A stretch of DNA of 64,000 nt, from NCBI GenBank assembly GCA_903813345.2, contig CAIIXF020000005.1, positions 30,507,375-30,571,374 of the forward strand, given 5' to 3'. Shown one piece after another: positions 1 to 64,000 of this stretch; position 1 is the first letter of the stretch; the number at the start of each line of letters is the position of its first letter. The notes below the pieces were generated by a model. The model ran no database searches, was not told where the DNA came from, and saw only the letters and a list, made by a program, of their open reading frames with translations. The position numbers were made by a program, and so were the translations under genes. The DNA comes from Owenia fusiformis. Its lineage: Eukaryota > Annelida > Polychaeta > Sabellida > Oweniidae.

Positions 1-41
1 TGAGGTCATATTAGATGGTGTCAATATTAAAAGTGTAGTAC

Positions 42-116
42 CAATCTTTCTTCTTCCAATCTTCGCAACCGTTCTTGCTCCTCCAGCCATCTTTGGTATT
101 CTGCAGGATCAACTGC
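42..116 (-). CDS. filamin exon 21 candidate: charged helix at the hinge-1 position
   Basis: A 75-bp open segment, exactly 25 codons, follows a plausible acceptor (tgctgttgctag) and ends before a weak donor (gtacta). It enters and leaves in phase 0, which is the phase left by the preceding exon at 2206. It encodes a strongly charged, helix-prone peptide containing [14 protein letters not shown]. Its place directly after the repeat matching human repeat 15 is where vertebrate filamins have the flexible hinge 1. The next exon lies outside the window, so inclusion cannot be proved, and the exon might be optional. Confidence 0.6.
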
Positions 117-3100
117 CTAGCAACAGCAAAACATGCCACAAACAATCGTTAGTACTCTCACAGCAGCCATAGTGGGTTGCCATGGCAACATGCAAGATGG
201 TGTATGCAGGGATGTGGGATTATGGGATTGATAACATTCAGTGAGGTGAATATAAGTGGACATCTTGACATTAAGTTCACTTTTGAATGCTTGTATAAGC
301 CCTAACTATCATATACATGTACAGTAGTAATAGTGATATAAAACTACAAACTACAAAAAGTAATAGTGATATAAAACTACAAACTTCGAGATCAAAAGTT
401 ACTTAATTGCAAAAAAGCATGTCAATTATTCACTTATCAATACAAAAAACTTTTTTTTACACTAAAAAGAAATTGCAAATCCTTACCAAAAATATTGAAC
501 AAAATTTTTTACAATAAAAAGAAATTGCAAATCCTTACCAAAAAATAAAATAGAATTAATCCATTTCAATGAACCATGATAAAAATGTCCAGTTTGTCTT
601 TAAAGATACTCCAAATTATTTGACACTTCAGTTCAACATATCAATCTAATAATGATGTGAAGTTACTGCGCAATTATAAATACACATTAAGGTATAATAA
701 ATACAACAGGTAAGTAAACAGATCTGATGATGATTTTTGGACATAAAAACTTGGCCTGAATTTTATGTTGTACAGTTATAACCAGGGGCTATAACCAGGG
801 GGTATATCATACATTTATAATGATGACAGGTTTCTAAATTTGACATGAGATATATATGTTGAATGAGTTATGAGGTACAATGCTGAATAAATTCACATGC
901 ATGTAAACATTTCTGGTTTGTTTTTCAAAGTACATGATAGGAACAGTAAACTACTGTAGACATTGACTGACACCTTTATTTTACACAAATTGGATTTTTA
1001 CATGCAACCTTTATGAAACTCTACATGTGCAGTGGAAAGTGCTATGAAATATAAGAAACAAGACTGCTAAAATATAATAATCGGTTTTGATGAAATCAAT
1101 GAAATAATTAATTTCATTCATTTGGTAGGATCATTTTTTATTAACATTTACTTAATACTACAGAAAATTTCACGATAATCACTTTTCTTAAGGATACAAC
1201 AAAAATGTTCACTGGCAATACTAATGAGTAATATAATATAATACAACACAGAATAATTATTAAACCAATTTACTGACCCAACCAAACATAAAAGGAGACA
1301 TGAACTCCGTTGACCCCCTAGGCCTATATCAAACACCTGCTCAAGATCTTCAATGTGACCCCAGACATGATCAGAATAATGATGGTGATATGAAATACTT
1401 GGCCAAAAGACGATTCTCGGTTTGGAGAACAGTCTCCTGGGCTAATAATTTTTTTCATGAAAAATATAGAAATATTACCCAAATTAAACTATGAATATTC
1501 AAAAGAGGACATTTAAATCTACAAGATGTAAAAATAACAAATTGATCTGAAGCAGGGATAACGATCAATTAGACCGATTCAATAAAATACAAGTCTCGAT
1601 TTGGGGAAAAAAGTTCATAAGTGTACTGCGCTAATATTTTTTGCGAAAAAATCTAGAAATATTACCCAAATTAAATTATGACCATTCAAAAGAAGACCTT
1701 CAACTCTATATTATGTAAAAAAATCAAATTTGTCCGAAGCAGGGATAATGCTCATTTATGTTGATGAACTTCGTTCTCCAAACCGAGAATCGTCCTTAAT
1801 GAAAACCATAACACTAAGTTATAAATGCTAAAAAGGTATATGGATTATATGCACATAGGCGTATCCAAAAATCAGCCCTTAATTTAAATTTTGCAATGTG
1901 CCCCCCCCCCCCCCAGTGTTCTACAAATTTGAATGACAAAGTTAAGTGAGGTTGAAGGAGCATGCTGCATGAGTGCAATTCAACTGGCAACAATATGATG
2001 TAAATCTTATGACATGCGTGACTCAAATACAAGACAAAAGTTATATAGATGTCAATTTCAAACAAAGGAGGTTCGTCAATACCAGCATAATACGATTATC
2101 ATACAATTGAATCAAAGCATCACACACAAAGCCACTTTGGCGAATAATCATCATCTCAAAACACTTATGTTACAAGGATTCAAAATGAAAATCAAACAAG
2201 CTCACCTCCATGGTGTATTCGCCATTGGGGATTGGCTGACCACCGAATTTAATGCTGATGGTGTAAGCACCGACCATCTGTGGTGTAAAGTTAATGCTGA
2301 ATGTGCCGTCACCATTATCGATGATGTCAATATCAACATCACTTCCTGTTGAGGTTTGAATGCGGCAGGTGATGTTACCTGTGCCTGCGTTAGCAGCATT
2401 GATGTTGATCACACACTCCTCTCCGACTGGGACAGTTGTACGAAGACCATCTATGAAATAAATAAAAAAAACAGTTATTAAATCTGAAGGCATTGATCTC
2501 TGCAAAATTTAATGAGGAACACATTTACAAATTAGAAAAGTGGTTCACTTCATCTCAATATTCAATATTCAACCAAGATCATGATCTAAGTTTACCAAGC
2601 TATGAATGATGATACAAAATAAGAGTTTATTTTACATTAAGCCAAAATATGGATTCCAATATCATTCAAGGATAAAACTGGATTTACATGTGTGTAACAT
2701 GTAATTATACATGTGATGTGACTGAATTCACAATTTTTAACTTACCAGTGATAACACATTTGCTGGCATCTCCAGTTGGTGAACTGTTGACTTTAAATGA
2801 AGAGCCTGGCACCTCAGTGCCTCCAAACTTGACCTTGACAGTGTACTGTCCAATATCCTCTGGTGTGTACTGTACAGTGTATGTACCATCTCCATTGTCC
2901 ACAATGTTGGGCCTAACAAGGGTGCCATCTGGTCTCTCAATGGCGACCTCAAGGTCAGCAATACCAGCTTCTCTGGTATCAATAAGGAAGGCAACTGGCA
3001 TGGAGGCGAGGACTCCCTTAGGGTCAACTCCTGGTCCAGTGACCTTGACCTTGCTGGCATCGTGAGCTGGGAGCACATTGGTCTTGAATGGACTGGAGAG

Positions 3101-6100
3101 AATAAATATAATCATCGTTAATTAAACAAATATATGATTAATTCACAGGAATTTAAGAATGGCACTCAATTCTTTTTATCTAAGTTACAGAATATGTCAC
3201 ATTTTTCTTTAGTCTATGGGGTGAATGTTTAATTTAATAATAGGCTATAAAAAGAAATAATCAATGACTTAATGAATAGTATCTCACCTTCCTGGGATAG
3301 CTTGGTTGTTGTAGGAAACATCGACCTTGCATGGTCCCTCCACATCTGGGTAGTAAGCCACATCATAAAGAGCCTCACCCTTGGGGACAATCTCTGCTGG
3401 TCTCTGAATGCCTAAAATTGATTAAATATTGTTATAGTCATGAAATAAATTGAAGATTTATTAAGATCCAAGAGACCTCTATCTTTTGACAAACCTGTCA
3501 AAATGATCAAAAATAAATTGATCGACTTGTAGTCAGCTGGCCACCAATCAAGTTTCCAGGAGGAAAAATTCTTAAGGATAATCTCACTTGTTATGGTAAT
3601 ATGTTATTAACCTGTCCTTTCAGAAATCATTACAGAAATAAACTTTAAAATTGTATTTGAGTTTGAAATTGCGTTTGAGACTTACCAAGTTGGTCAGTGT
3701 ATGAGACATCAAGTGGAGCTTCTCCTGCTTCAGAAGCATCCACATTGAAGACAGCAGGTTGACCACGACGTACACCCTTGGGGTCAAGACCAGGTCCTGT
3801 GGCCTTTACCTTGGATGGGTTGATTTCATCCATGACGTGAACCATGTAGGGGGATCCTGCAAATTCGAAGAATACAACAAATGTAACTTAAGTCTATTGC
3901 ACTTAGTAGTTTTATTGCTTAATTAAATCAACTTTACCTTATAACTTAAAAGTTCATACTATATTTTTAATTTTATTTTTTAATTTATGGTTTACAATGA
4001 ATATGTGGGCTACATGCCCAAGATGACAAAATGGTTTTATAAGATTACCTGGAATATGTTCATCTGCGAATTTGACGCTAATGTCATAATCTCCCTTCTT
4101 GACGGGCAAGTATTCAACAGTGCAGCTGCCATCTCTGTTGTCCTTGCAAGTCATCTTTGCCTCAGATGGACCCTCGATGGCGAGTCCAAGTCCTCCCTGT
4201 CCGGCACCTCTTGTCTCAACAGTGAACTGCTGGGGCTTGTGGGTAATTCCTCCATTGAGGCCGGGTCCATAAGCCTTGACACGGGTTGGGTCGCAGCCGG
4301 GGACAACTCCCACAGCGAAGGGACTCTTTGGAACAGGGATACCCTCGTATGTGACATCAATCTTGTGAGGCCCTAAAAATACCAAGAGTATAAATACTTA
4401 CAATTACAGGCATGTAAGAACATATCCACAACCTGAACATGACTCAGATAAAATCTGAGTATGAATAACCTGTTTAAGAAATTTAAAGCTAATTCATTTT
4501 ACATGAGCATAATTTTTTTTGTTATATGTTGAGACCTGAATGCAGACTTCAAAGTTTAAGATATGCAAATGTCTTTCCCGCCTGTATGCAGTACCCATCA
4601 AAAAAAGTATAATGTTGTATGGTGAATCTTCTTTTTCATGTCTGACTAATCAGAGAATTATTGACACGACTGCATGTTTTGTCCAATTGATTGTCTCTAC
4701 TTTGAATGAGTAGTATTCCTGCCTGAGTTGACAAATAAATTTTCATTGCAACTTTTTACTTATATTTACAATTAATTAACAGGGCCAATAATGCACTGCC
4801 TTGGCCCTAGATGAGTTTGTTAAATATGTAGTGATCACTATTATGATAATAAAAACCTTTAAACCATTATACAACTAGATATAGAACTTCACTTTACCTT
4901 GTTCAAATGGTGTATAGCTGACTTTGTATGTGCCATCTTCGTTGTTATTGGTGATGGCTTCCATCTTGGATCCTGAGGGGTTGGTAATGATGGCTCGCAC
5001 CTTACCCTCCCCAGTTGGGGTCACAGACTTGGCATCAACTGTGAAGTCAGTGGTAGACTCCAGGAAGACGCCTAAATTAGCAAAAATCATTGACTTACTA
5101 AACATTTTACATCACTTTATTAGATCTATCATCTGTCATTTTTTTTGTTTTTTGCAAATATGCAATGATCCACCAAAATATAAGTGTCCATTGTATCATT
5201 TTGAATGAAAAACAAGCTATCGTTTTTCAGACAAAATGGACAATATTTTTGTGATATTTACCTGAAATGACAAAATGTGTCTTTTTGGGAAAAAGGCGAA
5301 TATTAAATCCATCTGGGAGCATTTATATCACAAATCCAATTATATCCCTTGTTGTTAAATAAAAAAGAGAAACTTTTCATAGACCTGATCCTTCGTAAAT
5401 TTTTAAACTTCACCATGGTGATAAATATTGAGTGGATAATCATCAAGCTCCAAAACATTCCTAAATACTGTAGTACAGTATAGTAGATATAAGAGCAATC
5501 TAAATAGTTGGAAAAGTTCCAAATAAAGTACCACCCAAAATACTGGAAAAATTGTTGAGTACCTTTTCACTATGCATCAATTCCACTTAAATGATTTATC
5601 AAGAATTTATCAGCAAAACTTCCACATAAAAAACAATTCAAAGCAAGAACTTCACATTTATCTACACACTACTTAAATCCTTAATTAATGTACTCATGGT
5701 GTTTGAGAATATGTCATTAATTAAACACAAAACTAGATGCAATTATTTACACCAAAGTTCATTCAAAATCAACTCCATGCAACTCTATCTATGAAGAGCA
5801 GATATTCCAAAAAATTACTAATATAAAATAAGACATAACAGATACAAACAATCAGTTCTTATTTGGCTTCTAGTTACTAATAAAATACTGAAAACTAAAA
5901 ATTGTAAACTGAATTACATACATATTCTTGCATTTGCATTAAGTCTCTGATCCACCCCCTCCATCTATTATTCGCCTCTATTATTAGATATAGAAAGGGG
6001 AGGGGGCAATGCAGAGCTCAGACGCAAGAGTACAAGATACAGAAATGAACATAAAGTCAAAGTTCAGGAAGTAGCATCTGGAAAACAGCCCTGAAATGTT

Positions 6101-9100
6101 TTAATATCAACTTCCAAACATTTCATTATCACTATGATGTTAAATGAAGGTATAAAAGAGTTAGTATGAACAGCTTTCCTGAAAATGGTTCAAAAATGAA
6201 AGGGCAATGGTCAATCTCAAGCAATGGTGGGTCAGAGGTCAAGGCTACCATAAAGGTCAAGGCCATCACAGAAGTCAATGCTATCACTCCTCATGCATGT
6301 GATTACCAGGTTCAATTCCTTGTCCATGGCATTTGATTCCACTGACATCAATGTTCTTGGAGGAGACAATTTTGGCCTTGAAGGGTGATGATTTGATTGG
6401 TTTATCAGCAAAAGTGATGTTAATAGTGTACTCTCCAGGTTCAGTAGGGTAGTATCGCACGCTGCATGTACCATCACCATTATCCTGGCACTCAATCTTA
6501 GCCTCGATGGGACCCTCTAGAGTCAAGCCAAGACCTCCCTGTCCAGCTTCACGTGTATCGATAGTAAATTCAGCTGGTTTATCAGTAGTGCCTCCTTCCA
6601 GACCTGGGCCATATGCTTTAACCTTGGAGGGGTCAGCCTTGGGGAGGGGTTTAGCCTTGGATGGGTCGGGTATAGCAGTTGTGGAAAAGGGGCTGCCTTT
6701 GACAGGTTGTCCAGCAAAGCTGACATCCACAGTGTGTGGACCTGTCTCCAGGGGAGTGAATTTAGCAGCATAGCCATCAATGGTTTCTTCAATATTGGCA
6801 AAGATGGTCTTTCCAGAGGGGGTGTGTATGTTAACTTGAACACCAGCTTTTCCTGCTCCCACGGTGATGATATCAAAGTCAACTTGCTTGCCAACTGGGA
6901 TTTCTACACAACAACATAAGTGTGAAGTCAAGTATAACCCTACTATCATCAAAATGTAATGTAGAATTGTGGTGCAGATTGATATTAAGCAAATATATAA
7001 TTATATTACAATAAATCAATGAATGTAGGACAGCAAAAGCAATTAAGTTACTGCAAGTATGTAATAGGGATAGAGAAGGAAAAGGTGATTTTTAATAGAA
7101 ATATATCACACATAGTCTTTTCAAGGTGAGAGCTAAAGAGAATGATGAAATAGAAAAATTAGAATACCTTCACATCTATAAAAACATTATATAGCATTTT
7201 AAGTTCAAGGGACAAAGTGGCCATGAAAACATCTGTAACAGACAACAATCATACATAATATCATGAACCATGTGTAATCTATGTACACACATTTGAACAA
7301 TGTATTGATAATGTACTTACTAGGCTCAAGTCCCTCAACACGGACTTTGCTGACATCAATGCTAGGCTCAACATTGATTTTGATTGGACTCTTGGGGATA
7401 GCCTGTTCAGCAAAGTAAACACTGGCCTGGTATGTTCCCACAGTCTTGGGCTCGTATTCGATCTTGAATGTACCTTAAAAGAGAAAATTGCTTCAATAAG
7501 TAAATATTCCATGTGTTTTAAGAATTGCTTTTATATCATTCATTGTATTAAAACAAACAAATAGTTTGAGATTACAAACATCTCAAACATTTGTTTGTTT
7601 TGAACACTTATGTTCATTTCTTGATTGATAGTTTAATGTGTTATTTTTTAACGTGTTCAACTGTTATTCTCGTCTCTAAAAGCAATGTCATATCTTAAAA
7701 TAGTTTTGTGACCTACAAAGTATTAATTCTGTATCATGGTTTAGTCAATAAGTCAATATCAATATTATAGTATTCATGGGTGCTCTTTATTTCTGTTTTC
7801 CTAATATTGCGTTTGTATATTTTCTGATCACAATAGTACCCACCATCGCCATTGTCAGTGGTCTTGACTGGTACATCAAGTCCTTTCTCATCAACAAGTG
7901 CGATTGCAACATCTCCTGGTCCTGCCTGCTTGCAGTCAACAATGAAGTAGGTTGAGGTGAAGGTCTTAACTCCCTTCTCTACTCCAGGTCCATAGACCTT
8001 CACTGCTGCAGGGTTGGTAGGCTCTTGTACATACACCTATAGAGGATACAATATTGGGTTAATATAGATAATGTTATGAATATAATGGGGTGTACTGAAC
8101 AACTGAAATCGCCTGTAGGCTATAGTTAAAGTTAGCAGAACAATGAGATATGCTAAACCATAGAAATATATAGAATAAAAATCGATATGGTAGAGGATTA
8201 GAGTAATATGCACATTAGTTTTGATTTTAGACAATGTTTATGATGAGAAATCAGTAGAATGTAAACATACTCTGAATGGTGAGTTGGGTACGCTGCAGCC
8301 TCCCCATGCAACAGACACAGTGTGTTTGACGTTACGTTTAGGGATGTACTGGCAGTTGTAGGTGCCATTTCCATTGTCCTTCACGGTGCACTCAATTGGG
8401 TTGTAGTCTACATCAAGGATAGTGATAGTCAATGGGGCACGTCCTGCTGCACGAGCATCCACAGTGAAAGTGGCAGGTTTGTTAGCCTGCACACCGGTTT
8501 TTTCCAAGCCTGGTCCCTTTGCGATAACCTGAAAGGATCCATTTTGTCAAACTATAGGCCATATATAATATAAATATTTTCCCCTTAGATTTACTCACAA
8601 AAATTAGAGATCACTAAACTGAACATACATGTGTTATATATTTATGAACATCTGTGGTGGAACAAACCTTGGTTGGGTCATAATCATTGGTGGCGGGTTG
8701 AATTTCTGCCATATATGGACTGTTGGGGATATCTTCCTCATTACAGAGGATGTGTACAGCATACTCCCCAGGTACAGTTGGCCAGTATGTAATATCAGCT
8801 GAGCCATCACCGTTGTCTTTGCAGTCTATCTTTGCTTGGGAAGGTCCCTCAATAGAGAAGCCTGAAATGGAAAATTAAAGATGTATTTTAATGCCCTACA
8901 AGCCCAAAGGCATTTCAATAAACATGGCTGATATAAAATCATGTGGTTATTTAAAGTGATGTCAGCTGTACATACCTAGAGCACCAGTTTCGCCATTAGT
9001 CTCCACGACAAAGTTTGCAGGGTATCCTACAGTGCCGCCCTCTAGACCAGGTCCGAAGGCTCTGATTCTAGATACCATGTATTGTTTCACCTCAACCTTG

Positions 9101-12100
9101 AATGGACTCTTAGTGATGTGATGACCTCCGTATGTGATGTTGACCACATAGTTACCAGGTCTGGTTGGTGTGTATGAACACTCATAGGTGTCAGCATCAA
9201 TCTGTTTGACCTTGACCTTTTCCTCGGTGCCACCTGTTGTGAGAAAATAAAAGTTACAAATAGAAAAATCAAAATTGTTTCCTAGTTTCTCTGCAACACA
9301 ACAATAATTTTTTGCACAATTTTGTTGTAATTTTGGAGAAAGTTACACCCATTTTAGACAATGAAAATATCAAGATCATTATCACCCTTTACATTCATTA
9401 GACTTTGCCTCTTTAAAACAATTTCTACATTAGTTTGTAACGAGCTTTTGCGATAAGGATAGCTTATTAATGAAATTGAAATTTCAGTTTAACAACATAC
9501 CTGGTCCGATAACTGAAACTTCGAGTTCAGCTTTGCCAGCTCCTTTGGTGTGAACCTTGAAGTCAGCAATGTCACGCACTCTGATACCCTTGGGCTGGAT
9601 TCCACGCCCAGTGGCATAGCACTTCTTGGGGTCGACAGCTGAAATAGTAGACACCATTTAGTACACCAACATCGACATGAATTCACATATTACAGGTACA
9701 CAGGGATGAGACATTGATCATTGAATTTTAGGAATTTCTAATATTAACAAGGAATTCAGAATTTTATTCAAGACTAAGTATCTTCATCATTTATCATTTT
9801 TTTCTTTTGAAGGTTCTTGTCAAACTCACAGACTTAAAATAATATATGTTACATGCATCTTGTTTCAAGAGTAAACAATACTTCAAACTCTATGTACCTA
9901 CCATAACAAGTCTAGCTACTGAGAAAGCGTTGATGTTTAAATAAAATCTGATTTTCTGAATTTTAGCAGAATCATGGCAAAACCAAAATATAATATGGAT
10001 GCATGTGAATACTGAGCAATACATCTTGAGTGAATTTAAGAACTGCTTAAATGGCCATATCTGGCAATTAATGAACATTACCTAAACAAACTAAACTGAA
10101 TCAAACAGATCAAGACACATGTGTTTATGAACAGAGCAAATAGCATTCGTTCACTGTATGTCACTGCAAAGATTTAGTAAGGTAATAACAACAAAAACAC
10201 AAGCTGGTAATGTAAGAATATGTGGCCATATACAGTGGAATGGTTAATCAGAACTTGGAAAATAAGTGCATCACCCTATGCACATTCTTGTCTAGATAGC
10301 TGATACCACCCACTGTATTGGATAATGGCTACACTTTCAGGGCAAAGTCATGGCATCTTCTTACTTGCAAAACAAGTTAACCAAGGTGGAAGCTCATATA
10401 ACTAAGGAATACTCTGACTTGTAACATGCTTTCTATTCTTGCGTGATAACAAAACTATAAACACATTTTATCAACTCTAGGAGTTATTAAAACGTAGTAA
10501 AATAAATCGCAAGACCATTAATCGTATCAAAATACTGTAAATCATATCAGAAAACTATAAATCATATCACATCACTTACCACCCTCGGCTATAAAAACAA
10601 ATGGTGATTGAGTAACAATAAGCATGGGGTTTAGTTAACTTAATGCAATACATGGAGTGACATGGAGAATTTTAGGATGTATAATGACTATGACATCACT
10701 GTTTCCCCATGTTCTGGGACTTAATTTATGAGTTTATATGTAGAGGTCTAGTATACATAAATATGTACAATGGTGCATGCATAGACTAGATTATATCACA
10801 GGAATGGAGTTGAGGAGGGTTTTTGAGTGAGAAGAGGTGAAGAAAAACTGAACCAGGATTGGTCGGGTGTTTGGATGGTGGTTCCCCCTATGGGTAACCC
10901 TTGCTACTCACTCCTGGAAGGAGGGGCCCCTTGGGCTACAGGGGCTGCTTCACCAGCAGTTAGGGGCTCTTCAACTATTTCTTGAGCCCCTGAATACAAC
11001 AACAACAATTTAAAGCAACATCTACTCTTTAGTAAAAGATCTCAAAGAAAATGATGTAAAGAAAATATATCATATCTATCTCATCTCTTAAGGCTGTGCA
11101 GAAAAACAAAGAATGTCATAACAACATTACAAAATAGAAATTTAAGAATGAAAAGGTCTAAATATAAATTATACAAAGCCTGAATATACAAATACATAGA
11201 TGAGCATACATCACCATAAATCAACACAGAGTATAAGCTAAAGAACAGGAGATTTTACAACTCTACGGTTCAATACACCATCACCAGTGGCATTGTTTTG
11301 AAAAAATAACAGTGATTTTATCCAGCCTATACTCCTTTAAACTTTAAAGACCATATCCAGACTTAACGACACAATCAATTAAATTCATTGACCGCCTCTG
11401 TTCAGTTGAAGTTAAGATCTGGATATAAAATGGGTAGTCTAGCTACATACAAGCCCTTGTGAACCCCCCCCCCCCTCCCCTAACCCAGCTACACACCTTA
11501 GTGTGTTGGTGTAGTAGATAAAGAGGGAGAGGTCCACAGTCCAGCAGACTATAATGTGTGGTAACATTTATAGGTATTTGATTCAAACTATTCATTGCAT
11601 GTAACTGTAATATAATTTCATGATCCTCACCTGGTGCAACACCAACTCCATATGGGCTGTTGGGGATTGGTTTGCCAGCAAAGAAGATATTCACAGAGTG
11701 AAGACCTTCCTCCTTGGGGGTGTACTCTACATAGTAAACCTCCTCAGACTTCTGTACAATGTGTGGCTTAATGCTGTCCTTGTGGCCATGTGGGTCGAGA
11801 ATCACAACCTCAACTGAACCTTTACCAGCACCTGAATTACAAGGTTATATATTGTAAGATATAGAGATAATCCTATATGAGGTTCAGGATATTGGAATTA
11901 TCCTGATGGCAGTAATACATTTTTATGTAATGTGGGGGAGTGAAACTGTATGATGCTGACAGTAAAAACTGTAAAGTGTTACAAACTTACTTAATATTTC
12001 TCTTACATGTTCAAAGACTATGATAAATTATTTTACTTTTGTCATTAGTCTGAAGAAAACTGAAACTGAAACACAGACTTTTATAAAGACTATACATTGA

Positions 12101-15100
12101 ACATACCTTTGATAAATACTTCGAAGTAAGTCCTCTTCTTGACTTGTACACCAGTCTTCTCCAAACCTGGCCCAGCTGCAGTGACTTTAGAGGCATCGCC
12201 AGCAGCTCCTTCCACATTTACTTGGAATGGAGATTTGGGGATTTCCTTGTTGGCAAATTTCACAATGACGCGATATTTTCCTTCCATGGTTGGTGTGTAG
12301 ACACAAGAGTATGTAAGGTTTCTGTCATTGTTGAAAACAACTTCACACTGAAATAGAACAGGAAAATATTGAAAAATAGAATAATATTTGTTATGTTTTA
12401 GAAAATTAAAACTTAGTCTCTGGTTTAGAATTTTATGACATGCTGTGTGAGTTACTAAATCTAAGAGACTTGTTTTCAGAATATATATACCAGGTCGTTC
12501 AATAAGTTCCCGGAAAAACGCTCTCATTTTGTTAGTTTGTAGTATTTTTTATTGAAATTTACACAGTATGTGTAAAATTTATTTAGAATTTATGAATAGA
12601 AATATTTTTATACAATATTTCATATTTATTAACTTATCCTTGATAACATGACGTCATAAAAGGGTATGCGGGGCACTATTTTGACGTTAAAATTTCACAA
12701 TTTTCAATTTATTCATCATATGTTCACATTTTTTGTATTTGTTTTATTTCAACTGAATAAACAGTCCTGTTGCCATGGTAACTATGTGACATCATATTAC
12801 TGCTGTACAAGATGCAAAAATTCCTTGAATTGATGACATCATACATATTTGCATGACATCACACAACTAATGCATGACATCAGTCATTAGTCAGACACCA
12901 AAATGGCTACTGTCCTCTAGGATATTCCATCAGGACAATGCTCCAAGCCATAGGTCTAACTTGGTGCAGGACACCATTTCCATCAATCTCCAAATGGAAC
13001 TGCAAGACCAGGCACCCTATTCACCTGATATGGCAGTATTAGATTTTGCTGTTTTCAACAGATTGAGGGAAGCTCTGAGGGGGATTTGCTTTGGCTCAGT
13101 TGATGATCTTAAAGCAGGTGTTAAGAATGCACTAAAGGAGAAGTTTCCAGTTGGGTTCCGTGACCAATACAAGCAATGGGTTCAGAGACAGAGGCTATGT
13201 ATTCAGCACGATGGTTCATATTTTGAGCATTTAATGTAGATGACAGTGGAGGACTATGTGAATATATAATCTTACAAGCATACAAAGACATCAAAGGGTG
13301 TTAAAGTATATCGTAAAATGTGACTAAAACGTTTAGATTTAATGATCCAAACCGTAATACTAAACAGTGCCCCGCATACCCTTTTGTGACGTCACATGAT
13401 GTTGGATAACTTAAAAACTAGTAAAACATTTTCAAATTAATTTAATACAATGATTTGAAAATAAATTGCACACATACTGTGAAAATTTCAATGAAAAATA
13501 TTATAAACTAATAAAATGAGAGCGTTTTTCCGGGAACTTATTGAACGAACTGGTAATTTTGCAAGAAATTATTGAAGTGAGACTGACTGGTATAATTTAA
13601 GAATTATCAACAAATATGTGCATGCAGTAAAACCTCTCTATCTGAGTCCGACTCCAACTAGCCAAAAATGTTCAGAATGACATACTTTCACATTTTGAGG
13701 TTTTGCAAATTGGCATTTTATTGGCACATTGAAAAATGGGATAAAAAAGCCCTCACATTTAGAGATGTTCAGTCTAGAGAGGTGTTCAGATATATATAAA
13801 GGTTTTACTGTAATAGCAAAAACAACTGTGAACAACAAATATTAAAAACATATCAATCCTTACTGTCTCTTGTTGTCCTTTAGGGTTGAGAACAGTGATC
13901 TGTACTTCTCCACGACCAGCACTGAATGTCTCCACAGTGAACCTGGCTGGTGCCCCAACACTGTTGCCACTGGGCTCAATACCTTTAGAAGTCAAAGAAA
14001 GATGGCTCTGTTATACAGTGACCAAAAAGCTTCATTTCTAACAATAGCATGCAAAAATAGACTTTATGAATTCAACTTACAAAATAATTAAATTAATTAA
14101 TTCACATTTAATGGACTTACCTGTACTTAATGTACATGTAATAAATAATGTTTGTAGAACAAAACCATGCATGATTTAATCATCAAACACACTCCAAACA
14201 TATTCAAAACTGATTGTGCTAAACAGCGTGCAAAAAGGAAAACTGACAAAAGTGCTACACTAGAGACCAATTATTGATGAATAAATACAGGGGAAAACTG
14301 ATTTATAGAAGTTACTATATTAATTAGAACAAAGACACAAACCTGGACCATAGGCCCGAACACGGTTATGGTTAGTTTTGGGTCTAAGAGGTGCACCAGA
14401 TTTGAGTTTAGCACTCGGGTAATTAGACAAATATGTCATGACGCTCATTTCGTCAACCTTTGGATTGGTCAGTTCTTCTGGACGTATCAGCTAAAAATCA
14501 TATAAACACACATCTTAGCTATGAGGGTCTAGTACTATTGTGATTTTGTGATCAAGTGGTGTTCACAAATTGCAACTCATGGGTAATGGTGGATTAGAAA
14601 AAGCAAATTTCAACTAACAAACATTATAATATATAATTGAGGGATGTCCAATAAAATGCATCCTAAGTAACGTATTGTAATGTTTGTTTGTTGAAAAGGC
14701 AGTATCTATAACTCTGATCTTCAATATCCCAAAATGAGTGGTTTTATGAAGTTTTAATAATCCCAGAAAAAGGGGTTCACTTCAAAGTCTATTGGAGTTA
14801 AATTAAAATATCTTAGAGTAATTTAGGATCAGAATTATAGATGTTAACCCTTCGAGAGAAACATAGGAGCAAAATCAGAAAGCCGTGTCTCCCTATCTAG
14901 CCTCCGTAGATTGAGGCACAAGTACCTGGACCATAAGCATGAGCTCTATTAGGGTTAGTGCGGGGTCTTAATGGTGCCCCGGGTTTCAGCTTGGCTTGAG
15001 GGTACTGCGATAAATACGTCATCATGCTCAAGTCGTCCACTTTTGGGTTGACCATCTCTTCAGGTTTAATAAGCTATAATATAACAGTGTGAGCATGTAT

Positions 15101-18100
15101 GTAGGTATGTCAACTGGTTTAAAATTAAATAATGTTTATGTACCGCTAACAAGGAATAAAATGAGGCATTAACATGCAAAATGTCACCACCTGCCATTTG
15201 ATACAGATGCTGACTGCAGAATGCTGACTGCCAAACACCAACTGCCGAACAGTGTCCACAAAAAGTTGGTGACCATAACAATATGTCACAACTTGTGGTG
15301 GTGACATAATAAGCCTGATCATGATAGATCAAATGCCGGTGAATATGGGGATTTCTTGTAACATAACTGTAACAAACACATACATACAGTAACAGTACTA
15401 TGCTCTTATTAAAAAGAAAACAAAGCAAAGCATACACATAAACAAGTGAACTGTAACATGCTTCCTTATATGGACATGACTGTCTATAAGCAAAAAATGA
15501 ATACATGAACATATGAACATTCCATAATGGTGAACAGGCAACAGATAACAGAACATAAACCCCTAAAGCCAAAACATAAATTAGTGATGCAACAAATAAG
15601 TTCCATTCAAAGATGTCACCACTGTCTCTTAAAGGTCCTACCTGGGCCATATGCTTTGACCCTGGCTATATTGGTTTTGGGTCTCAAAGGTGCCCCAGGC
15701 TTTAACTTTGCCTTGGGGAACTGGGACAGGTATGTCATCATACTGAGATCATCAACCTTTGGGTTGCACATTTCAACAGGTTTGATCAGCTAAAAATGAC
15801 ACACAAAATGTTGAAATATATATAACGTGCTTGTATATAGTATGCATAGTTATGCCCTTGGCTAAATGAGTTCAATCTCAGTCGTGCATCAAACCTCTGG
15901 GTTCCCATATTACATTCTCCCTCAAAACAAGATGGTAGGGGGGGGGGGTTAAAAGATTTGACAATGTCTAAGTTGAGAATCATTAGAATTGTTTTTAATA
16001 ATTCAAAATATACCAAGTGCATAACTTTACATAGTAATGACCTAAATGATAAAAATGAAATCTATGATTAAATTATATATCATTATCATAAATTAATCAT
16101 AATTTCATCTTTTTTATGGCACAAATCTTTGTTGTAGTATTCTGTCAAAGATTTGACTATAAAACATGCATAAACAAGATGAAAAACCTTGCTTGCTAAA
16201 ACTACTGAAATAAAAGAAAAATTATGACAAATAGTTCACTATGAAATTATTGAAGACAACGAAGATGGAATGGAAGAGCTATTCAGGACACATGTTGGGA
16301 GCTGTTTCAAGCCTTCAATAATTTCAGTGAATCTATATAACCCTATAAATAAATTAATAATATAGCTCAGCCTTCGCAAAATATAACATATGTACCTATA
16401 GGAAGCGTCACATTTATTTCACTAAAGACAAGACAGTGGAAACATTGAATATATTTGAACAATTTGACTGAGAATAAAATTCCTCATGAGACCCCCCTCT
16501 CCCCATTTTCTACAAGTCCCCAAAGAGTACATTCTCAACAATGCAGAAATTGTCTCAGTATCTGAATGAAAATTCCTAGACTCTGATACATTTAATGATT
16601 GAAATTATATGAGTTTGTTATGGCAATCACGCTATAAATCATTATGTTGAAGTATTGATGTCTGTAGACTATTTCTTGTTGTCTGACAACACTAGACTAT
16701 CTCTACTTCAAAGAGCTCTGCTGTATGTTGAAGATCTCTTAATTGTTCTTATATTCAGTTACCTTTGATTCACCTTTGTATAGAATGTCAAGGTAACTTT
16801 TTCATAATAGATCAAATAGGAAAGACATTTGAAAAAATAATATTTAAAGATGAAGCCAATATTAATACCTGAAGAAACTCCTTTAAATTACACGTATTTG
16901 ATTTTCATATGTACATTCATTTAATGACAAAATACAGTTGTTTTGTGCTTTATTTGAAAGGTTGTGTGTTATTAAAGTATACAGTGGTGGTGGTTGGGCT
17001 ATGTTTTCTGTAATCCTTATCTACAGTGTCTCTAACCTGTGGCATTTTAAATCTGAGTTATCTGAGTATCATGTCATGATTGTGTTGTTTGTTCTTTTTG
17101 TGAATTATGTGAACCAATAAAACATACATTATTACATTATTTTTGTCTGATGTCATCTTCACATATGTTTTATAAATTCATTGGATTGGGATGAGACAGT
17201 AATGATATATAAAAGATATGCATGTAAACTAAGAAGAGTGAATGGAGAATACTCGTACTTGTGTTGATTTTCCAACCCTGGAACAACATCATTGAAGAAA
17301 CAAAGAGGGCGTTATAATCAACATTCCCTGTCTACATCTTCCTTCTGCTCCACTTCTATGTATTACGTATGCTATTAACCTAAACACTGTACAAATGGTT
17401 GCGGAAAGTTCACAAGTAATTCACCAGTTGGCCAACCTGTCAGAAAAAGCCGAGTGCATATTGCCTAAAATACCTGAAGTAATATATTTATCCCCGGCTT
17501 ATCTTGCATTAGAGTTATTTGTAAGCAATCATAAAACCTCAAGTTATCTAGAGCCAACCCTACAGGAGGCTGATCACTGGTGGCGTACCTCCAGGTATTT
17601 AAAAGGAATAATGCATTATGGGTGATGATCACCCCCTTTGATGAAACATACTATGGGCCCTTTAATTTGATTGGGAGGGAAGGCTATTGAAAAAAAACTA
17701 CATTTCAGTTTCCTTCCAGGGCAAAGAACTATTTTCTCTGAATCATTCAAACAGTTCTAGAACATATTTCATGATTCATTGACCAACAACTACCCTTCTG
17801 AATCTTGATTATACAGTTGTAAATATAGATAAGAATGCTTTTAAGATTAATCAGAAAGTGTTATTTAAAGATTTTGTGTATTTTTGCCAACTTGTTACCA
17901 AAATATGAAATTCTTGGATGAAATAGGCATATTGAACTTTCCAAGACAAACAAAAACTAAATTTCGAGAGATAATAGATCGGAAATATGGAAAAGTGATA
18001 TTCTAACTGAACGATGGGACCAACTTGCATTTAATTGCAACTTCATAACCACAAAACACATAGATACACAGAACTGGTTGCCAAGAACTGGTAATTATAC

Positions 18101-21100
18101 CATTAAGTCTGGGCACTTTGACTTGAAACTTTAAAAACAAGTGTTCAACCCATGAAGATGATTAATAATAGTATCATTCTCAACTTGATTGTATGTAAAT
18201 ATGCACACAGTAAAAAGCAAATTGTAGAGACTATAGTTCTAGTCTGGCTGATGAATGGAATGTTTAAGGTCATACTATGCCTATTAAAGTCAAGTGTATG
18301 ACATGTTAAAGATACATAAGCCGCAAATGCTGGCAACTATTCAAAACATCTGAATCAAAAATGAAACAATTTAACTGTACATAAGTGGTAAACAACTCAC
18401 AGGGCTGGGCAATGGGAAGTAGGGGAACAGCACCAGGGGCATCTTAAGGTTTCAGTTGTTACTACCTCTAGACCCAGTGCAGTGGAAAGCAGCGATTGGG
18501 ACTGGTCATTTAGGCAAGGAACCATGGAACCATCTCTGGGAAAGCAAAATTACCTTTAGCATGACTGACATTCATGTTTTCAGCTTTTCTGTTTACAATC
18601 CTTTGCCTGTAAGCCTATTTCCAAGAAAGGTATCTGACCCCTGTGTTTAGCTGAAGGTTTTGTATAAGGCTTGAATTTACAGCTATTATCCTTCAACATC
18701 TTGTGTTGTTATTCTTCCAGCAAACACAAATTGGTTCTGGCCTTCAGACTTTTGCATAAACAATACTAGGGTCATGCAGCACCAAGAATGCCCTTAGTTC
18801 AATTAGACAGAGGTGTGTGAATTGACCCAACATGCACCATACAATCTAAATAGAGGTATGCCATTCGGCCCAACATGCACCCCATAATCTGGCAGCAAAT
18901 GAAACTAATACAGATCGGTGCCAAAATATTGAACTCTGGGGGACTCAATTAATTCAACAACAGATTGTGAATCAGATTTGTAGAATTTCAAAACATTGAA
19001 ACAGGACCAGGTTTAGGGCAGACCACTGCCTTATATGGCAACACCACTGATAAAACTGTCAAGTAAACTGTCTGAATACTGCTACACAAACCACACTTTC
19101 TGGTATGAAAACATGAAGGAAACCAGAGACGGCTGATCACAGGAAGCGTGAGATCAGGAGTAGGCAATTATCTGTGCACGCACAGGAACAGAAAAAGTTT
19201 TGTGGTTTGGTGATGAGTGCCACAAAATTGCAACATCTAAGATGTGGTTAGGGGATAAATGGAATGATGATCCTCTATAGAGAACAGCTGGGCTAGACAC
19301 ACTGTCAAAGTCAAACAAACCTCTACCTACTTTAATCTCATCTCCTCATAATGTCAACATGAAATTCTCAGCATTTATCTCCAAATCCTAAGTCTCAAAC
19401 AGGCCCCATGTGCCAAGGTACCATCAATGTACCATTAATGTACATCAATTTTTGATCACCACAGAGCAAGTCAGAATTCATCAAATTATGAATCCACATG
19501 ATAAACCATGCCATCAATAGGATGGGTATCAGAGTGGTCATTCAATTTTCAGATGAAAATATGCCTCCTGTGTTGAAAGGGTAGACATATTACTTGGGAG
19601 CTCAATACCTCTCTTGACAACCATTCACCAAAGGTTACAAATGATTATGGGTAACATTGGTCGCAACATCTTATAACATATTTAGCAAAAATTATGTATT
19701 ACAGATTATTACATGTATATGCATCTGTTTCAATAACCAAAATAGCCTATCCATCAGAAAAAACAAAAACAAAAACTTGATTTTTCCTCTCTAGAATATC
19801 ATGAAAAGAATAAATAGGACAATGTCCTATGATCTGTTGCCATGCCCACATGACGTGATGTCATGTCCAAATTTTGGATTGAAATCAAAATTGGATTTAT
19901 AAAATGTAGATCAACTTCTAATATATGGAAGGAAAATATTTCACTGGGTGAGATAACTGGAAGGTAGAAGGTTTCCTAATGCTGTTATATCTGTCTGCTA
20001 TTTGCTAGGAATTGGTAAATGTCAGACATGACATATAACCATAAATCAGTGATGGAAAACAAAATACAAGTGAAAATATGATTAGGCCAACCCTAACTTT
20101 CTTCACCCCTATTAACACATGTAATTCAAAATGTGAACCATGTCAAAATAATGTGTCTGTAGTAGTAGCAAGTCTTGTATCAAGTCACTGGTCCCCCCCC
20201 CCAGTCTTCTTAAACAGACCTCCTAAGTCAAATGAAAGGATAGAAGGCGTGTATGTCATGGGGAGAGGTATATTTGGGCTTGGTGCAATATTTGCCAAAT
20301 ATAAACCAGGGGCTCTTTTTTCAAAAATATTTTGAATTATGATTAGCGAAATTCAGTTTCAGACTATTACCATAGTAACATTATGAAACATTGAAATACA
20401 AGAATCGTAATCTACAATGTTTTTGAGAATCAGGCCCAGAGCATTTAACCTTTAAAACTAAATGATGAACAGTTCAACTTTTACTGACAGTTACAGAGGT
20501 AAGTTAATTAGACCAAATAAATGAAATGAATGAATCACCCAAAATTCATTTCTTCCAGATTTTGCCCTATGTGGTTTTAAGTGAGAAAACGTGTAGATTC
20601 TGTGGCGTGATATGTGGCGTGTAAATGGTGCATAGCACAACACTCTGGTAGTGCTCTCTAAATGTCAAACTACCTGAAATCTGCAGGATGATATTACAGT
20701 CAATAAATAATCATATAATTCTAGCATCTTTTGTAACCTAGACACAAACATAAATAAACATATGTCCCATTTTGGTAATATTGAGCTTCAAATACATGAA
20801 AATATTAAGAACGATATCCTGAAACACGTACTGAAAGCAACGAAAATGGATCTTTCTCACTGACTTCCTTATACCATCAGTTACAATGGTTGCTATGACA
20901 ACATGAGAGGTTGCATTTTTTGTTGCTATGCCTACCTGGGGTACATCCAGCCATTGTTCAGCAGCATCCATAGCTTCTTTAGCATTATTCTTGGCCTTCT
21001 TGGGATCCCAGTCATCCCAATCAGGACACAAACCTGAAACATTGGCACAAACATTAAGATTTTGAAATATAACATCAATAAACATGTACGTGTTTATCTA

Positions 21101-24100
21101 GTTACAGTAAAACCTGTCTTAGTGAACACCTATCTCTAGTGAACACCTGTCTCTTATAGACACCCTTCCTTCACACATGCTCTATTGACTTCTGTATAAA
21201 TTACCCTCTCTGTAGTGAACACTGAACACTTATGAACACTAACTTTTCTCTCAGCAAAAAGTGTTCAATATAAAAAGGTTTTACTGTATTTTAACAGAGG
21301 TTTAAAATGACATATAGAACAGTTTTCACAATCTTGATGTATATGAGCTTCTATTTATAACTTATTATTGACAGGTAACAAATAAACATAAGTAGGGATC
21401 ACTGATTGATTTAGCTATTTTGGTCAGGTTACATCATAAGGATTTACTAACTACAGGAAAAAAACTGTATCGTTCCAGTTTTATCTCATTTTTTATTTTT
21501 GCTGGGCAACAATTGGCCCTAGGGCTGGTGCTCATGTCTCACCCTGCATAAAGGGCAATACTACTAACTCAGAAAATATACAAACACGAAACCCAACAAA
21601 CAATATTAGCAATCCAAGTTATCAGCTGATCTTTCTTTAGAATATAAATCAAATTTTCTATGGGTTGAAAAACTGGTTTGGTTCTCCAAAGTCAACTTAT
21701 TCAAATCTATGACTAGACTCTTATATAGTCTCATAGCAGGCAAATATTCTCATTATGTTAATTACAATAAAGAAAACCAAAATACAACTTGAAACAATTA
21801 GGCGTGGCTCCAACTCATTTATCAGTTGAACCCTGGGATTAAAAACCCCCTTTGCCACTTATTTTCCATGTAAGCTGTCTAAATCCAGCAACTTAAGTAT
21901 GACGAGAAGGGGAAGGTAAGTCAATCTTCCAATTGCTTTAAGAACAGATGCAAAAACATTGTTGGTTCAGAGGTAGAGATGCACAATTAAAAAAGCTTCA
22001 GACTAACTGAGGTTGCGGTGACATAAAGATAACTAATTATACCTGAATCTTCCCCCAGGACGTCATAAAGGTTTCTAATCTAAGGCACTATGGCCTTTTG
22101 AAAAGTTCATCATTACCATGAATGCCAGGAAAGACATAATTTAAGTTGATGCAAAAATGGACTGATGTTACATCCAAATAGTGTATGTTATTATTGGACA
22201 CCATCGCGAACCCTGCAGATTATGATCCTTGAAATAGTTATTAGACTATGAGCTTTAACAATTACTGTAATTTAGCCTAACATTTTCACAAAATTAAAAA
22301 ATTTCAGGAAAATTGAACATAAGAAAATAACTGTAAATTACAGTTTTCTGAGAAGAATACATACACAGGATTAAAATATGTTACAAGATTGAAGGGAAAT
22401 TGAAGTTCTTAATGGTTTAATGGGGTTCTCCTAATACCTCATTAAAACAAGACTTCAATGAGATTTCAAAGTCATTTAGGAAAATACAAAAATACTTCAA
22501 TTTCATGGAAGTATTTCACACTCTATGTCACAAACCAAAATCTTACGAGTAAATTATTTTGGGTGTGTCATGACTCACCTGGTGCAATTGCATCAACGAG
22601 GGCACCGATAGCTTTGCCATCATTCCAATCTGTAGTAAAGTTCTTAACTGGTCTATCAGGAATCTTTTGGTTAATCCATTGAAGTAGTTTCTGTTTGGGA
22701 GTTTGTTTATCTTTGGGTTCGGTTGGTTCTTCCTCACCCTCCCACATTGGCATAGAGATGGAATAGTGAAGAATGAGGGTCCAGATCAGACCCAGGATAA
22801 GCTTCAGTTTGTGGTCTACAATATCTGTACTGTCTGAAAGGGAATACATACAGTTTTAACCAGAACAACGGCAACGCCAAAGCGTAGCGAATCCCATCGA
22901 ACAGAAATAGCTGGCATTTTTACAAACGAAGCGCAAATATCATAAAACAACAAGCCAGAAAGGCCACCATTTTCAAAATGGTTGCTCACTAGCCAAGTTG
23001 TCATCAGAAGAAATAATATGCTTTTAAGTAGCCACCTCTTGTAAAATCGCACACGTACTTGTAAAATAACACACATAAAAATGGTGGCCATGTTTCAAAA
23101 TGGCCGACTACTCTCTAAAGTTTTATTAGACAATGTGCCATGCTTAAAGTATTCACATATCAAATATGAACAAAATCGCTCCACTACTTTTCCAGTTATA
23201 GTTAAATACGTTAAAATGGCGGCCATTTTTCAAAATTGTTTTCAAAATGGCCGCCTTCTACCAAAAGTGTCATAGGACAGTGTGCCGTGCTTATAGTATT
23301 CCCATACCAAATATGAACAAAATCGCTCCGCTACTTTTCGAGTTATAGTAAAATATGTTAAAATGGCGGCCATTTTTCAAATTTTTTTTCAAAATGGCCG
23401 CCTTCTACCAAAAGTGTCATAGGACAGTGTGCCATGCTTATAGTATTCACATACCAAATATGAACAAAATCGCTCCACTACTTTTTCAGTTATAGTAAAA
23501 TACGTTAAAATGGTGGCCATTTTGAAAAATGGCCGCCTTCTACCAAAAGTGTCTTTAGACAGTGTGCAATGCTTATAGTATTCACATACCAAATATGAAC
23601 AAAATCGCTCCACTACTTTTTGAGTTACAGCAAAAATCGTAAAATGACGAGTAAAGGCCGCCATTTTTCAAGATGGCTGCCATGAGCTTCTTTAATATCT
23701 ACATTTGTAGCATTATTAATGTCCTTTATAATTTTTTTACATTTAAAACATATTGCTGTTACAGTTTTACATATTGCACCTAAATTACTGTAAAATCGTC
23801 ACTAAAATGGCCGCCATTTTGAAATGAGTGGCCATTTTGAAAATCGGCTTTCGAGCAGAACTTCTACCCCAATAGGGTATATGTGTACAAAATATGAACA
23901 AAATCAGGCCAACGGTATTTGAGTTATTGCCCGGACGGACGGACAGACGGACGGACGGACGGACGGACGGACGTACGTACGTACGGACGGACGGACGGAC
24001 GGACGGAGGCGTTCCCTATATCCCTCCGAACTTCGTTCGATGGGATTACAGTATTATTCATAATTATACTATTTGTATTAATCTGGTTTTTCTATTGACG

Positions 24101-27100
24101 TTTTACAGACTAAAGAACAACACGAGTTCATGAAATGGGATAATACAATACTATGTCATACAATATTATGAAAAGACCTGGTTTTAAAAGAAGTTTACAA
24201 AGGTATTTGAGAACAGTTTTCTTTAATTGGACTGGACAAATAAAATCTGGTATTTTTTGCCAGAGTAAATTATTCAAGGCATGAATCCAGCCTACCTTCA
24301 CCTGATATAACTTAATATAAGCATTCATATCACACATACAACAAACAGTACCCCACACATATACTGCATTATATTTTTATTACCTCAGAGTAGCACATTC
24401 ATTCAAATAATATCACATCCATATTAAACCCTAACAAACAGCAAGATCTTATGATACACTTAGAAAATTATGATTCCCCATAATATATTGCCCATAACAT
24501 AAATGAACTTTGGTCTAAAGAAAATGTTTGCATGTGTGCGATTTAAAGTGATTTATAGACATTTGACCTCTTATAAAAAAGAGATTAAGTCAGAATGTGA
24601 TATACTCCCACGTACCAAATTCATAATAAATCTGGGTGTAAGTTATGCTTGGCAACAGTCTGTGATGATAAGAACCCCTGAGTCAGCATTTTATAAATTA
24701 TTAATAGAAAATACCTCAAGATTGAGGTTCTTTATAGTTAGAATCACATTCTGGGAAATTCAAACTGAAAACTCTATATTTCTGTTTGTGACTTAGTGTA
24801 CACATCAATGGTATGCAGGTTTAAAGTGCCGGTAATACTTGAACTTTCACCAGCATAAAACTGTTACTGTAATTTTGATGAAAATGATTAGTGTATGAGA
24901 GCATAGTGAGATCAAAATATGTACAGTACTTAAAAATATATTTGTACGCCCATATTCATTGATATAACATATTATATGAAAGTTAGTTTAATAATTTAGT
25001 AAGGTTAGTAATAAGTTTTGACATGGGCCATGCTCCAACCACAACTAATAAACTGCACAGCATTATTTTACGTGATTGCAAAGATGCAGAACCTTCTGCA
25101 TTCTATACTATGTTTCAGTCATATGAAAAACTGCATCTTGATAGATCAAATTGAAAAACTCGACCAAAATTTCTCTAACAAATGACGTGTACTTAACAGT
25201 AAATCAACCTGGGACATATATCTCTTAAAACAACACAAGACTTTAAGATTAGGAATTCCTTCCAGTTTGATTTATTTCAGAAATTAAGGTCAATCTGAAG
25301 AGCTGGAAAATATAGATAAAACCATACAAAATAGACCACATAAAGCAAAAATCCCTATCATGTGACCAATCTTGACCAATCATGTACAGGATTATAAGAT
25401 AAATGTCCAGGAAATGATGGGATAAGAGCTTGAGATAATCTTGTTTTGAAGCTCTGGTAAGTGAAGTGTACCTCTAGAGGTATACATATCTTAACATGCT
25501 ACTTGACAGGGGATTTCTTGTTAAGATAACTTTATAAAGGTTACCACGGCAACTCGGAAGAAAGTTTTTCGGGTGCATCTGAATAATATTCAATGCCTCC
25601 TTTGTTGGTAGAGGCAAGCATGATCTATTGAAATAAGGTTATCAGAAATTGATACAACATGCTTGATATAATCCATGCTAATTCTATGTTTTAGTTCACC
25701 AAAAGTTCAACCTTAAAAAAGATGCATTTTGATACTTAAAAATAGTAAAAGAAGGTATGGAAGTAAATGAACCCTGGGGATTGAACATGTCTTCACAGGC
25801 TCATCAGAGACAAGGCTTGCATACCATTGCAAAACTTCTCTTGTCAAGAAAGTGTGTGTGTAGGTGAGATTAATCTTGATCTACCATATCCCCATGATGA
25901 TAAACCATGACATCTCAGTTCTTCTCAGCCTTTTTCTGGTAAAACAAAAAGATGCTGTGAGTATCAGAATGGCCTATCATACTTGTATTAAGTACCAAGT
26001 CAGAATTCATGACATTGCATGTTCAGCCTACGAGTTGATAACATGCATTTGATATTCAAATTCCCAAAAAGGCCATGAAAGCTGCATTGAAGATTGTTAA
26101 GATCATCCAAAATATAGATGGGTATATTCAGGCTACTGCCTCATCACTTTGTTGAGCAAGTTGAACTTAAAGACATCCTCCAAACACAGGCCTCCAAACT
26201 CGCACCTCTGGAAGAGGGAAGATGTCTGGAGCCCTGCATTTGAGGATGATCTCAAGAAGAAAGAAGCTTGATAGCCGTAGCTGTGCATTTGATGACTACT
26301 TTGTGAGGCATATACTCAGACTGATATAGACACCATGCTAAAATAGACAACTCCTACCATGGAGACGAGGAGAGTATAATATAATGGAAAGATGAGTGAT
26401 TGTTATGTCTGACGTATGAGTTATTTCTATCCTAACCTAACAACAACATTCATATAATGAAAAAATATCTCTCCAATATTTGCTCAAACTAGCAGACACA
26501 ATCTGACAACTCTTGAGCAATTTGGCAAAATAATTATTTCCAAATAAAATCGTGAAATGATGATAAATCACCGATAATTTTGTTATTTCAGTAGAATCCA
26601 TTGATGGAATAGATTAGATGGAACCATCTCATTTCTGGCTCTTGCATCTAACTTAACAATGATGTAATATTCAATTACCCTGACAAATCATATTGCTCAA
26701 CAGTTAATTAACTGTTATAATTGTAAGTGCGGCTGCAGATCATCACATTCTAGATTACATAATGATAATGAGTACAGCCTCTGATGGTGTCAGAACAGTT
26801 GCTATATTGCTTGCACCCCCAACAGGGTGTGATGATTAGACCAGTGACTTTGTTTTCCTATCTCTGTGGTCAAGCACAGTAGGTATTTTATTACCCCCTC
26901 CCTTTCTATGCACCACTGCAGAATCTATCTGGTATTTCAAGGTACCCCCAACAGGGTGTGATGATAAGACCAGTGACTTTGCTCAATCACTACATGTGTA
27001 ATGGTATACCCCTGGTCCTCTTATACAAGAACAGTTTTCTTGTGATCTGGTACTCATTGTGAAATGGGCAAGGGGAGGGTAACAGAGGCTTGATGCAAGA

Positions 27101-30100
27101 CTATGGTGAAAGGCCAATTTTCTCTTTTCCCTCCTATTCATTTTAAGACCCCTACCCCCAATAGAGCTATTGGTCTATTTTTGTATATTTTATATTTTTG
27201 ACACTGTAAATGAGAAAATAATGATGCATGAAAAAATACCTTTTTTAGTTATTTTCCAATTCATTTACACAGTTTCAGTTTGGCAAATGGAAGGTTACAC
27301 ATGTTCTTAGATCTCCTATACAGAAATAAAGTAATCATTTAACACATATGATTCAGGTTGAAAAATTGTTATGTTTGTTACAAGTTTAGGAACAACTGTT
27401 CTGACAATAGCTACAAGGCTACTCAACCATTCAAATGCAACTAATAATAGCTACTAAGACGTCTTCTCTTGATTCATTTTACAAAATCTTAGGTAAATGT
27501 CAAATAAATTTTCAATCAAAAGTGATTTTCTAAGTGAAACCTCTTATATATTGACAAAAACATTTTAAAATAATTTTCTATATTTTTATTTGGCAGGTAA
27601 CAGCAGATTACAGGTGACGTATCTGAGTCAACATTCGGATAAAAAAAAACATGTCTAAATATTTTCATATTATACAAAACCACCATTCATACCTGATCAA
27701 GATATAATACATATTCAGACAGAGAGTCAATAAAAATGTGAGCTTCAGATAAACTAGTAAAGAGGTTGTTTCAACATTGCCCAATTTGCATTATGATCTC
27801 AATAAATCTCAAAAGATTATAGGGTCAGGTTTTAATGCTAAACTTACATTTGGTAACCCAAGTGAATGTTTTACGAGCAAAGGTAATGCTGATATCAACA
27901 ACTTTGATGGTTTGGCCATTATGTGTGAGGGGTACATAGTTAAATAACTAAAAGTTGGGAAGTTCTTATACTATACTGAAAGATCTGTACCAAAAGGCAT
28001 CAGAGAAAAGGGCAACCCTTATCATAAGTAGACTGTATATCCTTGATAGTTTACATTGGTTTATGTTTCAAACTTTCTTTACCTGAATCAGTGCTTTAAA
28101 CATACCATAGCATAGAAGGATGATTGCAATGTATATGCTGATTTTAGACCTAGCCCTGTTGGTTTGAATACCAGAAGATAAGTTGCTTACAAGGGGGTGT
28201 ATCTTGCATACCAGCTGTTTGTACTTCATACAAGAGCATATTGCTAGCTTATAGCATACCAGCCTAGCTACCAGTCAACATGATCTCCTCCTCAGTCTGC
28301 TCGCAATTCAGAAGTGCGAAACTAAACCCAACTGATGAAAAATAAGTTGGTAGCTCTGAAAGACCCAAAATGTAGTATTTTGCAGTGGCCCATAGCTCAT
28401 CACCATCTAGTGCCAAAATGAAACACTAAATAAAACATTTTTTGTGATAGATTGGATTTCATTTGATTGACAAGAAAGTACAAACAATCATGAGAATTTT
28501 AGGTTGTGATATGATTAAAACAAAATGAAACAAGATTTGGTACTTATTACAAAACTCTTAATGCTACAAAATTACTCGTTTTGCAAATACAGCAAAAAAT
28601 CAAAAAACTATACAAACACTTAGAACCTTATCAGTTTCATTCTTCGCAAAGTGAAATATATTTGCAGAACATGATAAGTGGTAATACCATCGATGTTAAA
28701 CAATTATGAATAGTTTGAACAACTTATCTAAAGATACAATACATAAGAGAATGCACAATACATAAACTACTTAAGCGTCTACATGAAATCATTCCTGTAT
28801 ATTCCTATGTCATTTTGAATTTAGACATTTAGTAAAAGAAAAGGTCAACACATGTTGTTTTATACTACACCACACATAAACAGTAACCCTATTGTTACTT
28901 TGACACTTTTTATGTGCCCCTAAGTAACTGTCACGCAATATAAAAAAAATAAATCTGCCGAGTCTACATCCTGCTCAAAATCAGTATCAAGTTTTCATTC
29001 ACAGTAACTATCAATTCATAAGATGGACTGATCAGTTCCAGGTCGATTTTTACATTAGGGACTAGAAATCCTATATGAACGTTGATTTTTAGATACAATA
29101 GTTAAATTCATGTGTCTTGTTACATTTTGACATCAACATGACAGTTCTCTTTAAAAGTCAACATTAGAATAGTAATGTTCTCTTTAGATGCTATCCTGTA
29201 TCTATTTATCCTACTTTGATCAATACAGTCAATGCATCCATAGATCGTGATCACCATACATAAACACTGAAAATGTGAGCTTTTCAAAAGTAATTTCCAA
29301 AACATAACAAATGGTTTCTTTAACAGAAGAGAAAATTAAAGTGAAAGAGAAGATGATTCATCTCTCCAAACAGCTAAAGAAAACATGTATTACATTATTA
29401 TACTAGAATATATTATACTAGAATAGCATATGTTCAAGAATATGTTCAGCTACATTAATTTTCCAAACTACAAAACAATGAATATGTACTTGTGTGTTTA
29501 TATACATTAGTTAGTTAGACGTTTTCAAATTAATTTAATACAATGATTTGAAAATATATTGCACACTGTGAAAATCTCAATGAAAAATATTATAAACTAA
29601 TAAAATACGAGCGTTTTTCCGGGAACTTATTGAACGACCTGGTATATGAATGATAGCAAAAAACATATGTAAAAGAAGGTAGCAATGTATGTATCTGCAC
29701 CATGTGTGTGACCAATGTTAAATGTGAAAATTAATTCAACGAGTCACTTGTTTACTCTTTAGTTCTTGTCACAACAAATTACGGAGACCACCTGAATTTC
29801 TTTGGTTGATCACAAATGAAAAGTAAAATCTCGTGTGAGCAAAAAGGTTAAAAACTAGATAGAGGCTCGTTGCGATAAACATGTCATTTCATTTCTTAGT
29901 TGCGATGTGTCGCTCGTGAAACATAAGGATATGATGAGTATCAAATTAATCAGGGCTCGGATCTTTTTTGTTATCATTATTGTTGTTATCATTGAAAGAT
30001 GTCATTATAAGACATTTGAGAGTAATTTCAATCACAGCTAAGGATTAGCCAATGATTCAATGAAACAAATCTTACACTATGTAAACTATTCTATGAGAAA

Positions 30101-33100
30101 TTCTCACCTTTCACTTACCACGAGTACTATGTACTTGGGTATATTACCAATTAAGGTCATCGTGGTGGAATTTTGTATAAAATATAAAAGTAAACAAATT
30201 AATCACACTTTAACATAGCATATGTTTCTAGTATTCAAAGTGGTATGTAAATGTAGTCAGAGAGTAATGGCTCCAAATAGAGTGACTACAAACTATGCAT
30301 ATTTCATTCATTAGTTTTGTATTTCCTCCTCGGGCATTTATCCAATATAGCAAAATATAAACTAGAGTAGAAGTCATAATGTCTGTTTCAATCAATCAAT
30401 GTTCTAATTAATATTTAAGCTATAACCGTAATGGCATATAATGGCACTCGTGCTTGTTGATGGAAAATAATCATAATAGGCAATTCTTTCATCTTAATGT
30501 ATTGCTCATCTACCAAGCCCTACTATATTCCCTCATGTTCATTGATATGAGCCAAAGGGAAGGGTGTCACACAAGCACTTGATGTTTCGTGCCCAGATCT
30601 CATATTATCAGGAAGGAAGTATACAAGTGGTGAGAATAATTCAGACTTCACAGTACATAATTAAGATGATGTAATAACTCCATATAGATCCTAAGATCTA
30701 TTCAGAATATGGAAACCTGCAATGAATTACTTTGGTTTATGAAAGGTATATATTTCCTAACTAGGACTTCAAGAGTTCTACCAGTATATTCCCCAACAGT
30801 CAAAATAGGAGATACAGTAAAATCTGTCTCAGTGAACACCTCTCTCTTGTGAACACCTGTGTTTAGTAACGACACTACAAGACACATTTAACATTGTCCC
30901 TGCCCTCTCTGTGGAGAACACCTACCTATAGTGAACACTTTTTTGAGGCTCTATAGGGGTTCATGCATATATACAGGTTTCACTTTATCTTCAAGAAACT
31001 AGTGGTAGATCCACACCATGTTTCAGTGTGATATTCATCAGTGAAACCACATAACATACCTTGGGAATTCAAGATGCGATAGATCAAGATGTTTAAGTAC
31101 AAGATGGGTCAAATAGCATTGACCAACTGACCAGTCCACATGAAATAGTTTCCCATATATAGCCATATATAGCACCTGTTGCTATGAGTGAGTCAGTCGT
31201 TGGTGACCCTCACCTTTGCAACAGGTGCAAAGTTATGTGGAATGATAATACGCTATCCCATAAAATACATTCATTAATCATAATTACATGGAATACTATT
31301 TATTGACAATAACAACATAAACTGTACTTCAAAGATAAATACATGGGAATTGGGAATGTATTGAAGGCATAATATGTCCATGTATGGGCTTTCAATAGAT
31401 TGAATGCCCATGGTCCAAGTCAAATTGTTGAGAGAGAGGTATGGACACATTGGACAGAAGATAGGGTCTCGCATTTTGAGATGGTGTGACAAAAATTGAA
31501 AGTAATCAATAAGAAAAATTGAAAGGCTTCTCCCCTTTTAGTAAACAGTGAGGATCTTCATGATGACTTCCCAAACTCCCCCATCGGTGTGTGCCTGGTA
31601 CAACCTCCATTTATAACCTCTCCAGAGAAGTTGATGTCCTCAAATTCACATACAATGAATGCCAGACAAGCTACCAGACAATGGTAGGAGCTAACTGAAT
31701 GTTATGATTGTAGTAGGCTCAGTATTCACAGAAACTGAATATCCAAGTACACCAAGCAACAAAAAACATGGGAAAAATAGAAGTCAAACTGTCTTAACAA
31801 TATATTCTTATGCAAATCTATAGGCCCTGGATTTGGATGCATCCCTAGCATTGTGCATATCAGTTTAAAAACATTGCTGAATGTCAAAGCTAGGTTCGCG
31901 TTAACGCCGTTTTTTCGCGTTTTTTACGCAGTTAATTACATCTTCACGCTAAACTGCAACACATCTTACGTATCGTGTACGCAAAAATCATATCCCCCAA
32001 ATGTACCGATGAAATAATACCAAAAACAACCAAAAAACAAAAATTAAAAACTTAAGCACGTTCTATAACAGCGTAACATAACGATCAATCTGATTCGTGC
32101 ATATTATTTGTTTTCCGGTTATTAAGCCAATCAAAATTCTTGTAGCAAACGTATGCGGCTAAACAGGGTATAGCTGCAGAATATTTTCCGCAGGACCGTT
32201 CGTGTGAATTGATCGCTTATTTTATAATCTGCACTGTAAAGCCGTGAGGAATCAACTTGTTCATGGTAAATGGAGGTAATCAACCCTAATATAGATGGTC
32301 ACCATGTTAGATTCTTTTTAAATATTTCGAATGGCCACTTGAATCGGTGGGACTGCATTCAAATAACCACGGCTATTTGATGCCTACTTACTGCAGCAAT
32401 CTGATGCAAGCACCATACCCAGATGTCATAAGGGGATTCCCCGTCCATAGCCAAACCGCCGATGAAATTTTCTTCATTCTGTGCCGATTAACTTTTTTGA
32501 TCGGGGATTCAATAACATAAAAAGAATCCTAAAACTCAGGAATTTATTGAGGCAGGTTATTTGTGTAAAACTCGCGTCAAAAATTGATAATAATAAGTGC
32601 CGTTCCACATCACCACACTTCAGGGTGGGCGTGGCACATCGAGAAGGCTACAGATGTTCATGACTCCTTGATTTATGTTTTTTCATGATATTAGAATTTG
32701 AGCTACAGTTTAGTCTCGAGAGGTAAATTCTAACAATATTGGGGTGTTTGGGAGAGGGAGATTCCATGGATGGTACCTTAGCCATGGAAGGTAAGTTACA
32801 GGGACTTTGTGGAGGCCTCAGAAGAAGTTAAACAGGAATGACTTGCAATGCATGAGTACATGCGGGGACATAAACAAATTTTTTTTTACCACAAAAGCCC
32901 GCTGAAGCGATTTTCAAAAAGTACCCCAAAATAATTATTTGTACCCCATTTTTTGAAGTGACCTGGGTATGAAGTACTCAAAATTACTAAGGCCTAGCGC
33001 AATCACTGTCAAAGGTTTCATTCCAATAATGGAGACAGATTCATTTTACCCTTGGCAAGCCTTCCATTTCAATTTTATCAAAACTCTTAAGAGTAAATTC

Positions 33101-36100
33101 TTTGATATAACCTATACTGTATATATCAAATCAGAAATCATAATGCTACTTTTTCTACCTACAAATAGCTGACATTTATTTTACATTCAAACACCCCTGA
33201 ATCCTACATTTGTGGTCATTAAGCCTCTATGATCAAAACTGTATAATCATCTATAATAGGTGAGCCAGAGTATAATATTGCTAACTAATGAGGATTCAGG
33301 TTTCTAACTTGCTTCTCATTAACAAACATATTGATTTCACATTAAAAGATCGCTGGATGCTGATAAATTGTCCTGAATTGATACAACAACCAATAGTGTA
33401 TGCCTATCCTATATTCAACTTACTGATTGTCCATTAATACCTAAAAAACTATCAAAGGATTGCTAACCATTTCTGAAGAGCCCTTCACCTGATCAATATA
33501 TACCACAGAAGGAGGAAAGCATAGTTGACACAGAAATTAGTACTTTTATAAACTGTAAAATTATAATCGTTAATTCCTTTGTTAGAATACATTAGAAAAA
33601 CGTGTCTATAAATTGAAAATATAAGAAGTGACTTTTGCATTTAGTTAAACTGCATTATCTGATTGATTTAATACCTGGACAGATATCAAGAGATGAGTGA
33701 TTTCGACACATCTACCTGACTGAGAAGCTTTTTACTTTGAGAGAAAATCAGCTATACCCTTGTAACAAATATACATTTTCATACCATATTGACTGACAAA
33801 CTACTTTATAATCTGTATACACATAAATAACACATGTATAAAATCAAAATCAACAGAAATCACTGTTCAAATGAAATTGAAATCATCTCCCAGCGAGACT
33901 TATCTCCGTGCCAGATAAAACCATTAATCTTTAATAGGACCAAACACCACCAAAAAGCACTTATAATATACAGCTCCATGTATGTCATACATGTCCTTAT
34001 TCATACGAAACATACTCCAGGAGATATTTTATAAATTATCATTGGAGCAATTGAGATAATTATAACAACATACTTAAGGTTGGTTACACAATTTGCTCAC
34101 CAATTACACATACATCACAGTAAAGTGGCAAGCATACCTAGTAATTAAGTCAGATTATTAACGACTTTTATTAATTATTCAAGAGGTTTATTATATAAAA
34201 TCACTCTACTCTATTTTACATTAAGGCATTTAGCAGGGAATTTTTATACCATGAAGGAGAAACAAATTTTGAAAAAGCTGCCAATGCTGATCTAAAGCAA
34301 GACAAGACATTAACATGTACAATGTCACCACCTGCCATTTGTTACAGATGCCAACCGCCGAACACCAACCACCAATCACCATCAACAAAAAAGTTGGAGA
34401 CTATAACAATATGTCACCAATTGTGGTGGTGTCATTAAAACTAATACTCAGCAATTATCAAGTAATCCTTTTACTATTTTCGAGAATTTTGGTTTGTATC
34501 TTCTAATATTGTCTTTGAAAAGAGCTTCATCAATGGCCTACTTGCTTTTGAGCCTCAGAGTGTCAACAAGACTGATTGGTTCACTTTATTTTATATATAT
34601 GTCATAGTGACAGTAGAGTTCAATGTTCTGGTTATATCATCTTATGCTTTAAAGAAACTTCCCACCACTCAATCATACCATGTCAAAAATAGAGAGGAGC
34701 ACAATACCCATCAAACATCCCATGATCTCAATTAGATCTTCCTTGTTTGTTACCATGTACACTATACATGCAGACTCAACATAACATGGGATTGTCAGTC
34801 TTACTGTATTGAGTGCCTAGATGAACATGTTGCATTCATCAATCATTCATACTATGAATAAGAGGAAACATCTCATGAATTCTTCTGTTCTACATTCATA
34901 TATGCATACATGTGTGTTTATATTATTAGATCAGAGGCTTAGATTTAGTTTGGAAAGCCTAGATGGGATGGTTTAGAAACAGTGTCAGTATCTTGTATCT
35001 GGTTTACCCCCCCCCCCTCCCTAGGCCCAAGATCCACCAGTGATTGTTCATATATGCAGGAAATATTCTCACAGATCCAGACAGTACTGAACTTGACTTT
35101 ACAGCAAGCCACTCACATTTTTTATACCCTTCAAACATTTCCTTTTAGATGCAATAGTCTGACTGAGGCACTTAGTACAAGCATCCATCTAACCCAGTTA
35201 TGTCAAATAAGACATTCCTCTGGCACGCACTTATGAGCACTTTCAATGGCCCATAAAAAACTGTTCACAGAAAGTAAAGAGGATTCACACCTTTTTGCAG
35301 TTTATGCCTCTTTGATCTACAGCAGGTTATTTTTTGTTGTACTGTACAGTAATGCAAAATTATTATATTGGAGTCAAGGCGTAAAATTATGATTTGAACA
35401 AAGTTAAGCATTCTTAACTATGTTCACAGTTTCTACCACTCTGACACCTCCATTCTAAATGTCTTAAAAGCAGATGTATGCTAAAGCCTACAAATGCCAA
35501 AAAAGGACAACCTCACAAAAATATATCAACACACACCCAGACTTAAGCAAGGGAAAGATCAATACCCGGTGATTTCAGCGGGAAGTGGCGTTTCGTTCAT
35601 TGGATGAGCTGCGCGCGCACGCATAAATGTGATTATCCAATATAATTAGGGGAGGGCTATTTGAAGTAGTTTTTGGTCTCAGGCGCGACCCAGGGCTGTT
35701 GTCTTAAGGACATTTCGTTGAAAATGAGCCATTCGGCTGATAATTGGTAAGAGTTTGCGATCTTATAATGTATAACTGTTACTCAGACACATATTTTGAC
35801 ACGATTCTGTTGGAAATAAGCTTTGAACCGAGAGATATTCACGATTGATATGCACATTTTTGATTGTGCCATTGCTTTTCTATTGCACAACCCATGTATT
35901 GATAGAAGAAACATTAATAATACAGATTGGTTTACCTTCAATACATGGCAGACACTACATATCGGTCTATTAATACCAGTTTGTGCCTTAAATAGTTTTA
36001 TATTTCCATCCACGGCCTGGAGCCTGGGTGTGTTTGTCTCTTATGTGTATGCTTTTGCATGGACTTCTAATCACTAGCAGAATTTAACATGATGCAAACT

Positions 36101-39100
36101 CGACATTATAACTCATGCTGTAACATTTTGACTTCGCTGGAAAACAATAGGAATTATTTTTCTTGCCAATCAATCATGAATCACAATCAAAATTTCAGAA
36201 TGATCAATCAGGCAATGATCCAAATCAAGTTATAACATTATATGATATTCAGCAAGAAGTCCGGTAGAAATACAGAATATTTAAACATCAAAGCTGAAAG
36301 TTAAAAGCTAATCTGTCAATTTTCTGTCTGCAAAAGAGCGTCCCAAGAGCGTTTACATTTGACACAATAACAGACTGAGGCCTTGAAATCTAGGATTCCC
36401 CAGGAAAATATGACGTCATACTAATTAGCATAAGGATTTCCCTATTGGGGTGGGTCGAGCCTTGTTCGAAAACACAATCCATAAATACATGCTAATTTCT
36501 AAGGAGATAGGAAGTGTATAACGTGTTTATCGATTTTGTTTAAAGATTTAATCAATTATAAAATTGTTTAAGTGGATAAAGTGGTCACACTTGCTTCAAT
36601 TCATAGCGAAATCGACGGATAGAAACTGACCGAATTCCCGATATCCTACCCCGTATTACTGTAGGCTATAAGCACAGTGACCTACAGAGGGCGCTATCAC
36701 AAACAAGTACTGGACGAACCGATAAATTCCCGGGTATTGTAACGCCCTTGACTTAAGCAACATCTGTATAATACTACAAATCTAGAGCAAAATTATATGC
36801 AAAGGTAGAATTTTGAACTTCTGAATAATAATAGGATTAGCCTATTACCTTGAGCAACAGGCTCAATGGCTTAAAATTTATAACACAAATATTGAGAATT
36901 ATTCTGTAGAATTTTGACCCTCAGGATAAGTAAGAAGATTATAAGATCGAAGAAATTGTAAACATATCAAATTGGTAGACCCATAGTGAAACCTGTAAAG
37001 TGGAATACCTTTAGAAGTAGAATACCTCTGTTAGAGGAATACTTTTCTGAGTCCCGAGACCAAGAGGCTTAATGGTGTATAAATGAACCTCTAGAAGTAG
37101 AACACCTCCCAAGTGGAACACTTTTCTTAATCCCAAGACCAAGAGGCTTAATGATATAAATGAACCTCTAGAAGTGGAACACCTCCCAAGTGGAACACAT
37201 TCTAGAGGTACCAAAGATGATCCATTTATTCAGGTTTTACTGTATATTACAGATACATAGGTTATTATGTTTGGTTATGTTTGGTTGGGATTTGTCATAA
37301 TGATAAACCATGACATCTTATTTCTCTTCAGCCATGAGATGAAGCCATGTTTCTGGAAAAACAGAAAGATGTTAAAAGTATCAGAATGGGGATTTGTGTC
37401 TTTGGGCATAAATTCAGAAAAGGGTGGCTATATAAGAAACTGAATGATTCACATTTTGATTCCAATTAATTATTTGTATCTGGAAGTTTCTTTGATGACT
37501 CAGCTTTGGAAATGTCTCAGGAATGGCCAGGAAAGAATGTGAAAAAATGTTATTAAGTCTGGTAAAACAAACATCGCTGTATAACATGGGGGTGTGTGAC
37601 TTATGACCCTAAAATGTCAAGAAGTGCAGGATATTTGTAAATGTTGATCTCATTTAAATTCAATATTTATCAATGACTCAAATGGGATCATTCCATCCAT
37701 TCATTTAAGGAGATCTTGCCATATAAAAAATGTAAATATAGCCATATTACCATAAAAGGTATTATTGAAAGAAATCAATACTTCAAAGTCAAAACAGTTA
37801 CAAATGGAATGTTACTCATATGTTTACATAAAAACTAATGGAAGTTGAACATGTTATGTTATTTCATTCAATGAAAATTTATTCAAGAAAACTCTTGGTC
37901 ATTGACACCATGTTTAAGCCTGATTCTTTAACAAATAAAACTTCAAAATCTGGACAGATGACAAACCACATTTTAAACCACATTTTTAGTTTGAGACATC
38001 TTAATATTAATCTTATTATATTTTCAAAGGTTTCTTAATATCTACACCAAAGTTGCAATGAAGAAAGTTTGCCAAAATCAGTTTCTGCATTTGCGAAATA
38101 TTTCAGTCGTATTGATTTAAATGGTTGTGTTGACATGATTGAAACTGTAAAAACAAATATATCATTGTACAACGAAGTATTGATTAAGCAAACTATGAGG
38201 AGATAATGAAAATTGAAGAACATGGTTCTAAAAAAATCATTTTTAGTCAGTGAGCCTCTCCTACCATTCAATGATCAATATAGACGGATGATAATTGAGT
38301 GGTAAACAGGAACAATCTATCTTCAAGTGTTAGTCCATCCTGACCTCTACTCAAATATCTTCAACAAACTCAGACTTTTCAAGAGCATTTCACTCGATAG
38401 CTTCCCATTGATAAAGAGACATCCATATAGAAAGCCAATAAGATTTCAGATAATTAGACATATACTGTACATGTATATCAAAATAGTTTTGATAACAGCA
38501 TAATAGACTTCATACATTCTTCAGATATCAACAATTGAGGTAAACAATCAACAGAGACAATCAACATTATAAATATGTCAAATGACTCACATCCAAAGAA
38601 AATATGGTTATTCACTAAATTGTAAAGCTTCGTTCTCATCAATATTTGGGTAATCTCGTCCAGTTCTATTTGAAATGGAACTATCAATTTTTTTCAATCA
38701 ACATTTTAATGGTGTTTGGTTTATGTCAAGAGACATTTGGTCAAACAAAATGGACATTTGATTTTTTATTTAGCTCTAATATCAAAGGACAGTAGAGTAC
38801 TAAGTGGACAGATGAACAACACCCTTATCAATTTTCTCAACAAGTTGCTTGAGGTCAACACTATATGTGTAACTGCAACCGTCTGTTCATTTTCCACAAC
38901 ACAAATCTACTATCTATCTCTCAAAATTTCGTTGAACTCATTCCATATTCTAGTTTTTCTCTACCATTTAGTATGTAAGCATCATATCTCTTAACTAGAC
39001 TGAAACTTCATTTCTTTCTTATTCTAATCTCTTATACTCTAGGAAAAGTTTCATTTGAATTGTTTGCCATATGTCTCAAGGCTCTGTTGCTTGTATAATC

Positions 39101-42100
39101 TATATTCTATATGTGGTCATGTATGACAGGTAAGATGGGTTGATTTGGCCAGGTTACTCTCTGACCCTTGGTTGTACCTCCCCTCTCCATAAATTACATT
39201 AACTATCATTTTCTTCCCATATGTAGGAAACTGTATAAATAAAGTATATCGTAAATGTAACAAGATAACTGTATAGTAATATTGTTGATGGTTCGTTTTA
39301 TGGCTTGGAATGGTTTACTGAGGTTTTGTACATGTTTTCTATTTGTGACTTCAGATTATAGCTTGATAGACGCATACCCTCAATAAGTATAACACATCTT
39401 TATAATGATGAGTAGAATTATTGATATTGCTCAATAATGTCTTAAGACTATCTGTAACTAACATGTTACTCTGTAGTAAAATAGACTGTCATGGCTTTAA
39501 ATACTGATGCTTGCTTGATGGCAGACCATTGCATGATAAACCATATGAAAATGTGCACGAAACGTGAAATTAGCATTAAAAATATTGAAATTTTAGATAG
39601 TGTAGTTATAGTACATGTTTGTAAATGGTATGCCTTGGGGAAGACGAATACTGTATTTTTAGAATTGAATTTTGATTGAAATTGGCTAATCAATTTCTAA
39701 TTCCCTTTCCTGGAATTTGCTTAAGGCACCAATGTTTTCCTTTCATAATTTCAACTGTAAATAATGTTTCTGGGTTAATTTGAGGTGTCTTATTCCAAAA
39801 TGGGGTACTTTGTGAATTTCCTAACATCACCAGTCCAAGATCGCAGTGGTCGTAGCTCATATCCTTATAATGACGTATGTTGTACATTCCAGCACTTTTT
39901 CTTTCAAAGTCATTAAGTTTATTATTGCCAAACCACAAAACAAGCAACGAAGCCCTTAAAAGGTCATTTACCAGGTTCACCAAGACAGACCATGTGACCT
40001 GAATAGCCCAATAAGAGAAGAGAAAAGCTATAATGAGGAGTCTGGAACTGATGGGCAGTGAGACCTCAGCCACAAGAATGTCAGAGATCAGTACTCATTA
40101 TGTCCCATACATTGTGAAAAATGCCAGTGACCACAACTTACAAAACAGCGTTCTTTATATCCATGAAGCCAAACTCATTGCATTAACTGAGACTGAATTT
40201 TATGAAGGAACAGACTCAACGTATCTTAAGTATGCAAGGGAGGGGGTATGCATGTTCAATAGTTTTCCTTGAACTAAGATGGAGAAAAGGCATATTTTTG
40301 AAAAGCCAGTCTCAAACCTTTCTAGAAACAGATAACATTAACAAGCAATATGGGGAAGGTATAAGCACATTTAAATAAAACACATATTTGAGGTACATAC
40401 TCTATAATATATGCAAATTTGGTCCTGTTCAAATAACTAAGTTTAAAAGCCTGAAGACATTTAGCATCTACATACAATATTCACATAGTGCATAGTGATT
40501 CAATTTTCATTTCATAAAAAAATTGATCCCTTGAAACAGGTGCCCTTTGTTTTTCTGATGACCTGATACAAAAAGGAACAGTAATCCCATAATACTTTAG
40601 TCTCTGTAGTAAAAATCCAAGTACATTCCCTTCTTAATGTCAGTTTGAATCATGGGATGACGCAGATGCTTCTTAACTCAGCTTCCCAAAGAACAATGAT
40701 CATATGTCATACATACACTTTGCATGAATGTAGCTGACACCATTGAATTATGTCTAGAGAGAAATATTTGTTGTTGAAATGTGGGTGTTGTTTATAGTTT
40801 CCATCCAAAAGACATATAGCAAGGAGAAAATAAAGAGCAAAATGATAGGGTTGGTTCAGTTAACTAGATGTGAAATACATCAATCTTAAAAACAAAACTT
40901 TTTACTCCAACTATACTGAAATTTATTTGACCTTACATACTATGCAAAAAAAGAACTTGGTCTACCTCACATATGGTGACCTCACAAAAACAGAACATTC
41001 AAATTCATCATAATTAAGTTAAATAAATGAAAATTTTAAATTCAGGATGAATATACTTCACATACATACTAATCTCAATGATATTTTCAACAGTCAACTT
41101 TATTACCCTTAAAAACAATATAAATGAGGCCAGAGGTCTAGCAAACTCGCACTTCATATAACATGCATCTACTTTCACCAAAATTTAAACAGCGAGAAGT
41201 GGTTTTAAAAAGTAGGTGTAAACCTTCACATATCTTCATATAAATTGAGTGAACTCATTTTGCATACTAAAACTCATTTTTAGAATGTCTAACTTATAAT
41301 CTTCATATTTATTTGATCCAGATCAAAAGTCAATTGAATCAATGATTATACTATAGTATCCTTATTAATTAGTATTATATCTCTTTTAATATGATCTAGT
41401 TTTGATATAATCTATGGCTCTTACTTCAGGTTAACTGAGTCAATAAATTATTTTTAAATATATACAGGATGGTTCTGTTTGTCATATACCTATCCATATG
41501 AGGTTATGACCCTCTCAAATCAGGCTACACTACCCCTTTAAATCAGTAAGAGGGGATTTAAACCTAAAAACCAACTTCACTTTTCAGGAATGCTGGCAAA
41601 GGTGGTAGGAGTGAATTAAATACTCAACATTTTAAATCCTATTTACAGATTACCAAGTGAAGCATATGATTTTCCTCTCAGTAACAACTTAAAGTTTTGA
41701 TTTCTGATCCGAGGATTTCGTTGAATACATGTAGCAAACAGCCAACATTTTCTGAACATGTCCACACAACATAAATGCCTCAATAACCCATCCTTGCTGA
41801 GACTTACAGAAAGTTTTAGATACAGAATATAGCATAACCAGAATAGACTTAATCTTGGTACATACAAGTCCATAAGATTTATTAATACAGTAGTAGAAAA
41901 TAGATTGATTTGATAATCATTTAACATATATAGTACATTTTATATCTGCAGGATATTTGATAAATGTGTGGATTGCAATGGTGATTGATATTAATCAAGT
42001 ATGAATGTAATTAAGGTAATTAGATAATATGCAATAAACATGGACAAGGCATGCATGTACAAGTATACACACCTTGACTCTCATTTCTATTAAAAAGGTC

Positions 42101-43241
42101 CATGGTGTATGCCAGATTCTAAGCAAGGATGTGTCCAAGCTTCTATCAATGGAGAAATATCTCCCACTGTCATCCACATTCATCAAACATATGGAATTTT
42201 CGATTCTTTCTATCCTTTATCTGATTTTTAACAGACAGTATGATTTCAGATTAATTTACCCCTATATGTATGATATGACTATAATCATACTGTGAGTCAG
42301 TTCATGTTCATATAATCTTGGCCCAAGCCTACCCCCCCCCCCCTCCCACCCTACCTACCCCCGGACTGTCTCTCAGCACAGTTTATTTAATCAGAAATAG
42401 TGGGGAGACATAGCCTTGATGCACAGACCAGAGACCATGAATTCAATCACTCAGAGTGGTCAGCGGGGATTTTCTGATCTAAATGGGGTAGTGGGGTAAA
42501 TCGAGGGAGTAAATGTACAAGTAATCCCAGACCCTAAAATACAAATGTAAACCACTACTATTTGTACTTTCTGCAGTGCTTATAGTCCTTATGGTTCTGG
42601 ATGACATCGGTGTATATAACAAGGACTCAGATTAGACCTTGACAATGACAGTCTAAAATACACATTCTTCCCACAAGATCACATTCTATACTGGTGGTAT
42701 ATTCTGTGGGCAAGATAATTGATTAAGCATAAAATCACTCCCCACAATTCAGAAACAGGTGGTTGGTTTGCATGGCAGGTCAATTCAGGTCAACCTGTTC
42801 TCAAGACCCCTGTGTCAAATATGGCCTTGTTTAGGCTATTTCAAATGGGATTTGGACAATAAAACCAGGTCTATCTTGTTAGGAATTGATTAAACTTAAT
42901 TTTTACATACCTATGTTGACAATTCTGATCCCCTCATCTTCTTCAAGGAACCTCAAAGCCATGGTGACATTTTCAAGTTTTTGGGTTCTGAAGTTTGGAC
43001 GTTTGTTGATGTGCTTGAATTTTTTTCCCGAAAGGACCTCGACCAGGGCGAGTAAACGCAACCCATCGCTCAGATCTGTCTCCAAGTCCGCCAGGTACTT
43101 GTTGACAGTCTTCAAATGCTCGTTAGCCCATCTTGAAAAGGTGTTTTTCTGGATTAATTTCCACTGAGCATCGTCAGCTAATTCTCTCTCTGTCGCCGGC
43201 ATCTCTTCTTCTTCGTCCTCGTTTTCGAAATCCTCATACAT
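42..43241 (-). CDS. filamin (actin cross-linking protein), N-terminal two thirds, multi-exon gene
   Basis: Filamins are large cytoplasmic F-actin cross-linkers and membrane-cytoskeleton scaffolds: an actin-binding domain of two calponin-homology domains, followed by many immunoglobulin-like repeats. Here the twenty constitutive exons run from 43241 down to 2206 and sum to 4569 nt (1523 codons) with every splice phase consistent. Residues about 15-228 plus one of three alternative exons form CH1-CH2. From about residue 278, 13 filamin repeats follow, most marked by a GPG motif near the start and an SPF or SPY motif near the end. Compared with human filamin A (recalled, not searched) I can match repeats 1-6, 8, 9 and 11-15; equivalents of 7 and 10 are absent inside continuous exons. 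The 3' end (later repeats and dimerisation repeat) lies beyond position 1. The family assignment is secure; the paralogue question does not arise, as invertebrates usually carry an undivided filamin. Confidence 0.96.
1409..1794. mobile_element. foldback/MITE-like element with 22-bp perfect inverted ends
   Basis: The left end (1409-1430, gacgattctcggtttggaga...) is the exact reverse complement of 1773-1794 over 22 bases. Inside, a segment of about 180 bp occurs twice in the same direction; both copies contain 'aaatattacccaaattaaa' followed by 'gaagcagggataa'. There is no coding capacity. It lies in the filamin intron between the hinge-position exon and exon 20. Confidence 0.65.
1901..1914. repeat. 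poly(C) tract, 14 C
   Basis: A run of 14 C in a filamin intron. Similar runs of 10-13 C or G occur at 11464-11475, 15938-15948, 20193-20202, 35007-35017, 42332-42343, 51005-51017 and 63961-63972. Confidence 0.95.
2206..2450 (-). CDS. filamin exon 20 (Ig-like repeat matching human repeat 15)
   Basis: Acceptor ttatttcatag, donor gtgagc; 245 bp, phase 1 in and phase 0 out. It encodes most of one filamin repeat, including [17 protein letters not shown] and [14 protein letters not shown]. The terminal SPF motif is replaced by NGEY, as expected for a repeat that leads into a hinge rather than into another repeat. Confidence 0.93.
2746..3092 (-). CDS. filamin exon 19 (repeat matching human repeat 14)
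   Basis: 347 bp, phase 2 in (AG|T gives Ser of SPF) and phase 1 out; acceptor ttctctccag, donor gtaagt. It starts with SPFKTNV closing the previous repeat, then carries [18 protein letters not shown] to [13 protein letters not shown], a whole Ig-like repeat, and ends with [10 protein letters not shown] at the start of the next. Confidence 0.94.
3288..3411 (-). CDS. filamin exon 18 (second half of repeat matching human 13)
   Basis: 124 bp, acceptor in 'aattttag', donor gtgaga, phase 1 in and 2 out. It encodes [20 protein letters not shown] and NNQAIPG, the C-terminal strands of the repeat begun in exon 17. The usual DNGDGT turn is missing in this repeat and replaced by a less regular loop. 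Confidence 0.9.
3686..3856 (-). CDS. filamin exon 17 (end of one repeat, first half of repeat matching human 13)
   Basis: 171 bp, phase 1 in and out, donor gtaagt. It begins with SPYMVHV, closing the preceding repeat, then [20 protein letters not shown] and [14 protein letters not shown]. The next exon completes this domain. Confidence 0.92.
4049..4372 (-). CDS. filamin exon 16 (end of repeat matching human 11, most of human 12)
   Basis: 324 bp, phase 1 in and out; acceptor ggtatttttag, donor gtaatc. It encodes [12 protein letters not shown], then [36 protein letters not shown] and [14 protein letters not shown], ending at EHIPG. The GGLGL..EGPSEAK signature is typical of the even-type filamin repeats. 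Confidence 0.95.
4898..5071 (-). CDS. filamin exon 15 (central part of repeat matching human 11)
   Basis: 174 bp, phase 1 in and out, acceptor tgctaatttag, donor gtaaag. It encodes [20 protein letters not shown], then [20 protein letters not shown] and VSYTPFEQG. The VF-EATTEF-like start is the mark by which I match it to human repeat 11. Confidence 0.92.
6307..6903 (-). CDS. filamin exon 14 (repeats matching human 8 and 9, start of 11)
   Basis: This is the largest exon seen: 597 bp, phase 1 in and out, donor gtaatc. It carries the body of one repeat ([18 protein letters not shown] to [11 protein letters not shown]), a short linker rich in [10 protein letters not shown], a complete repeat ([20 protein letters not shown] to [11 protein letters not shown]) and the first strand of the next ([16 protein letters not shown]). 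The last part resembles the start of human repeat 11, not 10, so a repeat-10 equivalent is missing within this exon. Confidence 0.94.
7321..7473 (-). CDS. filamin exon 13 (end of repeat 6, start of repeat matching human 8)
   Basis: 153 bp, phase 1 in and out, acceptor ctcttttaag, donor gtaagt. It encodes [26 protein letters not shown] closing repeat 6, then [13 protein letters not shown]. The continuation in exon 14 resembles human repeat 8, so an equivalent of repeat 7 is absent here. Confidence 0.92.
7844..8036 (-). CDS. filamin exon 12 (first half of repeat 6)
   Basis: 193 bp, phase 0 in, phase 1 out. Two donors are close: gtgggt after 7844 and gtacta after 7840. Only the first joins exon 13 in frame, giving DNGDGTF across the junction, so I chose it. 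It encodes [20 protein letters not shown] and [19 protein letters not shown]. Confidence 0.9.
8271..8528 (-). CDS. filamin exon 11 (repeat 5)
   Basis: 258 bp, 86 codons, phase 0 in and out; donor gtatgt. It encodes nearly all of repeat 5: [40 protein letters not shown] and [12 protein letters not shown]. The PKR..KHT and NSPFR stretches are strongly like vertebrate repeat 5. Confidence 0.95.
8668..8861 (-). CDS. filamin exon 10 (second half of repeat 4, start of repeat 5)
   Basis: 194 bp, phase 1 in, phase 0 out, donor gtttgt. It encodes [40 protein letters not shown] and PNSPYMAEI, then the linker leading to YDPTK, the first residues of repeat 5. Confidence 0.95.
8976..9233 (-). CDS. filamin exon 9 (second half of repeat 3, first half of repeat 4)
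   Basis: 258 bp, phase 1 in and out, donor gtatgt. It encodes [32 protein letters not shown], then [20 protein letters not shown] and [10 protein letters not shown]. Confidence 0.95.
9501..9638 (-). CDS. filamin exon 8 (first half of repeat 3)
   Basis: 138 bp, phase 1 in and out, donor gtatgt. It encodes [20 protein letters not shown] and [20 protein letters not shown]. The RGIQPKG motif takes the place of the usual GPGL, as in vertebrate repeat 3. Confidence 0.95.
10580..10588 (-). CDS. candidate 9-nt filamin microexon between repeats 2 and 3
   Basis: On the minus strand a strong acceptor (tgtttttatag) and a consensus donor (gtaagt) lie only 9 nt apart. The 9 nt keep the reading frame with either neighbour: from exon 7 they read A-E-G in place of the direct join, from the 78-bp cassette T-E-G. 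The neighbouring exons 7 and 8 also join in frame without it, so it would be optional. Such splice-site pairing may occur by chance. Confidence 0.35.
10912..10989 (-). CDS. candidate 78-bp cassette exon of filamin (disordered linker)
   Basis: A 78-bp segment lies between an acceptor (gttgtattcag) and a near-consensus donor (gtgagt). It is phase 1 in and out, so it can be included or skipped without changing the frame. It reads open as 26 residues rich in Ala, Pro, Glu and Gly, such as [20 protein letters not shown], unlike any filamin repeat strand. It would insert a flexible linker exactly between repeats 2 and 3. The GC content is well above that of the surrounding intron, which supports coding use. 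Confidence 0.6.
11464..11475. repeat. poly(C) tract, 12 C
   Basis: A run of 12 C followed by tcccc, in the filamin intron just downstream of exon 7. Confidence 0.9.
11631..11831 (-). CDS. filamin exon 7 (most of repeat 2)
   Basis: 201 bp, phase 1 in and out, donor gtgagg. It encodes [40 protein letters not shown] and [12 protein letters not shown], the bulk and end of repeat 2. Confidence 0.95.
12107..12347 (-). CDS. filamin exon 6 (second half of repeat 1, first third of repeat 2)
   Basis: 241 bp, phase 0 in, phase 1 out, acceptor ctatttcag, donor gtatgt. It encodes [30 protein letters not shown], then [20 protein letters not shown] and TYFEVFIKG. Confidence 0.95.
12490..13553 (+). mobile_element. 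mariner-like element, deleted copy with 188-bp terminal inverted repeats
   Basis: The ends are inverted copies (12490-12677 against 13366-13553), both beginning ccag(g/t)tcgttcaataag and reaching the inner motif gggtatgcggggcact. TA dinucleotides flank both sides (12488-12489, 13554-13555), as expected for Tc1/mariner insertion. Between them lies the C-terminal part of a transposase on the plus strand. The element sits in the filamin intron between exons 5 and 6, antisense to the gene. At 1064 bp and without the transposase N-terminus it should not be able to move by itself. Confidence 0.88.
12874..13239 (+). pseudogene. mariner transposase remnant, C-terminal catalytic part
   Basis: The 121-residue frame contains [10 protein letters not shown], the mariner motif around the second catalytic Asp, and [10 protein letters not shown], the motif around the third Asp. 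It ends with [10 protein letters not shown], the usual mariner C-terminus. The helix-turn-helix DNA-binding region and the first catalytic Asp are missing. The first about 17 codons are not recognisable transposase, so the ATG at 12874 is probably not a real start. The remaining frame is intact, which suggests a rather recent internal deletion. Confidence 0.8.
13624..13812. mobile_element. MITE-like repeat with cagtaaaacct ends (family B)
   Basis: It begins cagtaaaacctctcta and ends with the inverted form aaaggttttactgta. The same kind of ends enclose 21103-21288, 30813-30987, 36984-37244 and 46966-47164. It is noncoding and lies in the filamin intron between exons 5 and 6, next to the mariner element. 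Confidence 0.6.
13864..13982 (-). CDS. filamin exon 5 (first half of repeat 1)
   Basis: 119 bp, phase 1 in, phase 0 out, donor gtaagg. It encodes [20 protein letters not shown] and [18 protein letters not shown]. It follows the GPG that ends each of the three alternative exons, completing GPGIEPSGN, the start of repeat 1. Confidence 0.95.
14343..14490 (-). CDS. filamin exon 4a, alternative end of CH2 domain and linker to repeat 1
   Basis: 148 bp, phase 0 in, phase 1 out; acceptor tttttag, donor gtttgt. It encodes [20 protein letters not shown], then the linker [20 protein letters not shown]. This is the last helix of the second calponin-homology domain and the segment leading to Ig repeat 1. 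Two close paralogues, 4b and 4c, lie just upstream in transcription order, with the same length and phase. By eye 4a differs from 4b at about 13 of 50 residues. Because 148 is not a multiple of three, using two copies or none breaks the frame. Confidence 0.92.
14926..15073 (-). CDS. filamin exon 4b, alternative end of CH2 domain and linker
   Basis: 148 bp, phase 0 in, phase 1 out; acceptor gttatattatag, donor gtactt. It encodes [20 protein letters not shown], then [20 protein letters not shown]. It is closest to 4c (about 9 differences in 50 residues). The frame and both splice sites are intact, so it is not a decayed duplicate. Confidence 0.92.
15164..15310. mobile_element. MITE-like repeat with tgtcaccac ends (family A)
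   Basis: It runs from ggcattaacatgcaaaatgt through caccacctgccatttg to acttgtggtggtgacata, where the last part inverts the tgtcaccac of the first. Related copies are at 34305-34437, 51238-51345, 52831-52948, 54171-54301 and 55086-55216. All contain a middle part with 'gaacacc..cc' and 'aaaagttgg(a/t)ga'. It lies between alternative exons 4b and 4c. Confidence 0.75.
15642..15789 (-). CDS. filamin exon 4c, alternative end of CH2 domain and linker
   Basis: 148 bp, phase 0 in, phase 1 out; acceptor gtcatttttag, donor gtagga. It encodes [20 protein letters not shown], then [20 protein letters not shown]. It is the first of the three alternatives in transcription order. It has a Cys and a Val in place of conserved Glu/Val positions of the other two copies, which could change the surface of the final CH2 helix. 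Confidence 0.92.
15790..20935 (-). other. filamin intron 3 (5.1 kb)
   Basis: Noncoding sequence between exon 3 and alternative exon 4c. It holds poly(G) at 15938-15948 and poly(C) at 20193-20202. I see no conserved protein segment or RNA gene. An open frame at 17395-17625 has no recognisable family. Confidence 0.7.
20936..21033 (-). CDS. filamin exon 3 (middle of CH2 domain)
   Basis: 98 bp, phase 1 in, phase 0 out, acceptor tgtttcag, donor gtaggc. It encodes [20 protein letters not shown] and [10 protein letters not shown], the CH2 helices around the conserved P-D-W motif. It ends exactly where each of the three alternative exons begins. Confidence 0.95.
21103..21288. mobile_element. MITE-like repeat with cagtaaaacct ends (family B)
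   Basis: It starts tacagtaaaacctgtcttag and ends aaaaaggttttactgta, an imperfect inverted pair, and holds several 'gtgaacacc' motifs. It lies in filamin intron 2 (21034-22578), which otherwise shows nothing recognisable. Confidence 0.65.
22579..22833 (-). CDS. filamin exon 2 (end of CH1, start of CH2)
   Basis: 255 bp, phase 1 in and out, acceptor ttccctttcag, donor gtgagt. It encodes [20 protein letters not shown], the highly conserved last helix of CH1, an acidic linker ([12 protein letters not shown]), then [20 protein letters not shown] and [18 protein letters not shown] of CH2. Confidence 0.96.
23096..23665. repeat. tandem array, four units of about 147 bp rich in atggcggcc motifs
   Basis: Units start at about 23096, 23243, 23390 and 23524 (the last about 13 bp shorter). 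Each carries aaaatggc(c/g)gcc, 'gtgtcataggacagtgtgcc', 'accaaatatgaacaaaatcg' and 'ctccactacttt'. The gggccatttt/aaaatggcc parts are mutually inverted, so each unit can fold. No coding frame is shared between the units. Confidence 0.85.
23932..24007. repeat. GGAC/GGACA microsatellite
   Basis: About 76 bp of cggacggacggac with a central acgtacgtacgtac stretch. It is preceded by caaaatatgaacaaaatca and 'gagttattgcc' and followed by ccctatatccctccgaactt. The same flanks, more decayed, occur at 60700-60925, so it is the tail of an interspersed repeat. Confidence 0.9.
29520..29642. mobile_element. solo end of the mariner-like element
   Basis: About 123 bp closely match the right end of the element at 12490-13553, from acgttttcaaattaattt to gaacgacctgg, and are followed by TA. 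The remainder of the element is absent on the inner side. Confidence 0.85.
30813..30987. mobile_element. MITE-like repeat with cagtaaaa ends (family B)
   Basis: Begins tacagtaaaatctgtctcag, contains repeated gtgaacacc, and ends near acaggtttcactttat. The right end is more decayed than in the other copies. Confidence 0.5.
34305..34437. mobile_element. MITE-like repeat with tgtcaccac ends (family A)
   Basis: Starts agacattaacatgtacaatg, has caccacctgccatttgttac and aagttggagactataacaat, and ends ttgtggtggtgtcatta. It is in filamin intron 1. Confidence 0.75.
35007..35017. repeat. poly(C) tract, 11 C
   Basis: A run of 11 C in filamin intron 1, followed by tccctaggcc. Confidence 0.9.
35570..35760. 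promoter_or_regulatory. CpG-rich patch inside filamin intron 1
   Basis: The stretch includes tgcgcgcgcacgcataaatg, 'agcgggaagtggcgtttcg' and 'caggcgcgaccc' in an otherwise CpG-poor, AT-rich intron. On the plus strand an ATG in good context (gaaaatgagcc) is followed within about 25 nt by a donor-like tggtaagag. This could mark an internal or antisense promoter. No core promoter element is clear. Confidence 0.3.
36984..37244. mobile_element. MITE-like repeat with gtaaaacct-type ends (family B), internally duplicated
   Basis: It begins agtgaaacctg and ends caggttttactgta. The inside carries two to three copies of a segment with 'aagaggcttaatg' and 'aaatgaacctctagaagt', showing internal tandem duplication. 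Confidence 0.55.
42332..42343. repeat. poly(C) tract, 12 C
   Basis: A run of 12 C followed by tcccaccctacctacccc, in filamin intron 1 near exon 1. Confidence 0.9.
42911..43241 (-). CDS. filamin exon 1 (start codon and CH1 domain)
   Basis: 331 coding bp ending in phase 1 at donor gtatgt. I chose the ATG at 43241-43239, the first in the frame, which gives an acidic N-terminus ([14 protein letters not shown]) before the CH1 domain. A second ATG 13 codons later is possible. CH1 is clear from [20 protein letters not shown], then [20 protein letters not shown] and [12 protein letters not shown] tag just before the ATG (cccccctag) could be a 3' splice site, so a noncoding exon further upstream is possible. 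Confidence 0.95.
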
Positions 43242-45016
43242 ATTGAGCTAGGGGGTATTTCAACGACCGTAGTTTCGTATTATTAATGATTAATCAGTCA
43301 ACACAATTTGTGTGGACTGTGGTTTTCTTTTCAGGATTTATGCGTAGGATGTGCCAAATTTTTGACAATTTCCTTTTTGTAAATACAGTATGTGTAACAC
43401 AGTACCTTGAATCGGTGAATCCGGATGTAGTTTGTTCCTGTATTTCTTTAAAGTAATCCCCAAGTAATCCTCACTAAAGTTTTACAAACTTTGTAAAACT
43501 TTTTAAAGTTTTGCTAAAAGTCACTACTGATGCACTTCTTATTGGGATTAAGTCCAATTACTTGTGTTTTTATGATTTTTTGTTTAAATAGAGTCCAGTT
43601 GTTGAATCAACCCTGTTGCTGGCTGTCTGTACCCCTGGTTAGTAAGCTCCTGCTTGTTCGGTTATTTCTGGCCTGAAACAGATAACTTGGATTAGCAGCT
43701 ACGTAATTTGAACTCTTCTAGACTTCTATGCAGAGATTCTTGGCCCGTTGTTTAGTTACGTTTAATGCAACTCGTTCCTAATTTGGAAAATCTCTGAAAG
43801 ATGAGAACACCAGACTAAGTTATACATGATCTGTTACGGGAGAACATTCTTTTATATAGATAATCTAATATCCGGATAATCTCAGATTATGATTATGTTC
43901 AATTCGTATCTTTCCAGCTCTATGATCATTAACTCTATAAATAAAAACAGGCGATCATTATCGTGCGATTAACCACGAAATTATGTGGAACGTTAATTAA
44001 TTCTTTGCATAATTTTAGTTTAGGGTTACCATAGCAACTGTACCTGAATCCTATTTTATGTATAACTTACTTCAATAGAAATATAATGAAAAGGTAAGCA
44101 ATACAAACATCAAAACTTCAACACGGTAAAATGATAATGAAAATAACGTAACATTGATTTGACCATGGTCCATTGATTACATAGGATATCATTCGTAATT
44201 AATGGAATAAAATGTTCAAGACTAGTGATGTGGTAGCCCAGAAGTAACTATTGGTAAGGTATAATGACCAGCTGCAGTGTAAAGTCAGGTATGTTAGCAT
44301 TACCAACGAGAATGTTCTTCAGGGAATGAACTATACGATTCAATGAGGTGTAGTGGTGAGTCGCGTGGTTGCGTTGGCCCCTGGCGGGATGTGATTCCAC
44401 GAGGAAAAGTGATGCAGACCTTATCTATGTGTTGTTAATCGCTGGACATCAACAATCCCACACATAAACATTCCAAAGATCGTGAGCTATCTACTATCTT
44501 TGAAATGAAAAATTAGAACCTTATGAAAACAACTTTGTGATCCTTCTAGAATACATATATTCTAGAATCATGAACACATGAGCAACTTCCGAAATACTGT
44601 TTTTGATTTATTTTGAAAACAATTTGTTAAGAATTTTAAAAGTTGTTTTTGAACACGTTCTTGCAATTCTAAATCGTGATGCAAATAATAAAAATTAAAG
44701 AAAGTAAAAAGGATAGCGAGATGAGCGAGATTAGTTGGAAAATGTCCCAATTTTACATTAGTTTTGCTCATTATTTCATAATATATTTTTTAATAAAATG
44801 TCCAACAGTTCTGACTTTATTTCAGGATAATCTTTAGATTTTAGGTTATCGGCCATTTTTGGAAAAAGGGGGTCATTTAGTTCTAATGAATTTGAACAAT
44901 AAATATAATTAGGATTGTAAAGGTTGGTGTAAAGGAAATATTGAAATGTTTTTAAAAACAATTGCTTACAGTTTAAATTCTCTCTTCTTAATACTCCCGG
45001 TTAATACTATTCATTT

Positions 45017-45185
45017 AACATGTATTGTAATGTATAACATGTATTGTAATGTACAACATGTATTCTAATGTACGACAAGTATTGTAATGTACACCATGTA
45101 TTGTAATGTACAACATGTATTGTAATGTACAACATGTATTGTAATGTACAACATGTATTGTAATGTACAGCATATATTGCAATGA
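45017..45185. repeat. 19-bp minisatellite
   Basis: About nine copies of aacatgtattgtaatgtac with point changes. Any reading frame through it is a by-product of the repeat. Confidence 0.9.
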
Positions 45186-45474
45186 CTTCAGTATGAATGA
45201 AATGTCCCTTGGTGTTATGGTCTTGGATTGTGATACTGGTGCTTCGATGGTGGGGGAGGGGGTGTTAAACATTGTTTCTTTTAACGATAGATCATAGTTC
45301 GGGATAGTTTGGGTTTGTTTTCCATAGACTGGTGTACTCTTAGATGTTTTCTTTTTCTTTTATGCCCTTTAACATTTTTTAATAATTTCCCTTTGGCACC
45401 TGTGGTTACATATATTTAGAGTTTAGGCATTGTGGGATCCACAGCCTTTACTATCCTTTTGGAATAGTTCAGAC

Positions 45475-45549
45475 ATGTATATTTAACATAATCATTTGTG
45501 TTTGCTAAACCATACGAAATATCAAATCAATCTAATGACAAAAAATAAG
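45475..45549. repeat. 75-bp direct duplication, first copy
   Basis: It appears identical to 46234-46308, from atgtatatttaacataatca to tgacaaaaaataa. The lack of visible differences suggests a recent copy event. The sequence is noncoding. Confidence 0.85.
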
Positions 45550-46233
45550 GGACTCTGATAAATCAGAATGGAGTTTAGGCACTGTAGACGAAGGCAGCTA
45601 AGCGAAACGAAACGAATGCAAAGGGTACTGACATGATTGATTGGATTGTTGAGATTCAGCACGCTACCGAATACTGAAACAACCAATGTGCCATCTATAA
45701 ATCATTGAAAAACATTTTACATATTTGTGTTCTCTGATATTACTGTTAAGATTTAAATGCGAATATTGCTTGCTTACCATTTTGGTTTTGTTCAATCAAC
45801 GAAAACTTCATACCAAAATCAAAAATGTGTTTATTGTGGAATTTATTAGCCTATTAATTTACCCTTTACTAATACGTATTCCTACCAACTCATACCTCTG
45901 TCCAACTCCCTACCCATTGAACCTTGTTCTTAACGTTTTGAATGCAGGTAAGGCAGAGAAGCATAGGAAATTATCATTCCATCTGTGAAATCTAGGAGAG
46001 AGGTTCATGATGCAAAATATGATAAATAGTCTAAACTTATCTGAAAGGAATTTCCGTCTAATTATTATTTAATATGGCATTTATATTTCTAATTAATGGG
46101 TGCTCGATATAATCTTTGTGTGAGTCTACCATAATTAAACTTGAAATTATATTAAATAATTAATATTTCAATTAATGTGAAACTTAAACATCGGAGGCCT
46201 GTTAAACCTGTTTAAATGATCATCACACTTCAA

Positions 46234-46308
46234 ATGTATATTTAACATAATCATTTGTGTTTGCTAAACCATACGAAATATCAAATCAATCTAATGACAA
46301 AAAATAAA
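46234..46308. repeat. 75-bp direct duplication, second copy
   Basis: Second copy of the segment at 45475-45549, in the same direction, with about 685 bp between the two. Confidence 0.85.
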
Positions 46309-46965
46309 GATACTGCACCTTTACCTGGGCAATGAACGTCTATAACTTTTGACTCGCTCCTATAAGTCAACGTTGAATAAGTCAGCAGTTTAATAGTTCA
46401 TTTATTTCAGCAGTTTGATAAAATCCGATCACAACTGAATAATTTGTGAAAAATAAAGTATACTTACAAAAGATATCTCATCCGTGTAAAAGTCGTTTTT
46501 TAAATGCCAATCCGCTTACGTACTAGTTTGGCTATTTTTATATCACACATATAAAGTTGTTCAGCCGACTCATGAAGACGGTGATATTTGGTAAATAAGG
46601 GCTTTTGGCGCACTATCAGATGAGCAAACATCTAAGGGTTTAAAAGTTTACTTGAACCAATTCAGCTCTGTATAACGATGTAGTTTTACAATCGTGCAAG
46701 TTACATTTTCCAGACGATCGTGTTAAGGTTTAGACCAATATACGTTGCACATTAAATAAATAGACACACTTCAATGTTACATACCTTTGTATTTGTTTTC
46801 CAGAAAGGGCTCTTATGAATGATTAAAAAGAATAACATGACATTTCTGTTGAAATTTCACGACGATAAAAGAAAAATAAATATCCAAAGTAATGCAATAC
46901 TATAGAAGTCATTCAAACGTTTATAGAGCTAGGGCATGAATGAGAATATAAAACCCAAACCGAAT

Positions 46966-47164
46966 ACACTAAAACCCTCTTAAGTGAACATTCTTTGTAC
47001 CGAGGAAAATGTTTGCTTCTAGTTATCATACATGGGTATTTATCTTGAGATTTATCTTGCAACCCAATGGATGGGATGGACAGAAATTGAGCCTATTGGA
47101 CCGTGTTCACTTTACAGAATAACCTATCTTATAGGGGTGTTCAAGTTAAAAGGTTTTATTGTAT
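46966..47164. mobile_element. MITE-like repeat with taaaacc ends (family B)
   Basis: Begins acactaaaaccctcttaagt, contains gtgaacattc and gtgttcaagtt, and ends aaaaggttttattgta. It is a moderately decayed copy. Confidence 0.5.
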
Positions 47165-48360
47165 ACGTATATACATAGCCGGGTCCTCATAGAACAGTGA
47201 ATATAATTCAAAATGGAACACCGGGTACAATGATCGTCCATATTAGATTTTAATATGCTTAGCATATATGTATTTGAACAAAGGTGGCATGCTCTATGAT
47301 GTACATTGGGCTCCGATTCATGCGATTGGGCTTAATAAAATAATGACAGGATTTCGTCACATTTTAAATTTGATTTTCAGCGGTGCTCTTTTTGCTTTTA
47401 TTTAACTACGTCAAACTGAAATACGATGACAATGGGATAGTCTGGCAGTACGTATATACAAAAAATAACATCAACGGGTGTCCATAATTCACTGATGAAA
47501 ATAAATTAAGTATTTTATCAGGTTGCCAAAATGAGTATAAACTCATTGTTAAAGCTTGTAATACTTGGAACTTGTTTGCCTGTGTAAAAGGGTAGGAGGT
47601 CCTATCAAATTATGGTCCAACTCTCCATTGATTTATATGGTGACCTAAATACAACTCTTTCCCGTATTATCTTATACACAATCAGGGCCAGTAAGGGCCG
47701 TTTAGAAAGGAGACCATAATTCCCAGGGGACCATAATTTCTTTCACACCGGTTTGTATTTCTATTTATGAGGACATACCAAGTCCTACATCATAGATGTC
47801 TAAATATGATCTTTGGCCAATTTGAACTCTAAGTTTTGTATTCCAGTCTACCAACGTACCCACTGGGATCATAACTAACACATATGCCTCAATACATCCA
47901 TGCCCTATTATCAAAATAAATATAACCTTTCACCAATATATGAATATAGAATACATACTTTTTCATAAACTCTGAATAAATGAATTGAATAACGATTTAT
48001 TTTTAGCTTTTAAAAAGGAACCCACCATATTTTTACTTCAAATGCTCATATTTTGATCTATCAAATAACTTAGAATTTAGCTTAGTGTTACCTAAATTGA
48101 CCTAAATAATTGCCTGTAATGATCTTTAAAGACTGGATTTAAACTCAAAAATATTTGGATGAATTCAACCTATGTCCAAATACAAGAAAGAGATAATTTG
48201 ACCCTGAACTTTGACAATTGTTTACAAGGATGGCCTTGAATAACATAGTACTAATTATTGAGTTTTAACAAATGTATGACCTACTTTTTCCAACTTCAAA
48301 CATTGAGGTCACATTTCAAAATGAAAAAGATTGTTATGTTTTTAAGTTGATTTTACAGAG

Positions 48361-48756
48361 AAACAAACAAACCAGCAATTGAACAGACAAGCCAACAATG
48401 CGATATACAAGCAAGCAATGCAACATACAAGCCAACAATGCAACATACAACCAAACAATGCAACATGCAAGCAAACAATTCAACAGACAAGCAAACAATG
48501 CAACATACAAACAACCAATGCAACATACAAGCCAACAATGTAACATATATGAAAACAATGCAACATACAAGCCATGAATGCAACATACAATCAATCAATG
48601 CAACATACAAGCCAACAATGCAACATACAATCAAACAATGCAACATACAAGCCAATAATGCAACATACAAGTAAACAATAGAACACACAAGCAAATAATG
48701 CAACATACAAGCAAGCAATTATACAACATACAAACAAACAATGCAGCAGACAAACG
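48361..48756. repeat. 20-bp minisatellite
   Basis: About 19-20 copies of a 20-bp unit close to caacatacaagccaacaatg, with substitutions but almost constant length. Cys- and Leu-rich open frames on the minus strand and Thr/Asn-rich ones on the plus strand are by-products. Confidence 0.93.
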
Positions 48757-51004
48757 AGAAAGAAAGCAAGGAAGAACACTAAAATCACATACTTAAATCT
48801 CCGTCTCGTCTTACTCATAAATAAAAGTCAAAAAAAGTTGATGAACTTTATTATCATGTTTATTAATATCAAATAAGAAAATAATTACCTTTTGTTAACT
48901 TTCTCTGGTCCTCATTAAATGAAATACTGCATACATGTAATACATCAGAATTTCAACTTTTCTATTTCTTCATATTAACTTATCCCTTGATGAAGTAGAT
49001 GTTATTTAACTCAATGAAAATGGTCATGTAAAGTTCAGACAGGCCAATAAAACAACTCTTCAAGAGAACTACATAGAGATAAAAATCATGAACATAATAA
49101 TTGAATCAACATTCAATGAACATACAATTACCCGAATTACTAGATAATATCCCTCAATTGCTAAGTTTAGTACTACCAATATCTACAATATGCTACTTAA
49201 TACAATCACCCTTGATAACATGACAAAAGATCAAATACTACTTCCTATGTATTATCTAAAAATGACTTACCTGTTACCATATCCAAATATGATCTTAAGC
49301 GATTCTCTAATTTTCTATGTGCTTCTACCAGTTTCTCTTTACAACTCAATTGTCCCGAAAAGTAAAAGGTTTAAGCATTTGTACATGTTATTCACAAGTC
49401 CCTGGTCAACACATGTCAGCATATATCACCTTAATACAATTCGATAAATACATTAGAATATCCCTTTTGTAGAGTTTCTATAGATCTTTTGATAGGGGGT
49501 AAAAAATGATAGATTTTTGTCAACAGCAATGTAAAAAGGCTGTTCAACGGAGCCTAATACCCGTATGAGGTACAATGACCTTATCCATCCCCTCTCTAAA
49601 ACTTTTTATCTTGAGCGCTTGATGTAAAAAGGTTGTTTTTTCTCTAAAAGGAATTCTATACGTTATTATTATTGTGCGAACATGCAGTTGAAAGGTTTTA
49701 TACTAAATGAAACATTAACAAAGGATATCTTCGAAAAAATTAGTTGAAAGGTTACTAGCTAACCCGAGACTTATTGTGATGCAAAATAATGAGCCGCCTA
49801 CATGTATAAGCATAATAGACTGCCATGTATAACGGATATGCATAAACTGCACTTTGCAATTTAGGCACAAAACAATATGTGATATGTATATATTTGTTAA
49901 CTTGAAAATATGATTAAAGTACTGATATTATGCAAATGATGATAATCCATTAAGCATAAAATTATCAAAGCACATTTTAATTAATGTTCAATTGATCAAG
50001 TAATCCCTGAGACAAAACTGAACTCACCTTGCTCTATCACAAAACAACTTTATCCACAAAAAGTGACCTTTCATAAATCCAATCCTGTACACTGTACATG
50101 AGAGCTTCAATATAACCTGATATATAACCATAAAAAACTCAGTAATAAGCCAAATAAATGACTAAAATGATATTACCTGGACTAATTTAATCCAGTCTGC
50201 TCTGTATTTGTCCAACCAAGCAATACTTAACCAGTGATCGTTAGACGCATTTATGGGCAACAGTCACATAGTTTGGAGATGAGCAGGAGATAAACAAACG
50301 TATTGAGATCTATTAGGTTCAGTTTTTACTTTGATAAAGAACTTATGTGAAGAGACGGCTTGATCCCCAAACCTATTTAATTGTTGAAATTAAATTCATT
50401 ATTCCAACGCACTTGTTTTTTATCAAATCTTAATCTGCTCTAGATAATGATCCAAAATTGATCAAAATATATTAGAAATATCTTACGTAACATGATTTTG
50501 ATGATAAGTTTTTTTGGCATTAAAAAATAAAGTTAGATATTGCTAATTTTACACATGGGTCTCATCAACAATCATACTTAAGAAGAGTACTACACCAACC
50601 CTCTTAACATTTTATACTCACTTTATTATGCACATATCTAAAAGACATTTCAAGGCATATAATTTAACAAACTGTAGTATGTACTATCATGAAATCGATA
50701 AAGACCTGAGGGTTAATGAATGCAAGATTTACAAGGGCTACTTCATTCTGTCCTAATTTGACCTTAATGATAAAATTGAATCTTATAGGAACACCACCCA
50801 AGTTAATTATTTTCAATAATAAGTTTGAATTTGTATGTATAAATGGCAAATAAAAGTGTTTGAACAGCGCACTAAGTATTTGGTCTAATTCAGTTTCTAT
50901 ACTTATTTAAGTATCTTATGTAAATCTTTACCCAACAAATGAAGCAAGTGGATTAATATTTGGACCAAGTGTCATCCTACATGCTAGCCAGCGAACCCTG
51001 CGAA

Positions 51005-51017
51005 CCCCCCCCCCCCC
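51005..51017. repeat. poly(C) tract, 13 C
   Basis: A run of 13 C between 'cctgcgaa' and 'tggctacgggcc', in the intergenic region. Confidence 0.9.
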
Positions 51018-51237
51018 TGGCTACGGGCCTGCATATTAGCACAATTCTATGGTTGAATACAGGACTTCCCTGAATTTAGAACTCCCATGTTTATAATAAT
51101 ACCATGAGGGAAGGGTAACTGTGCAGAGATCCTGAACACAAGCAATGTCCAAGAACTTTTAACATGGTCAGATAATTTATACTCCTAGTATATTCTTCAA
51201 CAATTTGACTTCAAGGAAGTAAAGCTATGGTTAACAA

Positions 51238-51345
51238 GGCATTAACAACATGCAAAATGTCGCCACCTGCTATTTGTTAGATATTGGACCCTGAACTGAA
51301 AACACCATCACAAAAAGTTGGAGACCACAACAATATGTCATATAA
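51238..51345. mobile_element. MITE-like repeat (family A), 3' end altered
   Basis: Starts ggcattaacaacatgcaaaa, then tgtcgccacctgc and aaaagttggagaccacaaca. The usual gtggtggtgacata end is not directly present. Confidence 0.6.
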
Positions 51346-51394
51346 TAACAATATGTCCAGGAAGGATGTGAGACTGGCTAATATTCTTTCAAAC

Positions 51395-51720
51395 CTTGAG
51401 AAGATCATTGAAGGTCAAATCTATTGTCAGATTTGAACTTATGAGAACTTGTAGATGATTTTGAAGAAAAATTGGTCAATTTGAAAAGACCTTTTTGACC
51501 TTTTTTGACCTCGAGAAGGTCATTGAAGGTCAAATTTTCAGTCAGATTTAAATTTCTGATAACTTGTAAATGATTTTGAAAAAAAAATTGATCAATTTGA
51601 AGCAAGTTGAAAAAATACCCTTTTGACCTATTTTAACCTTTTTAACTCTTAAATATATAGTCAGATTTCAACATCTGAAAACTTGTAGATTATTTTGAAA
51701 AAAATGAAATCAGTCTAGTC
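51395..51720. repeat. three degenerate tandem units of roughly 110 bp
   Basis: Each unit has a form of 'gtcagattt', 'tgataacttgtagatgatt' and 'ttgaaaaaaa(a)ttg', the first two with 'aaggtcattgaaggtcaaa'. The units are noncoding and strongly diverged. Confidence 0.6.
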
Positions 51721-52830
51721 AGAATTTGTTAAGTTATTGCAAGTTGTAAGACGCTGATCACCAACCACCATAACAATAACAACCATGACAAAATGTCACC
51801 AATTTTTGGGTGAAATAATAAATGTAAAAATATTTAGTTGAAAAGATAAGTGTACAGAAGTGTCAAGAAGTAGCACAAGTTAATGTACCAAAATGTTTAA
51901 AATTGAATATATAAACACCCCTCTAAAGTAGGCACCTCAAAATGCAAACACTTAAGAAGTTCAATTTTTGTATGTTCCATTCACTCCTATGAACCATTGC
52001 GAACACTTCTCAACATGAACACTTTTAGCTTGTCCAAGAGGCGTTTACTTCAGACAGGTTTTGATGAAACATGTACATGTTTGTCAATAAATCACTAAAA
52101 CAAATTGAGTACACAAACAACATTATTCCACAAAAGAAAAACATTTGCTATTTTTACATATTTTTATTTTCAGTTTGTTACAATGAAATGGACGTCATAT
52201 TTCATATATTTACATAATGTACACATTTATACAGACACCTACATGTTTGAATATATTCAAAGAAATCAAAAACAATCACAAACAAAATTAACCATTTGAT
52301 TTCTATGGGCATCATGATATCTATGGTAAACAACAATGGAATTTCTCAGTTGTTTTATACAACAATGATCCCCTGATTTTACTTTATCAAATTGTAAAAC
52401 AGAATAGTCTACATTTTAGTGTACAGACCAAAGTAAAAAAAATGGAGTAAGATTTGGGGCTGTACAATAGACTATACAAGTATATGTTTTTATGAACAAA
52501 AAGTTTTGAGTCAAATACAGAGCATGGAAGTAGGAAGACAACCAAAATGTAAAATTTTGTCCAAATAAAATTCATGAGCCTCAGGCCCTTCATGTCATTG
52601 AATGACTCAAGAAACATAATTTGAGGTTATTGAACTTCAGTACTGAACTCCTCACTGTGCCACATCATTGGTTAATCTGTGATTAAACAAAGTAAAATTG
52701 GCACTCAAGTATTTTTGTAAGAGATTATTAATTTGGCTTGAATGAATCATTTTATTTGCACTTATTTTAAAGTTTGGCATCTCGAGAGATAGAAATGAAC
52801 GATACCATTAGATTAAATAAATAAAAACAA

Positions 52831-52948
52831 GGCATTAACATAAAAATGTCACCAACTGCCATTTTATACACATACCACCAACTGCCGAACACAATGCACA
52901 AAAAGGTGGAGATTATAACCATGTCACCACTTGTGGTGGTGACATAAA
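52831..52948. mobile_element. MITE-like repeat with tgtcaccac ends (family A)
   Basis: Starts ggcattaacataaaaatgtc and ends tgtcaccacttgtggtggtg acata. The last part forms a perfect short hairpin (caccactt/gtggtg). Confidence 0.75.
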
Positions 52949-53503
52949 AATGGAATACGAATTAATTTTTAAAAGACTGGCCAAAAAATTATCTTACAGG
53001 AACTGTCTCATCATTATAATTAGTTGAAGAATGCAACAGTTCAAAACATGAGATCTAGACATCCTCACTGCGTGAGGTTGAACGACTAATTACAGAATGA
53101 ATACATGGATGCGTATTAATTGTGCATTTTAAGATCAAACTCAGACTCCGTACAGTATATGCACATGTTACAAACTAACTCATATTGCACTAAGTGTATC
53201 ACCTATTGGACATTGCTACTTGTACATATTTAGAAAATAATGCTTTCCATCCATATATTTTTATTTAAAAAAATACTATAGGAAGGCTGAATCAGGAATA
53301 AGAAAATAAAATATCAATTAGCAACTTACATAACTTGGACCAGCCATATAAATTAATACTTAATATTAAATTAATAAATGTTTTTGATTGAACAAAACTA
53401 ATATCACATTACACTTCAGGTCTTCATGACATACATAATCTTTATAGCACTGTTGTCCCTTATAAAAATCTCTTAGTAACTACATTGGAACATTTATATA
53501 TCA

Positions 53504-53592
53504 CTATTTTTTGAATTTATGTAGTTTTAATATTTTCCCCAGTCTCTGTTTGGCAGTAGCTTGTCCTTTCTTTGGCTTTTTCAAAGGTAATC
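53504..53592 (-). CDS. KDM7-type gene, last coding exon
   Basis: 89 bp, phase 1 in, acceptor tgtgtttcag. It encodes [20 protein letters not shown] and LKLHKFKK, then TAG at 53506-53504. The [12 protein letters not shown] motif is the conserved end of the family. An AATAAA on the minus strand lies near 53259-53264. Confidence 0.9.
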
Positions 53593-56500
53593 CTGAAACA
53601 CATAGTACAAATAATAAGATATGGTGTGTAAAGTTCCTATGAAGCAGAGATCCTATAATGTCCGTGTTTATGGCTTATAACTCTCACTGATTCTGACTTA
53701 CACTACTAAAGATAAACAAAATAAAATTCAACTGACATAATTACCTGGTTGAGACACTCAAAGGAGTCAACCAAACAAAAATTTTGCACTAAATTCTTCT
53801 TGTTATTTATTCCCTTGCAAGACCCAACAATCCTATTTAATCAATTTTTGCAATTAAAGTAAAATAAAGCTTGTGGCGTGAATGAAATCATACAACCAGA
53901 ATGGAACAAATTTAAAGAAAATACGATAAGAGGTTTTTCTAGAATGCCCATGATGAGATTTATCAAAACACTTCTAAAATGGCTGCAAGAATGTTGATCA
54001 ACTTCATTACTTGGTATTCTCTAATGTATATGAATTTGAAGACTCGTGATAACTATCAGTTATTATTAGTTATATCCAACTGTTGGTGTGATAAAAAGGT
54101 ATAACACAGACAATGTTCACACTTTTTCATTAGCGAAATGGCAATTGATGAGAAAGACAAATGATAATAAGGCTTTAACATAAAAAATGTCACTACCTGC
54201 CATTTGTTACAGATGCTGACTGTTGAAGGCTGAAAACCAATCGCCATCCACAAAAAGTTTGAGACTATAGCAATATATCAATACTTGTGGTGGTGACATA
54301 AAAAACAGCTTACCTGACTTTAGAGCACCTTGCAATGGTCTCTTCGCTCCAGCCATAGTAGATGCTGGGGCACTCTGAGATAGATCTATGGTCAGATCTG
54401 ATGATGTCCCTGCCTGGGGATTATCAAACATGTCTGAGGAGTATGACATTGCCATGTTGGGTCGGTCCCTCTTGGGTTTCTTACGAATATACTGTCGTTT
54501 AGGCCTCTAAAGGTACAAGTGTATAAGTATGTGCATAATTGCCATAATTGATCTTGTTATTCTTAGAATGAGGCATCCTTTTTCTAATCTTATTTTAAAA
54601 CTATGATTTCAATATTAACAAACAAATGAAACACCTATTACAGCTATGACAATAGACTACATCTTGATTTATGTCGTTAAATATTCAAAATTCAGTCAAA
54701 GTGATGTCATATTTGAAATGTACATGTAAAAGTACATCTAGAAACATGGTTTCGAAAATTATTTATCAACTTTGAAAATTTAATTATTTTTGAAAATGTG
54801 ACTTCTAGTTCGGGTTGATTCCCTATAGACCCCATGTTACAAAATCAGAAAAAGTGAAATATCTTTTCTTATATTGGATAGATAACATTTTCTTTTACTG
54901 GACATATTTTAATTTGCATAACTATTAGATACATAAGGGTTATATGAAAATTGAACAACTAAAACTAAAATTTAAGTTTAAGTGAACTTTCTACTATACG
55001 CGCCATGCTATCTGACCCGAGCGAGCCACCTGGTGGTGAAACTGGTAACTACCTACTCGCACCTACTTTATTAAACTGCATACAAGGCATTAACATACAA
55101 AATGTCACCACATGCCATTTATTACAGATGCCCAACGCTGAACACCAAACACAGAACACCATCCACAATAAAGTTGGAGACTATAAAATATGTCATCACT
55201 TCTGATGGTGACATAATAACACCACTGACCACAGTGGATAGCGTTTAGTAAATCATGTTAACTTACAGGCATTGTAGCTAATTTTGCCGCTGCTGCCGCT
55301 AATCCACTCTCCACCGACTCCCTCCTGACACCCTCCCTGGCAGGTCTCTCTGGCTTGGGACAGTTGGGTATTAAACGAGCTGGAATATTGGAGACATGAC
55401 AACATTACATTTGCTTACAAGCACATACAGTCATAGCATATTTCTAATGTAGTACTCTATATTGTCTAACTCTTTTATATTTGTATTCTGGTTTTCTGGT
55501 TTTTACCTTAATACTTTGTTGATAGTAATGGATGATACAGCAGTAGCATGTAAATCAAAATGGTACATGACATTGCAGGGTTATTGGATTTTAACAATTA
55601 TGAGCAACACATTAGTATTTGTAATACTTTTCAGAAGTATTCATCATTTAATCATAAAAAAATAAAAGAAGTAAATAAATATAAAAAGATTTAAATTACT
55701 TTGTTTATCATAAAATAATGTAAATAATATAACTGCACACTTATAACTGTGTGCCTTGGCCAGTTAAGTGTAATATTCAACACATCAAAAGATGAGATAC
55801 CTTTAGGGTTCCAAGTCTCATCTTTAGGTGGTCTCCCTCTTGGCTTGAAGACATGTTCTTGCTCACCATCAGAATGGTCCAATGTGGGGTAAACTGCAAA
55901 ATAACTTATTTTTCAAAAGCACATATAAGAAATACTAAATAAATGGGATGAAATAATACTATACATGTACACTACGTTAAAACACCTTTTAATTGCATAT
56001 TGCTTGTAATTGCTCATTGAGTGAACACTTTATCATGTTCTATCAATAAGATGCCCCATCTCCATACAATTACAGGGTGACCCCAAAAAAATGCAACCCT
56101 CCATTTCTTCAATATTTTTCTTAAATGGAGATAAATTGCTCTGAGATTTGGCACATAAGAACCTCATTCAATGTGGGATCCTCTGGCAAAGTTTTAATAA
56201 TCATAGTCTTATATTGATAGAGTTATGGTTGTTTCAAAATATGTTCCAGATGTCGTCAATTTCGCTGAAAACAAACTTGCAATGTTCAAGGAAAACTGTT
56301 CATAAGACGGATGCATTCTTCCCCATGGGTATGGCTCAAATTTTTGCAGCCATTGCTTATTGGAGTTCTGCAGTTGCGATAGGGTTATTTTCATACACAT
56401 TATCCTTTAAATAACCCCATATATAGAAGTCAGGGGCATTGAGATCAAGACTGTGGGATGACCATGGGTTCTCTGTCCTAAGAGAGATCATCTTCTCATA

Positions 56501-58203
56501 GGCTATCATTAGAAGTGTGAGGAGAAGCTCCATCCTTCTAGAACCACTGTTCTTGTCTTTTGAAGCCTCTATGCCACTCTAGAACTGCCTAGAACTTCCT
56601 GGGAACGCAAATATTGCACTGTGTGTTAACAGTAACAGTGTTGGCATTATCAACCTCAAACCAAAAGGGGCTGATGATTTCATGTTTGGAAATTGGCAGT
56701 CCATGCTGTGCATTTAACAGAATGAAGGGGCCTTTGAAGCACTTCATCTGGAATTTGTGATCCCAGAACACATTATTTCTTGAGTTTACATGTTCAGAAA
56801 GAAGGGGAATGTGATTCATCTGAAAACGTAAATTGGAAATGGACGACATTTGGAGCATATTTTGGAACGACCATAGCTCTATCAGTATAAGACTATGATT
56901 ATTGAAACTTTGCCAGAAGATCCCACATTGTATGAAGTCAGTGTGTGCCAAATTTCAGAGCAATTAACCCTCATTTAAGAAAAATATTGAAGAAATGGAG
57001 GGTTGCATTTTTTGGGGTAACCCTGTATAAATACATTTTAAGCATATCCAAGTAGAGTTCACTTTAGATTAATAATCACACAGTGACTGTACATGTATAT
57101 AATAAAGCCATATCTAGCTGGTACTTAGAAATCGGGTGATTGTGAATATGCAGGGTTCAAAGATTTTACAAATTGAGTAGGAGTATACATGTATTATATA
57201 ACACTGTATAGTGAATTTTAGGTTTTATTTTTTCCTATCAATCAATCGATAAATTGGTTAAGTTGAGTAAAAAATATACAAGTATATATACAGTAAGTTT
57301 TTGACTCCTTACCATATTCCTCATCCTTAAAGCACATAGGCATCACCTCCCCTCTGTCATCACTGAATACCTTGGGCGGAATGGGAGGAGGTTTGGCCTT
57401 AAATGGAGCCAGGGTAGGTCGAGTAGAGGGCAGGGGGTCCAAGGTGAGAATTGAGGGGCCAGATAGTAGACTCGTCCCACCCTGAGACATTGAAAGCATA
57501 CCCTGGATGGCATCACGCATGGACGGTGGAGCTTTCTCTCTGGAATACAAAAACAAGGCTTTTTAAGGTAATAGTTCCACTGTCGTTATAATATGAATAC
57601 ACAGCATTTCTTTATGACCCTTCCAATGTATATTAAAACAAGTAAACAACAATCAAACTAAAATTGAAATTTCGAAGTTCTATACATGTACATCAGAATA
57701 ATGTCTAACTGAGTTTATGACTGAGTGAATAAACTGAACAAAAACATAAAAAAAACTCAATAAATGGTGACTGCTTAGACATTCACTAAATTAATTGAGA
57801 TGTCAAGAACAAAGGGTTTTACCAAGTTTTAATTTTTGAGTTTAATATCATTTTATAGATATCAAATAGCAATACATTTTACTTTTACGTCCATTTCTTG
57901 AGATGAAAGTTATTCGCTTCTAGCTCTCATTGATATTAGATGTGATCAGTTTACAAATACTCATTGATAACACACCCCGGCAACACACTCACATCTTTGC
58001 CTCTTCTTTTTCTGGTCCGGAGGATGAGTATCCACTGGCCTCAAGTATATCCCCAATATCCCAGTTAATAGCACCTTTATTTGGCTTCTGGTCCTTCTCT
58101 AGATCACTGTATGAACTGTTAAGTCTTGAGGAGTCGAGGTCAGAGTCCTGCTGGGAGTCTTGGGAGCTGCTTTGTGTGAGATCTTGCAGTGGCTTACCAC
58201 TAA
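53504..58203 (-). CDS. KDM7/PHF2/PHF8-family histone lysine demethylase, C-terminal tail (partial gene)
   Basis: Members of this family are nuclear PHD-JmjC proteins that remove methyl groups from histone lysines. Only the noncatalytic C-terminal tail is visible: six exons, 926 coding nt with consistent phases, about 308 residues and a stop. Recognition rests on three segments that I recall as conserved in vertebrate PHF2/PHF8: CFKDEEY...YPTLD, the DETWNPK...RPAREG...[12 protein letters not shown] block, and the final [20 protein letters not shown]. Basic stretches ([16 protein letters not shown]) may act in nuclear import. The PHD and JmjC domains are not in the window; on this strand they would lie above 58203 and probably above 64000. 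Which subfamily it belongs to I cannot say. Confidence 0.85.
54171..54301. mobile_element. MITE-like repeat with tgtcac ends (family A)
   Basis: Starts ggctttaacataaaaaatgt and ends acttgtggtggtgacata, only about a dozen bases from the donor side of the KDM7-type exon at 54314-54506. Confidence 0.75.
54314..54506 (-). CDS. KDM7-type gene, basic and Ser-rich exon
   Basis: 193 bp, phase 0 in, phase 1 out, donor gtaagc. It encodes [16 protein letters not shown], then [20 protein letters not shown] and [13 protein letters not shown]. The YIRKKP stretch resembles the YIKKKP that I recall from PHF8. Confidence 0.88.
55086..55216. mobile_element. MITE-like repeat (family A)
   Basis: Starts ggcattaacatacaaaatgt, has aaagttggagactataaaat, and ends acttctgatggtgacata. 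It lies in the KDM7-type intron between exons 54314-54506 and 55267-55379. Confidence 0.72.
55267..55379 (-). CDS. KDM7-type gene, Ala-rich conserved exon
   Basis: 113 bp, phase 1 in, phase 0 out, acceptor ccaatattccag, donor gtaagt. It encodes [20 protein letters not shown] and [15 protein letters not shown]. This block is the strongest family signature in the gene. Confidence 0.92.
55801..55893 (-). CDS. KDM7-type gene, acidic/AT-hook-like exon
   Basis: 93 bp, phase 1 in and out, acceptor ttattttgcag, donor gtatct. It encodes [15 protein letters not shown], then [22 protein letters not shown] is an AT-hook-like core, known for minor-groove DNA binding; whether it binds DNA here is inference. 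Confidence 0.9.
56073..57025 (-). mobile_element. Tc1/mariner-like element with about 190-bp terminal inverted repeats, inactive
   Basis: The ends (cagggtgacccc at 56073, ggggtaaccctg ending at 57025) are inverted over about 190 bp and flanked by TA on both sides (56071-56072, 57026-57027). The inside on the minus strand holds a broken DDE transposase. It lies in the KDM7-type intron between the exons at 55801-55893 and 57313-57539. Confidence 0.87.
56265..56835 (-). pseudogene. degenerate DDE transposase remnant
   Basis: In shifting frames the minus strand keeps [12 protein letters not shown] (second catalytic Asp region) and [18 protein letters not shown] (third Asp region, with the WGYLK motif common in this superfamily). 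Several stops and frameshifts separate the pieces, so it is dead. Upstream parts are missing or unrecognisable. Confidence 0.75.
57313..57539 (-). CDS. KDM7-type gene, Pro-rich exon
   Basis: 227 bp, phase 2 in, phase 1 out, donor gtaagg. It encodes [19 protein letters not shown], a Pro/Leu-rich middle ([20 protein letters not shown]) and [12 protein letters not shown]. The CFKDEEY end joins YPTLD in the next exon, as in the vertebrate proteins. PPPIPP is a possible SH3 or WW ligand, by inference. Confidence 0.9.
57993..58203 (-). CDS. KDM7-type gene, Ser/Asp-rich exon adjoining the 60-bp array
   Basis: 211 bp from acceptor ccaattttacatttcag-like sequence to donor gtgagt, phase 1 in and 2 out. 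It encodes [20 protein letters not shown], then [20 protein letters not shown] and [20 protein letters not shown]. Its first ten codons are also the last unit of the 60-bp array. The upstream limit is therefore uncertain: the exon may begin here or extend into the array, which stays open in the same frame up to 59143. Confidence 0.75.
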
Positions 58204-59300
58204 CTGAAATGTAAAATTGAGGTTCATTGCTTTGAGTGAGATCCTGAAGTGGCTTGCCACTAACTGAAATGTAAAATAGAGGTTCATTGCTTTGTTTGAG
58301 ATCCTGTGGTGACTTACCACTAACCGAAATATAAAACAGAGGTTCATTGCTTTGTTTGAGATCCTGCAGTGGCTTACCACTAACTGAAATGTAAAATAGA
58401 GGTTCACATTTTAGTGTGAGATCCTGTAGTGGCTTACCCCTAGCTGAAATGTAAAATGGAGGTTCATTGCTTTGTTTGAGATCCTGTGGTGACTTACCAC
58501 TAACTGAAATATAAAACAGAGGTTCATTGCTTTGTTTGAGATCCTGCAGTGGCTTACCACTAACTGAAATGTAAAATAGAGGTTCACATTTTAGTGTGAG
58601 ATCCTGTAGTGGCTTACCACTAACTGAAATATAAAACAGAGGTTCACATTTTAGTGTGAGATCTTGCAGTGGCTTACCCCTAGCTGAAATGTAAAATGAA
58701 GGTTCATTGCTTTGTTTGAGATCCTGCAGTGGCTTACCACTAACTGAAATGTAAAATAGAGGTTCATTGCTTTGTTTGAGATCCTGCAGTGCCTTACCAC
58801 TTACTGAAATGTAAAATTGAGGTTCACTTTTTAGTGTGAGATCCTGCAGTGGCTTACCACTTACTGAAATATAAAACAGAGGTTCACATTTTAGTGTGAG
58901 ATCCTGCAGTGCCTTACCACTAACTGAAATGTAAAATGGAGGTTCATTGCTTTGTTTGAGATCCTGCAGTGGCTTACCACTAACTGAAATGTAAAATAGA
59001 GGTTCATTGCTTTGTTTGAGATCCTGCAGTGCCTTACCACTTACTGAAATGTAAAATTGAGGTTCACTTTTTAGTGTGAGATCCTGCAGTGGCTTACCAC
59101 TAACTGAAATGTAAAATGGAGGTTCATTGCTTTGAGTGTGATCCTACAGTGGCTTACTATTATCTAAAATGAAAAATGAAGGTTCATTGGTTTGAGTGAG
59201 ATCCTGCAGTGGCTTACCACTAGCTGAAATGTACAATGTAAGTTCATTGGTTTGTGTGAGATCCTGAAGTGACTTACCCCTAACTGGAATGTAAAATGAA
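58170..59300 (-). repeat. 60-bp tandem array, about 19 units, open as a 20-residue repeat
   Basis: The unit is exactly 60 bp throughout and on the minus strand reads close to [20 protein letters not shown]. The frame is free of stops from 59143 down into the exon at 57993-58203, about 15-16 units, and the first stop (TAG at 59146-59144) is in a decayed distal unit. Most units also contain an acceptor-like ttttacatttcag followed 6 nt later by a donor-like gtggtaag. Thus the array could be a coding repeat or an intronic amplification of an exon border. Confidence 0.9.
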
Positions 59301-59844
59301 TCCCATGTTATTGCCAAGATGTGCCATGTATATGGTAAATGTGCTCTAAGTGTGCTAATACAACTGCATGGTACATGTTTGAAAAATGATGTCCTATGCT
59401 AGTAAATTATGGTTAAAACAAATACAACTGAACAACCTTATACGAAATAGTATTAGTTTCAATTGTAAATATCAATTATTACAATTCAGTAAATTTTATT
59501 AACAAACATGTGAGCTAAAAAAAAGTCGTGACTCCTGTGTAATGTTCAAGTTACTATCTGGACAGGGACATTCAGTGTGTCAACATTATAGGGACATTTA
59601 TGATGTATGTGATCTTTTATTCATGAATGTAGATTGTAAAAAGACAAACTAATGATTACACTTCACTTGGTTGTGTGGTATATGAAAAGTAAGTATGTTA
59701 TAAAATAATTCAACCAATAACTCAACCAATTCAACATTATTTCATATAATAAAAAGTTTATGGGACATTTGACATTTACACAACACCCAGATCAAACTAA
59801 TTTGTCATTCAGATTATACATGTATTTATACTAATAAAATAACG
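59301..59844. other. spacer between the 60-bp array and the SRCR gene
   Basis: About 540 bp, AT-rich. No coding segment or repeat is visible. The promoter of the SRCR gene must lie here unless there is an upstream noncoding exon; I see no clear core element. Confidence 0.6.
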
Positions 59845-59938
59845 ATGGAGCACTTTGAAGGAGTATTCATTTTCATATTTCATCTGGTTTTCTTGTCTTT
59901 TAAAATATTTGGACAAACACCTTCAATTAATTCTACAG
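59845..59938 (+). CDS. SRCR gene exon 1 (signal peptide)
   Basis: 94 bp from ATG to donor gtaaga. It encodes an aromatic, hydrophobic stretch (VFIFIFHLVFLSFKIFG), with cleavage likely near the FGQTP that follows. The ATG is the only one in frame ahead of this hydrophobic core. Confidence 0.85.
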
Positions 59939-62900
59939 GTAAGATTTCTTCAATTTCAACTTCTGCTTATTATTTTAAAAATTTATACAGCTTGTTAAAA
60001 TTGAATTTAAAAATTGAATGGATAACTGTAAGGCTTGATATCTGACCCTTTTATATTTGCTGACACATTGGACAAAACATTCTAGAAAAAACTAAAAACC
60101 TTCTCAGTTAATTTCACCATCTCAGCAATAAGGGCTTTTTCAACAGTATTATGAATCATTGATATTGTTCACAGTGCGCCTAGTACAAGGAACAGAATCA
60201 GCTGGAATAGTAGAAATGCTTGGCCCTCATGGCTGGGGAACATTATGTGAAAGAGCCATAGATACAAATGCTGATGTAGCAGTGGTATGCAAGCAACTGG
60301 GATTTGAAGATGCTATAGCCATACCAATATCCTCTTTAGTGTTTGGAAATGATCTGGACTCTAAGACTCAATTTGAGTTTGTGATAAAAGATGTTGATTG
60401 CAAAGGTGCATCTTTACTTAAATCAGTTAAATCATACAAAAGATGTAAAAAACTACAGCAGAAAAAAGAGTCCAACTTGCAGGTTCAATTGTTTAGACTG
60501 AAGTCCATTCATTAACTCAAATACAAAAGAAATCTATTACTATTTGTTTGTTCCTACAGCAAAGAAAATAGCAAATATGCAGAATAGCAATACCCACTGA
60601 ACAAAACTTATTTTATTAAATCCCTAGTCATTTTGGACAGTCATTCAATAGAATTGAGCAACCATCTTGAAAATTCCTATGAGCAGAGTCCTTTGTCCCT
60701 AAAGCATCAGCACCCAAAATTTGAGCAAAATCCATCTATTGGTATTTGAGTTTGAGGTCCTATGCCAATAAGGCATAAGCCTTTAAAATTTGATTAAAAT
60801 CCGTCAACCAGTTTTTGAGTTATCGCCTGAACAAACTAACAAATGGACAGATGAACAAACAAGTGGACAGACAGACGGCTTCTCTATATCCCTACAAGAC
60901 TTCATTCAGTGGGATAATAAGGAATCGTCATATTATTAATACAGTAGTTTATTAGTACAGAAAATTTAACTTAATGCTATCATATCATAACAGGTGATGA
61001 AGACTCTGTTGAAGATTGCCATAATTCAGGATGGGAGGAATATCCAAGATCCTGGGCTAGTGCTGTCTGGTGTGCAGAAAAAATGCCAAGATGTAAATAT
61101 AACCGTGCATAGATAATTTAATACAACAGAATATGTCAACATGTCAACCATCCAGTCAAACAAAAACTATACAGAGCTTCTCTTGCACTAATTCTCTCAA
61201 TGGCAGTCACTATTTGTATAATAACAGATGCAATTATTAACATAAATATCATACTGACTACAATACATGTTTGTTCATAGCAACACAATTTATGCTCATC
61301 ACATACCATTTATAACATGTCATTTACAAACAGAGTTAGGACCGAGTTGAAGGCAGTATTAGAGCAATTCAGTCTGCTGCAAGCCCATAATTCAGTGCCA
61401 TGGGAATTAATATTGCCTAATATTCAAGTCAAAGCTAAAAATTGGGAATTTAGAAAAATAGGCACACCAAGAAATGATGAACTGAAACTAATTTAAAAAT
61501 CTTATCAATATTAGATTCTTTTTCGCTCTCTTAAATGTATATTTCAGTGAGGTTGTCAGGAGGGAGAGGAGATTGGGAAGGTAATGTGGAGATTGAGGGA
61601 TTTGCAGGTTGGGGGTACATGTGTAACCCAAAGGAGTATAACAGTTATGGCTATGACTTGAAAAGATTGACTAAAGCAGCACAAGTCATCTGTGTTCAAC
61701 AAGGATTCAAAAAGGAAGATGCATATCCCTTATTTGGCGATTATTTTGAGAAGGCAAAATGGACTGACTATGACTGCAAACATTGTTTAAATGACAGGAG
61801 GGTTCCATTTCTTATGTCCAGATTCGACTGTAAAGGGACAGAAGCCTCACTCTTTGATTGCAAATTTGATGACATAGACACAGATTGCAGTTATTCACAT
61901 GCTTTTGCAGTGTCTTGCAAGAAGGAGCCTATCAAATGTAAGACAACTCTGTTTTCTAAGAAAATACTGAAAATCAAGTAAACCTGTTATATACTTGTGA
62001 CATTTCATCTTCCACAGCTTTTTAATCCAAGTGTCCCCAGACATCCAGATTGATTGATTAATTTATCTTTACTTAATTTTCTGTCAACTTTAATTTACAA
62101 ATCATACTTAAGAACATAGATGTAAATAGAGGTAGGTTTGAGAGTTGTTTTGTCTGTTGAATATGTCACTGAAGATGTTTTGTGTTGTTTGTGCTTCATT
62201 ATTATAGATAGACTAGTAGGTGGTCAGAGGGAGTCTCATGGTCGGCTAGAAGTTTATGGATTTGGCTATTGGAGTCCTGTTTGTCGTTATGAATTTCTTG
62301 CAGAAGAAGCGGCAGTAGTTTGTAAAAGTCTTGGTTACAAGTCTAACATTACAAAGCCAACCGAACTACCAAGTCACCGTTTTTTTGGAACAAGCTCACA
62401 GCGCATCCGGCTTACAGGAGTGAATTGCAAAGGTGATGAAAGATCACTTGCCCTGTGCCAGGGATTCATATTAGGACATCTTCCATATAAGATTGATGAT
62501 GATATTGAGAGTGAATGCAAGGATAGGGATCAAATTGGGATAGATTGTGAGCCTGAACCTATAAAAGGTAAAAAATAAGATGTCGTGAGCATTTTACTTT
62601 ATTTTCAGGATCAAATATTCAGAATTTAGCTTAAGTGGTACAAATTTGAAATCAACATACAAAACAGGTGTTGCGAGGACCTAAAAATGTTGAGACAAAT
62701 TTAAATAAATAGATTAAATCCAATCCTATAATTATTGTCATTACTCTAATTTAGCAAGATTAGTTGATGGTCCAAATAACAGATCAGGCAGGGTGGAACT
62801 TTACTATGCGGGAAAATGGGGCACAGTATGCGGACGTTATTTTGATGAAATAGATGCTAAGATTGTGTGCAATACATTAGGATTTGTAAAGAATGCGAGA

Positions 62901-63525
62901 ATTATAAGACATACCCATTCTGAATTTGGGAAAGGACCTTTGGAAGTGATAATGCAATTTGCAGCTAGATGCTCAGAAAGGAGTTTAAATTTTGAAAGTT
63001 GTAAGTCTATCTTCTGGGAGAGTAACGCCTGGTGTTCTAGAAGTTATGATCAAGTAGCTGGAGTGACGTGTGGAACAAATAAAGGTAAAGCAGACTAGTA
63101 TGCAACCTATGTCACAATTTTGAATCGATGGGTCCATTGGACAGAATAGGAGTAAAATATTAATCTTTGCAATGCCCAATGTATGAGCCATTTAGTCATA
63201 ACATACAGTATTTGAAGCCATTGGCTGTGGTGGCGACAGTATGGATATTATTATGAAGAAAGTTTTAGGTCTTTCAGCAGATATTCAATGTGCCACATAA
63301 TAATTGTATCATCATACGAGTATATACGAACATTACAGTACTAATGTATGTGCATATTTATTTATACATGTTTGATAATAAAAATATTCAATTCCAGATT
63401 GTATCTATGGGGGTGTCCTCTATTCACATCGTCAACAGATGCCATCTATTGATAAATGCCAGAAATGTAAATGCAAACGTGGACAAAAAGTATGTGAGAC
63501 TAAAATGACAAAGAAATGTATGTAA
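59845..63525 (+). CDS. secreted scavenger receptor cysteine-rich (SRCR) protein, seven exons, complete
   Basis: The seven exons (59845-59938, 60175-60405, 60994-61092, 61548-61937, 62208-62567, 62755-63084, 63398-63525) sum to 1632 nt: 543 residues and a stop. Every intron is phase 1, as is usual for shuffled extracellular domains. The protein has an N-terminal hydrophobic signal peptide, four SRCR domains (about residues 33-137, 143-267, 273-386, 393-497) and a Cys-rich C-terminal segment (502-543). No membrane segment is visible after the signal peptide, so it is probably secreted. SRCR proteins bind microbial or host ligands in animal innate immunity, or take part in adhesion; the role here is not known. 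A poly(A) signal (aataaa) lies at 63554-63559. Confidence 0.86.
60175..60405 (+). CDS. SRCR gene exon 2 (first two thirds of SRCR 1)
   Basis: 231 bp, acceptor attgttcacag, donor gtgcat. It encodes VRLVQGTESAGIVEMLGPHG, WGTLCE, VVCKQLGFEDA and VIKDVDCKG. The frame stays open past the donor to 60515, but the residues there are not SRCR-like, whereas splicing to 60994 restores the family pattern. Confidence 0.87.
60700..60925. repeat. decayed interspersed repeat with GGACAGA tail
   Basis: In SRCR intron 2. It has 'tttgagttatcgcc', then acagatgaacaaacaagtgg, cagacagacgg and ctctatatccctacaag, the same order as around 23890-24040 in filamin intron 1, but more diverged. Confidence 0.7.
60994..61092 (+). 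CDS. SRCR gene exon 3 (end of SRCR 1)
   Basis: 99 bp, acceptor atcataacag, donor gtaaat; too short and without an ATG start. It encodes DEDSVEDCHNSGWEEYPRSW and SAVWCAEKMPR, which completes DCKGDEDSVEDC...W.C of the first SRCR domain across the junction. Confidence 0.87.
61548..61937 (+). CDS. SRCR gene exon 4 (SRCR 2)
   Basis: 390 bp, acceptor gtatatttcag, donor gtaaga. It encodes LRLSGGRGDWEGNVEIEGFA, GWGYMC, AAQVICVQQGF, FDCKGTEASLFDCKFDD and FAVSCKKEP. The domain is longer than usual (about 125 residues) owing to extra segments containing NPKEYNSYGYD and CKHCLNDRR, the latter with two additional cysteines. Confidence 0.87.
62208..62567 (+). CDS. SRCR gene exon 5 (SRCR 3)
   Basis: 360 bp, acceptor cattattatag, donor gtaaaa. 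It encodes RLVGGQRESHGRLEVYGFGY, WSPVC, AAVVCKSLGY, VNCKGDERSLALCQG and IGIDCEPEP. The frame happens to stop ten bases past the donor; splicing to 62755 in phase 1 continues it. Confidence 0.87.
62755..63084 (+). CDS. SRCR gene exon 6 (SRCR 4)
   Basis: 330 bp, acceptor ctctaatttag, donor gtaaag. It encodes ARLVDGPNNRSGRVELYYAG, KWGTVCGRYFDE, AKIVCNTLGF, RCSERSLNFESC and AGVTCGTNK. It is the most regular of the four domains in length, though the CKG motif is replaced by RCSER. Confidence 0.87.
63398..63525 (+). CDS. SRCR gene exon 7 (C-terminal Cys-rich, VWC-like segment)
   Basis: 128 bp from acceptor attcaattccag to TAA at 63523-63525, in the phase set by exon 6. It encodes CIYGGVLYSHRQQMPSIDKC, then CKCKRGQKVCETKMTKKC. 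The spacing C-x-Y-x-G...C-x2-C-x-C-x3-G-x3-C resembles the first half of a von Willebrand factor type C domain. I found it by phase and cysteine pattern, so it needs transcript support. Confidence 0.68.
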
Positions 63526-64000
63526 CTAATATAAGAACTGAAGAATTTTTCAAAATAAATCTGTTGGTCTCTTATCAATTCTTTTCTTGCATTTTGTTTT
63601 GCCCTGGTCCCAAACAATTCATTCACAAATACTAATGAGTGCATGGTAATACATTGATAAATTGAATGTGAGTGATTATGACCAAAAATGAACCTCCTGC
63701 AACTCGATATTTCTCTTAAAAAAATTTTCAGTTATTAATGGATAGACATGTGGAAATTTGGCTCATTTGTAAGTGAGAATGATAAAGCAATGGAGGTAAA
63801 AATATATATTTTGGGAACTTGTAACATTTACGATCATGAATGAATGAGTTTCCTAATAGGTCAACTGTGTTTTCCACTGTGTTTTTATTCATATATTCTA
63901 AATTATGTTAAGGCTATGAACACAAGTTGAACCTTGAAGGGCATCTTTTTCAGGAGGGAGGGGGGGGGGGGGCTAGGACAAGGAGAACAAGCCAATAAGA
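63526..64000. other. 3' flank of the SRCR gene
   Basis: It contains the likely poly(A) signal at 63554-63559 and a poly(G) tract of 12 at 63961-63972. No further coding exon is visible. Confidence 0.6.

Follow-up and report, generated by a model that had tools for sequence, protein, structure and literature searches.

A described precedent for the locus reported here is a splice variant of human ACTN4, in which the alternative exons 8 and 8' differ by N249G, A251L, and S264C and adjoin the FSGS mutations K255E and T259I (PMC4539665, PMC7052930). Changes in this part of the actin-binding domain, including FLNA E254K, ACTN4 K255E, and the SCA5 interface changes of beta-III-spectrin, are reported to raise actin binding, and their positions have been tied to opening of the interface between CH1 and CH2 (PMC13001351, PMC5676748, PMC10453832). 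Gain-of-function changes that tighten the grip on actin go with disease (PMC13001351, PMC10453832, PMC3143143). Substitutions of tandem duplicated exons, compared between human and Drosophila and C. elegans, are described as mutually exclusively spliced, mostly ancient, and evolved repeatedly in parallel; gene families in which both human and fly have such events show enrichment of terms for the Z-disc and muscle contraction, and the actinins are among the families named, in vertebrates, arthropods, and nematodes alike (PMC9741552). The main text of that survey makes no mention of filamin, spectrin, or calponin.

Filamins are themselves subject to alternative splicing. C. elegans fln-1 and fln-2 and Drosophila cheerio produce several isoforms through alternative splicing and internal starts (PMC3143143, PMC5521747), and an FLNB splicing switch in human breast cancer, for which QKI and RBFOX1 are named, is said to change the function of the protein (PMC6103745). 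Among the matches listed for filamin together with mutually exclusive exons, none, by its title and the start of its abstract, dealt with the filamin actin-binding domain, and a search joining mutually exclusive exon, spectrin, and calponin homology found nothing. The Owenia fusiformis locus described here carries three adjacent exons for one segment of that domain. An earlier note on this DNA, written from the letters alone, did not include the ACTN4 precedent.

Results

The window is the whole stretch of DNA that was analyzed, 64,000 nucleotides of contig CAIIXF020000005.1 (C5 below). The features on which the argument depends are these, in the direction of the gene:

42909..43151 (C5:30550283-30550525), minus strand: CH1-coding match (Pfam CH, profile 3-84, E 2.1e-11), the upstream part of the actin-binding domain
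22571..22855, minus strand: open frame that contains the exon coding for the linker between CH1 and CH2 and for the first half of CH2 (CH match 22556-22702); these are outer bounds, with exon borders not fixed within them
20936..21033, minus strand: exon preceding the array, ending in phase 0
15642..15789, minus strand: alternative exon A, 148 nt, 49 residues plus (G)
14926..15073, minus strand: alternative exon B, 148 nt, 49 residues plus (G)
14343..14490, minus strand: alternative exon C, 148 nt, 49 residues plus (G)
13864..13982, minus strand: exon following the array, in which Ig repeat 1 starts, opening with (G), donor ACA/GTAAGG
12107..12347, minus strand: taken as the next exon, with the rest of Ig1 and the start of Ig2, its 3' border set by eye

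A tandem CH actin-binding domain is followed by filamin Ig repeats, all on one strand, which bears out the earlier note in calling the gene a filamin. Its assignment of the alternative segment to the last part of CH2 together with the linker to Ig1 also holds by homology to human filamins: the matches are to FLNB CH2-linker-Ig1 (4b7l, E 3.7e-32) and to FLNA residues 242-278 (2wfn), and the swapped segment begins at the residue equivalent to FLNA 241. Searched against Pfam as isolated 49-residue exons, A gave one match at E 0.29 and B and C none.

Flanked by the exons that end at 20936 and start at 13982, all three alternative exons have AG/GT borders. The acceptors end in TTTTTAG, TATTATAG, and ATTTTTAG, and the donors read CAG/GTAGGA, CAG/GTACTT, and CAG/GTTTGT. 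Each exon enters in phase 0, leaves in phase 1 (148 mod 3 = 1), and has an open frame. The coordinates given earlier proved exact to the base, and the observation was confirmed. Eight joins were simulated, on the assumption that the second exon after the array is the one starting at 12347. The frame stays open, and continues into Ig1, only when A, B, or C is included singly; with A+B and with A+B+C the joined piece runs into a stop after 83 residues, with A+C and with B+C after 93, and skipping of all three shifts the frame and leads to a stop inside the exon starting at 12347. The earlier proposal that the frame enforces a one-of-three choice is supported by these simulated joins.

Between copies, 40 of 49 residues are identical for A and B, 35 of 49 for A and C, and 36 of 49 for B and C, while third codon positions agree at only 17, 20, and 21 of 49, respectively. 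When the observed number of changes was placed at random, none of 2000 neutral simulations reached the observed identity for any of the three pairs, and a stop codon was present in 1568-1617 of the 2000 per pair. Since protein identity is far above the neutral level and third positions are poorly matched, purifying selection acts on all three copies. Assembly or haplotype duplication was rejected, the divergence being far too large. A genome-wide protein search (E<=10) listed exactly the three exon places, with the proviso that such a search misses distant relatives, for instance the CH2 end of a second filamin (seen in L005). Elsewhere in the part of the gene scanned for tandem exon-like pairs (63.3 kb), such pairs, sorted by eye from spacing and sequence, looked like simple or satellite repeats or differing Ig repeats.

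Sixteen of 50 positions vary among A, B, and C. In FLNA numbering they include 254, the site of E254 (D/D/E in A/B/C); 255 (L/L/M), taken as the equivalent of actinin-4 K255; and 266, the site of beta-III-spectrin H278 (K/Q/S). FLNA E254K is a disease change. Position 243, the site of D255, reads K/K/R, and the exon also covers the positions of several beta-III-spectrin SCA5 residues. Six of the variable positions (271, 278, 281, 282, 284, and 285) lie in the segment taken as linker, outside CH2. Their place in the linker counts against a role of the variation in the latch between CH1 and CH2, as do the following observations. Position 254 is acidic in all copies, and the residues at the sites of L253, T271, and Y272 of beta-III-spectrin do not vary; several positions known to raise affinity are therefore not toggled. 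In addition, the substitutions among copies are mild. Each copy shares 32 of 49 residues with FLNB, and the copies share 28, 27, and 27 of 37 with FLNA; no copy is clearly nearer the human filamins.

Docking and selector RNA pairing enforces the choice in some known cases of mutually exclusive exons. For 10 pairs drawn from five intron pieces, the pairing of the real sequences was equalled or surpassed by 5-33 of 40 shuffles, in a blunt test based on whole-intron duplex energies, in which 600 nt at each end stood for the first intron (5.1 kb). Weak donors as a cause of exclusion are not supported: all three match the U1 consensus at 7/9, as does the constitutive donor upstream. The Rbfox-type motif TGCATG occurs four times in the sense direction within 13983-16300, a span that includes the exons, where the average scanning interval has 0.82; of 617 intervals, 10 in sense and 14 in antisense have at least four, and the excess is marginal (Markov model, P 0.024 uncorrected). 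Intron pairing, donors, and Rbfox-type motifs yielded no sequence mechanism of exclusion beyond the frame.

Two other crosslinkers encoded elsewhere in this genome, outside the window, carry tandem exons for the CH2 end: alpha-actinin has two of 86 nt (22 of 28 residues identical) and two further exon copies in mid-CH2, and beta-spectrin has two of 113 nt (23 of 37 identical). The exons of the two actinin pairs start at C8:10924253/10923542 and C8:10928350/10927162, those of the beta-spectrin pair at C8:25234829/25235233. None of 2000 neutral simulations was equally similar for either CH2-end pair. These exons were found with CH2-end queries, and the recurrence is therefore not drawn from an unbiased gene set. 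Seven further CH genes have one copy each in the stretches read, and the portion read of a second filamin, with three CH domains, contains a single CH2 end and a single CH3 end, which counts against the latch reading. Both pairs enter in phase 1 and leave in phase 0, as opposed to phase 0 in and phase 1 out for the 148-nt filamin exons; by arithmetic (length mod 3 = 2), double inclusion or skipping would shift their frames as well. Common descent of the filamin duplication with those of actinin and spectrin was rejected, as borders and phases differ. TGCATG stands 26 and 35 nt upstream of the first actinin and the first beta-spectrin copy; the motifs came to attention only in hindsight and are not counted as evidence. 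A single-copy beta-heavy spectrin exon also has the motif, about 130 nt upstream.

Discussion

We consider it likely, at a probability of roughly 0.7, that exons A, B, and C arose by tandem duplication, are spliced in a mutually exclusive manner, and thereby vary the CH1-CH2 latch that controls affinity for actin. Each filamin mRNA would contain exactly one of the three, any other combination shifting the frame and presumably being lost through early stops, and each choice would exchange the last part of CH2 together with the linker to the first Ig repeat. Because this segment packs on CH1 and helps to keep the actin-binding domain closed, the most likely consequence would be filamins that differ in their tendency to open and bind actin. 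The one-of-three choice, suggested by exon structure, would presumably be made by cell type or stage, and by analogy with the crosslinker mutations, actin affinity may well be altered among the resulting proteins. The earlier suggestion that splicing tunes affinity gains indirect support, in that the exon holds the E254, K255, and SCA5 sites and that 254, 255, and 266 differ. The recurrence of tandem exons for this segment in alpha-actinin and beta-spectrin also speaks for the latch reading.

The exons could be mutually exclusive and yet matter through the linker, by setting the angle or flexibility between the actin-binding domain and Ig1 or by altering a partner or phosphorylation site. The linker is encoded by the exon, and its six variable positions include marked changes (I/P/H, K/H/R); the tandem exons of actinin and beta-spectrin, however, share the CH2 part only and have no filamin linker, and we regard this explanation as unlikely, if the strongest of the competitors. 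Somewhat less probable still is that the copies are near-equivalent and that duplication mainly gives cell types separate control of splicing or expression. The mildness of the substitutions and the equal distance of all copies from human FLNB would suit such equivalence, but the differing residues have been kept since third positions became near random, and tandem exons recur at this CH2 segment in three gene families.

Little probability attaches to an on/off switch, in which double inclusion or skipping would introduce a stop and lower filamin levels via nonsense-mediated decay. All five such joins do reach a stop, yet poison exons need no protein conservation, and identity here is far above neutral for every pair. 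We give equally little credence to one or two copies being unused relics or an assembly duplication, given intact sites and frames, purifying selection, and a divergence far beyond what a haplotype or assembly copy would show.

If the latch reading is correct, the three selectable versions, retained under selection, would be evidence that variation of a disease-linked surface belongs to the normal life of animals, and A, B, and C would be ready-made variants for biophysics. We speculate further, and tentatively, since we think it improbable as a whole, that splicing recurrently targets the CH2 latch in tandem-CH actin crosslinkers, with exchangeable latch exons gained separately in filamin (three copies), alpha-actinin (two at the CH2 end and two in mid-CH2), and beta-spectrin (two), and that one cell-type splicing programme, common to these genes, adjusts at a stroke how strongly the cross-linking cytoskeleton binds actin. 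Mutually exclusive tandem exons are already known as a kind; it is their recurrence in three crosslinker families of one genome that is of interest, as it suggests a testable rule on where evolution places the adjustable parts of crosslinkers.

Among known systems, the FLNB switch is like the present array in that filamin function is reportedly altered through splicing, and it is said to affect a hinge in the rod, outside the actin-binding domain. The nematode fln-1 and fln-2 and Drosophila cheerio are likewise alternatively spliced filamins, whose described variants are truncated forms, alternatively spliced Ig repeats, and small alternative exons; the passages concerned describe no exchangeable CH2-end exons (PMC3143143, PMC5521747). 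In ACTN4 exon 8/8', two alternative exons of equal length encode this CH2 segment in a related tandem-CH crosslinker, but they belong to a different gene, whereas the filamin array has three that reach into the filamin linker and, judged against the actinin of the same genome, start about five residues further upstream. The surveyed tandem exons (PMC9741552) share with the filamin array adjacent homologous exons and, as predicted for filamin, mutually exclusive splicing; the parallels reported there are between orthologues across animals, whereas those described here lie between related families within one genome, at one structural segment.

Results

Three alternative exons in filamin

The minus strand of C5, a contig of the Owenia fusiformis assembly, carries a filamin gene in which three mutually exclusive 148-nt exons, here termed A, B and C in order of transcription, had been described in an earlier note. 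That observation is real and exact: the three segments lie at the places reported, with intact splice sites and AG/GT at every border. Of the nine U1-consensus positions, the donors of A, B and C each match seven, as does the donor of the exon preceding the array; the donor of the exon following it matches six.

Features of the filamin gene (positions without a contig name are those of the window, C5:30507375-30571374)
C5:30493779-30519724, minus strand: filamin-repeat profile matches (Pfam)
42909-43151 and 22556-22702, minus strand: CH profile matches (Pfam)
Ending at 20936, minus strand: exon before the array, ...EQWLDVPQ
15789-15642, minus strand: exon A, 148 nt, AG/GT borders
15073-14926, minus strand: exon B, 148 nt, AG/GT borders
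14490-14343, minus strand: exon C, 148 nt, AG/GT borders
Starting at 13982, minus strand: exon after the array, start of Ig1, (G)IEPSGNSVG...

The assignment of this segment to the end of CH2 and the linker to Ig1 is upheld by matches to human FLNB across CH2, linker and Ig1 (4b7l, E 3.7e-32) and to FLNA 242-278 (2wfn); the exon therefore spans approximately FLNA 241-290. When exons were joined in silico from the genomic sequence, single inclusion of A, B or C left the frame open into Ig1. Within the joined piece, a stop follows residue 83 for A+B and A+B+C and residue 93 for A+C and B+C. Omission of all three shifts the frame, which then meets a stop in the exon that begins at 12347, taken as the second downstream exon. 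Since every other join tested meets a stop, inclusion of exactly one of the three is predicted to be the sole productive choice, and the earlier proposal that the frame enforces it stands for these joins.

Tandem repeats were also noted: a filamin intron contains one whose period is close to 147 bp (window, approximately 23100-23690), and others of short or medium period lie upstream of the CH1 exon (window 45030-45184, 48355-48780 and 58174-59304).

Age and constraint

The three copies share 40 of 49 residues (A-B), 35 of 49 (A-C) and 36 of 49 (B-C). Agreement at third codon positions is limited to 17, 20 and 21 of 49, respectively, which puts synonymous sites near saturation. When the observed number of changes between two copies was placed at random, none of 2000 simulations for any pair was as conserved as the real copies, and a stop codon arose in 1568, 1585 and 1617 of 2000 for the three pairs. 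These comparisons indicate that A, B and C are old and that all are maintained by selection. Searched against the entire assembly at E<=10, copy B matched three places, exactly A, B and C; such a search misses distant relatives, the CH2 end of a second filamin (L005) being absent from its matches. In 63.3 kb of the filamin gene, exon-like pairs were sought at a spacing of 250-6000 bp and an identity of 50% or more; the other pairs, sorted by eye, resemble simple repeats, satellites or different Ig repeats (50-64% identity).

Tandem CH2-end exons in alpha-actinin and beta-spectrin

Of the eight places that an alpha-actinin CH2-end query matched in the same genome, two stand in tandem in the C8 actinin gene (E 1.1e-8 and 1.5e-7) and two belong to a beta-spectrin gene, also on C8 (E 0.016 and 0.12).

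Tandem exon pairs in actinin and beta-spectrin
C8:10924253 and 10923542 downwards (L001 2754-2669 and 2043-1958), minus strand: alpha-actinin CH2-end exons, 86 nt each, AG/GT borders
C8:25234829 and 25235233 (L002 1030-1142 and 1434-1546), plus strand: beta-spectrin CH2-end exons, 113 nt each, AG/GT borders
C8:10928350-10928272 and 10927162-10927084 (L018), minus strand: alpha-actinin mid-CH2 exons, 79 nt each, 23/26 residues identical
C8:10913592-10913434 and 10913035-10912877 (L017), minus strand: alpha-actinin EF-hand exons, 159 nt each, 36/53 residues identical

All four CH2-end exons enter in phase 1 and leave in phase 0; a transcript with both copies of a pair, or with neither, would therefore be shifted in frame. 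Identity within the pairs is 22/28 for actinin and 23/37 for beta-spectrin, a similarity that none of 2000 neutral simulations reached for either pair. The filamin exon enters in phase 0 and starts approximately five residues upstream of the actinin and spectrin exons; because start phase and border differ, its duplication is a separate event, and common descent with the actinin or spectrin pair is rejected. The actinin copies are 79% alike to each other versus 44-65% to spectrins. The beta-spectrin copies are 63% alike to each other, and the first is 63%, the second 58%, alike to beta-heavy spectrin; since the copies are no closer to each other than the first is to beta-heavy spectrin, this pair may be very old. 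We know of no report of tandem CH2-end exons in a spectrin.

The two further actinin pairs came from a scan of 40 kb, a stretch that may not cover the whole gene. Third codon positions are conserved at 19/26 in the mid-CH2 pair, which is perhaps younger or gene-converted, and match at 9/53 in the EF-hand pair. In 40 kb around beta-spectrin, which likewise may not span the gene, the CH2-end pair was the sole recognised exon-like pair, the others being satellite and dispersed repeats and one near-identical direct repeat. That direct repeat (C8:25252686-25254500, L015) has a 1338-bp spacing and near-identical translation and is probably recent; a relative of the 147-bp filamin-intron repeat lies in the beta-spectrin region as well, at C8:25251242-25251762.

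Tandem CH2-end copies were thus present in 3 of the 10 CH-domain genes read (filamin, actinin and beta-spectrin), a set picked with CH2-end queries and not a random sample. The stretch read for each of the other seven (2.6-5 kb; 30 kb for the second filamin) held one CH2-type end. Judged by their motifs, we take these to be beta-heavy spectrin (L003), the second filamin (L004-L005), and spectraplakin-like (L007), MICAL-like single-CH (L008), nesprin-like (L009), smoothelin-like single-CH (L010) and dystrophin-like (L011) genes. The second filamin (C4:19082553-19237954, of which L004-L006 hold part) is jitterbug-like and has three CH domains. Its CH2 end and its CH3 end were each seen once, the latter among open frames of at least 50 codons, which a shorter frame would escape. 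Its stretch L006 contains a long simple tandem repeat, reading LMIYKHTVLQLIHHQ.

Elsewhere in the assembly, the erythrocruorin-linker domain has three matches on C6 (best E 5.0e-7), and the telomere repeats are TTAGGG; together with six long contigs of 32-42 Mb, these traits suggest an annelid. A mollusc haemocyanin family matched nothing, nor did any control.

Discussion

We suggest that each filamin transcript takes one copy of A, B or C, and that the choice would alter the ease with which CH2 lets go of CH1. The variable residues bear on this possibility. Sixteen of the 50 encoded residues differ among the copies. Ten are in CH2 (243, 245, 247, 248, 254, 255, 257, 263, 264 and 266), the remaining six in the linker (271, 278, 281, 282, 284 and 285), the boundary being of our own placing. 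In A/B/C they read K/K/R at 243, D/D/E at 254, L/L/M at 255 and K/Q/S at 266. A short alignment pairs the filamin and beta-spectrin CH2 ends without gaps to the end of helix G; in it, the filamin exon starts level with beta-III-spectrin L253, and the positions of D255, T271, Y272 and H278 fall within the exon (numbering anchored on T271, Y272 and H278 from PMC10453832). According to that paper, these residues sit on or close to the CH1-CH2 interface, and nine SCA5 changes, like L253P, increase actin binding; opening by L253P is reported in PMC5676748. PMC13001351 regards FLNA E254K and ACTN4 K255E as variants of high affinity in which CH2 is opened. A, B and C do not differ at the positions of L253, T271 and Y272. 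The copies thus vary at and around the latch, the interface that helps to hold the domain closed, leaving its best-known contacts intact, a pattern that speaks for graded tuning rather than an extreme open form such as that of the disease mutants.

How one copy would be selected is addressed by two observations: intron-intron pairing exceeded shuffles in none of 10 pairs, a blunt test, and TGCATG motifs around the array are only marginally frequent.

The parallel in actinin and beta-spectrin of the same genome was unexpected, and the idea of affinity tuning gains in credibility and testability. Among the open-access titles and abstract openings listed, none described a filamin with interchangeable exons at the end of CH2, and the passages seen on filamins of C. 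elegans and Drosophila concern isoforms of other kinds. PMC9741552 shows the same genes gaining tandem exon swaps again and again, and names actinins for vertebrates, arthropods and nematodes; filamin, spectrin and calponin are absent from its main text. An EF-hand tandem exon event in ACTN1 and ACTN4 is among those it covers, and the EF-hand pair found here resembles that vertebrate class. The array is the filamin case of an already known exon class. For this segment the direct precedent comes from a related protein: human ACTN4 exons 8 and 8' are alternative exons of equal length with three residue changes, close to K255E and T259I (PMC4539665, PMC7052930).
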